Shown: positions 1 to 64,000 of the stretch, in pieces
Layout of the letters: each line of letters starts with the position of its first letter
How positions within the stretch are numbered: position 1 is the stretch's first letter
From: Diplonema papillatum
Lineage: Eukaryota > Euglenozoa > Diplonemea > Diplonemida > Diplonemidae
DNA length: 64,000 nucleotides
Assembly: GCA_030068145.1 (NCBI GenBank)
Contig: JAPJBO010000518.1
Coordinates: 1-64,000, forward strand
Direction: 5' to 3'
The notes under the pieces: model-generated
The model's input: only the letters and a program-made list of their open reading frames with translations
Databases searched by the model: none
Told to the model about the DNA's origin: nothing
Translations under genes and position numbers: made by a program

Positions 1-355
1 ACCTTGATAGCGTGTGTCGGTGGGGTAAGGCTGTTGTTGATGACTACCTTCATAGTGTGTGTCGTTGGGATGCGGCTGTTGATGATCACCTTGATAGCGT
101 GTGTCGGTGGGGTAAGGCTGTTGTTGATGACTACCTTCATAGTGTGTGTCGTTGGGATGCGGCTGCTGCTGATGACCACTTTGATAGCGTATGTCGTTGG
201 GGTAAGGCTGTTGTTGATAACTACCTTGATAGCGTGTGCCGTTTGGGTGAACTTGCCGTTGTTGCTGTTGGCTTGCTTGATAGTGTGTATCGGCGAGGTG
301 AACCTGCCGTTGTTGCTGGCTTGCTTGATAGCGTGTATCGTTGGGGTGCGGCTGC
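1..355. repeat. Degenerate tandem array of about 45-bp units
   Basis: Units begin near 1, 46, 88, 133, 178 and 223, and two more diverged units follow to about 355. Unit lengths (45, 42, 45, 45, 45) are all multiples of three. In the frame starting near position 12 they read as a 15-residue repeat of the type CRWGKAVVDDYLDSV. The array is cut by the window start. It could be a minisatellite or an exon of a repeat protein; no start, stop or splice signal settles this. Confidence 0.8.
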
Positions 356-370
356 AGGTGACGGTGCGGG

Positions 371-1300
371 GAGTGGTTCACGCCAGAAGCCGGAGACGTT
401 TCGAGGCGAGCTCTGTGCTGGTTGCGCATGCCCCGCGAAACCGACCGCAGCCACCGAGTCCAGAACTGATGGTCGTCATCGTCTGAGTCAGCGCGCACGG
501 GGCCTGCTGCTTGGTTGATGCGCTCGCTATGCGGCTGCTCCCCGGCGGCGCGGCCGGAGACGCCGCCCCACCTAGCTTCCACGGGCGCTGAAAAAGCTGC
601 GGAACCGACTTGCGTCCAAGGGTCGCCTCGGGGGGGTGTTCTCTGCCGGTTGCCTTCTTTCCGGGTCCGCCTCCCCGCTTGCGAGAATCTGTCGTGGCCT
701 GGCCGGTCCGGTTGCTGGTAATGTGCGGGGGGGTGGACGGACTGCGGCGGCCACCGGCGCTGCGACCCCGCCGACTGCAGGCGCGGGGGAGCGCGCGCTG
801 GAAACTGGAGACCCGCCGACGGGTAGGGGCTTGCGTGGTGGCTGGCGGACACCCCACCTCGTGGCTGTGCCGCCTGCGTCCCCGCCGAGGCCCGCGGGCC
901 GAGGCGCTTCTTGGCGCGCGAGAACTCGTCTTCGGTGATCAAGTCTGAGGCCAGCAGCTGCGAGAGGTCTTGCAGGAGCACCGCCGCGTCCTGGTCTAAC
1001 TCGTTGCTGCCGACCATCCCATCAAGCTTCGGTGCCCTTTTTTTTTTTTTTCCCCCTCCTTTTTTTTTGGCCCTTTCCGGCTCTCGGAGCTTCGTTCTCT
1101 CCGCCCCCTTTCCTGTCTGTGTGAGTGTGATGATGAGTTGTGCTGCCGTGAATCAACCGGGGTTGATGTACGGGTCTGGTGCCTTTCGACGTCTCTTGAT
1201 ATCCTTCCTTTGGGTGGTGGTTCTGTCATCAACCCGTTCTCTTTTCCTTTTCCGTTCGCTGATTTTCTTGCTACCTACCCCCCCCCCGTGCATAATATGG
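371..1300. other. Intergenic region, no supported gene
   Basis: GC-rich sequence (371-950) followed by a T- and C-rich stretch with homopolymer runs near 1039-1070. Short overlapping open frames exist on both strands, but none has recognisable domains, balanced composition or splice or start context. I see no gene here. Confidence 0.5.
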
Positions 1301-1309
1301 ATGAATAAT

Positions 1310-1700
1310 TCGGGTTTTGGCGGTATCCATCTTAATCAAGGGGGGTATCCATCTTAAACACGGGGGCACTGTAGACTACAGTGTAGTCGCCTTACACGGG
1401 GGTACCTCACCCCCGTGTTTAAGATGGATTGGCATTCTCGCCCGCCATCCATCTTAATCAAGGGGGTTTGGCTATCCATCTTATGCACGGGGGGGGATTG
1501 CAAGAACGTGCTTGGAATGGGTATGTGCTCAACACCGCACTGGTCCCGTCTGCGCCGTGTTTCGGTCCTTTAAGCCACGGACACATAAGGCGGACCATCA
1601 TCAGCGCGGAACCTGAGTGTCTGCAGACAGGACTGCGGTGTGAGTCTCATCTTCATCAAGGGGGTTTGGCTATCCATCTTATGCACGGGGGGGGGGTAGG
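1310..1700. repeat. Cluster of CCATCTTAA-type repeats with a perfect 19-bp inverted repeat
   Basis: The motif CCATCTTAATCAAGGGG and its variant CCATCTTATGCACGGGG recur at least five times between about 1327 and 1690. Two copies form a perfect inverted repeat with 19-bp arms at 1348-1366 and 1410-1428 (arm TCCATCTTAAACACGGGGG). The loop starts with a second perfect palindrome, CACTGTAG-A-CTACAGTG (1367-1383). The structure resembles a very small MITE or the folded end of a larger DNA transposon. No coding capacity. Confidence 0.75.
1551..1642. repeat. Dispersed repeat, copy 1 (partner at 10419-10487)
   Basis: Shares the blocks CCGTGTTTCGGTCCTT, GCGGACCATCATC and GTCTGCAGACAGGA, in the same order and similar spacing, with 10419-10487. 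This marks a diverged interspersed repeat of unknown class. It is non-coding as far as can be seen. Confidence 0.6.
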
Positions 1701-2049
1701 GGGGCAAACTCTGAAAACTGCGCCACTTAGCCTTTTTCTGGCGTTATAGTGCTTTTTAGGCCAATCTTTGAAAACCAACACCCTTTTTTCAGCACATGAT
1801 GACTTTGTGGGGGGTGTTTGGCAGTCTGCAGTGCATAATAGTGCCTTCTTGAGCCTTTTTGAGGCATTTTCAGCCCCTTATAGGCCTCGGTCGCTCGGCG
1901 GGTCACAAGCTCCCTGTGCAGCACCTGTGGTTCTGATCTTGTCGAAAACACCCCAACCTGGATCCAAAATCCACAGCAATGCCCTCACCGGTGACTGGCG
2001 GGTGCCAAAAGTTGGTAAAACAGGCCAAAACCTCCAGTTTTATGGCCAG
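1700..2049. other. Intergenic, nothing recognised
   Basis: A-, T- and G-rich text without long frames of plausible composition. Nothing is supported here. Confidence 0.4.
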
Positions 2050-2196
2050 ATTCACTAAATAGCCGGCCAGATGCACTGAATAGCTGGTGGGATTCACTAA
2101 ATAGCTGGTCGGACTCACTAAATAGCTGGTCATATTCGCTAAATAGCCGGTCGGATTCACTAAATAGCTGGTCAGAATCACTACATAGATGGTCAG
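2050..2196. repeat. 21-bp tandem repeat, seven copies
   Basis: Seven consecutive 21-bp units of the type ATTCACTAAATAGCTGGTCGG, differing at a few positions each, occupy exactly 147 bp. On the minus strand they read as a seven-residue repeat (NPTSYLV), but the surrounding frame has no other support, so this is treated as a minisatellite. Confidence 0.9.
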
Positions 2197-2935
2197 ACTT
2201 ACTGAAATTCCAGAAAAAAGACAGAATTTCCGCTTTACCACCCTGAAATGCAGATATACAGATGAAATGCCACTAGAAACAATGAACCGGTGTCTGAAGT
2301 GCGGTCATTTCTCCACCAGACAAGTGAAGGGGTGCAAGAGCTGGAGTAAAAGGGATAGGAGGGATGGACGTACACTCGGGTGCATAAAACGAACCCGCGA
2401 CACCTCGCACACCTCCGCAACCGATTGCGACCGACAACGACACGCCTTTGTCAGCCCATCGAGTTGTCCAACGCGGCCACTCCTGACACAGTCAAGTGAT
2501 CCCTCAGACACTGTGCAAACACGAGTGCCCAGCACACACGCACTCAGTCACACCTGGTAGATTCAGGAACCGAGGAGCATGGCCAGGAGGGCAGGAACGT
2601 GGTCAGGAGCGCAGAACCGCGAGCGGTGTTCAGGAGTACTGGACCGTGGTCAGAAGCGCAGGAATAAGTGCAGAACCGCAGGAACAGGGTGCTATCTGAA
2701 ACGAGCAGCTATTTAGTAAGTGGCGCACCCCAAAAACATGAAATTTGCGTTTCACCTCTCTTTTAAGCCTCCTCAGTCGAAAACTAGGCCGGGAAATGAA
2801 TTTCTTGTCCCCAGAGGACCCTTTAGGGGCCCCAGGCATGGGTGCATGCTGCCGGCTTTACTCAGTTTCATTTTTGTCGAAAAAAGTTTGCCCCCCCCTA
2901 AACGTAAACGCGTTTCCATCCGTTTTTTCCAAAAC
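2197..2935. other. Intergenic, nothing recognised
   Basis: No gene supported. Between 2560 and 2690 there is a loose repetition of GGTCAGGAGCGCAGAACCG-like text, too diverged to define units. Confidence 0.4.
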
Positions 2936-2970
2936 ATGGAAACGGAAACGGAAACGGAAACGGAAACGGC
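2936..2970. repeat. GGAAAC hexanucleotide microsatellite, copy 1
   Basis: About five GGAAAC units preceded by CCATCCGTTTTTTCC text, so the flank can pair with the repeat. A near-identical array lies at 3436-3478. Both are followed by a transposon-end-like CACGGTGAA sequence. Confidence 0.85.
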
Positions 2971-3016
2971 TCCTTAGTTTTGCAGGCTACCCACAAACCA
3001 CCCAACACCACCAGGG

Positions 3017-3110
3017 GTTACTACACGGTGAAGTCCAGCCCCAGAAGTTGGAGTTGAAGAGGGTGCCCGAGTCACACCCAAAAAGCGGGTGTGACACCCG
3101 CTTTTTTAAC
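3017..3110. mobile_element. Solo transposon-end relic related to the TIR of the 3482-7753 element
   Basis: TACACGGTGAAGTCCAGCC at 3013-3035, then a TGGAGTT block and a CACACCC-AAAAAGCGGGTGTG hairpin, follow the same order as the left TIR starting at 3482 but with many differences. It is probably the end of a related element or a non-autonomous relic. No partner end was found nearby. Confidence 0.5.
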
Positions 3111-3435
3111 TCCAGGCTGCTCACATCCCGCACAGGGTGTGTCAACTTGCAGCCAAAACCGAAAATGATGTCGTGCATACGAACCTCGTCGAGAAAAGAA
3201 ACGAGGAGGTCACCAGGCCCAATTCTTTGAATGCTTGGTTGCCACCAGGATGTTGACCGCGCAGTTCGGGACTATTTCGGAGACAGCACCGTTTGCACAG
3301 ATAAATTTGTTTTGCTGGCTCGTTGAGAAATACCCCTAAAAAAAATTTCCCCCCGCCCATCCGAGGTGTGGTCACCTTACACACTGCAATCTGCAGCAGC
3401 CGTTTCCCAAATAAGGAAACGCCGTTTCCTTGAAA

Positions 3436-3478
3436 GTATGGAAACGGAAACGGAAACGGAAACGGGAAACGTTTCCGT
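3436..3478. repeat. GGAAAC hexanucleotide microsatellite, copy 2
   Basis: About four GGAAAC units, then GGGAAACGTTTCC. It directly abuts the left end of the TIR transposon at 3482, so the element inserted at or beside the array. Confidence 0.85.
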
Positions 3479-3481
3479 TTA

Positions 3482-3625
3482 CACGGTGAACTCCAGCCTC
3501 TGAGATGGAGTTAAATCGGGAGGTCCGAAAAGGGCATGTGCCACACCCGCAAAGGGCATGTGCCACACCCGCAAAGGGCATGTGCCACACCCAAAAAGCG
3601 GGTGTGGACACCCGCAAAGCGGGTG
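3482..3625 (+). repeat. Left terminal inverted repeat
   Basis: It starts CACGGTGAACTCC. It holds three copies of the GGGCATGTGCCACACCC subrepeat at about 3530-3597 and then a CACACCCGC/GCGGGTGTG hairpin. It matches the reverse complement of 7618-7753, with small insertions in the subrepeat region. Confidence 0.9.
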
Positions 3626-3771
3626 TGAAAGTTGGATTTTCGTGTGTAAATACCTGTGTTCTCATCAGTATTCTGGACTGACTTTGCCTTTTCCCCCAAT
3701 TTCTCAGATACCTGTTCGTTGATACCTCAAGAAAACATCATCCAGCGACTCACACACTCTTAAACACAACG

Positions 3772-4752
3772 ATGCCACTGTCCTCAAGTATGCCACGAAC
3801 ACCTGAAGACAACAAGCGGAGGCGCACGATCGAGGGCAGCGACAATGGCAGCGACTGCGAAGCCAACAACACGGCGACCTCCGACGTTGTCTCCAACTTT
3901 ATTGAGGCATACCTCGTAAAGAAGGTCGGAGCAGCGATAAGGTTGAGCAGCCTGCGTCAGCTCGTTTCCGAGGTGACAGGAGTAAGACTCCACAAAAAGT
4001 CGCCGTTGTTGATGCAGGTCATCACCGACTTCATAAAGCCGCCGAAATTCACAGCGGGGGAGGTTACAGCAATGACGAAGGCGAGAACCCTTCCGGATCA
4101 ATACCGCATTGAAAGCAAAGTGCGCAACGTCCAAGATGTGAAGGTTGTTGGTGTCACGCTCAGAAGCAAGCCGATCACGGCGTGGAGACAGCAGACACAT
4201 GCTAAGCACGCGCTGTACAACAAAGTGGTTCAAGCCACTAAGCCCACGTTCCGCGGAGCGGATCTCCTGGCCGTTCTGTCGTCCATTACGCAGGCCCAGA
4301 ACACGGATGCGGACGAGCCGTCGAAGCCCATACGCATCGCCTTCCCAATTACGACGCCGGGTGCAAAAGAGCAAGGGTTCCATGTGACCCTCGTCGAAGG
4401 CCTGTTTACACAGGTTAATTACAAGGTGGTGGGCACAACAGTCACTCTCGAGTGCGTACGTGTTGTCCCCGCGGGCAGCAGTGTGCCATCGGGTCTGTAC
4501 CCAACCACCTACGTCCTCGACGAGCCCGCTGACGACCAGAAGCCAGTGCTCTGCAGACAGCTCCACCTTGGCTTGTGGCAAGTGAAGGTCCCCATTGCGC
4601 AGGGTGCAGCACTTGCTGGCGAGGGAGTGGCGGCCGTGGACCTGGACGAGCAGTACCGCCAGATCATGGGGCTGGGTCTGACGGGCGACAATGATCCCCA
4701 GGAGGAAGAACAGCAGGCACTGCTGATTGAAGAGGACATTGAGGACATGTAG
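3772..4752 (+). CDS. Unknown transposon-encoded accessory protein (326 aa)
   Basis: First gene of the TIR transposon. It starts at the first ATG after the left TIR. I recognise no domain. The N-terminus is basic and polar (KRRRTIEGSDNGSD region), the middle is an ordinary globular composition with several predicted strands, and the C-terminal 25 residues are strongly acidic and Glu/Gln-rich. No transmembrane segment or Cys/His zinc cluster is seen. Its place inside a TIR-bounded element, upstream of a candidate recombinase, suggests a DNA-binding or transposition-accessory role, as in two-gene transposons. That role is inference from position only. The full-length frame without stops argues that it is real. 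Confidence 0.7.
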   Translation: MPLSSSMPRTPEDNKRRRTIEGSDNGSDCEANNTATSDVVSNFIEAYLVKKVGAAIRLSSLRQLVSEVTGVRLHKKSPLLMQVITDFIKPPKFTAGEVTAMTKARTLPDQYRIESKVRNVQDVKVVGVTLRSKPITAWRQQTHAKHALYNKVVQATKPTFRGADLLAVLSSITQAQNTDADEPSKPIRIAFPITTPGAKEQGFHVTLVEGLFTQVNYKVVGTTVTLECVRVVPAGSSVPSGLYPTTYVLDEPADDQKPVLCRQLHLGLWQVKVPIAQGAALAGEGVAAVDLDEQYRQIMGLGLTGDNDPQEEEQQALLIEEDIEDM

Positions 4753-4895
4753 GGTCCTGTGTCCTCAGCATCCTCCAGGCCGCAGTTCGTATTGAGAACT
4801 CTTCTGTTCGCCAGTTCTGCGTCCCACCGCCTCATCGTACCAGTCACCCGTAAACTTCCGCTCGTGAGGGCCTCCTGCGGCGGTGTTCCCGCACG

Positions 4896-5100
4896 GGCGG
4901 CAGCATCACTTTGACCTTTCTTTTTCTGTTTTCTTCTGCGAGCTTCCCTTCACTGCCGCGCTGATCAGGTCATCATGTCCGTGGAGGTCCGCAGATAACG
5001 GCGGCAGCATCACTCTGGCCTCTATTTTTCCGTTTTCTGCTGCGAGCTTCCTTTTAGTCTGGCGCTGATCAAGTGCTTCCGCAATATTCATCTGGTCACA
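4896..5100 (+). promoter_or_regulatory. Intercistronic 104-bp duplication with pyrimidine tracts (candidate trans-splice acceptor)
   Basis: The spacer between the two transposon genes contains two copies of a roughly 104-bp block starting GGCGGCAGCATCACT at 4896 and 5000. Each has a TTTTTCTGTTTTCTTCTGC-like pyrimidine tract. The second tract runs into CTTCCTTTTAG near 5058, a good 3' splice site about 117 nt before the ATG at 5175. In an SL-using organism this would be where the downstream gene's mRNA is processed. Confidence 0.5.
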
Positions 5101-5174
5101 CCATGTCCGTGGATAAGGGGCCCAGAGACGATATCGAAGGACTCATTCATCACAGGAAGACAAATAATTAAACC

Positions 5175-7127
5175 ATGCAATCCGCAAACGCTGCTGTGTT
5201 AGAAGTGGGCAAAACTCTCATCGAAGAGCGTTATGCAACACGGACCTCCCAGAGAAAGCTAGACCTTGTCAATAAGTCGCACAAGCGGCGTACTAGCATG
5301 AGTATCGGGGTGTCCGTGAAGCGCTGCAGAAAAGTGGAGAAGGAGTCGCGCTCTCGAGTAAAGGAGAGACTGCAACGGGGCTTAGCAGGTGCGTTCAAGG
5401 TCTTGGAAGAGGAGGGGTGGCGTGAATCCGCAAGATTGTCTTCCGTACCGCTTGTTGGCGTACTGTATACCGACGGGTACACAGCAAGAAACTCGCTGAG
5501 ATCGCGCAACGCGCGCACACGTCTGTCGATGTCCCTGGTATACCCAGAAACCGGCGGTTTTGTCCCGTCCGTAACTGTCGTCGACCGGAAGAAAGCGCAA
5601 TTTAAGCATTTCGAGAACCGGTTTCTCAACCATGCAATTTTGCGCCTTCACAATGCAAAGATCGTTCGCGGCCACGGTGTGACTCGGGTTCGGATCGAAA
5701 AGATCACCGGAGATCACTTTGACCGATGGCAGAGGCTTGACGGGTGTGGTGGAAGAGGCCACCGCTGCGCAGTATGCACCGTTCCAACAAGCGAATGGAG
5801 CATGTACATACATCGCTTTCCTCACCTCAGCCTTGCCCAAATGGCTGCAGCTGGCTACACATCGCTGCTGAGCGCAGTGGCACCATCAGCACACTACGTT
5901 TCTCCAGCCCTGCACGACATAAAGGGTATGGGGTTGGCGTTGTTCAAGGAGCTGGATGCTGAGAGTACGTCGGCACTTCGAGACCTGTGCAGCACTTTGA
6001 ACATCGATGTCAGCCAGAATGCTACCGGAGCGCACGTGAGGAAGGTAGTCTCCATGATGGCGCAACGAGAGCTATCACCAACATTTCGCTGGCTATTCAT
6101 CAGCCTAAGCGACCTTGCCGAATTCCGGTATTCGGACGTACCCTGGCGTTACTGGGGTCAAAAAGAAACTGCCGCCCGCATCCCCTTTTTGCGTGCCCGT
6201 TTATCTGCGCACATCTTCCTCCACCTCATGGAAAGCGTGCGAAAGGGCTCAACAACGAATGCGTATTGCCACAGCCTCAGCCATTGGTGGGATCGCATGG
6301 ATGCCCTTCCATTGCAGTGTTCGGATGAAGCTGAGGAGGCAGAAAACGGAGAGCGGAAAGCTGACGTGCCCATGATCAGCAGCCCAAAAACCTGCGAGGT
6401 AGATCTGGCATGCGCGGAGGAAAAACGGAGAGCCCGCCGACTTCCGTGGAAGGTTGCGGATCTGTCCCAGACAGGCTTTCGCGGAAAACAAACAGTTTTG
6501 ATTTGCGATTGCCTGCACCGCAATGCGCGTAGCAATCTAGCCCTTATCGTTCTTTGTGAGCAGCTTGCCGCAATGAAAACCAACTTCGTCTTTCGTGGGG
6601 GGCCCTATACGGCGTTCCGGTTTGCGGGTGGAACTGGAACGATTCGTGTGTGCAACTGCGAGGCGCCGACAGCCCCCCCACAACTGCCGCTGTTTGTGCC
6701 AGACAAGAACCTCACCAAGAACCTCGTGCAGAGAGCTCAGAAGGAATTGGAGGAAGCGGGTGATAGCGATGCAGCAGAGGAGTGTGAGGAGAAAGCAGAC
6801 GACGAAGAAGACGAAGACGAAGAAGAAGACGAAGAGGAAGAGGAAGAAGAAACGGAAACATATTTGCCGTGCGACTTTTGTGGCAAAAAAGCTGTGGAAT
6901 CCTCGATGGCTGCCCATATCGACGCAGCACATCGCGACCGCATTCAATGCCACTGCATGGCTGAATGCCCTGCATGTCGTGTAAAAGTAAAGGCAGCTGG
7001 AATGAGTCAGCATGTCCAAAAAAAGCATCCTGCTCTCTTCGATGAGCCTCTTCGATGCAAGCTGTGCTGGAGAAAGCTTGGATCAAAGGGTGCGTGGACA
7101 CGGCACATCCGCCAGCACATGACATAA
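5175..7127 (+). CDS. Putative DDE-type recombinase with three C-terminal C2H2 zinc fingers (650 aa)
   Basis: Second gene of the TIR transposon and the likely transposase. Visible elements, in order: a basic N-terminal segment; Asp100 in a hydrophobic strand (VLYTDGYT), a typical first catalytic position; a C-x2-C pair at Cys198/Cys201; LHDIKG with Asp248; a His pair at 366 and 370 (CHSLSH); a long acidic Glu/Asp tract near residues 540-565; and three C2H2-like fingers (CDFCGKK...H, CPACRVK...H, CKLCWRK...H) up to the C-terminus. The order D, C-x2-C, LHDI, H-xn-H is reminiscent of RAG1/Transib catalytic cores, and the TIR begins CACGGTG. The match is by eye and the final Glu is not identified. 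Other DDE superfamilies remain possible. No frameshift or stop is seen. Confidence 0.6.
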   Translation: MQSANAAVLEVGKTLIEERYATRTSQRKLDLVNKSHKRRTSMSIGVSVKRCRKVEKESRSRVKERLQRGLAGAFKVLEEEGWRESARLSSVPLVGVLYTDGYTARNSLRSRNARTRLSMSLVYPETGGFVPSVTVVDRKKAQFKHFENRFLNHAILRLHNAKIVRGHGVTRVRIEKITGDHFDRWQRLDGCGGRGHRCAVCTVPTSEWSMYIHRFPHLSLAQMAAAGYTSLLSAVAPSAHYVSPALHDIKGMGLALFKELDAESTSALRDLCSTLNIDVSQNATGAHVRKVVSMMAQRELSPTFRWLFISLSDLAEFRYSDVPWRYWGQKETAARIPFLRARLSAHIFLHLMESVRKGSTTNAYCHSLSHWWDRMDALPLQCSDEAEEAENGERKADVPMISSPKTCEVDLACAEEKRRARRLPWKVADLSQTGFRGKQTVLICDCLHRNARSNLALIVLCEQLAAMKTNFVFRGGPYTAFRFAGGTGTIRVCNCEAPTAPPQLPLFVPDKNLTKNLVQRAQKELEEAGDSDAAEECEEKADDEEDEDEEEDEEEEEEETETYLPCDFCGKKAVESSMAAHIDAAHRDRIQCHCMAECPACRVKVKAAGMSQHVQKKHPALFDEPLRCKLCWRKLGSKGAWTRHIRQHMT

Positions 7128-7617
7128 CTTGCTCTGATCGAAGACTTGATCTGTCCTTCCTTCCTTTGTAAGTTCCCACAAAGTTATGCTATGTTTGTTT
7201 TATCGCCGGTTGTTCTCGAGTTCTTTTTCTCCTTGTTGTTGTCCACCTGCTGACGCAAAATCCAGACCGCCGCCACAAGAAATCCCCTACAGTCTGCAGT
7301 TTGGGGGTCCACACAACGGTGGATAACGGTGGAACCCCACGATCTGTCAAGTTCCGATTCACTGCTGTTGCACTACATAGAGTCTAACAATCAAGAAAAG
7401 GTAGACACAGCAAAAAACCCCAATACAAAACCATGGCCCCAGTAACAAGCGAAACTGGCCCAACCCCATGAGAGAAGGGCACTGGGAGTCGTATTCTGAG
7501 GCAATTCAATCAACAAACATAATCCAGAGGGGGTTGAGGTTCAAAAGGAACATGTTGCATTCCAAAAGAAACAAGGCCGGTCCAGAATACCGATGAGAAC
7601 CAAGGTATTTCCACCGA
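7128..7617. other. 3' part of the TIR transposon, non-coding
   Basis: Between the recombinase stop and the right TIR. It contains a TTTTTCTCCTTGTTGTTG pyrimidine stretch but no open frame of note. Probably the 3' UTR and subterminal region of the transposon. Confidence 0.6.
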
Positions 7618-7753
7618 AATCCCCTATTTCCACACCCGCTTTGCGGGTGTCACATGCCCTTTGCGGGTGTGGCACATGCCCTTTGCGGGTGTGACCACAC
7701 CCTCTCCTAGGACCTCCCGATCCACTCCAGCTCAGAGGCTGGAGTTCACCGTG
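7618..7753 (-). repeat. Right terminal inverted repeat
   Basis: The reverse complement reads CACGGTGAACTCCAGCCTCT, then CGGGAGGTCC and two CACACCCGCAAAGGGCATG subrepeats, matching 3482-3625. It is followed by TA, the candidate duplicated target. Confidence 0.9.
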
Positions 7754-7754
7754 T

Positions 7755-8395
7755 ACTTGCCATCATAGCCCTAGGGGGGGGGGGGCAGGGGTGGAAACTG
7801 AATCTGGCCGGTCTGGGTTTTGGGTTTTATGTTTCCTGGGGGGGGTGGCTTGTCCAGGACACCAGCGTTTGTACTTAGAAGAATTCGAGGCCCACCTCAC
7901 GGATTTTGTGAAAGTTTGAAGAATGGGGGGTCCGGGGGGCCAAGCCCCCCGGCCGGACGGTACGGTACGCCAAGGTACGCCTTCGGCGTTTTTTCGCGTT
8001 GATCTTCGGAAACCCAGTGCTTCTAGTGGATGTCCCGAAAACTATACAATATTACAGTATGTGGCGTATATTTGCGGGAATATCAAAATACAATCATTCC
8101 CCGCAAGTTACCCCTCCGAACCTTCAACTCGTATGGGATAGCCGGAACATTCGACGTTGTCTATCATCAGAGGCAGAGTATGCTTGCGGACAACGTCCCG
8201 AACGGCAAGACAAGGAAAGAAACTCCGAAGCTGTGCTTTCAATTTTCCCCAGTTCCAGGTCAGGGTGGGAACCAAAGTGAAAAGTCCTAGCAAGCAAGCC
8301 GTCTTCGTTTTACCAAAAATGATTTACGGCACATTGAAAAACAGAACAGTTTTATTTTATGTACCAATGGACTCGGGGTACGTACGGCAGTATGG
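7755..8395. other. Intergenic region with a G/C hairpin at 7923-7966
   Basis: Contains GGGTTTTGGGTTTTATGTTT (7815), repeated at 9964. It also contains a hairpin in which GGGGGGTCCGGGGGGC pairs with GCCCCCCGG (about 7925-7954), followed by ACGGTACGGTAC. The same hairpin-plus-ACGGTACGGTAC unit recurs near 9786-9830 (reverse) and 15874-15912, so it is a dispersed element. No gene is supported in this interval. Confidence 0.6.
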
Positions 8396-9358
8396 CTAAG
8401 ACGACGATGACGACGACGACGATGAACATGATGATGATGCTGATGATGATGATGATGATGACGACGACACGTTGCTTCGCTTTATGGCCTTGGGCGGCGG
8501 ACAAGAGGGCGGGCATGACGAGGCACGTTTTCGTTTGCCTTGTGGGACTGCGGGAACAGCTGCTGAGGAACGATTGTCAGTTGTTGACGGGGCGGGTTTA
8601 GTGGCCGGTGTCGTGCGTTTGCCTTGTGGGACTGCGGGAACAGCTGCTGAGGAACGCTTGTCAGTTGTTGACGGGGCGGGTTGAGTGGCCGATGTCGTGC
8701 GGAGGCGTTTGTGTGTTCGCAGTGTATCGGGCTGGTGGGTTTGCTTTCTTTTCGCTGAAGCCGTAACAACAGGGAGCTCAATAGGCAAAGCAGATGCAGG
8801 CTGCGATGGAGCTGCTACGGCAGACGGCGCTGCAGAGGCTGATGTGGACCCTCTTGGCCGAGAAGTGGCAGGTCTTGATTGAGCAGTGTTGGCAGGCGAC
8901 GACGTAGCTGCGTTGGCGGCTGGGGCAACTCGTGAACGAGCACCCGCGGAAGGGGTGCTTCGAGCTTTCGGCTGCTGCCCAGGCGATGAGGTAGCTGCGT
9001 TGGCGTCTGGGGTAACTCGCGATCGAGAAACCGCGGATGGAGTGATGCTTGGGCGGGCCACCGGCTGCTGCCCAGTCGGACCTGCCACGCGAGCCGTCAG
9101 CAGAACCGCAACGATGCTGGCAATTGCGATGTTACCCCGGAGGCCCTTTACCCCGAGCCAATGCGCGAGATCTCGTTCACGCAGTTCGTCGACGGTCCGC
9201 TGGACGGCAGGGTCTTGCCCTCGGCGATGCATGGCCTCTACCCATGTCCACGTCTTCCGGTTCCGCTCCGCCTCCGAGTCGGTCCCCTTTTTAGGGCGCC
9301 CGCCACAATCCCTTCGGTCCTCTACGTTCCAGTTTGGAGGTTTCCAGGGTGGGGACAT
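8396..9358 (-). CDS. Hypothetical low-complexity Ser/Ala/Pro-rich protein (320 aa)
   Basis: Open frame with ATG at 9356-9358, whose first codons lie inside the first unit of the 102-bp tandem array. Residues 20-75 look globular (about 55 residues, KTWTWVEAMHRRGQDPAVQR region). A hydrophobic stretch follows near 80-92. The rest is Ala/Pro/Ser-rich, with an internal near-duplicate containing VPAVPQGKR, and ends in a poly-Ser tract from a GAC/GAT trinucleotide array (8396-8472). No family is recognised. It may be a real nuclear-type protein with a disordered tail or a chance frame across repeats; the globular N-terminal part is the best argument for coding. Confidence 0.35.
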   Translation of the reverse strand: MSPPWKPPNWNVEDRRDCGGRPKKGTDSEAERNRKTWTWVEAMHRRGQDPAVQRTVDELRERDLAHWLGVKGLRGNIAIASIVAVLLTARVAGPTGQQPVARPSITPSAVSRSRVTPDANAATSSPGQQPKARSTPSAGARSRVAPAANAATSSPANTAQSRPATSRPRGSTSASAAPSAVAAPSQPASALPIELPVVTASAKRKQTHQPDTLRTHKRLRTTSATQPAPSTTDKRSSAAVPAVPQGKRTTPATKPAPSTTDNRSSAAVPAVPQGKRKRASSCPPSCPPPKAIKRSNVSSSSSSSSSASSSCSSSSSSSSS

Positions 9359-9690
9359 CTCCGGATGTCAAAATCGAGGTGTCTCCTTGGTGGGGACAAC
9401 TCGAAACAATGAAATTCAAGTGTCTCCCTCAAAGTTTGAAGGTTTCCAGGGTGGGGACATCTCCGGACGTCAAAATAGAGGTGTCTCCTTGGTGGGGACA
9501 ACTCGAAACAATGAAATTCAAGTGTCTCCCTCAAAGTTTGAAGGTTTCCAGGGTGGGGACATCTCCGGATGTCAAAATAGAGGTGTCTCCTTGGTGGGGA
9601 CAACTCGAAACAATGAAATTCAAGTGTCTCCTTCAAAGTTTGAAGGTTTCCAGGGTGGGGACATCTCCGGATATCAAAATGGAGGTGTCG
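9339..9690. repeat. 102-bp tandem repeat, about 3.4 copies
   Basis: Units start with GGTTTCCAGGGTGGGGACAT at 9339, 9441, 9543 and 9645, an exact 102-bp period. The copies are more than 95 percent identical by eye, so the array is young. Each unit holds two related GTGGGGACA blocks, suggesting an older internal duplication. Confidence 0.95.
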
Positions 9691-10731
9691 TAGCTGAGGG
9701 TGTAAAAGTTGGTGAAGCCTCGAGATTCTGTTGGAATTTTGCGAAGCTTGTGTGTTTCCTGCACACGAGCTGTAACGCTGTACCGTACCGTTCGGCCGGG
9801 GGGCGGTGCCCCCCGGATCCCCCCCTCTCTTTTGGAAGGATTGGTGCCAAAAAAAAACCCCCCGGGCTACGCTCGTATAGATTCGAAGGTATATTCAAGA
9901 TCGGGAACCGGGACCAGCCAGCCAGTAGTGGCTGCCACCAAATACTTGGTATCTGGTGGCCTTGGGTTTTGGGTTTTATGTTTCCATCTACGGGGGGGGG
10001 GGTATTTTGGTATTGAGGTTATGGTCCGGTTTGATACCCTGTCTCGACAACGGACACTTCTCGTTCTGCGTGTCCGCAAACAAAAACAAAAGCGAACGGT
10101 GCTCGCTGGGGAAAGGAAGCATGATCGACGACGTCGGAGCGCCAACAACGTGTGTGCACGGGCGGGAGGAGACGACACAAGCAAAGCTCAGACTAACAAC
10201 GTGAGCGGGGGAAATATACGACAGCGACAAAAAGGCTCTATGGAAATGCAACACGGAGGGGAAAATATTAGTTCAATGTTTAGGCGTAACACTGCATCGC
10301 ATGTATATGCGATGCTGGCATCAAGTCTCATCCGCAGAAGGATGAGAGCAAAAAAAGAAAGTACAAGACTCTGTGTACGTTAGGAATGATACCATGAGGG
10401 ACTGGCCCTCTGTTTTGTTCTGCACCGTGTTTCGGTCCTTGAACATGAAGCGGACCATCATCGGCGTGTCTGCAGACAGGAGCGGTGTATGGATGCGGCC
10501 GTTTCTTCCTGCTGGGAGCCCACGTACCAGAGCCTACTTGCTGACCTTCTGCTATCCAACTGGCCCACTTTGCAACCGAAGCTCTGAATACCCAGCAGCA
10601 GCGTTGATACCCGCTGTTGGTGCTGGAAACGCCTTCACTTCTTCACTTGCGTTGCAAATGCTCGGAAGACGTCGGAACGAAGGAAATCTCTCGAATGTTC
10701 TTTCCGCGCATCCCGCTGCGCGCGTGACGCT
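9691..10731. other. Intergenic region with inverted G/C hairpin and a dispersed repeat
   Basis: Holds the reverse-oriented hairpin GGGGGGCGGTGCCCCCC (about 9795-9811) next to GTACCGTACCG, the second GGGTTTTGGGTTTTATGTTT (9964), and copy 2 of the dispersed repeat (10419-10487). Open frames on the plus strand cross the repeats and are not credible genes. Confidence 0.55.
10419..10487. repeat. Dispersed repeat, copy 2
   Basis: Shares CCGTGTTTCGGTCCTT, GCGGACCATCATC and GTCTGCAGACAGGA with 1551-1642, in the same order. The class is unknown. Confidence 0.6.
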
Positions 10732-11218
10732 TCACCGCATTCGGGCCCTCTGTTCCTCAAGGAGGTCTGCTATGTACGCGTCCTTTTCTTCCAGCTGGGA
10801 GCCCATGTGCCGGAGCTGCTCGTTCACCTTCTTCTGGGCCGCCTTCAGCCGTTCGAGCATGTCCTTCATCCGCGCCTTGTCGGCTTCAAGGACGGTGATG
10901 CGGTCTCTGAGGCCGTCTCGCTCCTCTGCCAGCGCCTTCACCTCGGCGCCCCCCGCCTTGTCCCTGGCGGCGGCGCGGATGAGCTCGGCCTCCAGCTCGT
11001 GGGTCCTGCGGTCGCTCCCTTCCCGCAGCCGCTTCGACTCGCCCAGCACCTCCTCCGCCGCGGTGCCTCGCTCTTCGAGCGCCCCGATTTGCCTCTTCAG
11101 GGAAGCGACTTCGTCCTTCAGCCCAGCCGCCGCCACGCTGAGCTTGCTGTTGGCCGTGACCAGCTGCTGGTAGCGTTCGCGGTCGGCCTCCCGGGCTTGC
11201 TTCTCGGATTGCAGTGCC
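10732..11218 (-). CDS. Coiled-coil protein gene, terminal exon
   Basis: Last exon of a spliced minus-strand gene. It encodes 162 residues with heptad-like, charged, Lys/Glu/Arg/Leu-rich sequence (LKRQIGALEERG, ELEAELIRAA, LRDRITVLEADKARMKD and similar), then a TGA at 10732-10734. The 3' splice site lies in CACCAAAACAG at 11219-11230. Exon phase (one leading nucleotide) fits the donor of the exon at 11685-11746. The protein would be a long coiled coil of a structural or cytoskeletal type; no specific family can be named. GC content and codon use resemble a host gene rather than the nearby repeats. Confidence 0.7.
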
Positions 11219-11436
11219 CTGTTTTGGTGGGGGAAGCGTGGGCGGGTGGCGGGAGTGGTCAGAGTCGGAACTCAGGTATCTTGGCCCGAGCAAAGTCAAA
11301 GGCAAAAAGTCGTAGGGGTCCGGGCAGGGTAGTGGGCCGAGCAGGGCGGGGCGCTTCCAGGTAGCACACCCCAGGGCCTCTCTACCCAGCCCACGTGCTC
11401 AGGTACGGCACCAATCTAGTGGTCTCTGGTGCAGAT

Positions 11437-11516
11437 TGCTTCCAGCTGAGTAGCTAAGTAGAGGGGAGTGCAAGGCTGCTTCCAGCTGAGTAGCTAAGTA
11501 GAGGGGAGTGCAAGAT
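11437..11516. repeat. 40-bp direct duplication inside the intron
   Basis: TGCTTCCAGCTGAGTAGCTA starts at 11437 and again at 11477, and the copies are nearly identical over 40 bp. It lies in the intron between exons 10732-11218 and 11685-11746. Confidence 0.9.
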
Positions 11517-11684
11517 TTCGTAAGCGAGGAACGTAGCTGAGGGGGGGGATCTTGAGTTGATCGTTATGCAGAACACTGCCGCTGATGTATGTCTGATGCT
11601 AGCATCGAGTTGGGGATATACGGGGGTATGGGTGCGAGGCTTGAGAGAGAAGCAACACACTCTTTAAAGGACGCCACGACTGAC

Positions 11685-11746
11685 GTCGGGTGCAGACTGC
11701 TAGCTTCCGTGCGCAGCTGGACTATCTCGCTCCTCAAAGTTGCAAC
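11685..11746 (-). CDS. Coiled-coil protein gene, internal exon
   Basis: 62 nt encoding VATLRSEIVQLRTEASSLHP plus two bases. The acceptor is CACACACGCAG before 11746 and the donor is GAC|GTCAGT at 11684. Phase in is 0 and phase out is 2, which joins exactly to the single leading base of the terminal exon. The heptad character continues from the exon at 12216-12305. Confidence 0.6.
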
Positions 11747-12215
11747 CTGCGTGTGTGGGTGTGTTTAAGTCCATGGCATGACTAAAAAGGTTAGCGTGTC
11801 AAGAGATGGTTTCAGACAGGTGTTCACACTTTGTGAACCCGGGATGCAAACGATGTGCTCTGCAGTCAATACGAAGTCAGTGCGGCACCAACTCAGGACT
11901 TCAAGGCCGGTTTCTTTGCGACGGAGGTATCGAGAACGTTCCCTTCACCGTCCTTGAGGAGATTTGTTATGTGGACATAAAGGTGGGTCTTAGTAGTCTG
12001 CAATTCAACATTTTTGTACCGCGCGCGTTTTTCTTTCGACTATACGTTCGAATCACATCATATCTACCGCGGTTTTATCTTCGACCTTACATTCGAATCA
12101 CATCTACACAATATATTTGCCGATCAAAAAACGGCAAAAAACGAGTGCGAACTCGGTGTCGGTCGCAAGCATCCCGAACTTGGCCGAATAGGAAATGAGA
12201 AGTAGATATATGTAC

Positions 12216-12305
12216 CTGCAACTCTGCGTCGTCTTTCTCAGCTTGGGTACGTTCGATTTCGGAAAGCAGGCTTCGCTGCTTTTCTTCGAAGTCCCGTCCG
12301 ACTGC
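12216..12305 (-). CDS. Coiled-coil protein gene, internal exon
   Basis: A 90-nt, 30-codon exon in phase 0. It includes DFEEKQRSLLSEIERTQAEK, a clear coiled coil. The acceptor is CCTCACGCAG (ending 12306) and the donor is CAG|GTACAT (12215). It joins in phase to the exon at 11685-11746. An alternative upstream acceptor (GTAAG near 12329) would add a few residues. Confidence 0.65.
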
Positions 12306-12680
12306 CTGCGTGAGGGTTTCAAGTCTTACATGCGGTTTCGCAGGTCAGTTTATTACAGTCTCCGGGTGAGGATATTTCCTCGTTTCGCGTTGTGTGCAGC
12401 CCGAATGCCGAACTTGTTTCTTTGGTGTACACTCTTTTTGAAGTGCTTGGGAAGTGGTTGACACATACCTGTTACCCTAAGTGCGCAAAACCCCCGCCGC
12501 CCTCCAAAACAATGATAGATCGCAGAAATGATGGACAGCCAGCATTACTATCCATCATTTTTGCATTTGGGGCAGGGGTAGGCCGGTATGCCTTTTCACA
12601 TGTTAATGTCACACGGAATCAACATGAGAAATTACCCCATCAAGGTATTGTGGGGGACCGTATCGAAACTGCTAACTTAC

Positions 12681-12720
12681 CGTAAGTGCTAAGGAGGAAT
12701 ATCGTATCCACGGGTGCTCG
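12681..12720 (-). CDS. Possible 40-nt micro-exon of the coiled-coil gene
   Basis: Flanked by an excellent pyrimidine-rich acceptor (TTTTCTTTTCTCTTCCAG, ending 12721) and a consensus donor (G|GTAAGTT at 12680). In the frame compatible with the next exon it would read EHPWIRYSSLALT, which is not coiled coil. The splice sites are strong but the reading frame is uncertain. Confidence 0.4.
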
Positions 12721-12865
12721 CTGGAAGAGAAAAGAAAACGGAGAAGAAGTAAAACTTGACAGAGAATCCAAAACTAGGCGAGTGTGCTCTTTATTTTCCG
12801 CAGGTGGGGGTGAATGGGGAGGACGCCCGGAGGCTGCTGTCACAGTGTATTTCCCATCAGTTCAC

Positions 12866-12927
12866 CTGCACAAGTCTTCCAGCGAGGAGCCACACTTCGT
12901 GCCAATATTCCCAAAAGTACTTTAGTA
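12866..12927 (-). other. Possible upstream exon or trans-splice acceptor of the coiled-coil gene
   Basis: A 62-nt interval between a strong acceptor (TTTTTCTTTTGTTCTTCTTTCAG-type tract, ending 12928) and a donor CAG|GTGAAC (12865). In the frame needed by the downstream micro-exon it begins with a stop, so it may be untranslated leader, and the acceptor may be an SL addition site instead of a cis-intron end. Confidence 0.3.
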
Positions 12928-13763
12928 CTGAAAGAAGAACAAAAGAAAAAGGCCGCTCCGGGTCCAGGAACGTGACGGTCAACCACAGCTTGCAAGGCTT
13001 GAGTCGGAGGCAGCACAGTGCCACAACCCCGTCCGCTCTGCCCTGTGGCTGACGTCTCGACGAGCTTATGTTCAGCGCAGCGCCAAGCCCCAAGGTGCGC
13101 CATGCCTTGATGCTTTAGTTTGGGAAATCGGTAGCCACTTGGCCCGTAGGCCCGTGGCTCTGCAGTACCGCCGAACACGTGAAGCTTGGCTCCCGTGTAG
13201 CAGGCTTTCCCTGGTACCTACTTCAGGGGACTTTAAAAACCCGGTGTCCCGGTGTCAGACACCGGGAAAACCCGGTGTGTCAAAAAAAGAGGTAGTAGTA
13301 GTAGTTAGTATGTGTCGTCTGCCGAAGCAGCCGGAGACAGCAGGCGCAGGGGGGCAGGTCTTGCTTTACAATTCTCTTCTTCATGGAGACCCGCCACCGG
13401 CAATCCCGACTGTCCAATCTCTGTCGCGAAAGGTTTGTGCCCTATAGTGATGAGGTGGTTGACCAGGCCCCCACGAAGCCTTATACACAACACGGCTACA
13501 ACACGAGGATGCAGCCCTGCTTAGGTGTGCACTCAGCCATCACAGGGCCCCAGATCTCGCTACTTGACCTAGCGAGCTCTCGGATCAAGCTGCGTCTGAT
13601 GCAGCTGTTGTATGGATCGCCTACATACACTCAGCCGCGCGTGCCTTCATTGCGAAGGTTACTGCTGCGGCCTTCTGGGTGGCAGCTGTGTCAGGGGAGG
13701 TGACGCTGCTCACCTGCCTGCCAGTCTCTAAACTGACTGCTGCCCTCAAAAAAAGAGGAAAAA
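12928..13763. other. Intergenic, one short palindrome
   Basis: No supported gene. A perfect 19-nt palindrome CCCGGTGTC-A-GACACCGGG lies at 13248-13266, with further CCCGGTGT copies on both sides (13239-13282). Confidence 0.45.
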
Positions 13764-14055
13764 TAAGAGCTCGTCACTCGCACAACCGCGGCCGATACAA
13801 AACTAATGATGATGATGATGATGTGAAGAGAGAGTTGTTTTCGTTGAACGCAGTGCCTGATCGTTTTTTACGTAAAGCTGGATTCAGGACGCAAGTGAAA
13901 ACGCCACGGTTTGCGGCGACGAGCTTCTCATTTCCTCCAACATTTAATGTTTGGTAAAAATAAGAGCTCGTCACTCGCACAACCGCGGCTGATACAAAAC
14001 TAATGATGATGGTGATGGTGTGGAGAGAGAGTTGTTTTCGTTGAACGCATTTCCC
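13764..14055 (-). repeat. Split direct repeats (B1-A2-B2-like) at the end of a DIRS/Ngaro/VIPER-type element
   Basis: A block of about 98 bp beginning AATAAGAGCTCGTCACTCGC occurs at 13764-13862 and 13958-14055, in the same orientation, with a unique 95-bp segment between. It lies just downstream (minus strand) of the RT-RNase H frame ending at 14126. Ngaro and VIPER elements end in B1-A2-B2 arrangements, so this fits the 3' end of such an element. The expected A1 copy at the 5' end was not found. Confidence 0.6.
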
Positions 14056-14125
14056 GACAGGTCCGCGCAGCGGCAAAACAAACAGACGCACCCGCGTTTG
14101 TTGAATTTTTCCACAAACAAGCACT

Positions 14126-15583
14126 TCAGCACGTGCCCAGGAACCAAGAGACGAAGGCCGGTGAGGCGTGGAACCCCCCAATCCGATCTCTCAGGAGGAG
14201 TCCGGAACCGGGAAAAGCCTTACACCCTCGCGTGTACTTGTCCGCGCGCTGCACGTCTGTGGGCACCCAGACAACGTCAATGATGAGGCCCGCAGATTCC
14301 ACGATCTTGAAAAACAGGCACAGGACTTCGTTTGCCCAAAAATTCTTGCTGTGCCCCTTCTTCAGAGCGAATACAGCTGCCTGGTTATCAACCTTCAGGA
14401 CGAGAAAAGACCCCGGAGCCTCTAGAGATGCGAACCAGACCGCCTGCGTCGCAGCCAGCAGCTCCTTCAGGTATATATGGACCGATGGGTCCAAGAAAAC
14501 CCCCTGATAGGCGAGCTCCGGGCGAGTCTCGAGAACCACTGCCCACTCGCTGTCCGAAGCGTCGGACCAAGCAAGTAAACGACGCCGGTCCCTGTCGACC
14601 TCTGTTACCCATTCGTTTCTCGACAGGTCCGCGAGCACCGACCGCAGATCATACAGGGCTGAGGAGGGGACGTCGTACGTGTCATCCCACGACCACGTGC
14701 CTTCCCCCAAAAGCGATGCCGCCCGGCGCAGAAAAGCCATCGCCGAACGCAGAAAACAGAGTCGTCGCCTGGTCGAGAACAAGAACCAAACCACGCCGCC
14801 GAACACAGTAAAAACCTGCCGGGGTGTCGCACTCCCGCCCATGACCGGCGCGAGGGCTTCGCCCCCTAGGAACTTTTTCACCCACGACGGCGCCGATCGG
14901 TAGCGAGAAGGCTCGACCCCCAAATCGAACTCGAGACCGAGAGCCTCGAAACGGCTGAGCGGGCGTCCGTACATGCTGTCATGAGTATTCATGGCAGCGC
15001 CGACCAGCTGGCAGCGGTGTTGAAAACGCCGATAGCGTCTCTCTGCTTCCTCGTACGAGGTGCCAATCACAAAGAAGTTGTCGACCCAGCACACACCTTC
15101 GGACTCCGGCAACAGGACACGCGCTGTCCGCTGGGCTATACAGGGGGCCCAGTTCCAGCCCATGCACATCACGGAGAGCTGAACCTTCGTAAATCGACCC
15201 CGTGGGCCAGACAGGTTCATGCCAAAGAAACGCGAGACCGACTCTTCGAGGGGGAACTGGTAGATCCAGCTCACAGCATCCGCCTGCGCTACAAACTTCG
15301 ACGCGAGGAACCTGCTCACAACATCGTCGATGCCGGGAAGAAGCATGGCCGGGGGCTTCTTCATCAGTGCGTTGAGTTTCCGGCCATCCGCGACCAGACG
15401 AAGCCCCCCGGACTTCTTCTCAACTGTAAAAGCTGGCAAGACCACACAGGCGTCTGTACGCGCCCGCACCACGCCGTACGACTCCAACGTCGGAAGGTGG
15501 CACAGCATGAATCGAGAGAGCCCCCTCGGGAGCCCGGGGTCCAGGGTGGAACATAAGATCTGGGCCTCGGGGCCAAGGGCCAA
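14126..15583 (-). pseudogene. RT-RNase H fragment of a DIRS/Ngaro/VIPER-like retroelement
   Basis: 485 codons. RT region: KKSGGLRLVADGRKLNALM (template-primer region), ADAVSWIYQFPLEE (first palm Asp), CMGWNWAPCIAQ, then CWVDNFFVIG where the usual DD pair would be. RNase H region: AWSDAS, YLKELLAA and LKVDNQAA supply the Asp-Glu-Asp core, followed by RADKYTRG. The frame is closed upstream by a stop at 15593-15595 and has no ATG before residue 26, so the 5' part is missing. No tyrosine recombinase or gag-like gene was seen beside it. The class is inferred from the RNase H type and the flanking split repeats; VIPER in trypanosomes is the nearest concept. The VDN in place of VDD is either a family trait or a loss of activity. 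Confidence 0.7.
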
Positions 15584-15595
15584 GCAGGGGTTTTA

Positions 15596-16746
15596 GGTTT
15601 TTTTTGGGTGGACACCAGATTCTCTAAGGTGAAATGGTCAAAACCTCCTGGGAAATTGGGGCGAAAAAAAATTTACGAAGCGCGGTTTTTAGGTCATTCC
15701 GGCACTCAAAAAAATTTTTTTTTCGCTGACTTTTTCCCTACAGACCACCTTCGCCGCCAGGTTTTACCGGTAGGTAGGTTTCAGTAAAAATGCAAGTACA
15801 TGGCCCTACCCGCACGACTCCGGGTCCGAGCTTCACCCCCCGCCGAACGGTACGGTAAATCAAACTGCTTGCATGGGGGGTCCGGGGGGCAGCCCCCCCG
15901 GGGCACGGTACGGTACACAACAAACAGGTGGCCTTACAGGCTTACACTCGAATTTGGCGGTTTGTGACGGTCGAATTTGGCCTGGTTACGTCGTGTGATG
16001 CTGTGTGACGGTCGATATTGGTCTTTTTACGCCGCGTGATGCTGTGTGACAGGGGAAGGTCCGGGAGGGCTCCATCCGGCGCACGGTAGAAGGGATGCTG
16101 GCTTGGCAAGCTAGCTGAGATTTCCAGCAGAATTGTCCTGTTAGCCGTTTATGGTACGAAATGTCCTTCGCTTGACGAGTCATTAGCACGTCTGAACTTC
16201 ACCAGGGCTTTCGATATTGACTTGTCTCTAGGTTTTTGCAGAAAGGTATGCTCGCTGGAACACGGGACAGGCGCGATGACCCGCAGACAATACTCGAAGC
16301 TCATGCATGTTCATCGGCTCTACCTCATGAAGGGCTCAGACACACTTTGTAGACGAGCCTGCCACCCTCGTTCGCCACTGGCCAAGGCTCACTGCTGTAG
16401 CTCGGTTGGTTGCAAATTAAGCTCATCTGCACCATCGGGGAGTGGATGTGTTTGGTCGTTCCATGCCTGTACAGGATGGTCTTATTGCACCTTGCTAAGA
16501 GCTAAGAAAAAAACGGCGAGAGCACGAAGGCTTCTGCGTCATCAGACGAGACTGTCTCCCAGCGTCGGGCTTGCACAAAAAGTATGCCGCGGTTAGTATG
16601 TGATCGTGAAGCTAGTTTCCTCCAGAATACGCTAGCAAAATCATTTGTTTTTGTTTCTGCAATAACAGAACCCGAGCTGAACTCAAGGGATGTCGTTTGC
16701 TCGACACTAACGTTCTTGCAACGAGAAATCTCTGCGTCACCTCTGC
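15596..16746. other. Intergenic region with a G/C hairpin
   Basis: No supported gene. At 15874-15912 GGGGGGTCCGGGGGGC pairs with GCCCCCCCGGGG and is followed by ACGGTACGGTAC. A shorter CACCCCCCGCCGAACGGTAC copy lies at 15834-15855. This is the third location of the hairpin family (see 7755-8395). The rest holds only small frames. Confidence 0.5.
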
Positions 16747-19700
16747 TCATTCGTCGGACCGGGACGAAGACGGGGACGAGGACGAGGACGAGGACGAGGA
16801 AAGGGAAGAGGAGGACGAACCGCAAGACGTAGAATCTTCCTCTGTCTCTTCTTCATCTTCTTCAACTTCTTCAACTTCTTCTTCTTCTTCAAATGCAGTC
16901 AACACTAAAACTGCCTTCTCGAAGAGAGTCTTTCCGTCAGCGGCAAACCTGACATTAACTGCCTCCAGTTTTTCCCACTTGGAATCTGGAGCCGGTTCTG
17001 TCTTCTTCCGGCTGTCACCAGCGGCCCGTCGACGTTTCTGCGCCCACCAAAGTCTACTTCCGGTCTCGATGAGCTCCCTTGCAGCAGCATCATCCCTCGG
17101 ACCGTTTTTCACCAACATCAGCTCTGCACTGACGCTTGGCACTTTCGTCCGGTTGCGTACTGAGGGCAGTCGCGCCCGCATCTGACCGAAGTCACGCTCT
17201 ACGCCGGCGCTACTAGCGCACGTGCAGCAGATGGCAACTTGCACCACGCGCGGGACATTTTCTGTCATGTCCGCGTACGAGGCCAGTCGCTCCGACCAGA
17301 ACTGCAATGGGTTCGGTGCGCCCGAACTCTTCTTGAAGGCTATGGCTGCAGCCTTTAGAGTCTGCCACTCCTGCAACAGACTCTTTGGCGGTACGTCAGC
17401 AAAGGAGCACAGACTCTCCCACGCGTCATTCCTGAAGCCTGGTTGCCGTAGTTCCGCCTCTTTGCAGAGAACACAGCTTACGACCAGGTTCGCAAGCACC
17501 ACGTGTTCCGAAAGGACTACTTCCGGGACCATAAGTTTGGTTATGTCCTGGTGAATAGCCCGAAACCTTTTCGGAACGGTGTTGTCGATGGCCATTTTGC
17601 ACAGTCGCATTTGAGTATTGCGAACGGCTCCTTCTATCTCGCAAGCCAGTCCTGCTTCAAGCTGGGCAACAAGCTGCGGGGAGGCAATTGTACGAAACAA
17701 TTCGTGCAAATACTTCAGATCCGAAGCGAAGGAGGCTTTCTGCAAGCGGTCACAGAGCTTTCCTCTTTTCAGAAGCTTTACCTCCATGTCTGCAGCTTGG
17801 CTTTTTTTTTTTGATTTCTTCGTCTTCGCCCGGCTGAAGAGTTCCCTGTCACTCAATACAGCCAGCCATCCCTCCCGCATGCCAGGGGTGCAAGCGTTGG
17901 CGAAAGACCTCTCCCACTTCTTCATCCAACGAATGCGCCAGCTCGCGTCCGGCTTTGGCATCTTATGGCCCATCGCGTCCTCGAGAGCCCGGCGAAGAAG
18001 ATTGCTTCCCCGAAAGATGCTGTTAATCTGGCGGAGCACAGACGTCATGTCTTTAAACGCTGGGCAGTCTAGCAAGATTTTCATCTTGACCTGCATTCTG
18101 TGTGCAGCGTCCATGCTCATCGCCAGAGACCGCCCAGCCGCCTTCCCCATCAACGCCGCGGCACCGTTGTCGCAACCTGTCATCGTCGATCCGTCGTCCG
18201 AGCTCCACCCATATACGTGACGAGGATGCAGGCTCATCTGCTTCAGCACTTCGTCTATGGCGGCAAAGGCTGCCTCTCCAGTTGCACCAAACTTCTTCTT
18301 TTTGTTCGTCTTCTTCGTGGCTGTCGGGGCGGATGTCTGCCCCTTAGCAGTTGAGCCCTTCGGAGCTGGCTTGGCAGCAGCTTTTCTGTTCGAGCTTTGC
18401 ACTTTCGGGGTTGGTGCCGGCTTGGCAGCAACCTTCTCGCTCGACTTCGAACAGCGCGCTTTCGAGGTTGTCGTTGCTTGCCCCTTTGCAATTGTCGGCT
18501 TGACAGTGACCGCAGGCTTGTTCGCGGACGAGGGCTCCGACGCAGATGGAGGTGGCAAGGGTCCTCTGGCAGCGAAGAACGCGGTGATGGGTTTGACGCC
18601 TAAAGCAGCTGCGACGGCAGACGGGGTTTGTACCGCCGCCTTCGGTGTCTTCGCCGTCGGTGGAGCAGCTGCGTTCTTCTGCTTTGGGATCCTCGTGCCC
18701 TTAAGCCTCGGTTTTCGTGCTGGGAGCGCGACGGCCGATACTAGGCCGACGAAAACTTCCTTCACCAGTAGTGGCGACGACAAGTCTACCCACCGCAACC
18801 GGACGGCCAAGACTTCATCACCACAATGCGGCAACGAGGAACCGTCGACCACAACGAACAAAGGCGGTACGCACTTCGGTCCACGTGACAGTAGATCCTG
18901 TCGTAGCCGAAACAAGAGCAGTTTCGCCCACACGCCGATGAGCTCCCGGATGTCTCGTCGGAGCCCGTGCCTCTTTGTGACGGCGGTTCCTTGCAGCTGC
19001 TCGCCCCACAATTGGTGAGCGATCTGGCGGTGGCTGAGACCACCCATGACACCGACATAGGCACGGGCATTGAGATTGTAGAGTGGTGTCTCAAGCCTTT
19101 CGTCTGTACGCAATGGCAAGATGCGGTCTTCGGTGTTTGAATGCCGCTCGGGCCGGGAGGGTACGCCCGCTACCGCAGTGCGGACGCTTCGAGCTTTCAA
19201 CACCGTGAGCGCAGCGACGTGGCCACACTTCTTCAAGTGCTTCGTCCGCGACTTCTTGGCGGGCGGAGCCGACCAGTTCTGCTCTACCCCGAATGCGTAT
19301 GCAGCCGCCTTAGCACTAGTCGGATAGGGGACGGCCTTCAGGAGGATAGCTGTTCTGCACACTTTGCAAAACGTTGTCTTCCCTTCCACATCGAAGCAGT
19401 CTTCTCCTGTCAACTCATACAGAGGACTCTGCGAAGCCGTTGGGTTGACGAATCTACCCTCTGATATCGTGAGCTCCTCTTGGCAACGAAGCTGGGACAG
19501 TTTGCAAAGTCGAACAACGAAACAGTGATCGCCCTTGAACACGCAGAAAGCTTTGGACCGGTCTTGCAGCTTGTCGACTTTCTCGAGGAGAGATGCGACC
19601 GAAAGGGCACCATCGATGTCCACGGCACTAAAACTGTGAAGGTTCAGCTTCTCCCGGAATTCGGTGAACGACTTCAACAAGGGAATGTAAGAGAGGGGGG

Positions 19701-22700
19701 TGAGACACTCCGTTGCTATGGCGTCGGCGTATGACTGTCTGTCCCGTTCGTCAACGATGAACTGACCGGCACGTGACCACCACTCCGCCAGCATGGACGT
19801 GTTTGGGTTCGCAATAGGTCTTCCTTCCTGCAGTGCGTTCACAACGTAACCCACAACGTACGTGCTGGCATGCAGCCGAGGGTCGACAGCGGAGAACCCG
19901 TTATTGCCTGCAACGGCGCCGCGTTCACGTAAGCCATCAGCCACCGCTTTTTGCAATGCGCCGGGGCGCGAGTCGTACACGTGAAATTCCCAACCCTTCA
20001 ATGAAGGGCCAAATTCACGTTGGTCGTTGGAGCGGGTTGGATCGGATTTCAACGCTGTCTTCTGACTTTTCCGCGGAGGACTTGTGTCAGGGTATGGGGG
20101 GCGGTCACCTGGACACAGGACTGTGGGTTCATCCTCTGCCTTTACACCCAGGCGGGCCCGGATCACCCCGAAACAGTCAGGACACGCACAACACGTGCAT
20201 TCTGAGCAGCGCCAGCCGTCTCTGCAGTTCTTGCCACAGACGTTACATATCCACAGACTGTCATCCGGGCACTTTCGCTTCGCAGAAAAGCCTCTCAAAC
20301 GGAAGTGGCCGTTGCATTCCAGACATCCGAACACCTTTTCTTCGGACGTGTTGGACTTTGCCTCAGGAAAAGGATGAAGCGAGTCTTCTGGACTGGCGAT
20401 AATATCCTCCTCCATCGCGACGACGGTAAGAGGTAGCTGTAACTCGGACGGCAAGCACACGTACATGTACTGATCACATGCCACATGGCCTGCTTCTGCG
20501 GAAATGCGCACGATGTTCCTCGCCGCAAATGTGGCAGTGTCGGATGGGGGACCTGTGAAAAGCAGGTGTAACAGCTGTGCGAAGTCCAGGTATCCCAACT
20601 TATTGGCAGCCGCGAATTTCTGCACAATGTTGGCACTTGACTGGTTCTCCGAAGCGTAGCTGAAAAACTCTGCTACGTCTCGGATCTGAGTCCTCGTTAA
20701 CGCATGCGAATGGCAATGATGAGCTGCCACCGCACTGACCAACATGGACTCGCTGACGCTCGGACGTACGTCCAAGACCTCCACATCTACGACGGTCTCC
20801 AAGCGCTTTACCAGCTGATCGGCAGCTGCGCTTCTCCGGCATCCAATGGTGACCCGAACAGGTTTGGGTATCGGTACCGAAGTCGAGGTCAACAAGGTAT
20901 TGTCGGGGTCTGGACTGATCACATTTTTCGATGCGACGGTTGTGCTAGATAGCACACTTTGGCGTCTGTCTGAAGCGTTGAGGAAGCGTGGCAGTACTGG
21001 AACGGCCAAAATCTCCACCGTCTCTTTTCCAGTGTCGGCGTCGATACTCGAGCGAGTCAACTGAGTGAAATTACGCTCGAGACCCTGGACGAGGGTCGGC
21101 TGCATGCGGGAGCTGCCTTGCAGAGACGGCATTCTCACGTAGATGAAGTGCCCGGTGCGAGACTTCATCTCTGCCATAGACGGAACAAACACGATGTTGT
21201 GATTTGTTCGCCACGTCTCCTCACCTTTGAGTATGGCCCACAACTTCGCAAACGGCAGGTAACCAAGACCTCTTGTCGCCGCAAAGTTCCGCACATCACG
21301 GCAAGGAATGCCGGCACCCGAGATGGTATCGAGGGTCAAGCCGTAATCAGCAGCACATGCGTTTAATGCTGCATGTGCGATGTCAGCAAGTTGGCACCGT
21401 TTCGTTGCCACAACACTTGCATATAAAGCGCACGTATTGCCCTGTTGCACGCTCTGAAAGCATGTCGCAGTGTCCCATGCCGAAGCCATGCACCGAGCCA
21501 GCTGCGAAGAGAAGTTATTTCCCCACTCTGGCAACGAGTCAACGACTGCGAACGTAACGTTCTGGTGCACCCGGCGAAGCATCACAACGTAGCCGTCTTC
21601 GCGGAAGCTTCGGACGCAAGTCTTCCATTCGACACACCTTGACTCTGCGTCATTGCGCATTACCCACTTTCCGTTTTCCTTCAGGAAAGCAACGTTGTGG
21701 CCACTGAGCAAGTCCCTTCCAAGATGCGTCACAAACCCAACAACCTCAAACTCGTCTTCTGGGGCCACGGTCACGGTCTGAGTGAGGGTCACGGGTGTGC
21801 ACCTCTTCGCTGTCCCTTTCGCAGTCAAGGCGTACCGCTTCAGCATGACGAAAACGGTATCTTCCAATGTAACTTTGTCTGTTACATTTGTTGTGGAGTT
21901 TTGCTTGCACGCAGGACACGTATACTCTTCCAACAACGTCGGTAGAGTTGAAATGCAACCTTTGAGGTGCCATTCAAAGGTTCTCGCGAAACCGGAAGAT
22001 CGTTCGAGCGCGATTTGAAGCTCCGTGACCGGTTCAGGAGTCACGCTTGCATGTGTACAGCTTGAGCAAGACTTCGTGCTCAAAAGCGTGTTTGCGAAGC
22101 GACCGTCGGTCTGCTGGCGAATCCTGGTCAGGATCTCGTGCGCATCATGCATCGCGTACTCCGTGCCTGCCGGGAACATGACTTGCCGCAAGTCAAGAGC
22201 TCGTGTCTGAACTTCGGTGTCAGTCTTGTTTGACCGGTATGCCTCAACTGTCTTCCTAATTACGGCTGCCAAGGGGGTCGGAGGCTGGGTCTGATTGGTT
22301 AGCTGGTTCAAATAGCCAGTGTCCCTGATCAGCAGTTGGAGAATGGCATTGATGCAACACGTGTTCTTTGTGTTTGCAATGCCCCTCCCGGCAGTGGCTT
22401 CAGGATCGTAGGACCCTGATTCATCAACGCCGGGGTAAACGGCAGAAGGCCTGTCTGTGGTAGCCCGACTTTCAGGGTTGTGGCTCGGCGACTTCTTCAA
22501 CGCGGTAGCTGTAGCAGAACGCTGCGCACTGACACCCATCGAAGGGCGAACTGCTTCAGGCACCTCGATGTTAGGCGGAGTCCATGTGCGGGCTTCGGCA
22601 TCGTTGGCAAGCTGCTCGTACGCGACCGAATACACCACAGTGGCAGCTGCAGCAGCAAGGTCCGGACTTGAAGCTGAAGAGTCTGAGGTCGACTTTGCCT

Positions 22701-24294
22701 TCGATGTGGATATGACATCGCGGGGCGGCGTCATCGCACCTGGTGTTGGTGCAGTCTTGGGCAGTGTATCGACAGGCGAGGAAGGGGTGCTCTGGGTGGA
22801 CAGGGAAGCAGCCGTATTGGGGCTACCTGTATTCGAAGTTGGTGCGACGAAAGCAAATTCGGGAAGTGGCTCCGGTGAAAGGTTGCTTATGTGCACTGGC
22901 GACTCTGCTGTGCTGAGATAGCTTTGCAAAGCAGCAGGCAAGGTGAGAAGTCGAAGGCCGAGGAGGTGCTGAAAAATGGCAACCTGAGATGTACTCGTAG
23001 GCCCCTGTACAACTCGGTTCAGCGTCGCAGTAGGCGCGTCGAAAAGCCAGGCGTGACTATTAGTCAACTCGGCGCAAAGGCGTAACGAGTTCACTTCGTC
23101 GTCCGTGAAACGTTCAACACCACTTCCCTGCAAGGAACAGCCGGAAGGGGGCACAGCTTTGTAAACGGCTGTCTGCAAGTTCGTCCGGTCCGGGAACAAC
23201 ACCTCGAAACCCTCCACGATGCTCGAGACAGGAACGAACGAGCCTTCAAGCCGCATCCATTCGGCATCGAAGAAAGCGACGAGGTCGACCGGACTTGTCG
23301 GCCGGACAGCGGTACAAGGAGTGGCTGATGCACCTGTCACACGAGCAGCATCGCCGTTCATCGATGGAGCATCGGTGGTCGGTGTTCTCAGCGCGCAGGC
23401 GGGTGCAGTCGGTGCAGGTGTTGCAGGTGCAGCCGGCGCGGATGCAGGTGCCGTCGGCGCAGCTGATCCACCACGATCGCATCCCGAGCTGGCACTGATC
23501 GAAATTTCGGACCCTGACACCTCCGTCAGCGGCAAAGTGAGCACACTTAGTACACTCGACACTTGGTCGACGGAAACACTTCGCGAAGACGGCGGGCACA
23601 TGGAAGCATCGCATGGCATCACGTCGTCAACTTGCACCAGTTCCACCTCTGGGATATCGAGAGGCAAGTCGGTTTGGGTCCCTACATCCCTTGCGCACAC
23701 CAACTTTTCGGCATTCTCATGCAGTTTCGGTTGCCTTGTGGCTTTGTCCAGAGCATTGTGTAGGTGCCGCAGCTCCTCCTCTTGTCGATGTACCGTCGTC
23801 TTCAGCGCCGCCACAGCCTTCTCGAAATTCTCAAGTACTTCACCGACTCTTCCCGTTGCAGAGCCGCCGACACGGTCGGTGTCCAATGCGACAGGACTTG
23901 TGCGGCGTCTTTTGCACGGCGTTTCCGGCGAGCTCTGCGTTGTGCAGGGTAGCCGAAGGCTCTCCACCGACTGACGCAACGCTGGTGATCGGTGAGCCAC
24001 CAGTAGGAGGGCAGCGAGCTTGGCGGGGGCCGGCACGACAGAGGTCGTGACTGTCTCCCCTAGCACCGTCGACAGGCTGCTGCGCAGGAACTGATCGTCG
24101 CCCCGCAAGCTCCCGCAAAACCGGGTGCTCCACTCTTCGATTTCTGAGTGGCGGAGCTTCCTTCTTGAGAACGCCGACCCCGTCAGCTTCTGCCAAGTAC
24201 TGCCCAACTTTGCAGGCAGAGACACAAGCCACGGATCGGTGTAATCGCCGAAGTTCAGTCCTGAGTTAAGACCTAACTCAACATTGTTTGGCAT
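16747..24294 (-). CDS. Giant deubiquitinase-hAT transposase fusion protein (2515 aa)
   Basis: A single uninterrupted frame from an ATG at 24292-24294. Domains in order: coiled-coil segment near 155-190; Ser/Thr/Ala-rich linker to about 630; USP-type ubiquitin hydrolase about 635-905, with catalytic Cys646 in NTKNTCCINAILQLL, a C-x2-C pair pattern (CSSC, CPAC) and His866 in SGHNVAFLKENGKW; a second papain-like segment with Cys955 (QQGNTCALYA) and His1049 (TGHFIYVRM); zinc-rich ZZ/RING-like region about 1320-1380; BED-like finger near 1643-1700 (FCKVC ... KHLKKC); hAT-like DDE core with Asp1817 (VVVDGSS), Asp2033/2034 (WSSDDGSTMTG) and Glu2366 (SSAGVERDFGQMRARL, the hAT dimerisation motif); and an acidic/poly-Ser tail. 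Probable activities are removal of ubiquitin-like modifiers and cut-and-paste transposition. No terminal inverted repeats were found, so it may be a domesticated or chimeric gene. Confidence 0.85.
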   Translation of the reverse strand: MPNNVELGLNSGLNFGDYTDPWLVSLPAKLGSTWQKLTGSAFSRRKLRHSEIEEWSTRFCGSLRGDDQFLRSSLSTVLGETVTTSVVPAPAKLAALLLVAHRSPALRQSVESLRLPCTTQSSPETPCKRRRTSPVALDTDRVGGSATGRVGEVLENFEKAVAALKTTVHRQEEELRHLHNALDKATRQPKLHENAEKLVCARDVGTQTDLPLDIPEVELVQVDDVMPCDASMCPPSSRSVSVDQVSSVLSVLTLPLTEVSGSEISISASSGCDRGGSAAPTAPASAPAAPATPAPTAPACALRTPTTDAPSMNGDAARVTGASATPCTAVRPTSPVDLVAFFDAEWMRLEGSFVPVSSIVEGFEVLFPDRTNLQTAVYKAVPPSGCSLQGSGVERFTDDEVNSLRLCAELTNSHAWLFDAPTATLNRVVQGPTSTSQVAIFQHLLGLRLLTLPAALQSYLSTAESPVHISNLSPEPLPEFAFVAPTSNTGSPNTAASLSTQSTPSSPVDTLPKTAPTPGAMTPPRDVISTSKAKSTSDSSASSPDLAAAAATVVYSVAYEQLANDAEARTWTPPNIEVPEAVRPSMGVSAQRSATATALKKSPSHNPESRATTDRPSAVYPGVDESGSYDPEATAGRGIANTKNTCCINAILQLLIRDTGYLNQLTNQTQPPTPLAAVIRKTVEAYRSNKTDTEVQTRALDLRQVMFPAGTEYAMHDAHEILTRIRQQTDGRFANTLLSTKSCSSCTHASVTPEPVTELQIALERSSGFARTFEWHLKGCISTLPTLLEEYTCPACKQNSTTNVTDKVTLEDTVFVMLKRYALTAKGTAKRCTPVTLTQTVTVAPEDEFEVVGFVTHLGRDLLSGHNVAFLKENGKWVMRNDAESRCVEWKTCVRSFREDGYVVMLRRVHQNVTFAVVDSLPEWGNNFSSQLARCMASAWDTATCFQSVQQGNTCALYASVVATKRCQLADIAHAALNACAADYGLTLDTISGAGIPCRDVRNFAATRGLGYLPFAKLWAILKGEETWRTNHNIVFVPSMAEMKSRTGHFIYVRMPSLQGSSRMQPTLVQGLERNFTQLTRSSIDADTGKETVEILAVPVLPRFLNASDRRQSVLSSTTVASKNVISPDPDNTLLTSTSVPIPKPVRVTIGCRRSAAADQLVKRLETVVDVEVLDVRPSVSESMLVSAVAAHHCHSHALTRTQIRDVAEFFSYASENQSSANIVQKFAAANKLGYLDFAQLLHLLFTGPPSDTATFAARNIVRISAEAGHVACDQYMYVCLPSELQLPLTVVAMEEDIIASPEDSLHPFPEAKSNTSEEKVFGCLECNGHFRLRGFSAKRKCPDDSLWICNVCGKNCRDGWRCSECTCCACPDCFGVIRARLGVKAEDEPTVLCPGDRPPYPDTSPPRKSQKTALKSDPTRSNDQREFGPSLKGWEFHVYDSRPGALQKAVADGLRERGAVAGNNGFSAVDPRLHASTYVVGYVVNALQEGRPIANPNTSMLAEWWSRAGQFIVDERDRQSYADAIATECLTPLSYIPLLKSFTEFREKLNLHSFSAVDIDGALSVASLLEKVDKLQDRSKAFCVFKGDHCFVVRLCKLSQLRCQEELTISEGRFVNPTASQSPLYELTGEDCFDVEGKTTFCKVCRTAILLKAVPYPTSAKAAAYAFGVEQNWSAPPAKKSRTKHLKKCGHVAALTVLKARSVRTAVAGVPSRPERHSNTEDRILPLRTDERLETPLYNLNARAYVGVMGGLSHRQIAHQLWGEQLQGTAVTKRHGLRRDIRELIGVWAKLLLFRLRQDLLSRGPKCVPPLFVVVDGSSLPHCGDEVLAVRLRWVDLSSPLLVKEVFVGLVSAVALPARKPRLKGTRIPKQKNAAAPPTAKTPKAAVQTPSAVAAALGVKPITAFFAARGPLPPPSASEPSSANKPAVTVKPTIAKGQATTTSKARCSKSSEKVAAKPAPTPKVQSSNRKAAAKPAPKGSTAKGQTSAPTATKKTNKKKKFGATGEAAFAAIDEVLKQMSLHPRHVYGWSSDDGSTMTGCDNGAAALMGKAAGRSLAMSMDAAHRMQVKMKILLDCPAFKDMTSVLRQINSIFRGSNLLRRALEDAMGHKMPKPDASWRIRWMKKWERSFANACTPGMREGWLAVLSDRELFSRAKTKKSKKKSQAADMEVKLLKRGKLCDRLQKASFASDLKYLHELFRTIASPQLVAQLEAGLACEIEGAVRNTQMRLCKMAIDNTVPKRFRAIHQDITKLMVPEVVLSEHVVLANLVVSCVLCKEAELRQPGFRNDAWESLCSFADVPPKSLLQEWQTLKAAAIAFKKSSGAPNPLQFWSERLASYADMTENVPRVVQVAICCTCASSAGVERDFGQMRARLPSVRNRTKVPSVSAELMLVKNGPRDDAAARELIETGSRLWWAQKRRRAAGDSRKKTEPAPDSKWEKLEAVNVRFAADGKTLFEKAVLVLTAFEEEEEVEEVEEDEEETEEDSTSCGSSSSSLSSSSSSSSSPSSSRSDE

Positions 24295-25065
24295 TTTGTT
24301 ACATGGAGTTTAGAAGCGGTGACTGAATTTTGTTTTTTCGTTGTCTTTAAATACTCAAGTTCGAAGCGCAAACAGAACCCGAACTTTTTCCAAAACACGA
24401 ACTGACAATGATGGGACAGCTTTCTGAATTGTGGGCATCATGCGTGTGATGGGACAGCTTTCTGAATTGTGGGCATCATGCGTGTATGTATGTGGTGGGC
24501 TTGCAGTGCAACTTGGCACTAACTCTTGCGACTCGGAATCCGAGTCCCGACTCAGCGGACTCTCTCTAAATTGCTGGGGGCAGTGAAGAGGTTTCAGCTT
24601 CTTACGTTCGTAAGAAAATGCATGCAACCGTCAGGCTGGACCCAAAGTTTGGACACCGGAGCCCGGGCACGGAGTTCTGGGCGCACGCTGATTCGCGGCT
24701 GACATTTGCTGTTTACGAGGAAACGGGAAGAGATGCGTAGTTTTGTTGAGAAGTGGCTTTACGTTGGCGGACAAATAGTTTCGAGCGGCTGCTTAAAAGT
24801 GCGCTTCTTGACTTCCCGAGACTGGACAACTGGTTTCTGTGAGATTTTTGTTTATTGCGGAAATTAACTTCGCCGAACTTTACGGTTTCCCGAACTATAA
24901 CTACTGCCTCCAGTTTCGCCCCGCGCCGGCCTTTAGCCGAGCACGTACTTCTTGCTGCGGTAACTGCCGGACGTTTTCCGTCATTTTCTGGTGGAAGAAG
25001 TCCTGGCAGGCGGCCCGAAGCAGTCCGGTCCGGTCCTCGGACTCCGGGTTTGCGGGCGGCGGTTA
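24295..25065. other. Upstream region of the fusion gene with a 38-bp duplication at 24409-24485
   Basis: GATGGGACAGCTTTCTGAAT begins at 24410 and again at 24448. The copies are identical over 38 bp and lie about 115-190 bp upstream of the ATG at 24294. No other gene is seen. The rest is unremarkable intergenic DNA. Confidence 0.7.
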
Positions 25066-25240
25066 TTTTTTTGGAGCGCGGGACACTGGATTTGCCATTT
25101 TGGTACAGCGGGGTTGCCTACGTCCGGTTGCTTTCCCGGAGCGGTAGTCCCAATGCATGCTTCTTCAGCACAGTGAACGCCACCTTCACTGTGACCTGGC
25201 TGGCCTGCTTTACAGGGCAGGTCCGACCAGGCGAAGAAAC
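25066..25240 (-). mobile_element. 5'-truncated 3' tail of the R2L retroelement, diverged
   Basis: The reverse complement matches the 3' end of the R2-like element (60435-60589). It contains the CTGGCGTTCACTGTG-, GAAGCAACCGGA- and GTGTCCCGCGCTCC-like blocks and ends in a T run (25066-25072), equivalent to the poly-A tail. It has about 10-15 percent differences by eye, so it is an older insertion. Confidence 0.8.
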
Positions 25241-25368
25241 TCTACCACGACATTTTAAAAATTGTCTGAAGACCACGCGCTGTCGCATTTTTCCTCTCCT
25301 TTCCTTTTTGTTCTCCAAAGAAGACAGGATAGAAGGAAAAGGTGCCTCATCTAAAAAGAAAAAAAGGG

Positions 25369-25506
25369 CTGGCGTTCACTGTGTGCTGAAGAAGTGTGAA
25401 AACGGGAAGCATTTTTTTGGGCTCCCGCTCTGGAAGCAACCGGATACCGGTAGCCCCGCTGTACCAACATGGCTTGTACAGTGTCCCGCGCTCCAGAAAA
25501 AAAAAA
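25369..25506 (+). mobile_element. 5'-truncated 3' tail of the R2L retroelement
   Basis: CTGGCGTTCACTGTGTGCTG through GTGTCCCGCGCTCC and a poly-A tail, nearly identical to 60478-60600 but with a 17-nt insertion after the GCTGAAGAAG block. A typical dead-on-arrival copy. Confidence 0.85.
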
Positions 25507-25682
25507 TTTTCGCACTCACTTATCCTTGTTCCATAGTCCATCCCTATCTCTCTTACCTGTGTCTTGTGTCTCTGTGGCCTGCCTTCCGGCGCGAATAGGC
25601 CTGTACCGCCTAACCCGAAAACTCGACGTGCTCTCCCGAGCGCGTAAAGAAAGTGGTGCCTCTTGCAAAAAAAAAAAAAAAA

Positions 25683-25917
25683 TTTTTTTTTTTAATTCGG
25701 GACCAAGCTTGGTACTGAAGCAACGAACTAACGGAGCCTCAGCTGGAAAGCCGGCGACCAGGTGGGAAACCAATCTAGACGAATGAACGAGAAAACCGGA
25801 GACTGGCCTAACTGAAGGGTAATTCCTTCTAGCAGTACTGGTGTACTGTGGGAGGGAGAGGAGTGCGGGCGGGGTTGTTTTCTGCACATCTAGTCTAAGT
25901 TGGCTGGGCCTTCACAA
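25683..25917 (-). mobile_element. 5'-truncated 3' UTR copy of element D
   Basis: The T run at 25683-25693, followed by CGGGACCAAGCTTGGTACTG, CTAGCAGTACTGGTGTACTG and CACATCTAGTCTA blocks, corresponds to 47514-47752, the 3' end of element D in the same orientation. Homology stops at CTTCACAATT (25917), and the spliced-leader sequence begins four nucleotides later on the opposite strand. Confidence 0.9.
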
Positions 25918-25921
25918 TTCC

Positions 25922-25960
25922 AACCAACGATTTAAAAGCTACAGTTTCTGTACTTTATTG
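25922..25960 (+). other. Genomic copy of a complete 39-nt spliced-leader exon
   Basis: It starts AACCAACGATTTAAAAGC and ends ACAGTTTCTGTACTTTATTG. The last 20 nt equal the conserved 3' part of euglenozoan SL exons, and the whole agrees with the diplonemid SL as I remember it. It sits 11 nt before the ATG at 25972, so it looks like the 5' end of a trans-spliced mRNA copied into DNA. The alternative is an SL RNA gene, since the exon is followed by GT, but the next bases do not resemble an SL intron and a 5.4-kb open frame starts at once. Confidence 0.85.
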
Positions 25961-25971
25961 GTGGCGGGATT

Positions 25972-28900
25972 ATGGTTGGGTGGGAAGGGCGGAAAATGAA
26001 ACTACTGCAGCGCACGATGATACTGTTGCTATTCACGGTCGTCGGCAGAAGCCTCATCGATGGCTGGGAAGACGTAAAGTACGAGCGGTACCGCAGAGAC
26101 GCACTGGGCCTGAACAACGACGTCCTCGCTCAGATTGCTGGCGGAAACCGCGAGTGGATCTCGCGGATCGTGCAAGCCCTCTCGCACGCGACCCACTTCG
26201 GCAGCCAGGAACGCTGCGTCAACGGGCAGCACACCAACGACGCCCCGAAGCTCACCAGCCACCGTGGCCAGTGCGGCTGGACTGCCATCGATGTTGCTCC
26301 GTTGGGCTATGCCGGAAGCTGGTTCCATGAGAAGGCCACGGAAGCGTGGGTCGTTCCTGAAGTAAACAGAATTGTTCCCTCCGTCGCGGAGGCGGCCGGA
26401 CAAGTACACCCTACTGCGGCCGCCGGCACGTCGTTTTTCACCAACCGCGAAGACGGCTTCAACGCTCTCCAGCGCCTACGGGCAGCTCCCAACTACACTG
26501 CTGTTGAGAGTGTAGGCTCGCATCCGTTCAACGCCCGTAGATCGCTCAGCCTCGTAACTACCATCCTCGACGACGTAAACGAGCGGACCTCTGACGACAA
26601 AACACTGTCTTCGCCGACCTCGAATACGCAGGCCGCCTATCGCCGTCACAGATCCGCATTTCGTAGCACGCGGCTAATCACAGACGGTGTGCGGGTTGGA
26701 AACAACGGCAGTGCCCGCGCCTCAAACTCGTTGGTCGCGCAGTGCCCCGGCTCCGCTTCCCCAGCGTCAGCCCTCGCCAAGGTGGTTGCTGGCTGCGTAT
26801 CCGAAGCGGAGCAGCTCTCTGGCAGCGCTGGTTTGGCGAATGAAGAGTACGAGTCGCACAGCATCCACATGCGAGTCTTGTTGGTCGACCATTTACGCGA
26901 CGTGTTTCACGGCGCGGCACTGCGCCCGCGCCTCCCTCCGTGCTCTTGGACTGTGTTCTTCCGCAGATCTGCACTTCGTAACTCGCGGCCGATCACTGAC
27001 AATGTGCTGGTTAGAAACAACAGCGGTGCTCCCCCGCTGTCCAGTCTAAGGTCTCACGCCGGCAGAAGCCTCTTCGATGCATTGCAGTCCGACTCGTCCG
27101 ACGGCTTCCCACCGCGAGATTTGATCATCGGCTTCAACAGGACCTACACCAATACCGCACCTCGCAGCTTGCGGCAAATCACTGGCGCTTTCACCGCCCT
27201 CGACAGCGAGCTGGAGTTCCGCATCCGGCTGACGAGCCTCCGCTCCGACACGCATAGGCTGCTCAGCTTCGAGTTTGACGGATCGAACAGAAGAGACTTC
27301 GCGCCTTTGGACCCGATCTACCTTGACGTCACGGGTCGCAACCCGGACTGCGCCCACGAGAGTTGGCTGTGGGACGAGATGTGCTGGTGGGACGCGGGGG
27401 ACTGCCGCAACGACCTGATCCCATCCACTTTCCTGCCGAACAACTACTCTGCGCAGTTCGAGAACCAAGTACGTCCGTATTCCATCCGGCCGATCGCGAT
27501 GCCGGTGCACGACGTAACCGTGACGTTCGTCGGCAAATCCCTCACTCTCACCGATGAAGCACTGTTCTGGACCGGAGCCGGGTCTACCGACACCTCGCCT
27601 CCTGCACCTGAAACGCGGTCGTACTCTCTGTCCGGTCGGTGTCCGAAGGGTGCGACGCTCACGCTCCAAGCCACGTACCTATTCTCCGGGACTGATTTCC
27701 ACCACTACGAGTTTCCAGAGCCGCAGGACATCCTCATCAAGCGGCTGATTAGGGTCAAGACGCCGTCTACGCCGGAGTACCCGTCCATGTACGTTCTCGC
27801 GACGTCGATGCCGCAGACGATGTCGATCGAAAGCGCGCCGCCGACGAGCCTGGCGCTCACGGTGCGGGCCGCGGACTCCGTCATATTCGAGCCGTCGGGC
27901 TACCTTTTCACGCCGACGGTCACGGAGCTCACCTTCACCGGCACCACCACCGATACCGGTGCCCACAACATCACCTGGCTCCAGACCGGCGCCGACGCAT
28001 CGCAGTACGCGCAGGTACCAAAGGTCGCTGAGGTCGCCGACGGCAACGCCACGTGGGTGTCGCCGCACCCGGACCGCACGCTGTTCGAAGCGAAGAAGAC
28101 CGTGTCGGAGGTGGACGTAGCGGACATGATCGTGCACGTTGGAGACGCCGCCTACAGCTTCAACGACGACAACGGAAAGGTGGCAATGGATACTACGCCG
28201 GACACGGACACGCACCGGGAGCAGTACACCACCCATGTGGAGTGCGGTCTCCGTGCCCGCCCGTCCTCGGTCACGGCAGCAGACACGGCATGGTCACCCC
28301 TGGCCCGCTATGATCTGACCAACGTCGTAGGCACGCCTTGCCTGCCACGGCTACCGCAGCCCCCTCGCTCTGTACTGCGGAGCCAGACGGCAAGACAACG
28401 TAGACTGCAGAGGTCAGCAGAACGACGCCGATCATCAAACCTGGCGCGTCATACCCGGATCTTCCATGCTCTGCCCCCGGCCTGGAGGTGTGGCTGGCAC
28501 TTCTCAAATTGGTGCAGGTTTCTCCAGTTGTGGGGGATCTGCGCCAGGGGCTGCAGTTGTGGTTCTGTTCGGTGGTGCCTGCTTGACAAATGGTCACGTG
28601 GAGAAACCACCCTCGCCACTGGTCGTACATGGCATTCCCCGGCGCAGCATCCGACGGTACAGCCACCCCCCGGCGCGCCCCCGGTTGCGACATCCTGTGT
28701 AAACCCCCCACAACGTGTGTGTGCGGCCACACCCACGACCGCCTCACCACGGACTGCGGAAACCGAGTCCCCAGCTCTCCCTCCTGTCGTCCCAGCAACA
28801 ACCATAGCTGAACACAGCCCAGCCCCCCGCCGGCCTGTCACCACCTTTTTGGTAACTGGGATCGACGGAAGAAGACGCTGTGTGACGGCGAAAATCGACG

Positions 28901-31422
28901 ACTGCCTCGGCGATGTGCTCTCGGAACTGGGACTGATCCCCTGCCCCGACGTTAGGGTTGTGAGTGGTCGTGGCACACCGCTGCCCCTCAAAGTGCCATT
29001 ACGGGAGATTGGTTTCGCTGCTGGATTCTCCCCGTCCCTCAGCGTGCTGCCTTATGTGCTGGGCGGCGGCCGTCACCGGGGGGGCCGTGGACATGGAACT
29101 GAGGGTGGGAGGGGCGCTAGCGTATGCTCGAGGACTCAGGCTGTCCCACACCGCAACGAAAGCAGGAGCAGTGCAGAAACAGGGAGCCGCTCCACCTCGT
29201 CTAAGGTCCGTGTACAAGTGGTCCGCGATGACGGTCTGACGGGGGACCGGGAGAAACTAAAACTGTACCCTGGCTGGGAAACGCCGCTGCTCCCGCTGAG
29301 AGTCTCAGCGTACCTGGAAACTGACGTGGTAGCAGAGATCGCGGCGTTAAACCCTGTGAAACTATCACAGCGCCTGCTTGACTGCAGATACCCGACTGAA
29401 AAAGTGACAGACGCCTGGGGTGCACGGGTATGGGACGGCAGATGTGAGGTGTGTGTCACAGTGCCAGAGGAAGACTCAGAATCCCTCCTCCGCTGTAGCG
29501 GCGCAGATGGGGTCTTTCTGTCACCGATGTCGCCAATGCCCCTCAAGGTGATTCAGCTGGGCACCTGTACCCTGGAACGCGCAAGGCAGATAGCAACACT
29601 GGCCGGGGATGCCCATCGTGGACTAGAAGAGATTGGAAGAGGGTACGGGCTACGAGTTGGAAACGGCTCATACGCAGCGGTCAGACACGAGCTAGCCTCG
29701 CAGGGACTGCTACCACCAGAACAAGGGACATTCCTTGTGCAAGGTATCCCGTGTGGTACAAACGCCGCAACGCTGCGTTCCAACTTGCAGGCACTCGGAT
29801 GGATAGTCACCCCGCTTTACAAAAGGACTGGGCCGCGACGCCTGGTTAGCTGGGTTGTGCTCTCAGAATGGTTACCTGGTAAGGACACGTACACGACGAG
29901 GACGGGGGTAAACCTAAGGATCCGCAGGATTGAGGATGACCCGACCCCCCCGGAAAAGCACACACCCGGGCCCTCCCTCTCCAAGGAATACCGTTCGGTG
30001 AACGCAGCAGGAGGAAAGAGGAAAGACCCTATCTCCAAGACTCTCCTAACCCGCAGAGAGTTCCAAGAAAGATTCCCAAGGGGCCAAGAGGCTGAGCTCA
30101 TGTGGAAGGTGGCGGGCGAGTACCCGGGGTCACAGGAGCAGCCCGATATGGAAGTCGATGACGGACAACCCCTGTTTGGAGGAAAAAGGGTCGATGACGA
30201 ATCGACGGACGAAGCAAACGTGGCTGCAAAGACGGAGTCGGTCCCCACTTGTCCGCCGGTCCCGACACCACCTAGTGACCTGGGTGCAAGGATGGCCAGC
30301 CTTGAGGCCACACTGCAGGCTGTCCTCACTCACTCTGCCTCCCTCCAACCTGACACTGCGGTACAACTGCTGAGGGCGGAGGTGCAAGCCCTAAGACAAA
30401 AAACCTGCCAGCCCTCGGACGAACTAAACCTACTCCGAGCAGAAATCGCCAGCCTCAGACAACACAGGCCCCAACCACCTACAAACGAACAACCTGAGGT
30501 GGCTCGGTTGCGGGCAGAAAACCACGCACTGAAGCAGGGACTCAGTCAAGCTGCGGCAGCGCCGGCACAGCAGCAGACAAATGTGGTCAACCCCCAATCG
30601 CACCCGCCAAGCCCGGAGACGACGGAACGCCAAAATCCGCAATCCCCGCCGGAGAACGCAGCGAAGTGTGGCAAACAGTCGGTGCTCGGGACCTTACAAA
30701 CGGATGCTTCACGCAGTGTGGAAGGCCAACGTGCTGAGGTTGGAAAATCGGCTAGTAACCTGGACAGGCGCTCCGCATCCGTGGTCCGGGGCGAAGTAGT
30801 ACCTCGTCGTCGGCGACGAAACTCAGATGAGAACGTCAGGGAAGGGCGCCGGGGGGAAACCCCCCCAAGCGACGCGGAGTCAGCGCCACGAAGGGAGAGG
30901 GACTCAGCTGCTTGCCGGCCTCGGGGACCACCAGTCTGTCCTGGAACGAGTATCGACGACCCTCGAACTATGACCCACGTAGCGCAAGCCACCGAGGCCC
31001 CCCCGGGCCCCTCGTACCAGCCGACAAACCACTGTAGTGAAAACCGGGACGAACAGCAGGCGGTCTGCACGTTGGACGCGACACACTGCCCCCAAGGCAT
31101 AGTGCGGGAGCCGCACGTACCTGTCGCTGCGACCGAGCAGTCTGTATCCTCGCAGGTTGTGGAGAAACAGGCAGTGGGTGACGGAGAGATGTGTAAACCG
31201 GGAAACAAATGCGACGAGTCGGAAACGGCCGTGATTCAGCGCCAGAAGTTCCAGCCATACTCGTCAGTGAGAGCGCAGACCCCAACGCCGAGGCGCTGCG
31301 AATCGCCACACCCGTGTGGTAGGGGGGCCCCCAGCACGCCTACCGGCAGGCTCCCCGGCGGCTCTAGAGCCTCGCCGCACACAGGTAAGGGAAGGAACAT
31401 GCCCCATTCCTTTCGTTCTTAG
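25972..31422 (+). CDS. Chimeric ORF1: secreted-type ectodomain, ubiquitin-like domain, RRM-like fold and coiled coil (1816 aa)
   Basis: One open frame from ATG 25972, 11 nt after the SL sequence. Residues 1-30 look like a signal peptide (LLQRTMILLLFTVVGRSLI). About 30-780 resemble an extracellular protein: several N-x-S/T sites, a Cys/Trp-rich patch with WWDAGDC (LNR-like) and beta-rich, Ig-like text. About 780-955 is low-quality, Arg/Pro-rich sequence that could be translated UTR. Residues 955-1033 are ubiquitin-like: FLVTGIDGRRRCVTAKIDD through GRGTPLPLK to LSVLPYVLGGG, with a C-terminal Gly-Gly-Gly. An RRM-like segment follows (GTFLVQGIPCGTNAATLRSN, about 1255-1310). Leu/Ala/Glu-rich coiled coil lies near 1440-1530. 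The latter half is a plausible retrotransposon nucleic-acid-binding ORF1; the first half looks like captured host sequence. Confidence 0.6.
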   Translation: MVGWEGRKMKLLQRTMILLLFTVVGRSLIDGWEDVKYERYRRDALGLNNDVLAQIAGGNREWISRIVQALSHATHFGSQERCVNGQHTNDAPKLTSHRGQCGWTAIDVAPLGYAGSWFHEKATEAWVVPEVNRIVPSVAEAAGQVHPTAAAGTSFFTNREDGFNALQRLRAAPNYTAVESVGSHPFNARRSLSLVTTILDDVNERTSDDKTLSSPTSNTQAAYRRHRSAFRSTRLITDGVRVGNNGSARASNSLVAQCPGSASPASALAKVVAGCVSEAEQLSGSAGLANEEYESHSIHMRVLLVDHLRDVFHGAALRPRLPPCSWTVFFRRSALRNSRPITDNVLVRNNSGAPPLSSLRSHAGRSLFDALQSDSSDGFPPRDLIIGFNRTYTNTAPRSLRQITGAFTALDSELEFRIRLTSLRSDTHRLLSFEFDGSNRRDFAPLDPIYLDVTGRNPDCAHESWLWDEMCWWDAGDCRNDLIPSTFLPNNYSAQFENQVRPYSIRPIAMPVHDVTVTFVGKSLTLTDEALFWTGAGSTDTSPPAPETRSYSLSGRCPKGATLTLQATYLFSGTDFHHYEFPEPQDILIKRLIRVKTPSTPEYPSMYVLATSMPQTMSIESAPPTSLALTVRAADSVIFEPSGYLFTPTVTELTFTGTTTDTGAHNITWLQTGADASQYAQVPKVAEVADGNATWVSPHPDRTLFEAKKTVSEVDVADMIVHVGDAAYSFNDDNGKVAMDTTPDTDTHREQYTTHVECGLRARPSSVTAADTAWSPLARYDLTNVVGTPCLPRLPQPPRSVLRSQTARQRRLQRSAERRRSSNLARHTRIFHALPPAWRCGWHFSNWCRFLQLWGICARGCSCGSVRWCLLDKWSRGETTLATGRTWHSPAQHPTVQPPPGAPPVATSCVNPPQRVCAATPTTASPRTAETESPALPPVVPATTIAEHSPAPRRPVTTFLVTGIDGRRRCVTAKIDDCLGDVLSELGLIPCPDVRVVSGRGTPLPLKVPLREIGFAAGFSPSLSVLPYVLGGGRHRGGRGHGTEGGRGASVCSRTQAVPHRNESRSSAETGSRSTSSKVRVQVVRDDGLTGDREKLKLYPGWETPLLPLRVSAYLETDVVAEIAALNPVKLSQRLLDCRYPTEKVTDAWGARVWDGRCEVCVTVPEEDSESLLRCSGADGVFLSPMSPMPLKVIQLGTCTLERARQIATLAGDAHRGLEEIGRGYGLRVGNGSYAAVRHELASQGLLPPEQGTFLVQGIPCGTNAATLRSNLQALGWIVTPLYKRTGPRRLVSWVVLSEWLPGKDTYTTRTGVNLRIRRIEDDPTPPEKHTPGPSLSKEYRSVNAAGGKRKDPISKTLLTRREFQERFPRGQEAELMWKVAGEYPGSQEQPDMEVDDGQPLFGGKRVDDESTDEANVAAKTESVPTCPPVPTPPSDLGARMASLEATLQAVLTHSASLQPDTAVQLLRAEVQALRQKTCQPSDELNLLRAEIASLRQHRPQPPTNEQPEVARLRAENHALKQGLSQAAAAPAQQQTNVVNPQSHPPSPETTERQNPQSPPENAAKCGKQSVLGTLQTDASRSVEGQRAEVGKSASNLDRRSASVVRGEVVPRRRRRNSDENVREGRRGETPPSDAESAPRRERDSAACRPRGPPVCPGTSIDDPRTMTHVAQATEAPPGPSYQPTNHCSENRDEQQAVCTLDATHCPQGIVREPHVPVAATEQSVSSQVVEKQAVGDGEMCKPGNKCDESETAVIQRQKFQPYSSVRAQTPTPRRCESPHPCGRGAPSTPTGRLPGGSRASPHTGKGRNMPHSFRS

Positions 31423-34400
31423 GGACGAAGGTAGTCCTACAGCAGGCCCGCTCGGTCCGAAAAACGCGCGGGTCGGCACCGAGCAGCGCAGCCTACGCCG
31501 AAAACGAGGCCCGCCACTCGGGAAACAAAACGGCGTGAGACGGGAGAAGACAGGCCTTCACAGTCCGGAGTCGACGCTGCGAGTAATCAGCTTCAACTGC
31601 AGATCATTCAAGGCAAGGGAATACCCGCCAAACTCGCAGGACGAGATCAGCCGATTGGTCGCCAGACACCAGCCAGACATACTCCTCTTGCAGGAAACAT
31701 GGCTGAGCGACAAATCGCTGCCTCCGGTGCTCCCCGGTTACCGTGCGCACAGACGTGACAGGCCAGGGGGTGGGGGCCATGGTGGAGTCCTGACGTTCGT
31801 GAAGTCGGACCTAGCGGCCACACAGATCCCCGTGGGCCCCTTCGGTGGTGATGGAGCAATGGAAAGCATTGCCGTTGCTGTCGAGCGGGCGGGCCTCCCC
31901 CCAATCCGAGTCTACAACGTATACAGGCCCCCCCAGCCAACTGCCTCTGAGTCGGGGAAGTTAAACATGCGGCCCTTCCCGATGGATGATGGGGTGGTAA
32001 TTGCCGGCGACCTAAATGTCCACCACGCTGACTGGTCGCAGGGGGTTGGCAACCCTGGGGGAGTAGTCCTACGCGACTGGCTACTTCGTAACTCGGCCAG
32101 AACATGGAATGACCCTGCCTCGCCGACTATGTGCCACAGGAAGCATGCAAGGCCCTCCTCCCCCGATATCGTCGTAGCGTCTGAGACCCCTGACTTTGTG
32201 ACGTGCTGGAAAGTCCTAGAGCCCTGGGGCTCCGACCACAGGCCGGTTTACTTTGAGCTGCCAAGAGGCTACCGGCAAGCTAGGGCCAAACTCCAGAAAG
32301 GCTACTCCTGGAAAAAAGCCGACTGGGGAAAAATGAAGGCGTATCTGGACGAGCAAAGCGAGAAGCTTCTTGCGGGTCGATATGGGCGACATGACATCAT
32401 GGGGAAGGTCACGTCACTCCTGCAAGATGGCCTGCGAAAGTTTGTCCCTACGTCCTCGTCGGAGCGCGTGCACAGAGCCTGGTGGACCCCTGAACTGAGC
32501 CGTCTGGAGACGGAAAAGGCAGCTTTGCATGCGGCGGCCTCGGCCGACCCCCTGGATAGGGAGAAGGCAAACGCCTACGAGAAGGCGAAAACCACCTTCT
32601 CAACAGAGGCGACGAAGGCAAAGGCTGGCTACTGGGGCGGTATAGTTGCGAACATCAACGCGTTTACCGACCTGGGCCTCCTGTACCGCCAGATACGCAG
32701 GATTGACGGGCGATCGCAACGATACTCCGTCCCGCCGATCCGGGTTGGCAACGTTTACGTGGTGGACGCCGCGGAAAAGGCAGACATCTTCGGTGACCAC
32801 CTCGCAACGTTATGCCGCCGGGAAGGCCCAAGGGCAGTAAGGCCTGCTTACATACATCCGAGCGGAGACTTCGAGGAAGCGGTAATCCCCTTCACAGAAG
32901 GTGAGCTGGACAGAGCGATCGCAGAACTCCGTGACACCACGTCACTTGACCCTGACGGCATCTGCTCGTCCTTGCTGTCCCATATTGGCGACGCCACGAA
33001 GGGACTGCTCCTAGAGATGTACAACATCTCGTGGACTACGGCAGCGGTACCCCAGAGCTGGAGAGATGCCCATGTCATTCCTGTCCCAAAGCCTGACAAG
33101 GACCATAGCCGCCCTGAGGGTTACAGGCCGATTTCCCTGACGAGCGTGATTTCCAAACTGATGGAGGTCATGATTAAGAACCGCCTGTCCTTTATCACTG
33201 AGAGCCCCAAGTTCCCCCATGTACGCCCTTTCTGCGACTCGCAGGGTGGCTTTCGTAAAGGTAGGGGCACTGAAGAACAGGTCCTAAGCATGGTAACCGC
33301 AATGGACCTGGCACGCAGCAACGGGTACTACTCGTGTCTATTGTCATTTGACTTAGCAAATGCATTTGACACGGTCGACCATGACTACCTGCTAGCAGTC
33401 ATGGAGAAACGTGGCGTGCCCCCTCGCTTCACCCGTTGGATTCGTGCCTTCCTGCGAGGACGGACGGCTGCGTACAAGGTCGACGGGAAAGTAGGGAAGA
33501 AAGTCTCGTTGAGCCGCGGCGTTCCCCAGGGCACAGTCCTCGGCCCCATCCTCTTCCTGTTTTGCATCGACGGGCTGGGCGTAAAGCTTGAGGAAATCAG
33601 CAGTGCGCTTGGAAACACAAAGGCCGGACCAAACTACCTGACCCCGTCACTGTTTGCAGATGACGTGGGGGTTGTCGTCTCGGCCTTGACGGTTGCCGAA
33701 CTCGAAGTGAAGGCACAGATGGTGGTGGACGCAGTCGAGAAATGGGTTGCTGGCGCCCGGATGAAACTGGCGCATCACAAGACAGAGGCCGTGCTCATCT
33801 GTCCACCGGGCAAGGGTACGGTACCCCCACGGTTGCGTTTCCGCAATGCTAGGTCGTCCATTCGCATTCCTGGATCCCAACTCCCAGCCTGGATAAGACG
33901 CTACAGCCATACTTTTGTGGCAAATGAAGCGCAATACAGAGTACATGAGGGCAAGCGGGTGGAAGCGGTTAACGGCCACTCTGGTTTCTCCAACGATGAC
34001 ATACATGCCATACATGGGGAAGTGCGCAACCAGTGGGTCGTCCTTGATCTCACGGAGCCTGTCCGCTGGGTGAAACAGACGAAGTTACTCGGCCTCATCA
34101 TCGATGACGAGCTGTCTTTTCACGCACACGCTGAGAGGGCCATAAAGCGCATGGCACAGAGAGGGAACCTCCTGCGCCACCTGTCGGGGAAAGCGTGGGG
34201 GTGCAGCACCGCTACGCTGCGCAGCCTGTACCTAACCTACGTGATCCCCTCTGTGACGTACTGTTTGTCGGTCTACGGGCCCTACTTGCTCAAATCGTCG
34301 CGCGCCTACCTCAGATCCTTTGAGCGACTCCACACGAGCTCGCTTGCGCACATCCTGGGATGCCGCAAAGGCGTTTCTGACTTTGTGGCGACCCGGGAGT

Positions 34401-36154
34401 CAGGTATTCCGCCGCTGGAGGTGTACGTGGACGTCAGACTCGGCAGCCTCTGGGAGAGAATGTTGCCCCGCAAGCACCTCTGGCCGGACGTCTTCAGACT
34501 GCCGTCCACACTGAGTCGACGATACACAGAGCTGACGCTGAAAGCCGGCACCCGCAACCTGCCGAGGGAACTCTGGGTGCACAACCCCTTCGCCCCTTGG
34601 CACCCACGTCCGGCGGTAGACATCAACCCCTCCCTGCCCGGCGGAAAAAAGGCAGCAGCACCTTCCGAGAAGAAACGTTCTGTCGAGAGCCAACTGCGTA
34701 AGCTCCCAGCCCCGGACTGTACGGTGTGGACCGATGGATCCGTACGCAGGGTACAGCCGCCGCCTCCACAGCCCGGTTCTCAAGCAGAACGCAACATATG
34801 GCCATGGTCCATGAAATGCGTAGACACCTGGACCTGGGGCGGAGCTGCAGCCTTGATTGAGTGCGCGCCCACGATCTCCCTTGCAAACGACCATGGCTTC
34901 GAGATCCGCCAGCGAGACGCCGTCCGTTCGACCACCCTCTCACACGCCGCTGGACGCTTTCCCTCCAGCCTCAAGGCGGAGACGCTCGCATTGGCCGCGG
35001 CCCTCAGGGCCCTCCTTAGGCTCCTCACGCCCACCACCGCGCCCCGAACGGTCTTACTGCTGTCAGACTCGCAGTCGCTATTGCAACGTTTGGCGAGCGG
35101 CCCACAGACGCAGAAGCAACCCCTCATGGTACACATCTGGACCATGCTCCGTACCCTCACACGGTTAGGATACACAGCAACGCTCCAGTTTGTGTACGGA
35201 CACTGTGGCCTGCGCGGAAACGAGGTGACCGACGGACTGGCGAGGCACGCCACTCTCCAACACCACAGAGAGCTGTCGCGGTGCCGGGGTAACCCCACAA
35301 GGGAGTGTCCGATCGCGGCGGAGGATGCGGTGGCGCGCTACAAGGCGTACCTGTCCGCCGTGTCCACCGAGGCCATGGCGCGAGCGGCGTTTGAAAGGGC
35401 GACCAAACACCGCATCACACTGCCCTACGCCCGGATCGTGGATGGGCGGAACATCAAGCGCCCAGCTCACCTCACGACGCGCGCTGAGCGGGTGATCCGG
35501 CAGTTCAGGACTGGTCACCACCCGCTAGTGATGACCATGTACGCCCCGGACTACGCCGATCTCGACAAGCAGGAAAGGCGGCGTGCCTATCGCAGCTGTG
35601 CACTGTGCGGCAAGCACCGCCCGAACGTGCTCGAACACCTGCTCGTTGAATGCGACGATGCGGCTAGCCAGCCACACCGCAGGAGCATGTGGTCGAAGGC
35701 TCTGGTCGGCAAGGGGCCCGAGGCCGCGTCACGCCTGCCGCCCGGAGCTACCAATGCCGACAAGCTGTGGCACGTCCTTTTCAAGTTTCCCGAGCTCGCC
35801 CTCGAGTACTTGCAGGATGCGGGTTTAATCCCTCGGTTCGTTAACGTGAGACCAGATTGTGGGGAGGCGCTGACCCCTTCCGGCTCAATCTGTGACGGAA
35901 GGTCTGTGTGGAGCTCACAGACTGTCACCTCGCAGATTAGTGCCCCACAGAGCACTCCGGCTAGCAGACAGCCGGTAAGCCTCAGCCGTGAACCAGTGGA
36001 CTCGGAAGCCAGCGAGCCATACCGCAATTTGCACGACGACGGCCCGCCTCTCCGCACCAGCAGGTCTCCCACGCCCGACTTGGAGTCGGTGGCGGCTGGT
36101 GGGATCTGCTACACAGACGCCATCAGCAGTGACGGCTCTAACGACTGGGCCTGA
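31316..36154 (+). CDS. Element A ORF2: APE endonuclease, reverse transcriptase, RNase H
   Basis: Endonuclease: ISFNCRSF (near 31590), LLLQETWLS, GDLNVHH, and SDHRPV near 32230, with the expected Asn, Glu, Asp and His. RT: RPISLTSVISKLMEVMI, GGFRKGRGTEEQ, FDLANAFDTVDHD, GVPQGTVLGP and catalytic FADD at 33653-33664. RNase H: VWTDGSV, LKAETLALA, LLSDSQSL and YGHCGLRGNE. C-terminal knuckle C-x2-C-x8-H-x4-C near 35596-35655. All catalytic residues I can check are present, so it may be active. The frame overlaps ORF1 by at least 107 nt in the +1 frame and has no ATG before the endonuclease, so it is probably made by frameshifting from ORF1. Confidence 0.92.
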   Translation: MVGGPPARLPAGSPAALEPRRTQVREGTCPIPFVLRDEGSPTAGPLGPKNARVGTEQRSLRRKRGPPLGKQNGVRREKTGLHSPESTLRVISFNCRSFKAREYPPNSQDEISRLVARHQPDILLLQETWLSDKSLPPVLPGYRAHRRDRPGGGGHGGVLTFVKSDLAATQIPVGPFGGDGAMESIAVAVERAGLPPIRVYNVYRPPQPTASESGKLNMRPFPMDDGVVIAGDLNVHHADWSQGVGNPGGVVLRDWLLRNSARTWNDPASPTMCHRKHARPSSPDIVVASETPDFVTCWKVLEPWGSDHRPVYFELPRGYRQARAKLQKGYSWKKADWGKMKAYLDEQSEKLLAGRYGRHDIMGKVTSLLQDGLRKFVPTSSSERVHRAWWTPELSRLETEKAALHAAASADPLDREKANAYEKAKTTFSTEATKAKAGYWGGIVANINAFTDLGLLYRQIRRIDGRSQRYSVPPIRVGNVYVVDAAEKADIFGDHLATLCRREGPRAVRPAYIHPSGDFEEAVIPFTEGELDRAIAELRDTTSLDPDGICSSLLSHIGDATKGLLLEMYNISWTTAAVPQSWRDAHVIPVPKPDKDHSRPEGYRPISLTSVISKLMEVMIKNRLSFITESPKFPHVRPFCDSQGGFRKGRGTEEQVLSMVTAMDLARSNGYYSCLLSFDLANAFDTVDHDYLLAVMEKRGVPPRFTRWIRAFLRGRTAAYKVDGKVGKKVSLSRGVPQGTVLGPILFLFCIDGLGVKLEEISSALGNTKAGPNYLTPSLFADDVGVVVSALTVAELEVKAQMVVDAVEKWVAGARMKLAHHKTEAVLICPPGKGTVPPRLRFRNARSSIRIPGSQLPAWIRRYSHTFVANEAQYRVHEGKRVEAVNGHSGFSNDDIHAIHGEVRNQWVVLDLTEPVRWVKQTKLLGLIIDDELSFHAHAERAIKRMAQRGNLLRHLSGKAWGCSTATLRSLYLTYVIPSVTYCLSVYGPYLLKSSRAYLRSFERLHTSSLAHILGCRKGVSDFVATRESGIPPLEVYVDVRLGSLWERMLPRKHLWPDVFRLPSTLSRRYTELTLKAGTRNLPRELWVHNPFAPWHPRPAVDINPSLPGGKKAAAPSEKKRSVESQLRKLPAPDCTVWTDGSVRRVQPPPPQPGSQAERNIWPWSMKCVDTWTWGGAAALIECAPTISLANDHGFEIRQRDAVRSTTLSHAAGRFPSSLKAETLALAAALRALLRLLTPTTAPRTVLLLSDSQSLLQRLASGPQTQKQPLMVHIWTMLRTLTRLGYTATLQFVYGHCGLRGNEVTDGLARHATLQHHRELSRCRGNPTRECPIAAEDAVARYKAYLSAVSTEAMARAAFERATKHRITLPYARIVDGRNIKRPAHLTTRAERVIRQFRTGHHPLVMTMYAPDYADLDKQERRRAYRSCALCGKHRPNVLEHLLVECDDAASQPHRRSMWSKALVGKGPEAASRLPPGATNADKLWHVLFKFPELALEYLQDAGLIPRFVNVRPDCGEALTPSGSICDGRSVWSSQTVTSQISAPQSTPASRQPVSLSREPVDSEASEPYRNLHDDGPPLRTSRSPTPDLESVAAGGICYTDAISSDGSNDWA

Positions 36155-36840
36155 CGACGCCGCATCGTTCAACTCCACTGTTATCGAACCCAACGACACC
36201 ACGCAACGTGCTGCTTCAAGACGTCAACGTAACATCACCTACAACCCACGGCCTTCAAGAAGTGCTGCCAGACAACGCCGATGAACTCGCAGCTGCCGTG
36301 TGCGTGTCCTTGAGCTTCCACATTGTCGCCTCGGCCAAAGCCAGCGTGTGCACAAACAAACGCCGTCGAACTCAGCTCTGCAAAAAACGACTGTTGTATT
36401 TGCTACCAAGCACCGCAAACTGCTGCGCCTCCAAAGGCAGCAAGAATATAAACTGAAGCACAAACTACAAATGCACCGACAACAGCAAAAGTGTTCCATA
36501 AAAGTGTTCCATAAACTGTGCACTGGCTACCAAGGCACCACCAACTGTTGCACCTACATCAAACAAAAAAACATACAAGACAAACCCAGTGAGTTCGGGT
36601 ACAGCACGAAGCGACCCACTGTAACCCTGGGTTAACGTTAAAAAGTTACACAATGAAACAAGAGACAAGGAAATCACCCCACCCTAGCCTAGCAAGCAAC
36701 CTAGCCCCCAACAAACTAGCCTGTGCCTTGTGCAGCACACAGTGTCTAACCTTGCGACTCAACCACGTCCTTGCCGATAATACGGGACCCAGCCACCCCG
36801 ACTCACGTTCCAATCATCAGCCAAGAGTCAACCGATCTAA
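36155..36840. other. 3' region of element A, and a tRNA-like A-box relic
   Basis: A- and C-rich 3' UTR of element A to about 36650. At 36735-36775 the minus strand reads ACGTGGTTGAGTCGCAAGG, identical to the A-box half of the tRNA-like SINE head at 61657-61740, so a SINE fragment lies between elements A and B. The TAA at 36838-36840 closes the frame of element B upstream. Confidence 0.55.
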
Positions 36841-39800
36841 TGGCCGGGGACGAGCCGCAGGGGACCGAAGCCCAGCCGGGGGACGGACGAAACTCCCCGT
36901 CGCGGCGCCCGGAGGGGCCAAAGGCGTCGCAACCTCCCCGCCCCCAAACAAACTGAGCCTCGACCGCCGGCCATCTTCGACGCACTGATCAAAATCGCGT
37001 CGAGCAACATCAGGTCGTGGTGGGCGAAGCAAGGGCCGTATTCAATCGAAGAAGTGACGAGAGGCATTCGAGCCCACGCACCCGACATAGTACTCCTACA
37101 GGAAACATGGCTGACGAGCACGAAGCCCACACCGAACGTCGCCGGATACGTCGCCTACCGGCGCGACAGGAAAAATTCGGGGAAGAGGGGTGGAGGACTC
37201 GTCATCCTGGTACGGAGCTCGTTGATCAGCCGAATACTTCCGGAACTGGACTTTGGCGAAGACACACTCATGGAGTGCTTAGGTATCGAAATAGACCGCG
37301 TAGGCCTCCCAAGCGTCCGCATCTACAACGTGTACCGCCCGCCGGAAGACGGGAAAGACCTGAAGATGGATCCGCTAGCCATGAATGAGAGAACCATCAT
37401 ATGCGGGGACCTCAACACACGCCACCCATCATGGTGCCCCAGCAGGGTCGCAAACCAAGCAGGCACGAAGCTCCACGCATGGCTCTCCAGCAACGCGGCA
37501 ACCGTGTGGAACGAACCGACGACGCCGACGCGGGACGCATCAAACACCTCCCCCGACGTAACGATCGCAGCTGGCCTCCCACACACCATCCTGAACTGGA
37601 GAACGGAGGAAGCATGGGGCGCTGACCATCGAACTCTCATGTTCGACATCCCACGCGGATACAGGCACAGAAAGGAAACACCAAGAGCCGGAATCGCCTG
37701 GGGTCGAGCAGACTGGAAGAAGTTCACAGAACATCTCGAAAACACGTGTGCCGCATCCCCGGAGGACGAAACAACCGACCCCCACGAGCTAGCGGCCACG
37801 TTAACAGGCCACATCCGAGACGCGATCCGCGAGCACATCCCCAAGTCAACTGGGAAGCTGCCCCCGAGGCCGTGGTGGGACAAGACATTGACACCTCTGT
37901 CTCGGAGCAAAGACGCCGCATTCCGGTCGTTCCAGCAGCAGAAAACGGAGCACGCAAAGACCGCGTACGAAGAAGCGAGGGCGAGATTCGCGGAAGCGGC
38001 GCTACACGCCAAGACGATCTACTGGGGCGGAATCGTCGACAAAGTGAACCGCGGAACAGACCTAGGGCTACTGTTCCGGACGGTCCGCGAAATCGACGGG
38101 AAGAAGACGAGTAGCACACTCCCTCCCCTCCGGTCAGGAGAGCGGACCACCACCGACCCGGCCGAGAAGGCAACCCTCCTCGCCAAATATTACGCCAACG
38201 TCTGCAAGAAGAAGACGGAACCAACACCGACAACAAAGCCGGCGACACCGTCCGATGAACGCCAGGAAACCACAAATAAAACCCAGCATAACACCGAAGT
38301 CTGCAAGAAGAAGACGGGTTCAACACCGACGACGGAGCCTGCGACGCCATCCGGAAAACGCCAGGAAACCGCGAACAACGAAGCCGAAGGCCCGATCACT
38401 CTAGCCGAAATAGAGAGAGCAGTCGAGAAGCTCAAAGCGAAGGCATCAACCGACCCGGAAGGCCTCTGCCCCCAAGTTTACAAAGCGATGGAGAAGGGCA
38501 CCCTCCAGGCACTACTGAAGGTAATCAACGCGTCGTGGGACAACGCGACGATCCCAAAGCCGTGGAAAGAGGCTCATGCCATACCCCTTCCGAAGCCGGG
38601 AAAAGACAAGTCCGAACCAGCAGGATACCGCCCAATCTCGCTGACGAGCGTCGCGGCAAAGATCATGGAAACGGTGATCAGGGAAAGGCTCGATTTCATC
38701 ATCGAAGGAGACAGCTACCCTCACGTCCGACCATTCACGGAGTGCCAAGGTGGCTTCCGGAAAGGAAGGGGGACAGAAGAACAGCTGTTCAAGACCGTGA
38801 CGACCGTTGACCGCAGCCTCCGGGACGAATGCCACACTTGCCTACTCGTGTTCGACCTCGCAAAGGCATTCGACACGGTAGATCACGACAGACTCATCGC
38901 GATCATGAAGCGTCGCGGCATTCCGCCGAAGATAGTGAGGTGGGTCGAGGCCTTCTTGCAGGACAGGAAGGCAAAGTTCCGGGTAGAGGGAAAATACGGC
39001 GAAGAGGTGACACTCGAAAGTGGAGTCCCCCAGGGAACTGTGCTCGGACCAGTGTTATTCCTCTTGTACATCGACGACCTCGGCGAAAAGCTGTCCACGA
39101 TGCCGAAACCAACACGCACCAATCCAAATAGCGTGACCCCATCTCTATTCGCCGACGACGTGGGGGTAGTAGTGGCTGGTCGCTCGGCGGCAGGGTTCAA
39201 AGAAACAGTCCAACGAGTGGTAAACGCACTCTCAACCTGGGCCTCCGAGGCGAAGATGGACCTGGCGTACAAGAAGACGGAGGCTGTTCAATTCCGCCCG
39301 ATCGACAAGTCTGGCAACCGACCCGCGAACATGCGAAGGAGGGTCCACCCACCTCTGATCACCTTCCCGAACTCGCACCAAAAAGTCACTGAGGCACCAA
39401 CCGAATTCGGCAGGAAGGCACACGAGCAAGATGGGGCGCTCCGCTACATCGATCCATCCAGCCCACACAACAAGAAGAGGATAGTGTCAATCGGCGGAGT
39501 GCCAACGACAACGCAACCGCAATGGAGACGAAATATCCATCGAATCGGGGAGACGGCCCAAAACCCCATAGAGTTCACGGTGGTGTCAGACCTTCAGTGG
39601 AAGGACAAGGTAACACTCCTGGGGCTGACGATCGACGACAGACTGAACTTCACAGCTCACATAGATCGCATACTGCAGAGCGCTGGGCGGAGGGTAAATC
39701 TGGTACAGCTGGTATCCGGGACGAAGTGGGGCCACAAGACCGAAGTGCTCAGAGCCCTCTACATGGCATACGCCCTGCCGGTCTTAACCTACGGCATGGC

Positions 39801-41427
39801 AGTCTACATCCGTTATGCATCGAAGAAGGACGTGGACAGGATAGAGTGCCTGCATCGAACCGCACTCTGCGCCGTGGTTGGCTGCAAGAAGACGACGTTG
39901 ACGGAAGCTGTCCTCACCGAGGCACGAATGCTGCCAATCAGGTCGATAACCGACCTCAGGACAGGCGCGCTGGCGGAAAAGATGGCCACGAAGACCATGT
40001 GGAAGGACGTGCTGCATCCGCGACGAACCAACGACACCCTCCCGCAGTCCTTCCTCATCCTCAAGAAGACGGCGCGAACATCGAAGCCACGGCGGGAGAA
40101 GCACGCACCAAATCCCTTCCCACCTTGGAAGCCGCCACCAGAGCTCCACATCTGCGCTTCACTTCCAAAGAAGTCGAAAAGCGCCGAGGAAAACCGGAGA
40201 AAGGCAGAGGCAGTCCTCGACGGATTGCCATCCCCGACATACATCGTCTGGACGGACGGATCGGTTGCGGCGCTGAAGAGAAGACACGCACAGTACCAGC
40301 TGCTCCACGGTACAACCGTAACAACCGACGAGGTCACGAGGTGGGGTGGCGCAGGTCTCGTGGTGTACTACCGCCGAGAAGAAAGCTGGAGAGACGCGAC
40401 GCCGATGAAAGGGACCCGCCTAAGCCGTCAGGCCGGTAAGTGGGCAACCAGCTACCGCGCGGAGCAAGTGGCGATGAAAATTGCGCTGGAATCGCTGGAG
40501 CTGAAACTGGGAAAGAGGGAGGTACTCGAAGGAGAGCCTACCAGCAGACACATCTGGGTGCTCAGCGACTCCAGCTCCCTTCTGAACGTGCTGTCCCAAG
40601 GTCCGCACAAACAGCAAGAACGGGACAACGTCCGAATCTGGCAGGCGCTCGAGAAACTGGTTGCGAAGGGGTATACACCAGTACTCCAGTTCGTCTACGG
40701 CCACTGCGGACTAGCAGGGAACGAAGAGGCGGACGGGCTAGCGAAGCAGGGCGTCTCGCAGACCGGAGAAGAAACGCAGCCGCCGATGACGGTAGGAACC
40801 GCGAAGGCCCGGTACCGCGAGCACGCCTGGGAGGCACTACACGCGGCTTCAATGCGGGAATCCCCGTACCAACCGGGCGGGCCGCTGCCGTACACGCAGT
40901 TGGTCCGAGGACGGAAGGTCCCAAAAACGGCACACCTGACGAGGCGAGCCGAGCGCGAGATCCGCCAGCTTCGCACGGGACACCACCAACTCCTCAGGAA
41001 CTGCTACCGGGACGACTGGATGGATCTCGCAGCAGAAGAGAGGCAAGCAACCCGCCCATGCCAGCTTTGCGACGCCACGCCGATCTGCCCCCTAACACAC
41101 CTTTTCCTGGAATGCAGAATCGGGGGCGACGAGAGAGCGACCATGTGGAGACGGGTCCACAAGGCCATCCCGGACACACCAAGGGAAAAGCCGACACCCA
41201 GGGAAAGGCACAAGCTGCTTTGGCCGCTGCTCTTCGAGCTCCCTGAAGCAGCCCTCGCGTACCTTCAGGCCGTGGGGCTTGTGCCGAAGTACGAGGTCTA
41301 CGAAGACCCACCTGAGCCCGGCACACCGGAACTCGACGGCAACATGGCGGCAGCAGCAACCAATGGCGTCGACAACACCTTCGACCTCGAGGGATCAAGC
41401 TCCGAGGATGCCGAAGGATGGGCATAA
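36841..41427 (+). CDS. Element B ORF2: APE endonuclease, reverse transcriptase, RNase H
   Basis: Open from 36841 with no ATG before the endonuclease, which begins near 36985 (KIASSNIRSWW). Endonuclease: IVLLQETWL, CGDLNTRH and ADHRTLMF. RT: RPISLTSVAAKIMETVI, GGFRKGRGTEEQ, DLAKAFDTVDHD, PQGTVLGP and FADD at 39148-39159. RNase H: WTDGSV, YRAEQVAMK, LSDSSSLL and YGHCGLAGNEEADG. Terminal knuckle CQLC...H...C near 41059-41115. It carries a 99-nt in-frame tandem duplication (38200 and 38299) between endonuclease and RT. ORF1 is absent, so the copy is 5' truncated or the start lies in an upstream ORF lost at insertion. Catalytic motifs are intact. Confidence 0.9.
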   Translation, partial: WPGTSRRGPKPSRGTDETPRRGARRGQRRRNLPAPKQTEPRPPAIFDALIKIASSNIRSWWAKQGPYSIEEVTRGIRAHAPDIVLLQETWLTSTKPTPNVAGYVAYRRDRKNSGKRGGGLVILVRSSLISRILPELDFGEDTLMECLGIEIDRVGLPSVRIYNVYRPPEDGKDLKMDPLAMNERTIICGDLNTRHPSWCPSRVANQAGTKLHAWLSSNAATVWNEPTTPTRDASNTSPDVTIAAGLPHTILNWRTEEAWGADHRTLMFDIPRGYRHRKETPRAGIAWGRADWKKFTEHLENTCAASPEDETTDPHELAATLTGHIRDAIREHIPKSTGKLPPRPWWDKTLTPLSRSKDAAFRSFQQQKTEHAKTAYEEARARFAEAALHAKTIYWGGIVDKVNRGTDLGLLFRTVREIDGKKTSSTLPPLRSGERTTTDPAEKATLLAKYYANVCKKKTEPTPTTKPATPSDERQETTNKTQHNTEVCKKKTGSTPTTEPATPSGKRQETANNEAEGPITLAEIERAVEKLKAKASTDPEGLCPQVYKAMEKGTLQALLKVINASWDNATIPKPWKEAHAIPLPKPGKDKSEPAGYRPISLTSVAAKIMETVIRERLDFIIEGDSYPHVRPFTECQGGFRKGRGTEEQLFKTVTTVDRSLRDECHTCLLVFDLAKAFDTVDHDRLIAIMKRRGIPPKIVRWVEAFLQDRKAKFRVEGKYGEEVTLESGVPQGTVLGPVLFLLYIDDLGEKLSTMPKPTRTNPNSVTPSLFADDVGVVVAGRSAAGFKETVQRVVNALSTWASEAKMDLAYKKTEAVQFRPIDKSGNRPANMRRRVHPPLITFPNSHQKVTEAPTEFGRKAHEQDGALRYIDPSSPHNKKRIVSIGGVPTTTQPQWRRNIHRIGETAQNPIEFTVVSDLQWKDKVTLLGLTIDDRLNFTAHIDRILQSAGRRVNLVQLVSGTKWGHKTEVLRALYMAYALPVLTYGMAVYIRYASKKDVDRIECLHRTALCAVVGCKKTTLTEAVLTEARMLPIRSITDLRTGALAEKMATKTMWKDVLHPRRTNDTLPQSFLILKKTARTSKPRREKHAPNPFPPWKPPPELHICASLPKKSKSAEENRRKAEAVLDGLPSPTYIVWTDGSVAALKRRHAQYQLLHGTTVTTDEVTRWGGAGLVVYYRREESWRDATPMKGTRLSRQAGKWATSYRAEQVAMKIALESLELKLGKREVLEGEPTSRHIWVLSDSSSLLNVLSQGPHKQQERDNVRIWQALEKLVAKGYTPVLQFVYGHCGLAGNEEADGLAKQGVSQTGEETQPPMTVGTAKARYREHAWEALHAASMRESPYQPGGPLPYTQLVRGRKVPKTAHLTRRAEREIRQLRTGHHQLLRNCYRDDWMDLAAEERQATRPCQLCDATPICPLTHLFLECRIGGDERATMWRRVHKAIPDTPREKPTPRERHKLLWPLLFELPEAALAYLQAVGLVPKYEVYEDPPEPGTPELDGNMAAAATNGVDNTFDLEGSSSEDAEGWA
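38200..38397 (+). repeat. In-frame 99-nt tandem duplication in element B
   Basis: GTCTGCAAGAAGAAGACGG begins at 38200 and 38299. Each copy encodes about 33 residues of the type VCKKKT...TPTT.PATPS. The copies have diverged by several substitutions and lie in the linker before the RT fingers, where length changes are probably tolerated. Confidence 0.9.
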
Positions 41428-43276
41428 TTCGGGCCGGGTCGGAAGACTGAGGCGGCAACACACCCGGCACATCCGTGCAAAGCAACCTCACCCGACCGCC
41501 GGTGCAGGCGCAACAGGGCTGCTGAGTGCGAAGCGCGAATCAGTACGCTGACGGCGCAGTCCAACACCAGACGCACACACCCGGCACTACACAGTCCCCA
41601 CGGCCACCGACCAACCGCCGCAAGGCGGCAGCAGTAAACCGGCAGCACGACAACGGAGACGCAGGCGCCGACGAACAGCCGAAGCCCGCACGCCGACACG
41701 GACGCAGCCGGTCACCGGACCGAACAGCACCTGAGAACAATAAGAAAAGAGAGGGGAAAGAAAAGAAGGCAAACAAAAGTACCACCGCAGCAGCGCAACA
41801 GCGCCGCGACCGAACACGACTACCAACGAAGGGTAGACTCGGTGCACCGACAGCACACCCACCTGACCATAGGAAGGTCCAAAAGGGTGGAGTGAGCACT
41901 GGAGCGGTCACTGAGGCAGATAGGTAGCTGCAACACAAGAACAGTGCATTAGCAACCAAAACAAAAAAAGACAACCCTCCGGGCCGAGAGCGGACAATGA
42001 GCACGGGATAGAACAGCGTCAGAAACACCAGCCCGGTGTTTCCGACTGCCGGAGACGACCTGGCCAACGGACCGCACCACGCAGAGTGAGCACTGGAGCG
42101 GTCACTGAGGCAGACAGGTAGCTGCAACACAAGAACAGTGCATTAGCAACCAAAACAAAAAAAAGACAACCCTCCGGGCCGAGAGCGGACAATGAGCACG
42201 GGATAGAACAGCGTCGGAAACACCAGCCCAGTGTTTCTGACGCTGCCGGAAGCGACCAGGCCAACGGACCGCACCACGCAACAGCGCCGCAAAGCGAAAC
42301 AGAGACAAGCAGCAAGCTCAAAGGCCCCGGAAGGAAGAACAAAGTAGAGGCAGGCGAAGCGCCCAACGGACCGCACCACGCAACAGCGCCGCAAAGCGAA
42401 ACAGAGACAAGCAGCAACCAAACCAGCCCCCCCCGACCGAAGCGGAGGACCGACTCAACAGGCAAACCCTGGCACGCCAGGGTTTACCAACAGAAGTCAG
42501 AACACCGCCCGGAAGGGAGAGCCGCACAACAAGTCCAAAAAATACCCCCCACCAACTGCCGAAAAAGAAATACCTTTCCCTTACCTTGTCCCACAAAACC
42601 AGAACCAATAACAACGCCCCCCCCCCAAGCACGCAAGAGAAGCCGAGTCCTGCCAAAACAACAGACAACGTATTAACCCCCCGTTTCAGTGCTACACGCA
42701 CCACGCTCAACAACAACCCACAAGAGCGAAGGCAGCAGGACGGGCAGCGGCAGCGAAACAGCGCCACGCGCCCGACAACAACAGAAGCGAAAGCAAACCC
42801 CCCCCGACCGACACGGAAGACCGACTCAACAGGCAAACCTGGCACGCCAGGGTTACCAAAAGACGTCAGAACACCGCACCGGAAAGGGAGGGCGAGCGAA
42901 GGACGAAGCCACAACAAAACCAAGGAAAAACAACCATCACTGCACACAACACGCAGAGCCAAGCAGCATATCAGCAGCGAACCAAAGCAAACCCTTGACA
43001 AATTACTATCACAGGCAACTGACAGCGCGACAATCGCCGGAAACACACCGACCGCGACTGGTAAAGCCTGGCACGCCAGGACATCATTACCAGAAGAGCG
43101 GCAAGAAACAAGGGGAGGGCGGGCAAGAAACAATCCCACTGAACCCCCCCACAACCATACCAAGAACGAACGAAAGGAAACAGAAAACAAACAAACGCCC
43201 CAAGGATGAAGAGAAGGCACAAGGAACCTTAGCACCGTATCCCCAAGCCTAACCCGGGTGCGGTTTCCAAATTTTT
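41428..43276 (+). other. Long repeat-filled 3' UTR of element B
   Basis: A-, C- and G-rich non-coding sequence. A block of about 195 bp starting GTGAGCACTGGAGCGGTCAC recurs at about 41891 and 42086. A second block (AACGGACCGCACCACGCAAC, about 96 bp) recurs at 42267 and 42363. From 42242 on it matches 60603-61656 almost throughout, apart from small indels, which defines a common 3' end of this family. Confidence 0.85.
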
Positions 43277-43296
43277 GAAATTGAAATTGAAATTGC
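43277..43296 (+). repeat. TTGAAA-type tail of element B
   Basis: About three TTGAAA/AAATTG units close the 3' UTR, as they do at 61626-61656 (about five units). Short repeat tails in place of poly-A are common in several non-LTR families. The tail abuts the truncated element C directly. Confidence 0.85.
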
Positions 43297-45674
43297 AAGG
43301 AACAGTGCTCGGACCTCTCCTGTTCCTCTACTACATCGATGATCTCGGTACGGAGCTTGAACAACTCCGCTGCCACATCCACGAGGACAATGTCGGGGCC
43401 TCCATCACCTTCTCGTTGTACGCCGATGACGATGGAGTAGCTGTCGAGGCTCGGACTTTCGCCGCCCTCGAGCGGTATACCCAAGATGTCGTCGACGTGG
43501 TGGAGCGCTGGACGGAGAACGCGCTGATGGTCCTCTCTAAAAGGAAGACCAAGGGTGTCCACTTTCTTGGAAGGAACGCGGTCCCCGGTCCCCCGCCGAA
43601 GATTGTGTTCAAGTCGACGCAGCTGGACATCCCCGTCCCCGCTGAGGATGTCCGGCGACTGGTGTCGGAAGAGCGAAAGGTAGTGGGACTCGGGGCGCCA
43701 CACGACGGCAAGACGGTGGTCAGCGTCGTACGTAAGGCCTCCGGTGGCACCCTGCTCAGGGTGGTGGAAGAGCTGCAGTGGGTCGAAAGCGTAAGGCTGC
43801 TCGGCCTAACCATCGACCGCGAGCTTACCTTCCACCCCCACCTCCGCCGGGTCATCGAGGTGTTCTCTCTGAGACTCAACTTCCTCCGGCACCTGGCCGG
43901 CAAGGACTACTGCTTCAACGGCACGATCCTCCGCACCCTCTATCTCACATACGTGCTCCCCACTTTCACGTACGCGCTCGGCATTTACGGACCTTACATC
44001 CTCTTCGCAGCCGGCCTTCTTGCAACACTCGGACGCCTCCATCGCCGTGCACTCGCCCTCATCCTGGGCTGCCGTAAAGGCATCTCCAATTTTGCCGCTC
44101 AACAAGAGTCCGGCATCCTCCCTATCCGGTCCCTTGTTGAATACAAGATCGCGGCCCTCCGGGAGAGGCTGCGGCACAACAGGGCCCTTTGGACGCGCGA
44201 ACTATCACTCGACACGCGACTGAAGACGACGTACGACCGGGTCACAGTCAAGGCGGGCACAGACCAGTGTATCCGGCAGGCTCGTATTCCCAACCGTTTC
44301 GCCCCGTGGACTCCATGCCCCGGCGTCACGATCAACACCGCCCTGAAGGTGCGCAAGAATGCTGGCGCTGCTGAGAAGAAGCGAGCCGCAGAGGTACAAC
44401 TCGCGACGCTCCCGCACCCACACTGCACCGCCTGGTCGGACGGCTCTGTTGTGAGCGGCAACCCTCCGCCGCCCTCCATTTGCGACGCCAACGCCAGTGC
44501 CACCCTTCGTTCGTGGTTACGCAGCACCAACGACCGGTCTACCTGGGGTGGCTCCGGCTTGTACATTGAACTGGAGCCTTCGGTTCCCATAAAGGCAGAC
44601 CACGGCCTGGGTCAGCACCTGACCACTACTACGGACAACTGCCGCACTGTCGAAGCCGGATTCCCGGCCGGTCGTCACCCGCACAGCTACCGCGCCGAGG
44701 AGATGGCTCTCGTCATCTGCGTGAACGTCCTCAAGCGCCTGCTCCCTCTGACCACCACGCCCCTCAACATCCTCATCATCAGTGATTCGCAGTCGCTCCT
44801 GCAAACGCTGAGCCACGGCCCGCTCTGCCAGACGCAACCCGGGCCAATCCACATCTGGCAATCGCTGGCCGAACTCGAAGCGCGGGGCTACACCATCACC
44901 CTGCAGTTCGTTTTTGGCCATTGCGGTCTTGCCGGCAACGAGAGGGCTGACGGAATCGCCAGACGGGCCGCTGAGACGTACATGCGGGAAGCGGTTGCGG
45001 CTATGGCGAGGAACCTCCCCCTCCCTTATGCGCCTAAAGTCTGCACCACGACCGTTAACGCCCGCCACCGTGCCGTCCTGTGGATGGAGAGCAGCGAAGC
45101 TGGAGCTCGGGAAGCCGTGAGTAGAGCCGCCCGCCTACAAAACCCGTCGTCTTTCTCGAGGTTGGTTTTCGGCCGCCGCATCCCACGACCCAAGCACCTC
45201 ACACCGCGGGCCGAAAGGGAAGTGCGGCAAATTCGCACCGGCCACCACCACCTCGTGATGACGATGTATGCTACCAACTGGCCAACCCTCACGAGAGCAG
45301 ACCGCAGGGAACCGCACCTCCCCTGTCCCATGTGCGGCACGAGGTCGCTGGCCCCGCTCGTTCACCTCTTCATCGGCTGTGACGCCCCCGCTGCTCAGAC
45401 CTCTCGGCTAGAAATGAAGAACGGCCTCGAGGTCAGGAATCGTCTCGGTAGGAGGTCGCCGCCCGTGGACGCCATGGAGTTCCTCTGGGCCGTCCTGTTC
45501 GTGTTCCCGGAGCTCGCTCTCGCCTATCTGCAGGGGAGCGGCGCTCTCCCGAAGTACACCATCCTCGCCGATGAGACGGCCAGTTCGCATCCCGCCACTG
45601 CAGCCGTCGACCACCCACGCACCTCCGAAGTCTCCTCGCGGTCCGCCGACTCAGAGGATGCCGTACCTCTATAA
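43297..45674 (+). pseudogene. Element C: 5'-truncated RT/RNase H retroelement
   Basis: Starts abruptly inside the RT palm at QGTVLGPLLFLYYIDDLG, so the endonuclease, fingers and first catalytic Asp are missing. It then keeps YADDD (near 43419), the thumb, RNase H (AWSDGSV, YRAEEMALV, ISDSQSL, FGHCGLAGNE) and the knuckle CPMC...H...C near 45325, ending at 45674. The frame is open, so truncation is recent. It is closest in type to element A but a distinct family (clear differences throughout). It cannot be autonomous. Confidence 0.88.
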
Positions 45675-46396
45675 GCGATCGTACGGAGATTCGAAGCAGG
45701 GGTCGCCCCCCTTCCAAGAAGTCCTCGACGCTGCTGTTAGCATCGCGCTCGGCCCTCGGCCACCGCTAACGTAACTTGGCTAGATCTTCGAGAAGAGGAA
45801 ACAGAACCCCGATACTTTGCAGTGTAGTTGTGTTTCGGCACCCGGTCTTTACTTCGGTAAAGCCCTACGGGAATAAGCCTGATCATCCACATTGTGAACC
45901 ACAAGAAGTACTGCTACGGAGCCGGACCCGTCCCCTATTTTGAACTGTATTTGAGCACCGTCGCGACATCATTGAACATACGTTATTGTACCATAACCGT
46001 GCTTACTGCACGAGCTCCCAACGTCATGTGGCCCGCGAAACTGCGGCCTCACTTCGGGTCTTCCCCCTTGCGGGCATGCGGAAGGTTCATGCCCAAGTCC
46101 AACCCTCTCGGAGCTGTCTTTTTTTTTTTTTTTGGGAGCGCGGGACACTGTACTTGCCCTTTTTTTTTTTTTTTTTTTTCAGGCCACCAGGGCACCTTGC
46201 TCCACTCCTTTGAGGTCCCCTTGATGGGGATGGTTGGGAAACCATACTAGGTACGGAAGCCATCCTTTCGCGGACCAGTTTCCGCTCGGCTATTGAACTA
46301 GGGCTTGCATCTGGGAGTTCATCCCCAAACGCCTGGAGAAGTTGGCCAGTCAGGGAATCGAACCAGCGACCCTCGCAACGGGAGGAAACTCCCGAA
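45675..46396. other. 3' end of element C, an R2L tail fragment and a tRNA-like B box
   Basis: Non-coding. T runs at about 46120-46134 and 46160-46179 enclose GGAGCGCGGGACACTGTACTT (46136-46156), a tiny reverse fragment of the R2L 3' end. At 46354-46364 the minus strand reads GGTTCGATTCC, an exact pol III B box within a tRNA T-arm-like sequence, but without the rest of a tRNA. Confidence 0.55.
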
Positions 46397-46796
46397 AATT
46401 GATCACCTCACGCGACGGGCCGAGCGTGAGATCAGGCAGATCCGCACGGGCCAGCACCGCCTCCTTCGCAATTGGTGCCGGGAGGACTACGACGCGTTAG
46501 CGAAGACCGAACGGAGCTCGAATCGTCCCTGCCCGCATTGCGGAGAGGTAGCCGAATGCCCGGTCTCGCACCTTTTCTTGGACTGCGGCCATGGGGGGAC
46601 GCAAGGGAAGCGTGACCTGATGTGGGAAGTGGCCTCCCCGTTACGGCGGGAGGGTGGCCAACCGGTGTGGATACCGAGACACGAACAGCTGTGGAGATTG
46701 CTGTTCGAGCACCCGGAGACGGCACTCGAGTACCTGCAAGGGACCGGACTGCTGGAGGAGTACCGGATACTCGTGCCGACCACACCCGACGAGTAG
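46397..46796 (+). pseudogene. Element E: C-terminal remnant of an element-B-like ORF2
   Basis: Encodes only the last about 130 residues: HLTRRAEREIRQIRTGQHR, the knuckle CPHCGEVAECPVSHLFLDC and the LLFEHPETALEYLQGTG ending. Elements A to C end with the same segments, and element B is the closest. It is a classic 5'-truncated copy. The sequence upstream is unrelated. Confidence 0.88.
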
Positions 46797-47513
46797 CCCA
46801 CCGAATCCCGCCCGCCCGCCATGAGAACCGCGACACAAACACGCGAACTCGAGGCCAGCGGTTTATCACGCCCGTAATCGGACTCGGCCCCGACTCAACC
46901 ACCGCATACCGGGCCCCGCCTCGTCCGTCGGAGGGACAACCCCCCCGGCCCACGAGAGCGCGTCCGAGGAACAGTCATGACCGTGACTGCGTGACGGCCG
47001 ACCCCCGACGTCGAAGCAACCTCGAAGAGCGACGAAACGAAGGCAAAGCGAAGCGAAAACAAATGGCGAACGAGAGAAGAAGAGAACCTGAACCCGTAAA
47101 CAACGCAAACAAAACTGAGGTCCGATGCTCACCCGAGAAGGTACGGCACGGAGGAGACAGCATTGAAACATGAAAAGCTGCGCGCCCTGACCACGCCCTC
47201 GGACTTGGAGTAGGACCTCAAACTTTTACGTGAACCGAAAACCGTTATCAGAAAGTGGACCAATTTGCGTAAACCGAAAACCATTACCAGAAAGCGAACC
47301 CAATAACGAGAACCAAGAACCGTTGCCAGAAGGAAAAACAATTTACGTGAAACAAAAAACCGAAAAACGAACAAGTAGTAGTCATCACTCCATCACAAAC
47401 AACACAACGGAGTAAATGGTGGCACAAAGAACCACTGTACGCTTGCCCGTTAGAGACCGTCTAGCCTCGTCTTGCCCGGGCTTCGTTCCGCCCTACAGAA
47501 CAGAACAGAATCG
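46797..47513. other. 3' UTR of element E and intergenic DNA
   Basis: A-rich non-coding sequence. Three diverged units of about 39 bp with ACCGAAAACCGTTATCAGAA-type text lie at about 47233-47335. No gene is supported. Confidence 0.5.
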
Positions 47514-47953
47514 TTTTTTTTTTTCAATTCCGGACCAACTTGGCTACTGAAGCAACGAACGAACGGAGTCTCAGCTGGAAAGCTGGCGACCAGGTGGGAA
47601 ACCAATCTAGACGAGTGAACGATAAATTGGAGGCTGGCCTGACTGAAGGGTAATTCCTTCTAGCAGTACTGGTGTACTGTGGGAGGTAGCAACGGGTGGG
47701 GGGTGGGATGTCCTCTGTACATCTAGTCTATGGTTGGGGCTTCACAATTGCGGGTGTGTCATTTACTCTCTTTTGTGTACTGACGTTAGGCGGCCTTCAT
47801 CTTATGTCTTTTGTAATCTTGTTGCTTGTTCAGCAAGGTCTTTACAGGGGGGCGGTGCTACACATTCTATTCTCGTCGTGGGGTAATTGTTAGGGTAGGT
47901 AGTCACAGGTGTGGCTCGTTCTGGCCGTATCTAGGGCAGGTGTGTTCGTTTAT

Positions 47954-50900
47954 CTACTCTTCTGCCGGGAACTCTTTCAGATCTCCGGTCTGTTGGAGAA
48001 ATCTAACGAGGTTCGCACAGTTACCGGGGAGGAAAACATCACTCAATCTCTTGGGGGCTGGGTTGCAAAGGTGTGCCGATCGGGACGGGGCGATTACTGG
48101 GCAAGACATGAGGATGTGGTACAGTACGTTATTTTTGACGGGTGCACCACAGTGCCAGCATTCGGACTTCAGCAAGTGTTCTTTTTTGTTGGCGTCTGTA
48201 CAGAGAAAAGGCTTACTGAGCGGGGAGTGGCCCGTACGTAGCTGGAGAACAGCTACTTCTGCCATACGCGAGAGTGTTGTGGGTAGTTTGGCTGGCAGAG
48301 ATGCCGCTGTCGCTACAAAGTAGTAATTCTGCTCTCGATTGGAGATGTAGCGTTGTTTGACGAACTCGTTGATACGAGCTCGGGAGGATTGGAAATCTAG
48401 GGGGGTTCTAGGAATTGGGTGTGAAGCTGGAGTCACGATCTTGGTCATGTGCTTAGCGACCGTGTCGGCGTACTCGTTGCCCTCTACTCCACAGTGTCCT
48501 GGGACGTATTGGACGTCTATTTTGGCCTTTGTTGCAAATGCTATTTGATTGAATTGTTTGCGAATACTACATGCAACAAGATCAGAGAGTGCGTGTGTGC
48601 CCTTACTGAGCTCCGTGAGGACTGATTGTGAGTCAGAGAGAACTACAATTCTCGGTTGTTGTGCGTTGGCCGTCAAGTGGAGCAGCGCATGGGAAGCAAT
48701 GAGAAGGGCGATCATCTCAGCTCTGCAAGTAGTGGCATAAGCACCACCATCCGCTCCTATCGCTATCTCGGTGGGTGATCTCCTCCATACAAGGAGGCGG
48801 ATGCTTCCGAGAACTATCCTTGGGAGCGTTTTCAACTTTTCGACGCACAGCAGGTCAGGGTTCGAAACTCTGATGTAACAGGAGCAACCGGTCCGGTCTT
48901 TGCCGGTTGATTTGGAGCCGTCTGTATAGGCTTCAAAATCTGCCCGGCCCAGTTCTGCCAGCCTGATCAGGGTTAGACGCTTGTTCTCTGACTTCGACTT
49001 TTTTTTTGCTACGCCGTGTATGGCTGTATGAAAAGAGGCAAAAGGAGAGTCAACATAGTCATGATCGACTGGGCGGCAGCGCAAATCCTGTCGTGCGACG
49101 TCGAGTAGTCCTGCGTCGGCTATGAGCTCGATGGCGGCGGTCTTGTACGATGGGGATGTGGTGATGATCGACTTGCAGATGTTGTGGGCGCTGGTGCCAG
49201 GTTGCCGGATGAGCCTTTCGTAGAGGATTGCTCTGAGCTTCGAGAAGCAGAGTTCGAGCGGAAGAGTGCCGGTTTCGAGATGTAGAGCTTGTAGAGGCGT
49301 GGATTGCGGAAGCCCTGAGATGAGACGAAGTGCTCTATTCTGATCACGAGCGAGGGCCTGTATCGTATCCGGACTGAGCGAAGCACTGTATACGGCAGCA
49401 CCATAGTTGAGGACGGGAAGGACGTATGAAAGATAAACCGGTCGCAGTATATGCAATTGAGAGCTTCTCATGGCCGACGACAGCAGGCGCAGTACCGAGA
49501 GCCTTGCGTTGAAGCGCTGACGTATCTTCGTCGCATGTACCTCGAAGCTAAGGAAGCTGTCGAAGGTGACGCCGAGGAAGCGCGCGGAAGTCACGTTCGG
49601 AATGCAGGCGCAGGTGGTGAAGAGCACTTTGTCAAAGGATCGAATACATGACATCAGGTGGGAGTAGTTGGAGATGCCTAAGCCATTGCACTCGACTATT
49701 TTACGGCCGTCCAGGGTTAACAGCTGCTGGTCGCGTGTACGAGTCGCCTTGTCGGTGAGGTCGAACAACAGGTTGGTGCCATCAAATAAGTCGGTTGGAA
49801 CGAGATTGAGACTCTTTAGCTTGTCCTTGTCGACTATTGTGTCGCGGGAGGAGGACGGGAAGAAGACGGTGACGTTCTCGATGTTCGTTTCCGCGTGCGA
49901 TGGGATGTACATCAGCTTCGTCTTCTCGAAGGAAATGTTCAGGACAAATCGTTTGGCCCACTTGTCGATAGCGTCAACAACCGCTTGTGTTTTCACTTTT
50001 AGCTCCGATAGGTTTAGATGACTCAGAACGACTGCCAGATCATCGGCAAATAATGAAAGCGTGATGCCCGGGAACAGCATTTCGAGTTCGAGAGCGAGGG
50101 AGTCAATGTAGCACAAGAACAGTGCTGGGGCGAGGACAGTCCCCTGTGGAACCCCTTTCTCGAAGTCGTAATACTTCCCCAGCCTGTCGTTGACCTTGAC
50201 CGCTGCGCGCCGCTTGCGAAGAAACTCGCAGATCCAACGTAACATGCGACCGCAGACACCTTTTTTCCGAAGTTCTCCCGTGAGAATGCTTTTGACGACC
50301 CTATCAAAGGCCTTGGTGATGTCAAAGAGCAGGAGAACAGAGCGCTTGCCGTTGTCTTTGGCCGCCTGCAGAGAGAGCTGCACGGCTGAGATCTGTTCCT
50401 CTGCTGATCTACCCTTCTGGAAGCCCGCTTGTGCCGGGTGTAGTCTTCCTTCCAACAGGTTCGACAGACGGTTGTTGACGAGGCGTTCCAGTAGTTTCGC
50501 GATACAACTGGTCAGTGCAATCGGGCGGTAGGCGTCAAGTTGATCTGCACTTTTCCCCGGCTTCAGGAGCATCATCATGTGCGCATCGCGCCAGACCGCA
50601 GGTACCACCCCATTTTCGTATGAGAGGTTGAAGAGGCGCAGGAGGGTGGAACGCGTAGGCTGGCTTAGGTTTTGCAACATGACATTATTGATACCATCAG
50701 GCCCGCAGCTGGTAGTTGGATCAAGAGCAGAGATGCATCTATCTAGCTCATGCATGGTGAATGGTTTGTCGTGGGTGCGGTGAGATGAGGAGTCAACGAG
50801 ACGAGGGGTTGGCGCACCAGAACACACGCTAGCTAGATGATTCCCCATCGCGTTCGCTTTGCGGGCATCGTCGAATTCCAATGTACCGTTGACGTATAAG

Positions 50901-52369
50901 GGCGGTATGTGTAGGTCGGTCGTACGACCGTCCAGGCGTTTTATAGCGGTGAACGCCTGCTTGGTATTTGAAAGCCGCGACAGATGCTTGGTCGAACGCT
51001 CCAGCGTAGCCCTTTTGGAATCAGAAATCAGCATGTTAATCCTACTCTGAGTCGCAGCAATGGAGGCCTCTGTCTCACTCGTGCACAAGTTCACGTTCTT
51101 CAGCTCAGCTAAGCGGATCCTGAGGCGGTCTCGCAAGGCAATAGCATCCTCTATCTCTGGGTTGAACCAGGGCTTACCTCGCCTCTTGCTTTCCAGTGGG
51201 ACGCATTTGTTTCTAGCGGACCTCATGGCGTGGGCGAAGGCGCGTGCCAGCTTGTTCGTGTCGTGGACGTTGGATAAGTGAAGCTGCAGGTGGTCGAGCT
51301 GGCTAGTGAAGTCTTCCCATTTCGCCTTCGCCCAGTCGAACGACCTTGCTTTCCCACCAGCCGTGGAATGAGCATAAGTGAGGGAGGCCAGCATTGGTGC
51401 GTGATCTGACCCGCCAGTGTCAAGAGTCCTCCACCCTGATTCAAGTTGAGCAGGAACAAGGAAGATATCAGGTGACGTTTTTGAACAGGGCCGAGTATGA
51501 ACATCGGGATCGTTGAGACAGACGAGGTCAGAGCACAAGATCCATTCTGCGAATTTGCGGCTCTTCACGTCTCGTTCGTCAGCACCGTTCTCCCACATCG
51601 GGTGATGAAAGTTGAAGTCCCCCGCTATAATAGCATTGGCGGTCGGAAGTAGTGCTGCGTTGAACTGGTCAGTCCGAGTCTCCCCCGCGTTGCGATGCAC
51701 TATAGGCGGTCGGTAGATGTTGATTAGAAGTAGAGGGGTGTTGTTCGATAGGGTGACTTCGATATCGAGCCTCTCGGTTGGGTCGGTTGGGCTTGAAAGT
51801 GCAACGTCCGTCTTTCGTGAGTAGACGATGCCGTCGCGGATCAACGTCAGCAGACCACCAGAGGCTATGGCGGAAGGCGTGTGTGAGTTTCTCGGTACTG
51901 ATCTCTCTCGCCATTCGGTACGGTACCCAGGCACAATAATCGGGTCGGAGGGCCGCACGAACACTTCTTGAAGCAATGCGACATCCACGTTGTATTTCGC
52001 GAGAATGAACAAGATGTAACGCATTCGAACCTTCCAGCTGTGGCAGTTGAACGAGAGGACACGCAGCGTTCCGTCACGATGAGGGCCCGGGTTAGGATGG
52101 ATGTCCCCGCAGGTGGTCAGGAGGCGTCCGTGGGGTGAAGAGCGTCGAGGGCGTGCAGCGAGTCTGGTTAAGGCACACAGCGAGGAGGGTGCAGAACTGC
52201 TTGGGGTTGGTTGTGGAGGTTGGCCGCTGAGATCTGGTTTCGGACGTGGGCTTGAATGTGGTACAGGACCAGAGGAAGAGGCCATCTTCGCTGGAGCATT
52301 GGTCGATGAGACGGTGGGAACGGTTGAGTCGGCAGTACGGATGTCTTGAACGGGGAAGGCGCCATTCAT
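47954..52369 (-). CDS. Element D ORF2: 2A-like peptide, APE endonuclease, reverse transcriptase, RNase H
   Basis: First ATG in frame is at 52367-52369, 33 nt after the ORF1 stop. The frame itself opens earlier. CGDIHPNPGP lies just before the endonuclease. Endonuclease: LSFNCHSW, ALLQEVFV, AGDFNFHH and SDHAPM. RT: YRPIALTSCIAKLLERLV, GFQKGRSAEEQ, FDITKAFDRV, GVPQGTVLAP and LFADDLAVVL (near 50040). RNase H: AYTDGSKS, CRAEMIAL, VLSDSQSV and VPGHCGVEGNEYAD. Knuckle CWHC...H...C near 48160. No stops or frameshifts, so probably competent. ORF2 expression could be by reinitiation after ORF1, given the short gap. Confidence 0.92.
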   Translation of the reverse strand: MNGAFPVQDIRTADSTVPTVSSTNAPAKMASSSGPVPHSSPRPKPDLSGQPPQPTPSSSAPSSLCALTRLAARPRRSSPHGRLLTTCGDIHPNPGPHRDGTLRVLSFNCHSWKVRMRYILFILAKYNVDVALLQEVFVRPSDPIIVPGYRTEWRERSVPRNSHTPSAIASGGLLTLIRDGIVYSRKTDVALSSPTDPTERLDIEVTLSNNTPLLLINIYRPPIVHRNAGETRTDQFNAALLPTANAIIAGDFNFHHPMWENGADERDVKSRKFAEWILCSDLVCLNDPDVHTRPCSKTSPDIFLVPAQLESGWRTLDTGGSDHAPMLASLTYAHSTAGGKARSFDWAKAKWEDFTSQLDHLQLHLSNVHDTNKLARAFAHAMRSARNKCVPLESKRRGKPWFNPEIEDAIALRDRLRIRLAELKNVNLCTSETEASIAATQSRINMLISDSKRATLERSTKHLSRLSNTKQAFTAIKRLDGRTTDLHIPPLYVNGTLEFDDARKANAMGNHLASVCSGAPTPRLVDSSSHRTHDKPFTMHELDRCISALDPTTSCGPDGINNVMLQNLSQPTRSTLLRLFNLSYENGVVPAVWRDAHMMMLLKPGKSADQLDAYRPIALTSCIAKLLERLVNNRLSNLLEGRLHPAQAGFQKGRSAEEQISAVQLSLQAAKDNGKRSVLLLFDITKAFDRVVKSILTGELRKKGVCGRMLRWICEFLRKRRAAVKVNDRLGKYYDFEKGVPQGTVLAPALFLCYIDSLALELEMLFPGITLSLFADDLAVVLSHLNLSELKVKTQAVVDAIDKWAKRFVLNISFEKTKLMYIPSHAETNIENVTVFFPSSSRDTIVDKDKLKSLNLVPTDLFDGTNLLFDLTDKATRTRDQQLLTLDGRKIVECNGLGISNYSHLMSCIRSFDKVLFTTCACIPNVTSARFLGVTFDSFLSFEVHATKIRQRFNARLSVLRLLSSAMRSSQLHILRPVYLSYVLPVLNYGAAVYSASLSPDTIQALARDQNRALRLISGLPQSTPLQALHLETGTLPLELCFSKLRAILYERLIRQPGTSAHNICKSIITTSPSYKTAAIELIADAGLLDVARQDLRCRPVDHDYVDSPFASFHTAIHGVAKKKSKSENKRLTLIRLAELGRADFEAYTDGSKSTGKDRTGCSCYIRVSNPDLLCVEKLKTLPRIVLGSIRLLVWRRSPTEIAIGADGGAYATTCRAEMIALLIASHALLHLTANAQQPRIVVLSDSQSVLTELSKGTHALSDLVACSIRKQFNQIAFATKAKIDVQYVPGHCGVEGNEYADTVAKHMTKIVTPASHPIPRTPLDFQSSRARINEFVKQRYISNREQNYYFVATAASLPAKLPTTLSRMAEVAVLQLRTGHSPLSKPFLCTDANKKEHLLKSECWHCGAPVKNNVLYHILMSCPVIAPSRSAHLCNPAPKRLSDVFLPGNCANLVRFLQQTGDLKEFPAEE
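52086..52127 (-). other. 2A-like motif CGDIHPNPGP in element D ORF2
   Basis: LLTTCGDIHPNPGP immediately precedes the endonuclease. Canonical 2A is D-V/I-E-x-N-P-G-P. Here the Glu is His, but N-P-G-P and the upstream Asp-Ile are kept. 2A peptides at this exact position are known from trypanosome L1Tc and ingi. Activity with His at the Glu position is uncertain. Confidence 0.65.
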
Positions 52370-52402
52370 GTTGGTGCAATCAGATTTTAGGGACAATGAA
52401 CG

Positions 52403-53689
52403 TCACTTCTTCTTCGTCTGCTTCTTCGCCACCGAAGATTTCGATTCGGCCTCCGGGGGCGTTGCTTCGCGGCTTCTCTTCGGTGCGTTCTTCGCCTTCG
52501 GGGCCGACTTCGCTGAGGCCTTAGACCTTGGCGATGAATTCCGGTTTTCGTCACCCTCGTCGCTGGAGTCATCGTCGAGGTCAGTGTCGATACTGGCGTT
52601 GCCGCGGTCGAGGAGCTTTTTGAACATGCTCCGATTTTCTTCCTGCGTCTCCTTGAGCGTGTCGATGAGTGCGCGTACTGACGTTGAAATCTCCGCCTTG
52701 AGTTCTACACGAAGCTCCTGGACCTTTTTGGCGGTTCCCTTTTCGAGGGCTTCCTGCTGCAGCTTGAGGACCTGGTCGAGGTCACTTCTCGTCACGTACC
52801 TCGAGTCCGCAGCCTGCCGATGAACCAGCAACTTCATCTCGTTCATTTCAGCACGTACCGCCTTCAAGCTCTCAGCGCCGGTGTTCGCGTCTTTTGACTT
52901 CTGGTCGTTGTTACTTTTTGGGGAAGCTCGGTGTTTGCTCACCACGTCTATGTACCGTGGGGGACGTGCGGTCTCGGTGAACGTCATTACGACCCCCTCT
53001 ATTTCGATCTCGTCCGTTGGCGGCGGGGTAGAAGCGCGGACTATCCACAGCTTCCTGCTGTCGTCCTTCCATGATCGGGTGGGCTGCGCATTCCAAGTGG
53101 ACTGCGCAAGCGCCTTTCTCACGTTCTCTCGCGTCGCGTCTTCCGGAATTCCTTCGACGTTGTAGAAAAACACCGGCACATGAGCTACCGCATTCATCGC
53201 GTGGATTGCCGCTTCCTTCTGGGTGGGCTCAACCCGCACGCCGAAACCTTTCAACGATACCACGAGGCCCCAATGCTGTACATTGCTCCTTCTGACAACG
53301 TCCAGCGACTTTCCGAGGCTCTCGTGGGCACCATCCTTCAACCACACCACGTCAAGCTTCCTGCGCTGTCCGAATGTTGACTCGTTGAGAAGCTGTTTTA
53401 CGAACAGCCCGCTTGTTCCCGATGCCTTCATCAAGACTTCTGCGACCGCCGTCTCCACGAAGCAGAAGCACGAATACACCTTTCTCCCGGAAATTAAACG
53501 TCGAGTTTCCGGTCTCATTGGTTTAAGGCCAGAGTCTGGCAAGATGGTCGCGAGGCGCTGCGAAATCATTGTGCGCACAGCTTCTGGATGCGATACGTCG
53601 AGATCCGGGTCAACAACCTCAAATACCTCAAGTACCAGACCTTCCTTCGACGAAGCAACGGCTTCCCAGACACCAATTGGTGCTGACAT
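52403..53689 (-). CDS. Element D ORF1: RRM-like and coiled-coil nucleic-acid-binding protein
   Basis: I choose ATG at 53687-53689 (MSAPIGVWEAV), the first after the SL footprint. It encodes about 428 residues. An RRM-like segment (VPVFFYNVEGIPEDATREN ... KLWIVRAS) lies in the middle. A coiled coil follows (LKAVRAEMNEMKLLVHRQ to about KELRVELKAEI). The C-terminal 70 residues are acidic then strongly basic (Ser/Lys/Ala), ending KKQTKKK. This is an L1-ORF1-like set of parts in a different order; it probably packages the element RNA. The frame overlaps nothing and stops 33 nt before the ORF2 ATG. Confidence 0.85.
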   Translation of the reverse strand: MSAPIGVWEAVASSKEGLVLEVFEVVDPDLDVSHPEAVRTMISQRLATILPDSGLKPMRPETRRLISGRKVYSCFCFVETAVAEVLMKASGTSGLFVKQLLNESTFGQRRKLDVVWLKDGAHESLGKSLDVVRRSNVQHWGLVVSLKGFGVRVEPTQKEAAIHAMNAVAHVPVFFYNVEGIPEDATRENVRKALAQSTWNAQPTRSWKDDSRKLWIVRASTPPPTDEIEIEGVVMTFTETARPPRYIDVVSKHRASPKSNNDQKSKDANTGAESLKAVRAEMNEMKLLVHRQAADSRYVTRSDLDQVLKLQQEALEKGTAKKVQELRVELKAEISTSVRALIDTLKETQEENRSMFKKLLDRGNASIDTDLDDDSSDEGDENRNSSPRSKASAKSAPKAKNAPKRSREATPPEAESKSSVAKKQTKKK

Positions 53690-53738
53690 CCTGCGACTAG
53701 CGAGCTTGTTTGTAGTAGTGGAATTCGTGGCCCGCTGG

Positions 53739-53773
53739 CAATAAAGTACAGAAACTGTAGCTTTTAAATCGTT
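53739..53773 (-). other. Spliced-leader footprint at the 5' end of element D (35 nt)
   Basis: The minus strand reads AACGATTTAAAAGC then ACAGTTTCTGTACTTTATTG, identical to the last 35 nt of the 39-nt sequence at 25922-25960. The first four SL bases (AACC) are absent. It lies 50 nt upstream of the ORF1 ATG, so element D was copied from a trans-spliced RNA. Confidence 0.9.
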
Positions 53774-53799
53774 AATGGTAATCGCAAAAAAAAAAAAAA

Positions 53800-54095
53800 G
53801 TTGAGCTTTCAAGTAGCCCAGGGGGTGGCAAGAATAGTCATTTCATCTGGCGGGGCGCGACCGGACGAAGCGGTCCACCCTGGTGCAGGGGGTAGTGTCA
53901 CTGCATCGCGGGTTTTTTTACCTGGTCGGACCTGCTTGCTAGCAGGCCAGCCCAGGTCGCAGTGAGACTGGCGTTCACTGTGTGCTGAAGAAGCATTTTT
54001 TTGGGCTCCCGCTCCGGAAGCAACCGGATACCGGCAGCCCCGCTGTACTAACATGTCGAGTACAGTGTCCCGCGCTCCAAAAAAAAAAAAAAAAA
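53800..54095 (+). mobile_element. 5'-truncated R2L copy with poly-A tail
   Basis: Matches 60312-60600 at about 95 percent, beginning at TTGAGCTTTCAAGTAGCCC in the last codons of the R2L frame and ending in a 17-nt A run. AATCGCAA occurs on both sides (53780-53787 and 54094-54101), a candidate 8-bp target-site duplication, and the copy sits at the 5' boundary of element D. Confidence 0.9.
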
Positions 54096-54226
54096 TCGCA
54101 ACACGTTTCCATTTTTCTTTCAGTATCAGTTCAGTTTCCAACCCGACGTTAAATCCGGCCCAGTGAAGCCGTTGCCTACGGGCGTCGACATGTTAAAAAA
54201 AAAAAAAAAAAATCATCGTTGAGAAG
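54096..54226 (+). promoter_or_regulatory. Leader of the R2L element with a trans-splice-acceptor-like tract
   Basis: CGTTTCCATTTTTCTTTCAG at 54104-54123 is a strong 3' splice site. An 18-nt A run (54195-54212) interrupts the leader 14 nt before the ATG. Either the A run is part of the R2L leader or it is the tail of another short insertion, with R2L starting at about 54213. Confidence 0.5.
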
Positions 54227-54420
54227 ATGCCGCCGTCCCCGGGGGGGGATCGGCCCCCCCGGACGCCACCGGGTGGTCAGGGGCAGGCGGCCCCTGCCGC
54301 CGGTAGGAGTGCGGACGCCGCCGCGTCCGCTGGCCCGGTTCCGCTGCCCCGCTCGTTTGCGGAGGCGCTCAGGCGGAGCTCTCCCGCTGCCGCCGCTGTC
54401 GACGCCGCCGCCGCTGACGA

Positions 54421-54455
<35 letters not shown>

Positions 54456-57400
54456 ATGACGCCGCAGCCGTCCCCCGGGCCCGGGTGCACCCGGCGCAAT
54501 CCGCGCGGGAAGGTGAAGTCTGCAGAGACTTCAACTTCCGACGCGCGGGCTGCCGTCGGGTGCAGTGCCGATTCGTGCACCGGCTTCTCCCGGTCTGCCC
54601 GGCCTTCCAGCGGGGCAGATGCAGGGACGTCAGGTGCCCGAATCGGCACCCGCGCCCGGGGCAGGTACGCTTTCCTGTCCCCCCCCATTACCCCAATCTC
54701 TCTTTCCACCCCAAACAAACACAACAGACAGCACGGACGACGACCGCGCCAGCTCGGCGCAGCCAAGGCGTTCAGGCCGCCGGGCCGTTCGCAGACGACG
54801 ACCTGCCGGAGGGCCCGCTGCTCCCGCAGGTGCTGGCCGCCCGGCGGGAGGTCCGCCGGGCGCAAGAACGCGCGGAGGAGCTGGAAGCCCAGCTCCTCCG
54901 CGAGTTCAACAGCTGGGCCCCTACCCCGGTGGAGGCTCTTTGCCTCGTGTGCGGTAGGCTCAGCACCACCGCCGGGGAGGAAGCCCAGCACCGGGCCCGG
55001 CATCGCAAGGATGCCGTGACCCAGGGCCGCGACTCGCTCGTCGTGGCCCATGTGGCGGTGGGAGACGGGGGCCTCCGCCACATGCGCGAGCTCTGCCTGC
55101 GGTGGCAGGCGGAGAGGCCCCAGGCCCAGCCGGCTCAGGGTGGCCCCCAACAGGGCTTCCCGTTCGCGGCACCGGGCCCTTTCGGGGCCCCGCTCCAGCC
55201 CGTCCTGCAGGCGGGCCCCGCCGCCCCTCACCCTGCTCCGAGGGGGGCGGAGCAGGGAGAGGGGGCCGGTTTCGAGCGCGAGGCATCCATGGCCCCCGCT
55301 TGCGACCGTGTCCTGTTCGTCAGCGCGTCGAACAGGACGGCGTCGTCCCCTGCTTCCCCTCGGGACGTGAGCCTGCCTCCGCCTGCGTCCCGGCCCAGGG
55401 CACTGTCGCTGCCCGGGGACGTGGGGGGTGAGGCGGTCCCTGCCGGGCTAGGCGGGGCTGACCAGGTGGTCCCCGCCGCCGCGTGTGGCGAGGGCGACCC
55501 GGTGGGTCTCGCCGCGCCCCACAGGGAGGCCGCCCCGGTCGCAGCCGGCGCAGCTCGCGACGTGGCAGACCAGGCTGGTTCCCCCGACGCTATCGGGGTG
55601 GCCGACCAGGTCGAACCCGCCGGAGCGCCGGCGGGGCGGGCTGGCGTCGGGGCAGCCGACGCCCAGACCGCGGAGCGTAAGCTCCGGCGGGAGCGTCGTC
55701 GGTTCCGTCACGCCGCGGACCCGACTGCGCCCGGCGGGTCCTCGACGGCTGAGCCCTTCCCGGACTCCGACGAGTCGGACTCTGATGTCGATTCGGAGTC
55801 GGGCACGTCGGGCGACGGGGGGGGCCACGGCGGAGGCGACGAACGCCGCGACGGGGGCGGCTCCGGCAACGGGGGGCCCGGGGGCGGCTCGTCGCAGGCG
55901 GGCCAGCCGGCGAGCGACGCGCCGGACGCGAGCGCCGAACCCGGTCAACCGGAGGCACCCTCGGAGGCCGGCCTCGGGAACGGGTCGGCCGCGAACGACA
56001 GGTCCGGCCTGGCCGCGGCCCCAGCGGAAGCCAGCCCCGGAGAGGGGGGCTCCGGAGCCGGCTTGCCGCCGGTCGCGGGGGCCGGGCCTGCCCGGAACGG
56101 CCCGTCCCCGGGGGTCGAGCCCGGCACTTCGGGGGCTGGCTTGGTCCCCGGCGACAAACGCCCGGCGTCGCGCTCGCCGGTCGACACGCCGGCGGCCAGG
56201 CGCCGCAAGCAGCCCCACAGCGCCGAAGACCCCCTCGCCGGATGGGAGACGCCCCCTTCCGGCCTAACGTGGGGCACACCGTCGGAAGCGTCGTTCCCGA
56301 CAGGGGGCAGTGCTTGGGAGGGGGCGCACCTCCCGTGCCCCAGTCCCCCCGCGCCGGGGCCGGGAGGGCCGTCAGAGACGGCGGCCGGGCCGGGCGGCAA
56401 CGCTCACACCCCGGCGGGGGCAGCCTGCTCGCCGGACCCGCGCCCACCCGTCAGCCAAGCTTGTCAGAGCTTGCTGAATGCTGTGTGTGGAACACCGGGG
56501 ACCCCTGCTAAGCGCCCCGCGTCCCGGTCGCCAGTTGGGACTCCGGCCTCCGTAGTCAGGCGGAAGTCGTTCGCGGGTATGGGGCGAGGCCGGGGCGCCG
56601 GTATAGCGGCGGCGGCCCGGGCCTTGGCCGCTCGGCTGGCGACTGGGCGGCGCAGCCCTTCGGCCCCTGCTTCGGCCGGCCGAGGGAGAGGCACGGCGGC
56701 GAGGCGAAGTCCCCCGGCTTCGTCCTCCGCGTCCTTGACGCCTGTCCTCTTCCCGGACAGCGTCCGGGCCGCCCATGCCCCAGCGCCCCCGCACGCGCAC
56801 GTCTCCCTGGGAAGGGGGGGGGACGACCCCTGCGTTGACGGGGACGTCGAGCGCAACCCGGGGCCGCTGCGGGGCCCCTCGGGGGGCTGCAGCTCCGCGG
56901 CCGTCCGCGTCCTCTCGCGAGGGCGGGGCGGGCACGATCTCTGCGTGGATGGAGACATCCACCCCAACCCGGGGCCGGCAGCCAGCGACGCACAGGACCC
57001 GGCCCCCACGGGCGCTGAACCGGCACCGGCCAGCACGGGGCCGCCATCGGCCAGTCGGCAGAACGCAGCGGGGTCGCAGAGGGCACCGGCGCCCGTGTGC
57101 ATCTGCCGCACGACCGGGGAACGGAGGGGTAGACACCGGATGTGGTGCCCCTGCTCCAAGGCCTACCGGGAAGCCGTGGCTGGCGGGAGGGAGCCGGCGG
57201 CGATCCCGCCTCGGACTCCCGCGGAGCCATCAGGGGGCGCTCCCGGGGCCGCGGGCCTAGACGGCCATCGGGGGGGAGCAATCCCCTTCACGTTCGAAGA
57301 GGTTGCGACTGCCGGCATTCGCACTCTGGAGCGGGTACCGGCAGCCGCAAAGCCGCAGGTCTCAGCTCTCTTCGAGACCGTCCTCAGGGCAGCCACCGAT

Positions 57401-60400
57401 GACGCCGGGTGGTTGCGGGCGTACGCCTTCGCCCCCCTCGTCCTCGCGACCACCCACCGGGGGGGGCGGAAGGCGGTGACGGAGGCCCTCCGCCGCCGCG
57501 TCCGCCTTTGGAGGGCCGGGCAGCTGGACACCCTGTGGGCTGAGGCCCGGGCCGTCTCAGCCGGGAAGGCCGAACGCCGCGCGCGCCGGCGAACCTACCC
57601 GGTTGCAGACGACGTCGACAACAGGCTCGAGCTGCAAACGGACGTCGAGTCCGTGGACGACCTGGACGGGGCCACCGTGCGGCAGGTCCTCCGGCGGGCC
57701 CGCGACCGATGTTACTCGCGGGCCGTCTCTGCGCTTTCCGCGGCGCAGACTGCTCCGGCGGACGACGCCACGCTGGCGGCCCTGATGGAACTGCACCCCC
57801 CTGCCCCCGAGCTGCCTGACGACCGCAGCCTGCGGCCCGTGGCCGTTGCGAAGCCCTCCCCGGGCGTCATCCGCCGGGTGCTGAAGAAGATGCCGAAAGG
57901 CACCGCCGCCGGCCCGTCCGGCCTGTCTGCGCAGCACCTCCTCGACCTGTGGGACGTCTCCGGGTCGTTCAAAGAGGCAGTGGCAGACGCGGTCTGGGCC
58001 CTCTCTTCCGGTAGGGTGGCTGCAGCCGCCCGGCCGTACCTGTTCGGGGCGAGGCTCGTCCCGTTGGTTAAGAAGTCCGGCGGCATCAGGCCCATTGCAT
58101 GTGGGGAGATCCTGCGCCGGGTGGCCGGCAAGGTCCTCGCATCCGACCGGGCAATCAAGGACCTGGGGGCGAACGTCCTCCTGCGGAGTGGGCAAGTCGG
58201 TGTCAGTGTCAAGGCGGGGGCTGACGCAGGCGTGCACGCCATCCGCAGGGTTGCGGCCCTGTACCGCGACAGAGACGTGACCGACAGGGGTATACTGCAG
58301 ATCGACTTCGCCAACGCTTTCAATATGCTGCGGCGGGAAGCGATCATCCGCAGTGTCAACCGACACGCCCCCCAACTGTTGGGGTACGCGTTGGCAGCGT
58401 ACGAGAAACACTCCGCGCTAGTGGTGGGCGACCGGGAGATCTCCTCCGAGTGCGGAGTCCAACAAGGGGACCCCTTGGGGCCGCTGCTTTTCAGCCTCGC
58501 CTTGCACGATGTCGTTGTTCCGCCGAGCCCCGAAGAACAGCCGCCCGTCCCCGCGGCCCTGGCTTCGTCGCAGGTGCCCGCCGATTCTGCCTCCGCGACG
58601 CCCGTACGGGACTCCGGTCAGCCGGAGCCTGCTGGCGCCATCGGGGGGCAGCCCACCCCGCCAGTGCCGGCGCAGGCCCCAGGCTCGGGGGACCCAGCAG
58701 CGTCGCCGCCACCTGCAGGATCCTCGGCAGCCCGGGGCGCCCCTGAGGGGGCGCTGAGCCAGGCGGAGCTTGACCTCCTGACGTTCTTCCTCGATGACGG
58801 GGCGGCCGGGGGGGAGCTCGACTCCCTCGGTCGCTGGCTGCGGGACTTCGAAGACAGGGCGACAGCGGTCGGGCTCCGCCTGAACCGGGGGAAGTGCAGG
58901 CTGTCCGTCGCCCCCGGCGCCACAATCCCCGAGGCCCTGCAAGGCATCGAGACTTGTCCGCTAGACGAGATTCAGCACCTTGGCGTCCCCTGCGGTTCCC
59001 CCGAGAAGATGCGTGTCTTCGTCGAAGAAGCGGCCAAAGGCGCCGAGAGGAAGATGCGGATGATAGCCTCCCTCCCTGATGCGCATGTGGCTTTGACACT
59101 GCTGAAGTTCTGCGCCGGCTTCGTCAGCGTCGTCCACCTCATGCGCGCAGTGGGGGCCGTCTTTGACTTCGCTGGCATCGATCAGGCCACGCAGTCTTGC
59201 CTGGCGACGATCACGGGCATAGAGACGGACGCATCCGCCTGGGCCCTGGCTTCCCTTCCCGTCAGGCTGGGCGGCTTGGGCCTGCACTCCTGCGCAGATA
59301 CAGCGGCGATCGCGCACATCGCGGCCACCTTTGACGGCGAGGCTTGCCTGTCGTCCCTGGTGACCCCCTACGTCCTGCCGCACGCGATGCTTCTCAACGA
59401 GGACGACACCTTTCTAGCGTCCCTCGAAGACCCGCGCCTTGCACCCTTTGATTCCGTCCTGGAGAAGATTCAGGACGTTCTGCAGGCACGGGATAACTAC
59501 GGGGGGCGTGGACAGAAAGTGTGGTCCACGACGGTTCACGGCGAGCGGCGCAAGGCCCTCCTTGACTCGATGACAGAGGAGCTTGGCCGGTCGGGCCAGC
59601 TCCAAGGGCCGGCACTGGCCCTGAAGCAGGTCCAAATCCGGGCGCGGATCCAAAGCTGCTCCGGCCAGCATGCGTCCGCGTGGCTTTACGGCAACGCGGA
59701 GGCGGACCCCAGGCTGTGGCTATCCCCCGCGGAGCTCGCGGTGGCCATCCGGCTTCGGCTCGGGCTGCCCATCGCCCCCATGCCGAGCATCTGTCGTCTC
59801 TGCGGGACAGGCTCGGCAGACGTTGACGGAGTGCACGCGCGTAGTTGCTTCTCCGGCGGCCGCCGGACGAGAATGCACAATGCACTCCGCGACGTCATCG
59901 CTGACTTCGCCCGCCGCGGGCTGCTGGCCCCGGCGGTCGAGCGCCCCGTGTTTTCGAACACGGAGCGAAAGCGCCCGGACATCAGCTATGTCCGGGACGG
60001 CACCACCGTTGTGTTAGATGTCGCCGTCACCTTCCCCCTGCAGCCATCGAATCCCCAGTACGCTAAGAGGGCAGCGGAGAAGCCAGGGGGGGCGGCGACA
60101 GCCTACGCAACAGCTGTCAAAGAAGGCAAGTACCGCGGCATTATCGACAACGAGCCAAACCCTCGGGAATGGCTCGCTGTCCCGCTAGTCGTGGACACCT
60201 TCGGAGCGTGGTGTCCTGGAGCACTCACGGAGTTGCGGCAAATAGCCCGCAAAAGCGCCCTCCGTGAAGACCGGACCGCTTCGGCCGCCTGCCAGGACTT
60301 CTTCCACCAATTGAGCTTTCAGGTAGCCCAAGGGGTGGCAAGAATAGTCATTGCATCTGGTGGGGCGCGACCGGACGAAGCGGTCCACCCTGTTGCAGGG

Positions 60401-60475
60401 GGTAGTGTCACTGCATCGCGGGTTTTTTTACCTGGTCGGACCTGCTCGCTAGCAGGCCAGCCCAGGTCGCAGTGA
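54227..60475 (+). CDS. R2L polyprotein: CCCH fingers, 2A-like motifs, reverse transcriptase, restriction-like endonuclease (2082 aa)
   Basis: Start ATG 54227. Order: Ala/Pro-rich N-terminus with an Ala homopolymer (GCC array); two CCCH fingers near 103-145 (C-x9-C-x4-C-x3-H and C-x7-C-x4-C-x3-H); a C2H2-like CLVCGRL...H motif near 243; a disordered Gly/Pro/Ser region to about 860; GDVERNPGP (872-880) and GDIHPNPGP (909-917). RT from about 1180: IRRVLKKMPKGTAAGPSG, LQIDFANAFNMLRRE, GVQQGDPLGPLLF (Gly1414) and FLDDG with Asp1523/1524. A C-x2-C-x10-H-x3-C knuckle lies near 1855. The restriction-like endonuclease has RPD (Asp1918) then VVLDVAV (Asp1931). All key residues are present. The RLE places it with R2/R4/NeSL-type elements rather than the APE elements A to E. 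Confidence 0.92.
56834..56977 (+). other. Tandem 2A-like motifs in the R2L polyprotein
   Basis: GDVERNPGP (56840-56866) fits the canonical D-V-E-x-N-P-G-P exactly. GDIHPNPGP (56951-56977) has His for Glu. Both follow an RGG-D-CVD block (RGGDDPCVDGDVERNPGP and RGGHDLCVDGDIHPNPGP), so they arose by duplication. Cleavage at either would release the zinc-finger half from the RT-endonuclease half. Confidence 0.75.
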
Positions 60476-60601
60476 GACTGGCGTTCACTGTGTGCTGAAG
60501 AAGCATTTTTTTGGGCTCCCGCTCCGGAAGCAACCGGATACCGGCAGCCCCGCTGTACCAACATGGCTTGTACAGTGTCCCGCGCTCCAAAAAAAAAAAA
60601 A
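60476..60601 (+). other. R2L 3' UTR and poly-A tail
   Basis: A 113-nt 3' UTR ending GTGTCCCGCGCTCC and a 13-nt A run. The same end occurs at 25066-25240, 25369-25506, 46136-46156 and 53800-54095, which fixes the 3' boundary of the family. Confidence 0.92.
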
Positions 60602-60602
60602 T

Positions 60603-61656
60603 GCTGCCGGAAGCGACCAGGCCAACGGACCGCACCACGCAACAGCGCCGCAAAGCGAAACAGAGACAAGCAGCAAGCTCAAAGGCCCCGGAAGGAAGCA
60701 CAAAGTAGAGGCAGGCGAAGCGCCCAGCCCCCGCAAACAAAAGTCACAGCGAGAGGTAGACAGACGACACGCATAGCGCCACCAAACCAGCCCCCCCCGA
60801 CCGAAGCGGAGGACCGACTCAACAGGCAAACCCTGGCACGCCAGGGTTTACCAACAGAAGTCAGAACACCGCCCGGAAAGGGAGAGCCGCACAACAAAAC
60901 CAAGAAATTCCCCCCACCAACTGCCGAAAAAGAAATACCTTTCCCTTACCGTCCCACAAAACCAGCACCAAGAACAACGCCCCCCCCCCCATGCACGCAA
61001 GAGAAGCCCCCGTTTCAGTGCTACACGCACCACGCTCAACAACAACCCACACGAGCGAAGGCAGCAGGACGGGCAGCGGCAGCGAAACAGCGCCACGCGC
61101 CCGACAACAACAGGAAAGACCCGCAAGCCAAAGCGAAAGCAAACCCCCCCCGACCGACACGGAAGACCGACTCAACAGGCAAACCTGGCACGCCAGGGTT
61201 ACCAAAAGACGTCAGAACACCGCACCGGAACGGGAGGGCGAGCGAAGGACGAAGCCACAACAAAACCAAGGAAAAAAACCATCACTGCACACAACACGCA
61301 GAGCCAAGCAGCAGATCAGCAGCGAACCAAAGCAATCCTTTTGACAAACTATTATCACAGGCAACTGACTGCACGACAATCGCCGGAAACACACCGACCG
61401 CGACTGGTAAAGCCTGGCACGCCAGGACATCATTACCAGAAGAGCGGCCAAGAACAAGGGGAGGGCGGGCAAGAAACAATCCCACTGAACCCCCCAACAA
61501 CCATACCAAGAACAAAGAACGAACCAAAGAAAACAGAAAACAAACAAACGCCCCAAGGATGAAGAGGAGGCACAAGGAACCTTAGCACCGTATCCCCAAG
61601 CCTAACCCGGGTGCGGTTTCCAAATGTTGAAATTGAAATTGAAATTGAAATTGAAA
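60603..61656 (+). mobile_element. Truncated copy of the element B 3' UTR with TTGAAA tail
   Basis: Starts GCTGCCGGAAGCGACCAGG directly after the R2L poly-A and follows 42242-43296 nearly base for base, with a few indels (an extra CCCCCGCAAACAAAAGTCAC segment near 60728, and a missing block near 61010). It ends in about five TTGAAA units. No coding sequence. Confidence 0.9.
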
Positions 61657-61870
61657 TCGCAACACGTGGCAACGTGGTTGAGTCGCAAGGTTAGCGACTT
61701 CGAAGACACTGACGCGGGTTCAAACCCCGACGCCCGATTATTTTCAAAATTCCGTCGAATTTTTTCGCAGCACTCATCGAGCTGCTCGCAAAGGGCACTT
61801 TCTCCGCCCGGCGGCACAAGCGTGTTCTCGGCAAGAACACACGTGTGCTGCCACAATTTGGACGGAGACG
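61657..61870 (+). mobile_element. tRNA-like SINE head
   Basis: TGGCAACGTGG (61667-61677) resembles a pol III A box with one mismatch, and GGTTCAAACCC (61717-61727) is a good B box. The text between can form D- and anticodon-like arms, and a T arm (GACGCGGGTTCAAACCCCGAC) is visible. The body then runs into satellite-like sequence (GGCACAAGCGTGTTCTCGGC). An acceptor stem cannot be closed, so this is a SINE head rather than a tRNA gene. Confidence 0.6.
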
Positions 61871-61877
61871 TCAAAGT

Positions 61878-64000
61878 TCTGTCACTTTGAGAGGTGCACA
61901 CGCGTGATCTCGGCCAGAACACGCTTGTGCCTCCACCTGACTAAAATGGAAAAACGTCCAGCTGCCGGGATTGAACCCGCGTCTACAGCACCAAATTGCA
62001 TCCAACAAAATTGCGACCGGCCAGAATACGCTTGTGCGACCAGCTCGCACCCGGCGGCACAAGCGTGTTCTCGGCAAGAACACACGTGTGCTGCCACAAT
62101 TTGGACGGAGACGTCAAAGTTCTGTCACTTTGAGAGGTGCACACGCGTGATCTCGGCCAGAACACGCTTGTGCCTCCACCTGACTAAAATGGAAAAACGT
62201 CCAGCTGCCGGGCAAATTGCATCCAACAAAATTGCGACCGGCCAGAATACGCTTGTGCGACCAGCTCGCACCCGGCGGCACAAGCGTGTTCTCGGCAAGA
62301 ACACACGTGTGCTGCCACAATTTGGACGGAGACGTCAAAGTTCTGTCACTTTGAGAGGTGCACACGCGTGATCTCGGCCAGAACACGCTTGTGCCTCCAC
62401 CTGACTAAAATGGAAAAACGTCCAGCTGCCGGGATTGAACCCGCGTCTACAGCACCAAATTGCATCCAACAAAATTGCGACCGGCCAGAATACGCTTGTG
62501 CGACCAGCTCGCACCCGGCGGCACAAGCGTGTTCTCGGCAAGAACACACGTGTGCTGCCACAATTTGGACGGAGACGTCAAAGTTCTGTCACTTTGAGAG
62601 GTGCACACGCGTGATCTCGGCCAGAACACGCTTGTGCCTCCACCTGACTAAAATGGAAAAACGTCCAGCTGCCGGGCAAATTGCATCCAACAAAATTGCG
62701 ACCGGCCAGAATACGCTTGTGCGACCAGCTCGCACCCGGCGGCACAAGCGTGTTCTCGGCAAGAACACACGTGTGCTGCCACAATTTGGACGGAGACGTC
62801 AAAGTTCTGTCACTTTGAGAGGTGCACACGCGTGATCTCGGCCAGAACACGCTTGTGCCTCCACCTGACTAAAATGGAAAAACGTCCAGCTGCCGGGATT
62901 GAACCCGCGTCTACAGCACCAAATTGCATCCAACAAAATTGCGACCGGCCAGAATACGCTTGTGCGACCAGCTCGCACCCGGCGGCACAAGCGTGTTCTC
63001 GGCAAGAACACACGTGTGCTGCCACAATTTGGACGGAGACGTCAAAGTTCTGTCACTTTGAGAGGTGCACACGCGTGATCTCGGCCAGAACACGCTTGTG
63101 CCTCCACCTGACTAAAATGGAAAAACGTCCAGCTGCCGGGATTGAACCCGCGTCTACAGCACCAAATTGCATAACAACAAAATTGCGACCGGCCAGAATA
63201 CGCTTGTGCGACCAGCTCGCACCCGGCGGCACAAGCGTGTTCTCGGCAAGAACACACGTGTGCTGCCACAATTTGGACGGAGACGTCAAAGTTCTGTCAC
63301 TTTGAGAGGTGCACACGCGTGATCTCGGCCAGAACACGCTTGTGCCTCCACCTGACTAAAATGGAAAAACGTCCAGCTGCCGGGATTGAACCCGCGTCTA
63401 CAGCACCAAATTGCATAACAACAAAATTGCGACCGGCCAGAATACGCTTGTGCGACCAGCTCGCACCCGGCGGCACAAGCGTGTTCTCGGCAAGAACACA
63501 CGTGTGCTGCCACAATTTGGACGGAGACGTCAAAGTTCTGTCACTTTGAGAGGTGCACACGCGTGATCTCGGCCAGAACACGCTTGTGCCTCCACCTGAC
63601 TAAAATGGAAAAACGTCGGGATTGAACCCGCGTCTACAGCACCAAATTGCATCCAACAAAATTGCGACCGGCCAGAATACGCTTGTGCGACCAGCTCGCA
63701 CCCGGCGGCACAAGCGTGTTCTCGGCAAGAACACACGTGTGCTGCCACAATTTGGACGGAGACGTCAAAGTTCTGTCACTTTGAGAGGTGCACACGCGTG
63801 ATCTCGGCCAGAACACGCTTGTGCCTCCACCTGACTAAAATGGAAAAACGTCCAGCTGCCGGGATTGAACCCGCGTCTACAGCACCAAATTGCATCCAAC
63901 AAAATTGCGACCGGCCAGAATACGCTTGTGCGACCAGCTCGCACCCGGCGGCACAAGCGTGTTCTCGGCAAGAACACACGTGTGCTGCCACAATTTGGAC
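61878..64000. repeat. 221/243-bp satellite array, continuing past the window end
   Basis: Monomers beginning TCTGTCACTTTGAGAGGTGC start at 61878, 62121, 62342, 62585, 62806, 63049, 63293, 63537 and 63772. Spacings are 243, 221, 243, 221, 243, 244, 244 and 235. The 221-bp form lacks 22 bp around the tRNA-like GATTGAACCCGCG. The first four monomers form two 464-bp dimers, a higher-order unit. The copies are otherwise almost identical. Each full monomer has a reverse B box (GGATTGAACCC) and three copies of a CACAAGCGTGTTCT-type motif in alternating orientation. Confidence 0.95.

Follow-up and report, generated by a model that had tools for sequence, protein, structure and literature searches.

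What is a spliced-leader (SL) exon doing in genomic DNA of Diplonema papillatum, a few bases ahead of a long open reading frame? The window, a 64,000-nucleotide stretch of DNA analyzed at its full length, holds at positions 25922–25960 of the plus strand the 39-nt sequence AACCAACGATTTAAAAGCTACAGTTTCTGTACTTTATTG, all letters of which are those of the SL exon. An 11-nt leader (25961–25971, plus strand) separates it from the ATG at 25972 of a 5,451-nt frame (25972–31422), in agreement with an earlier note on this DNA that placed an SL 11 nt before the ATG of a 5.4-kb frame. The frame is present as described, yet it is ORF1 of a LINE and no ordinary gene. A 20-nt SL core has two exact matches in the window versus none in 100 dinucleotide shuffles; the second match, absent from that note, lies on the minus strand at 53739–53758. 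The sequence at 25922–25960 very probably forms the 5′ end of a copied LINE retrotransposon that arose via a trans-spliced mRNA written back into DNA. A host SL exon is joined here to a LINE with an AP endonuclease (APE) and a reverse transcriptase (RT), sister copies share the junction in other flanks, and one of them has a poly(A) tail and a target-site duplication.

The SL RNA genes of the same genome served as reference. They are arranged in arrays, for example on G000:C1335, with a unit of ~1240 bp. The gene read there (L041) has the exon AACCAACG...TTATTG, the same 39 nt, and then a 75-nt intron starting GTACTTTAACACATCC; the intron stretch ends in a hairpin, followed by TTTCTTTT. Exon and intron lengths agree with the D. 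papillatum SL RNA gene described in excerpts of the genome paper, which has a 39-bp exon, a 75-nt intron and 110 copies at at least 90% identity (PMC10161547). The SL exon at 25922–25960 was thus confirmed by identity to the exon of an SL RNA gene of its own genome, and the diplonemid origin that had been predicted from the letters is borne out by the same match. At least three SL RNA intron types (starting GTACTTTAACACATCC, GTACTTTAACACACCT and GTACTTAAACACCC) occur with one common exon (L041, L090–L092, L094).

Sequence around the window site differs from that of an SL RNA gene on both sides. In the SL RNA genes read, the exon continues as GTACTTTAACAC or GTACTTAAACAC and a TTTTGG..AA stretch lies upstream. 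The window continues as GTGGCGGGATT, and, aligned to the SL intron, the 75 nt that follow the exon score 21.5, against a shuffled mean of 26.4; 493 of 500 shuffles do at least as well. Upstream lies a 3′-end piece from a LINE of the B family, oppositely oriented (25683–25919, minus strand, 87% identical to 47515–47749), which meets the SL at CTTCACAATT. An SL RNA gene at 25922 was ruled out by this comparison of intron and flank. The host SL is joined directly to downstream sequence, and both the promoter-side sequence and the intron of the SL gene are absent. The central reading of the earlier note, a trans-spliced mRNA copied back into DNA, is supported by this SL identity and the absent SL intron.

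Element A, the LINE behind the footprint, has the features of an APE-type LINE: AP endonuclease and RVT_1 domains in ORF2, and dispersed near-identical copies with poly(A) ends, its own 3′ end excepted. ORF1 (25972–31422, plus strand, 1,816 aa) matches no Pfam family at 0.001. ORF2 (31316–36154, plus strand, 1,612 aa) matches Exo_endo_phos (1.8e-21) and RVT_1 (4.5e-32). Up to the end of the 3′ part of A (36155–36756, plus strand) the window copy matches a sister copy on C1210, with 99.5% identity over 935 nt; this match ends at 36756, before the poly(A) of C1210, and the sequences then diverge. The 3′ end of the window copy is therefore missing, either lost or interrupted, and no poly(A) or target-site duplication was found there. 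Three strings from the missing 3′ end have no match within the window. With the RT region of A as query, the best 25 protein matches include 22 from D. papillatum, and the best identity is 51%. A further LINE frame (APE, RVT_1 and RNase H) occupies 37054–41427, soon after A's match to C1210 stops; no SL was seen at its start.

Other copies of A carry the same junction. A 30-nt stretch of A occurs at 17 genomic sites; 13 sites were read, L099 included. The SL stands at the window's junction in 8 of these 13, window included, and the 11-nt leader is the same in the seven other rows with this junction. The eight rows represent five distinct flanks (L037 repeats L030, L040 repeats L039, and the flank of L038 is that of L035), and sister copies share the SL junction in different flanks on several contigs. 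L036 and L099 have the SL plus 16 nt, a tandem relict SL cut after its internal AG that is absent from the window copy. L034 has the SL and then an 11-nt SL piece, joined farther downstream in the element, and L029, at the same site as L014, has the SL ahead of a different 5′ gene piece. Only L031, cut near the junction, lacks the SL among the 13 read.

Retroposition hallmarks are clearest in the copy on G000:C385 (5′ end L030, 3′ end L112), where the SL is preceded by GGATTTTTA and the 3′-terminal A23 is followed by GGATTTTTAC, a target-site duplication of 9–10 bp (GGATTTTTA / GGATTTTTAC). The 3′ ends on C1544, C1047 and C1210 carry A16, A11 and A19 and lack a clear duplication. Poly(A) is thus present at four of four A-family 3′ ends (C385, C1544, C1047, C1210), with a clear duplication only at C385; C1513 ran off its contig. 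String matching at the first 20 loci yielded no further clean target-site duplication and was confounded by tandem repeats and by insertion in other LINE ends. A-family copies lie at A or T runs (flanks of L033–L036, L038 and L039). The C385 copy lies beside a tRNA-Pro gene (L112, 1417–1488). One A-family copy follows T12 behind what appears by eye to be a tRNA 3′ end; L039/L040 gave no tRNA gene with ARAGORN.

The assembly search for SL exons outside SL RNA genes, proposed in the earlier note, was run with a 37-nt SL core, which has 517 exact matches in the organism's own genome (271 Mb), with 0 for the reversed control. GT follows the 37-mer in 342 of the 517, and because GT is absent after the exon in the rest, at least 175 cannot be SL RNA genes. 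The last SL letters with the SL-type intron start GTACTT[T/A]AACAC occur at 215 places, 92 of them with the longer type-1 intron. About 302 footprints are present in the genome, and at least 302 if this intron start covers all SL RNA genes. The counts hold exact matches only and include duplicated stretches, so they are of sites and not of independent insertions. The statement that SL exons are not found at gene starts fails in this genome, with 517 exact 37-mers versus 215 SL-intron-start places.

Among the first 20 sites listed, L023 is an SL RNA gene and the other 19 are footprints, each followed for ~9 kb, with LINE or retroelement sequence behind all 19. LINE-type domains or close homology to A lie behind 14 (L009–L016, L020, L021, L024, L026–L028). 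A second family lies behind five (L017, L018, L019, L022, L025), whose main frames are 40–60% identical; L019 alone has an RT_RNaseH match above the Pfam cut-off, those of the other four being weak. Four frames of this family, from L018, L019 and L025, had no NCBIfam match at 0.1, and the L019 frame had no PDB match. By resemblance, these five loci may be DIRS/VIPER-like. Seven further footprints (L104–L109, L111) were followed for 1.5 kb only; within that distance the longest frame of L104 does not exceed 206 codons, and L105, L107 and L108 match no Pfam family above its cut-off.

Clustering of 79 footprints by downstream sequence gave 33 clusters, with some related footprints split. Sites were not sampled at random: they follow contig order with some listed sites skipped, and the A, X and +16 classes were collected by family-chosen patterns. 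The sets used for clustering and for the nt-1 and nt-2 counts left out L001–L008 (re-fetched at greater length), L032, L104–L109 and L111 (overlaps), rows with identical flank and junction, sites near sequence ends, and sites with altered last 16 SL letters (L083, L084, L086, L089, L103). An Rfam search for self-cleaving ribozymes at LINE 5′ ends gave, at six loci, a single chance-level match (isrG, E 0.44), and the whole window gave no Rfam match at gathering thresholds.

The 5′ boundary of the footprints is constant. Sixty-three footprints have 37 or more SL letters. Of these, 55 show A at the position of SL nt 2 (p 4e-20) and 17 show A at that of nt 1 (p 0.5), tested against an A fraction of 0.31 in the upstream 60 nt. 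With family X (described below) removed, A stands at nt 2 in 45/53 and at nt 1 in 15/53; with one footprint per cluster, the counts are 24/29 and 11/29. The four SL RNA genes in the set read AA. Genome-wide, 517, 480 and 300 sites have 37, 38 and 39 SL letters, and after subtraction of the 215 SL RNA-type sites 302, 265 (88%) and 85 (32% of 265) remain, on the assumption of an exact AA exon in all 215, as read in four. Since A is in excess at nt 2 and at background at nt 1, the copied leader seems to be SL nt 2–39, with copying stopped one base short of the cap. The SL exon in the window had been called complete; its 39 letters do match, and its first A is probably not SL-derived because the footprints as a group match the SL only from nt 2. 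The SL-derived part is most likely 25923–25960. The cap 4 of kinetoplastids includes a base-methylated first adenosine. A similar cap-proximal modified adenosine in Diplonema would explain the stop, and a general failure of RT at the cap would explain it too.

Several loci appear to record more than one round of trans-splicing. L021 carries the unspliced ...AATTCATCCAGGACAAACAC (ATCCAG followed by GACAAACAC), and L028 has the SL joined to GACAAACAC exactly after the AG; the two are 99.6% identical over 5.1 kb. The SL plus the 16 nt that follow its own internal AG gave 25 matches in 23 loci, all 23 of which were read, a count that covers the exact 16-nt class only. The preceding SL has at least 37 exact letters in 14 of these loci and is cut short or altered in 9. 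There are three extra 16-nt units in L044 and two in L055, where the older unit differs by one base. Read from the DNA, these junctions appear to show new trans-splicing onto tagged copies, at an AG within the older SL or at a downstream AG. The L012 cluster has five copies with five different sequences between the SL and the common part. Because these differ and some resemble the insertion target, acceptors in flanking DNA are suggested for this cluster.

Family X encodes 2OG oxygenase, APE and RT domains. A 26-nt pattern finds 73 copies, preceded by TTTATTG in 68; the other five were read and have an altered SL or the SL plus two letters (the latter at L101 and L102). The SL extends beyond its last 7 letters in at least 32 of the 73 (20 by exact 37-mer among the matches listed, 12 read). 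An exact-pattern genome search found AG joined to the X junction in 0/73, a search that a copy with a changed letter would escape, so an unspliced source copy of family X was not seen. The assembly may lack the source copy or contain it in altered form; alternatively, the SL may be renewed at constant length, for instance by internal-AG splicing and then slippage on the 16-nt repeat. Five X copies agree in all of the first 31 nt behind the SL, and pairs of X copies differ by up to ~17% over 1.4–2 kb. A 2OG-Fe(II) oxygenase domain precedes the endonuclease in family X and L011 (L011, L013, L021, L024, L028), and L020 has a LINE frame with an OTU-like protease. Many insertions of family X and related LINEs are at or close to a shared TGCTTAAC / TGCTAAAC-like sequence, often in 3′ ends of other LINEs, as read in the upstream flanks of L009, L011, L013, L024, L026, L028, L081, L082 and L088. 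Because insertions recur at this common sequence, these LINEs look target-specific.

L014 (G000:C11:358500–368463, minus strand), a relative of A, has an ORF1 whose N-terminus is half of an astacin metalloprotease domain (PF01400, 4.9e-9); the domain breaks off near the start of the homology to A. There are 180 protein matches in the genome, a mosaic with many in large open frames; some short frames among the matches listed may be host genes. The annotated D. papillatum protein P0025 combines astacin and RT. Such arrangements suggest that host-gene pieces may have been captured into LINE ORF1.

The proposed route to the footprint starts with a LINE that would be transcribed, probably inside a host polycistron, and whose RNA would be trans-spliced at a 3′ splice site and so acquire the capped SL; the trans-splicing of these LINEs is inferred from their genomic copies. 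The LINE's own endonuclease and RT would copy this SL-mRNA from its poly(A) end to SL nt 2, leaving the cap-proximal nucleotide uncopied, and the cDNA would be inserted with the SL left in the DNA. An inserted copy could be expressed again, trans-spliced anew at the AG in the old SL, adding 16 nt, or at a downstream AG, losing the old SL, and then copied again. Splicing perhaps also takes place at an AG in flanking DNA, in which case flank would be gained.

Other origins were weighed against this route. That the site is itself an SL RNA gene, or that a LINE entered one in the SLACS/CRE manner, is highly improbable: the exon is complete and indeed followed by GT, as in SL RNA genes, yet the GTGGCGGGATT continuation, the intron alignments and the LINE 3′ end in place of the TTTTGG..AA stretch all argue against it, and the endonuclease is of the APE type. 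Joining of SL to LINE by misassembly or cDNA contamination deserves as little credence, since the junction recurs in different flanks on several contigs and SL nt 1 is consistently missing, even though the assembly is fragmented (2,910 contigs) and some A-family rows duplicate one another. An ordinary processed retrogene, in which LINE machinery copied a trans-spliced host mRNA in trans, would leave a footprint by the same logic as in dinoflagellates, and the N-terminus of ORF1 in the related L014 looks host-derived, being half an astacin domain. This origin is nevertheless quite unlikely, as an intact APE-RT ORF2 overlaps ORF1 and the unit is kept in sister copies.

A single SL capture per LINE family, with the SL then inherited as a functional 5′ part and never added again in trans, concerns the maintenance of the SL and not its origin. 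It draws on family X, where SL letters or an altered SL stand at the junction in 73/73 copies and AG in none, and where the 31 nt after the SL have stayed the same in five copies despite the divergence of the elements. It is held to be unlikely, because L028 and the +16 copies would represent new trans-splicing onto tagged copies, because a 5′ boundary constant at SL nt 2 is expected if copying runs to the cap, and because 29 of the 33 clusters of 5′ sequences contain a footprint with at least 37 exact SL letters.

Recurrent retroposition of trans-spliced LINE mRNA might have a wider role, proposed here tentatively and at slightly less than even chances: diplonemid SL trans-splicing would act as 5′-end repair for retrotransposons. 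LINEs would need no promoter of their own, any insertion below some AG in a transcribed polycistron gaining a cap and a translatable 5′ end; truncated copies would be revived with new 5′ sequence, the +16-nt units would record the rounds, and the nt-2 stop would reflect a block at cap nt 1. If so, 5′-truncated copies could be revived, with flank or host-gene sequence becoming a new 5′ UTR or N-terminus. The genome would hold a layered record of rounds, 16 nt for each re-splice at the internal AG, and the DNA by itself would reveal a block to reverse transcription at nt 1 of the Diplonema cap, as expected from a base-methylated first adenosine like that of kinetoplastids.

Slamovits and Keeling are said to have described mRNA recycling with relict SLs in dinoflagellates in 2008. 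In the literature covered, recycling of SL-tagged mRNA is described for dinoflagellates and, as candidate cases, for Paulinella. As in Diplonema, a genomic SL heads retroposed sequence in dinoflagellates, and older SLs, truncated after AG, lie directly behind a newer SL, according to excerpts of PMC3229502 and PMC12014239. The former calls the combination apparently unique among eukaryotes, though perhaps overlooked elsewhere (excerpt of PMC3229502). The dinoflagellate tags are on genes and their 22-nt SL is cut after nt 7 (excerpts of PMC3229502, PMC12014239), whereas the 39-nt SL of Diplonema is cut after an internal AG that leaves 16 nt, and the footprints followed for ~9 kb are on retroelements. 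A host gene as the recycled unit was accordingly rejected for the window, where the unit is a LINE; the 19 footprints followed for ~9 kb divide into 14 on LINEs and 5 on the RT/RNase-H family. In Paulinella micropora, SL matches lie just upstream of genes, with 11 candidates of which 6 passed manual check (text available of PMC9311404); these are few and on genes, in contrast to ~302 exact footprints in Diplonema, many on LINEs.

Among euglenozoan LINEs, SLACS, CRE and CZAR of trypanosomatids are likewise physically tied to SL sequence, but in the sections consulted of PMC12278014 they insert in SL RNA genes and have a restriction-enzyme-like endonuclease. Element A, which lies away from SL RNA genes, has the SL as its own 5′ end and an endonuclease of the AP type. 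Membership of A in SLACS/CRE was rejected on these grounds, namely no fixed insertion inside an SL RNA gene and APE instead of the restriction-enzyme-like enzyme. L1Tc and ingi also have a common short 5′ sequence (Pr77), which activates transcription yielding unspliced transcripts (excerpts of PMC8190864, PMC4748587); in the Diplonema LINEs the common 5′ sequence is the SL exon. Proteins of D. papillatum named after Jockey, BS and X elements have the same domain set as the A and B LINEs, and about 2500 gene models are retroelements (parts of PMC10161547). The terms retroposition, footprint and SL sequence are absent from the main text of that paper, in the version available (PMC10161547). No published report of SL footprints in Euglenozoa or of LINEs with SL 5′ ends was found in a search of the openly accessible literature.

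Since a footprint marks the 5′ end of a reverse-transcribed mRNA, retroposition becomes countable in a euglenozoan genome, as in dinoflagellates. The sequences behind the footprints indicate that two different retroelement groups would pass through trans-spliced mRNA, which could explain the persistence of promoterless LINEs in polycistronic genomes. The footprints also offer a DNA-level readout of the point where reverse transcription meets the cap. Diplonema gene models that adjoin genomic SLs should be checked first for retroelements or retrocopies.

The second footprint in the window, at the 5′ end of element B, is a 5′-shortened SL of 35 exact nt (53739–53773, minus strand). ORF1 of B (52403–53689, minus strand) starts with an ATG at 53689 and matches no Pfam family at 0.001. 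ORF2 (47954–52396, minus strand) encodes APE, RVT_1 (4.1e-32) and RNase H, and an A11 run in the sequence (47514–47524, minus strand) is the likely 3′ poly(A) of the element. A short dispersed repeat with A-rich ends lies at 25406–25506, 53990–54090 and 60500–60600, with identities to the first copy of 93% for the second and 97% for the third, and an inverted copy (82%) is present at 25063–25133. It looks like a small non-autonomous retroelement, and visual inspection places it behind the poly(A) of the C1544 copy of A as well. The end of the window (61807–64000) consists of nine overlapping 300-nt repeat copies at a spacing of 221–244 nt.
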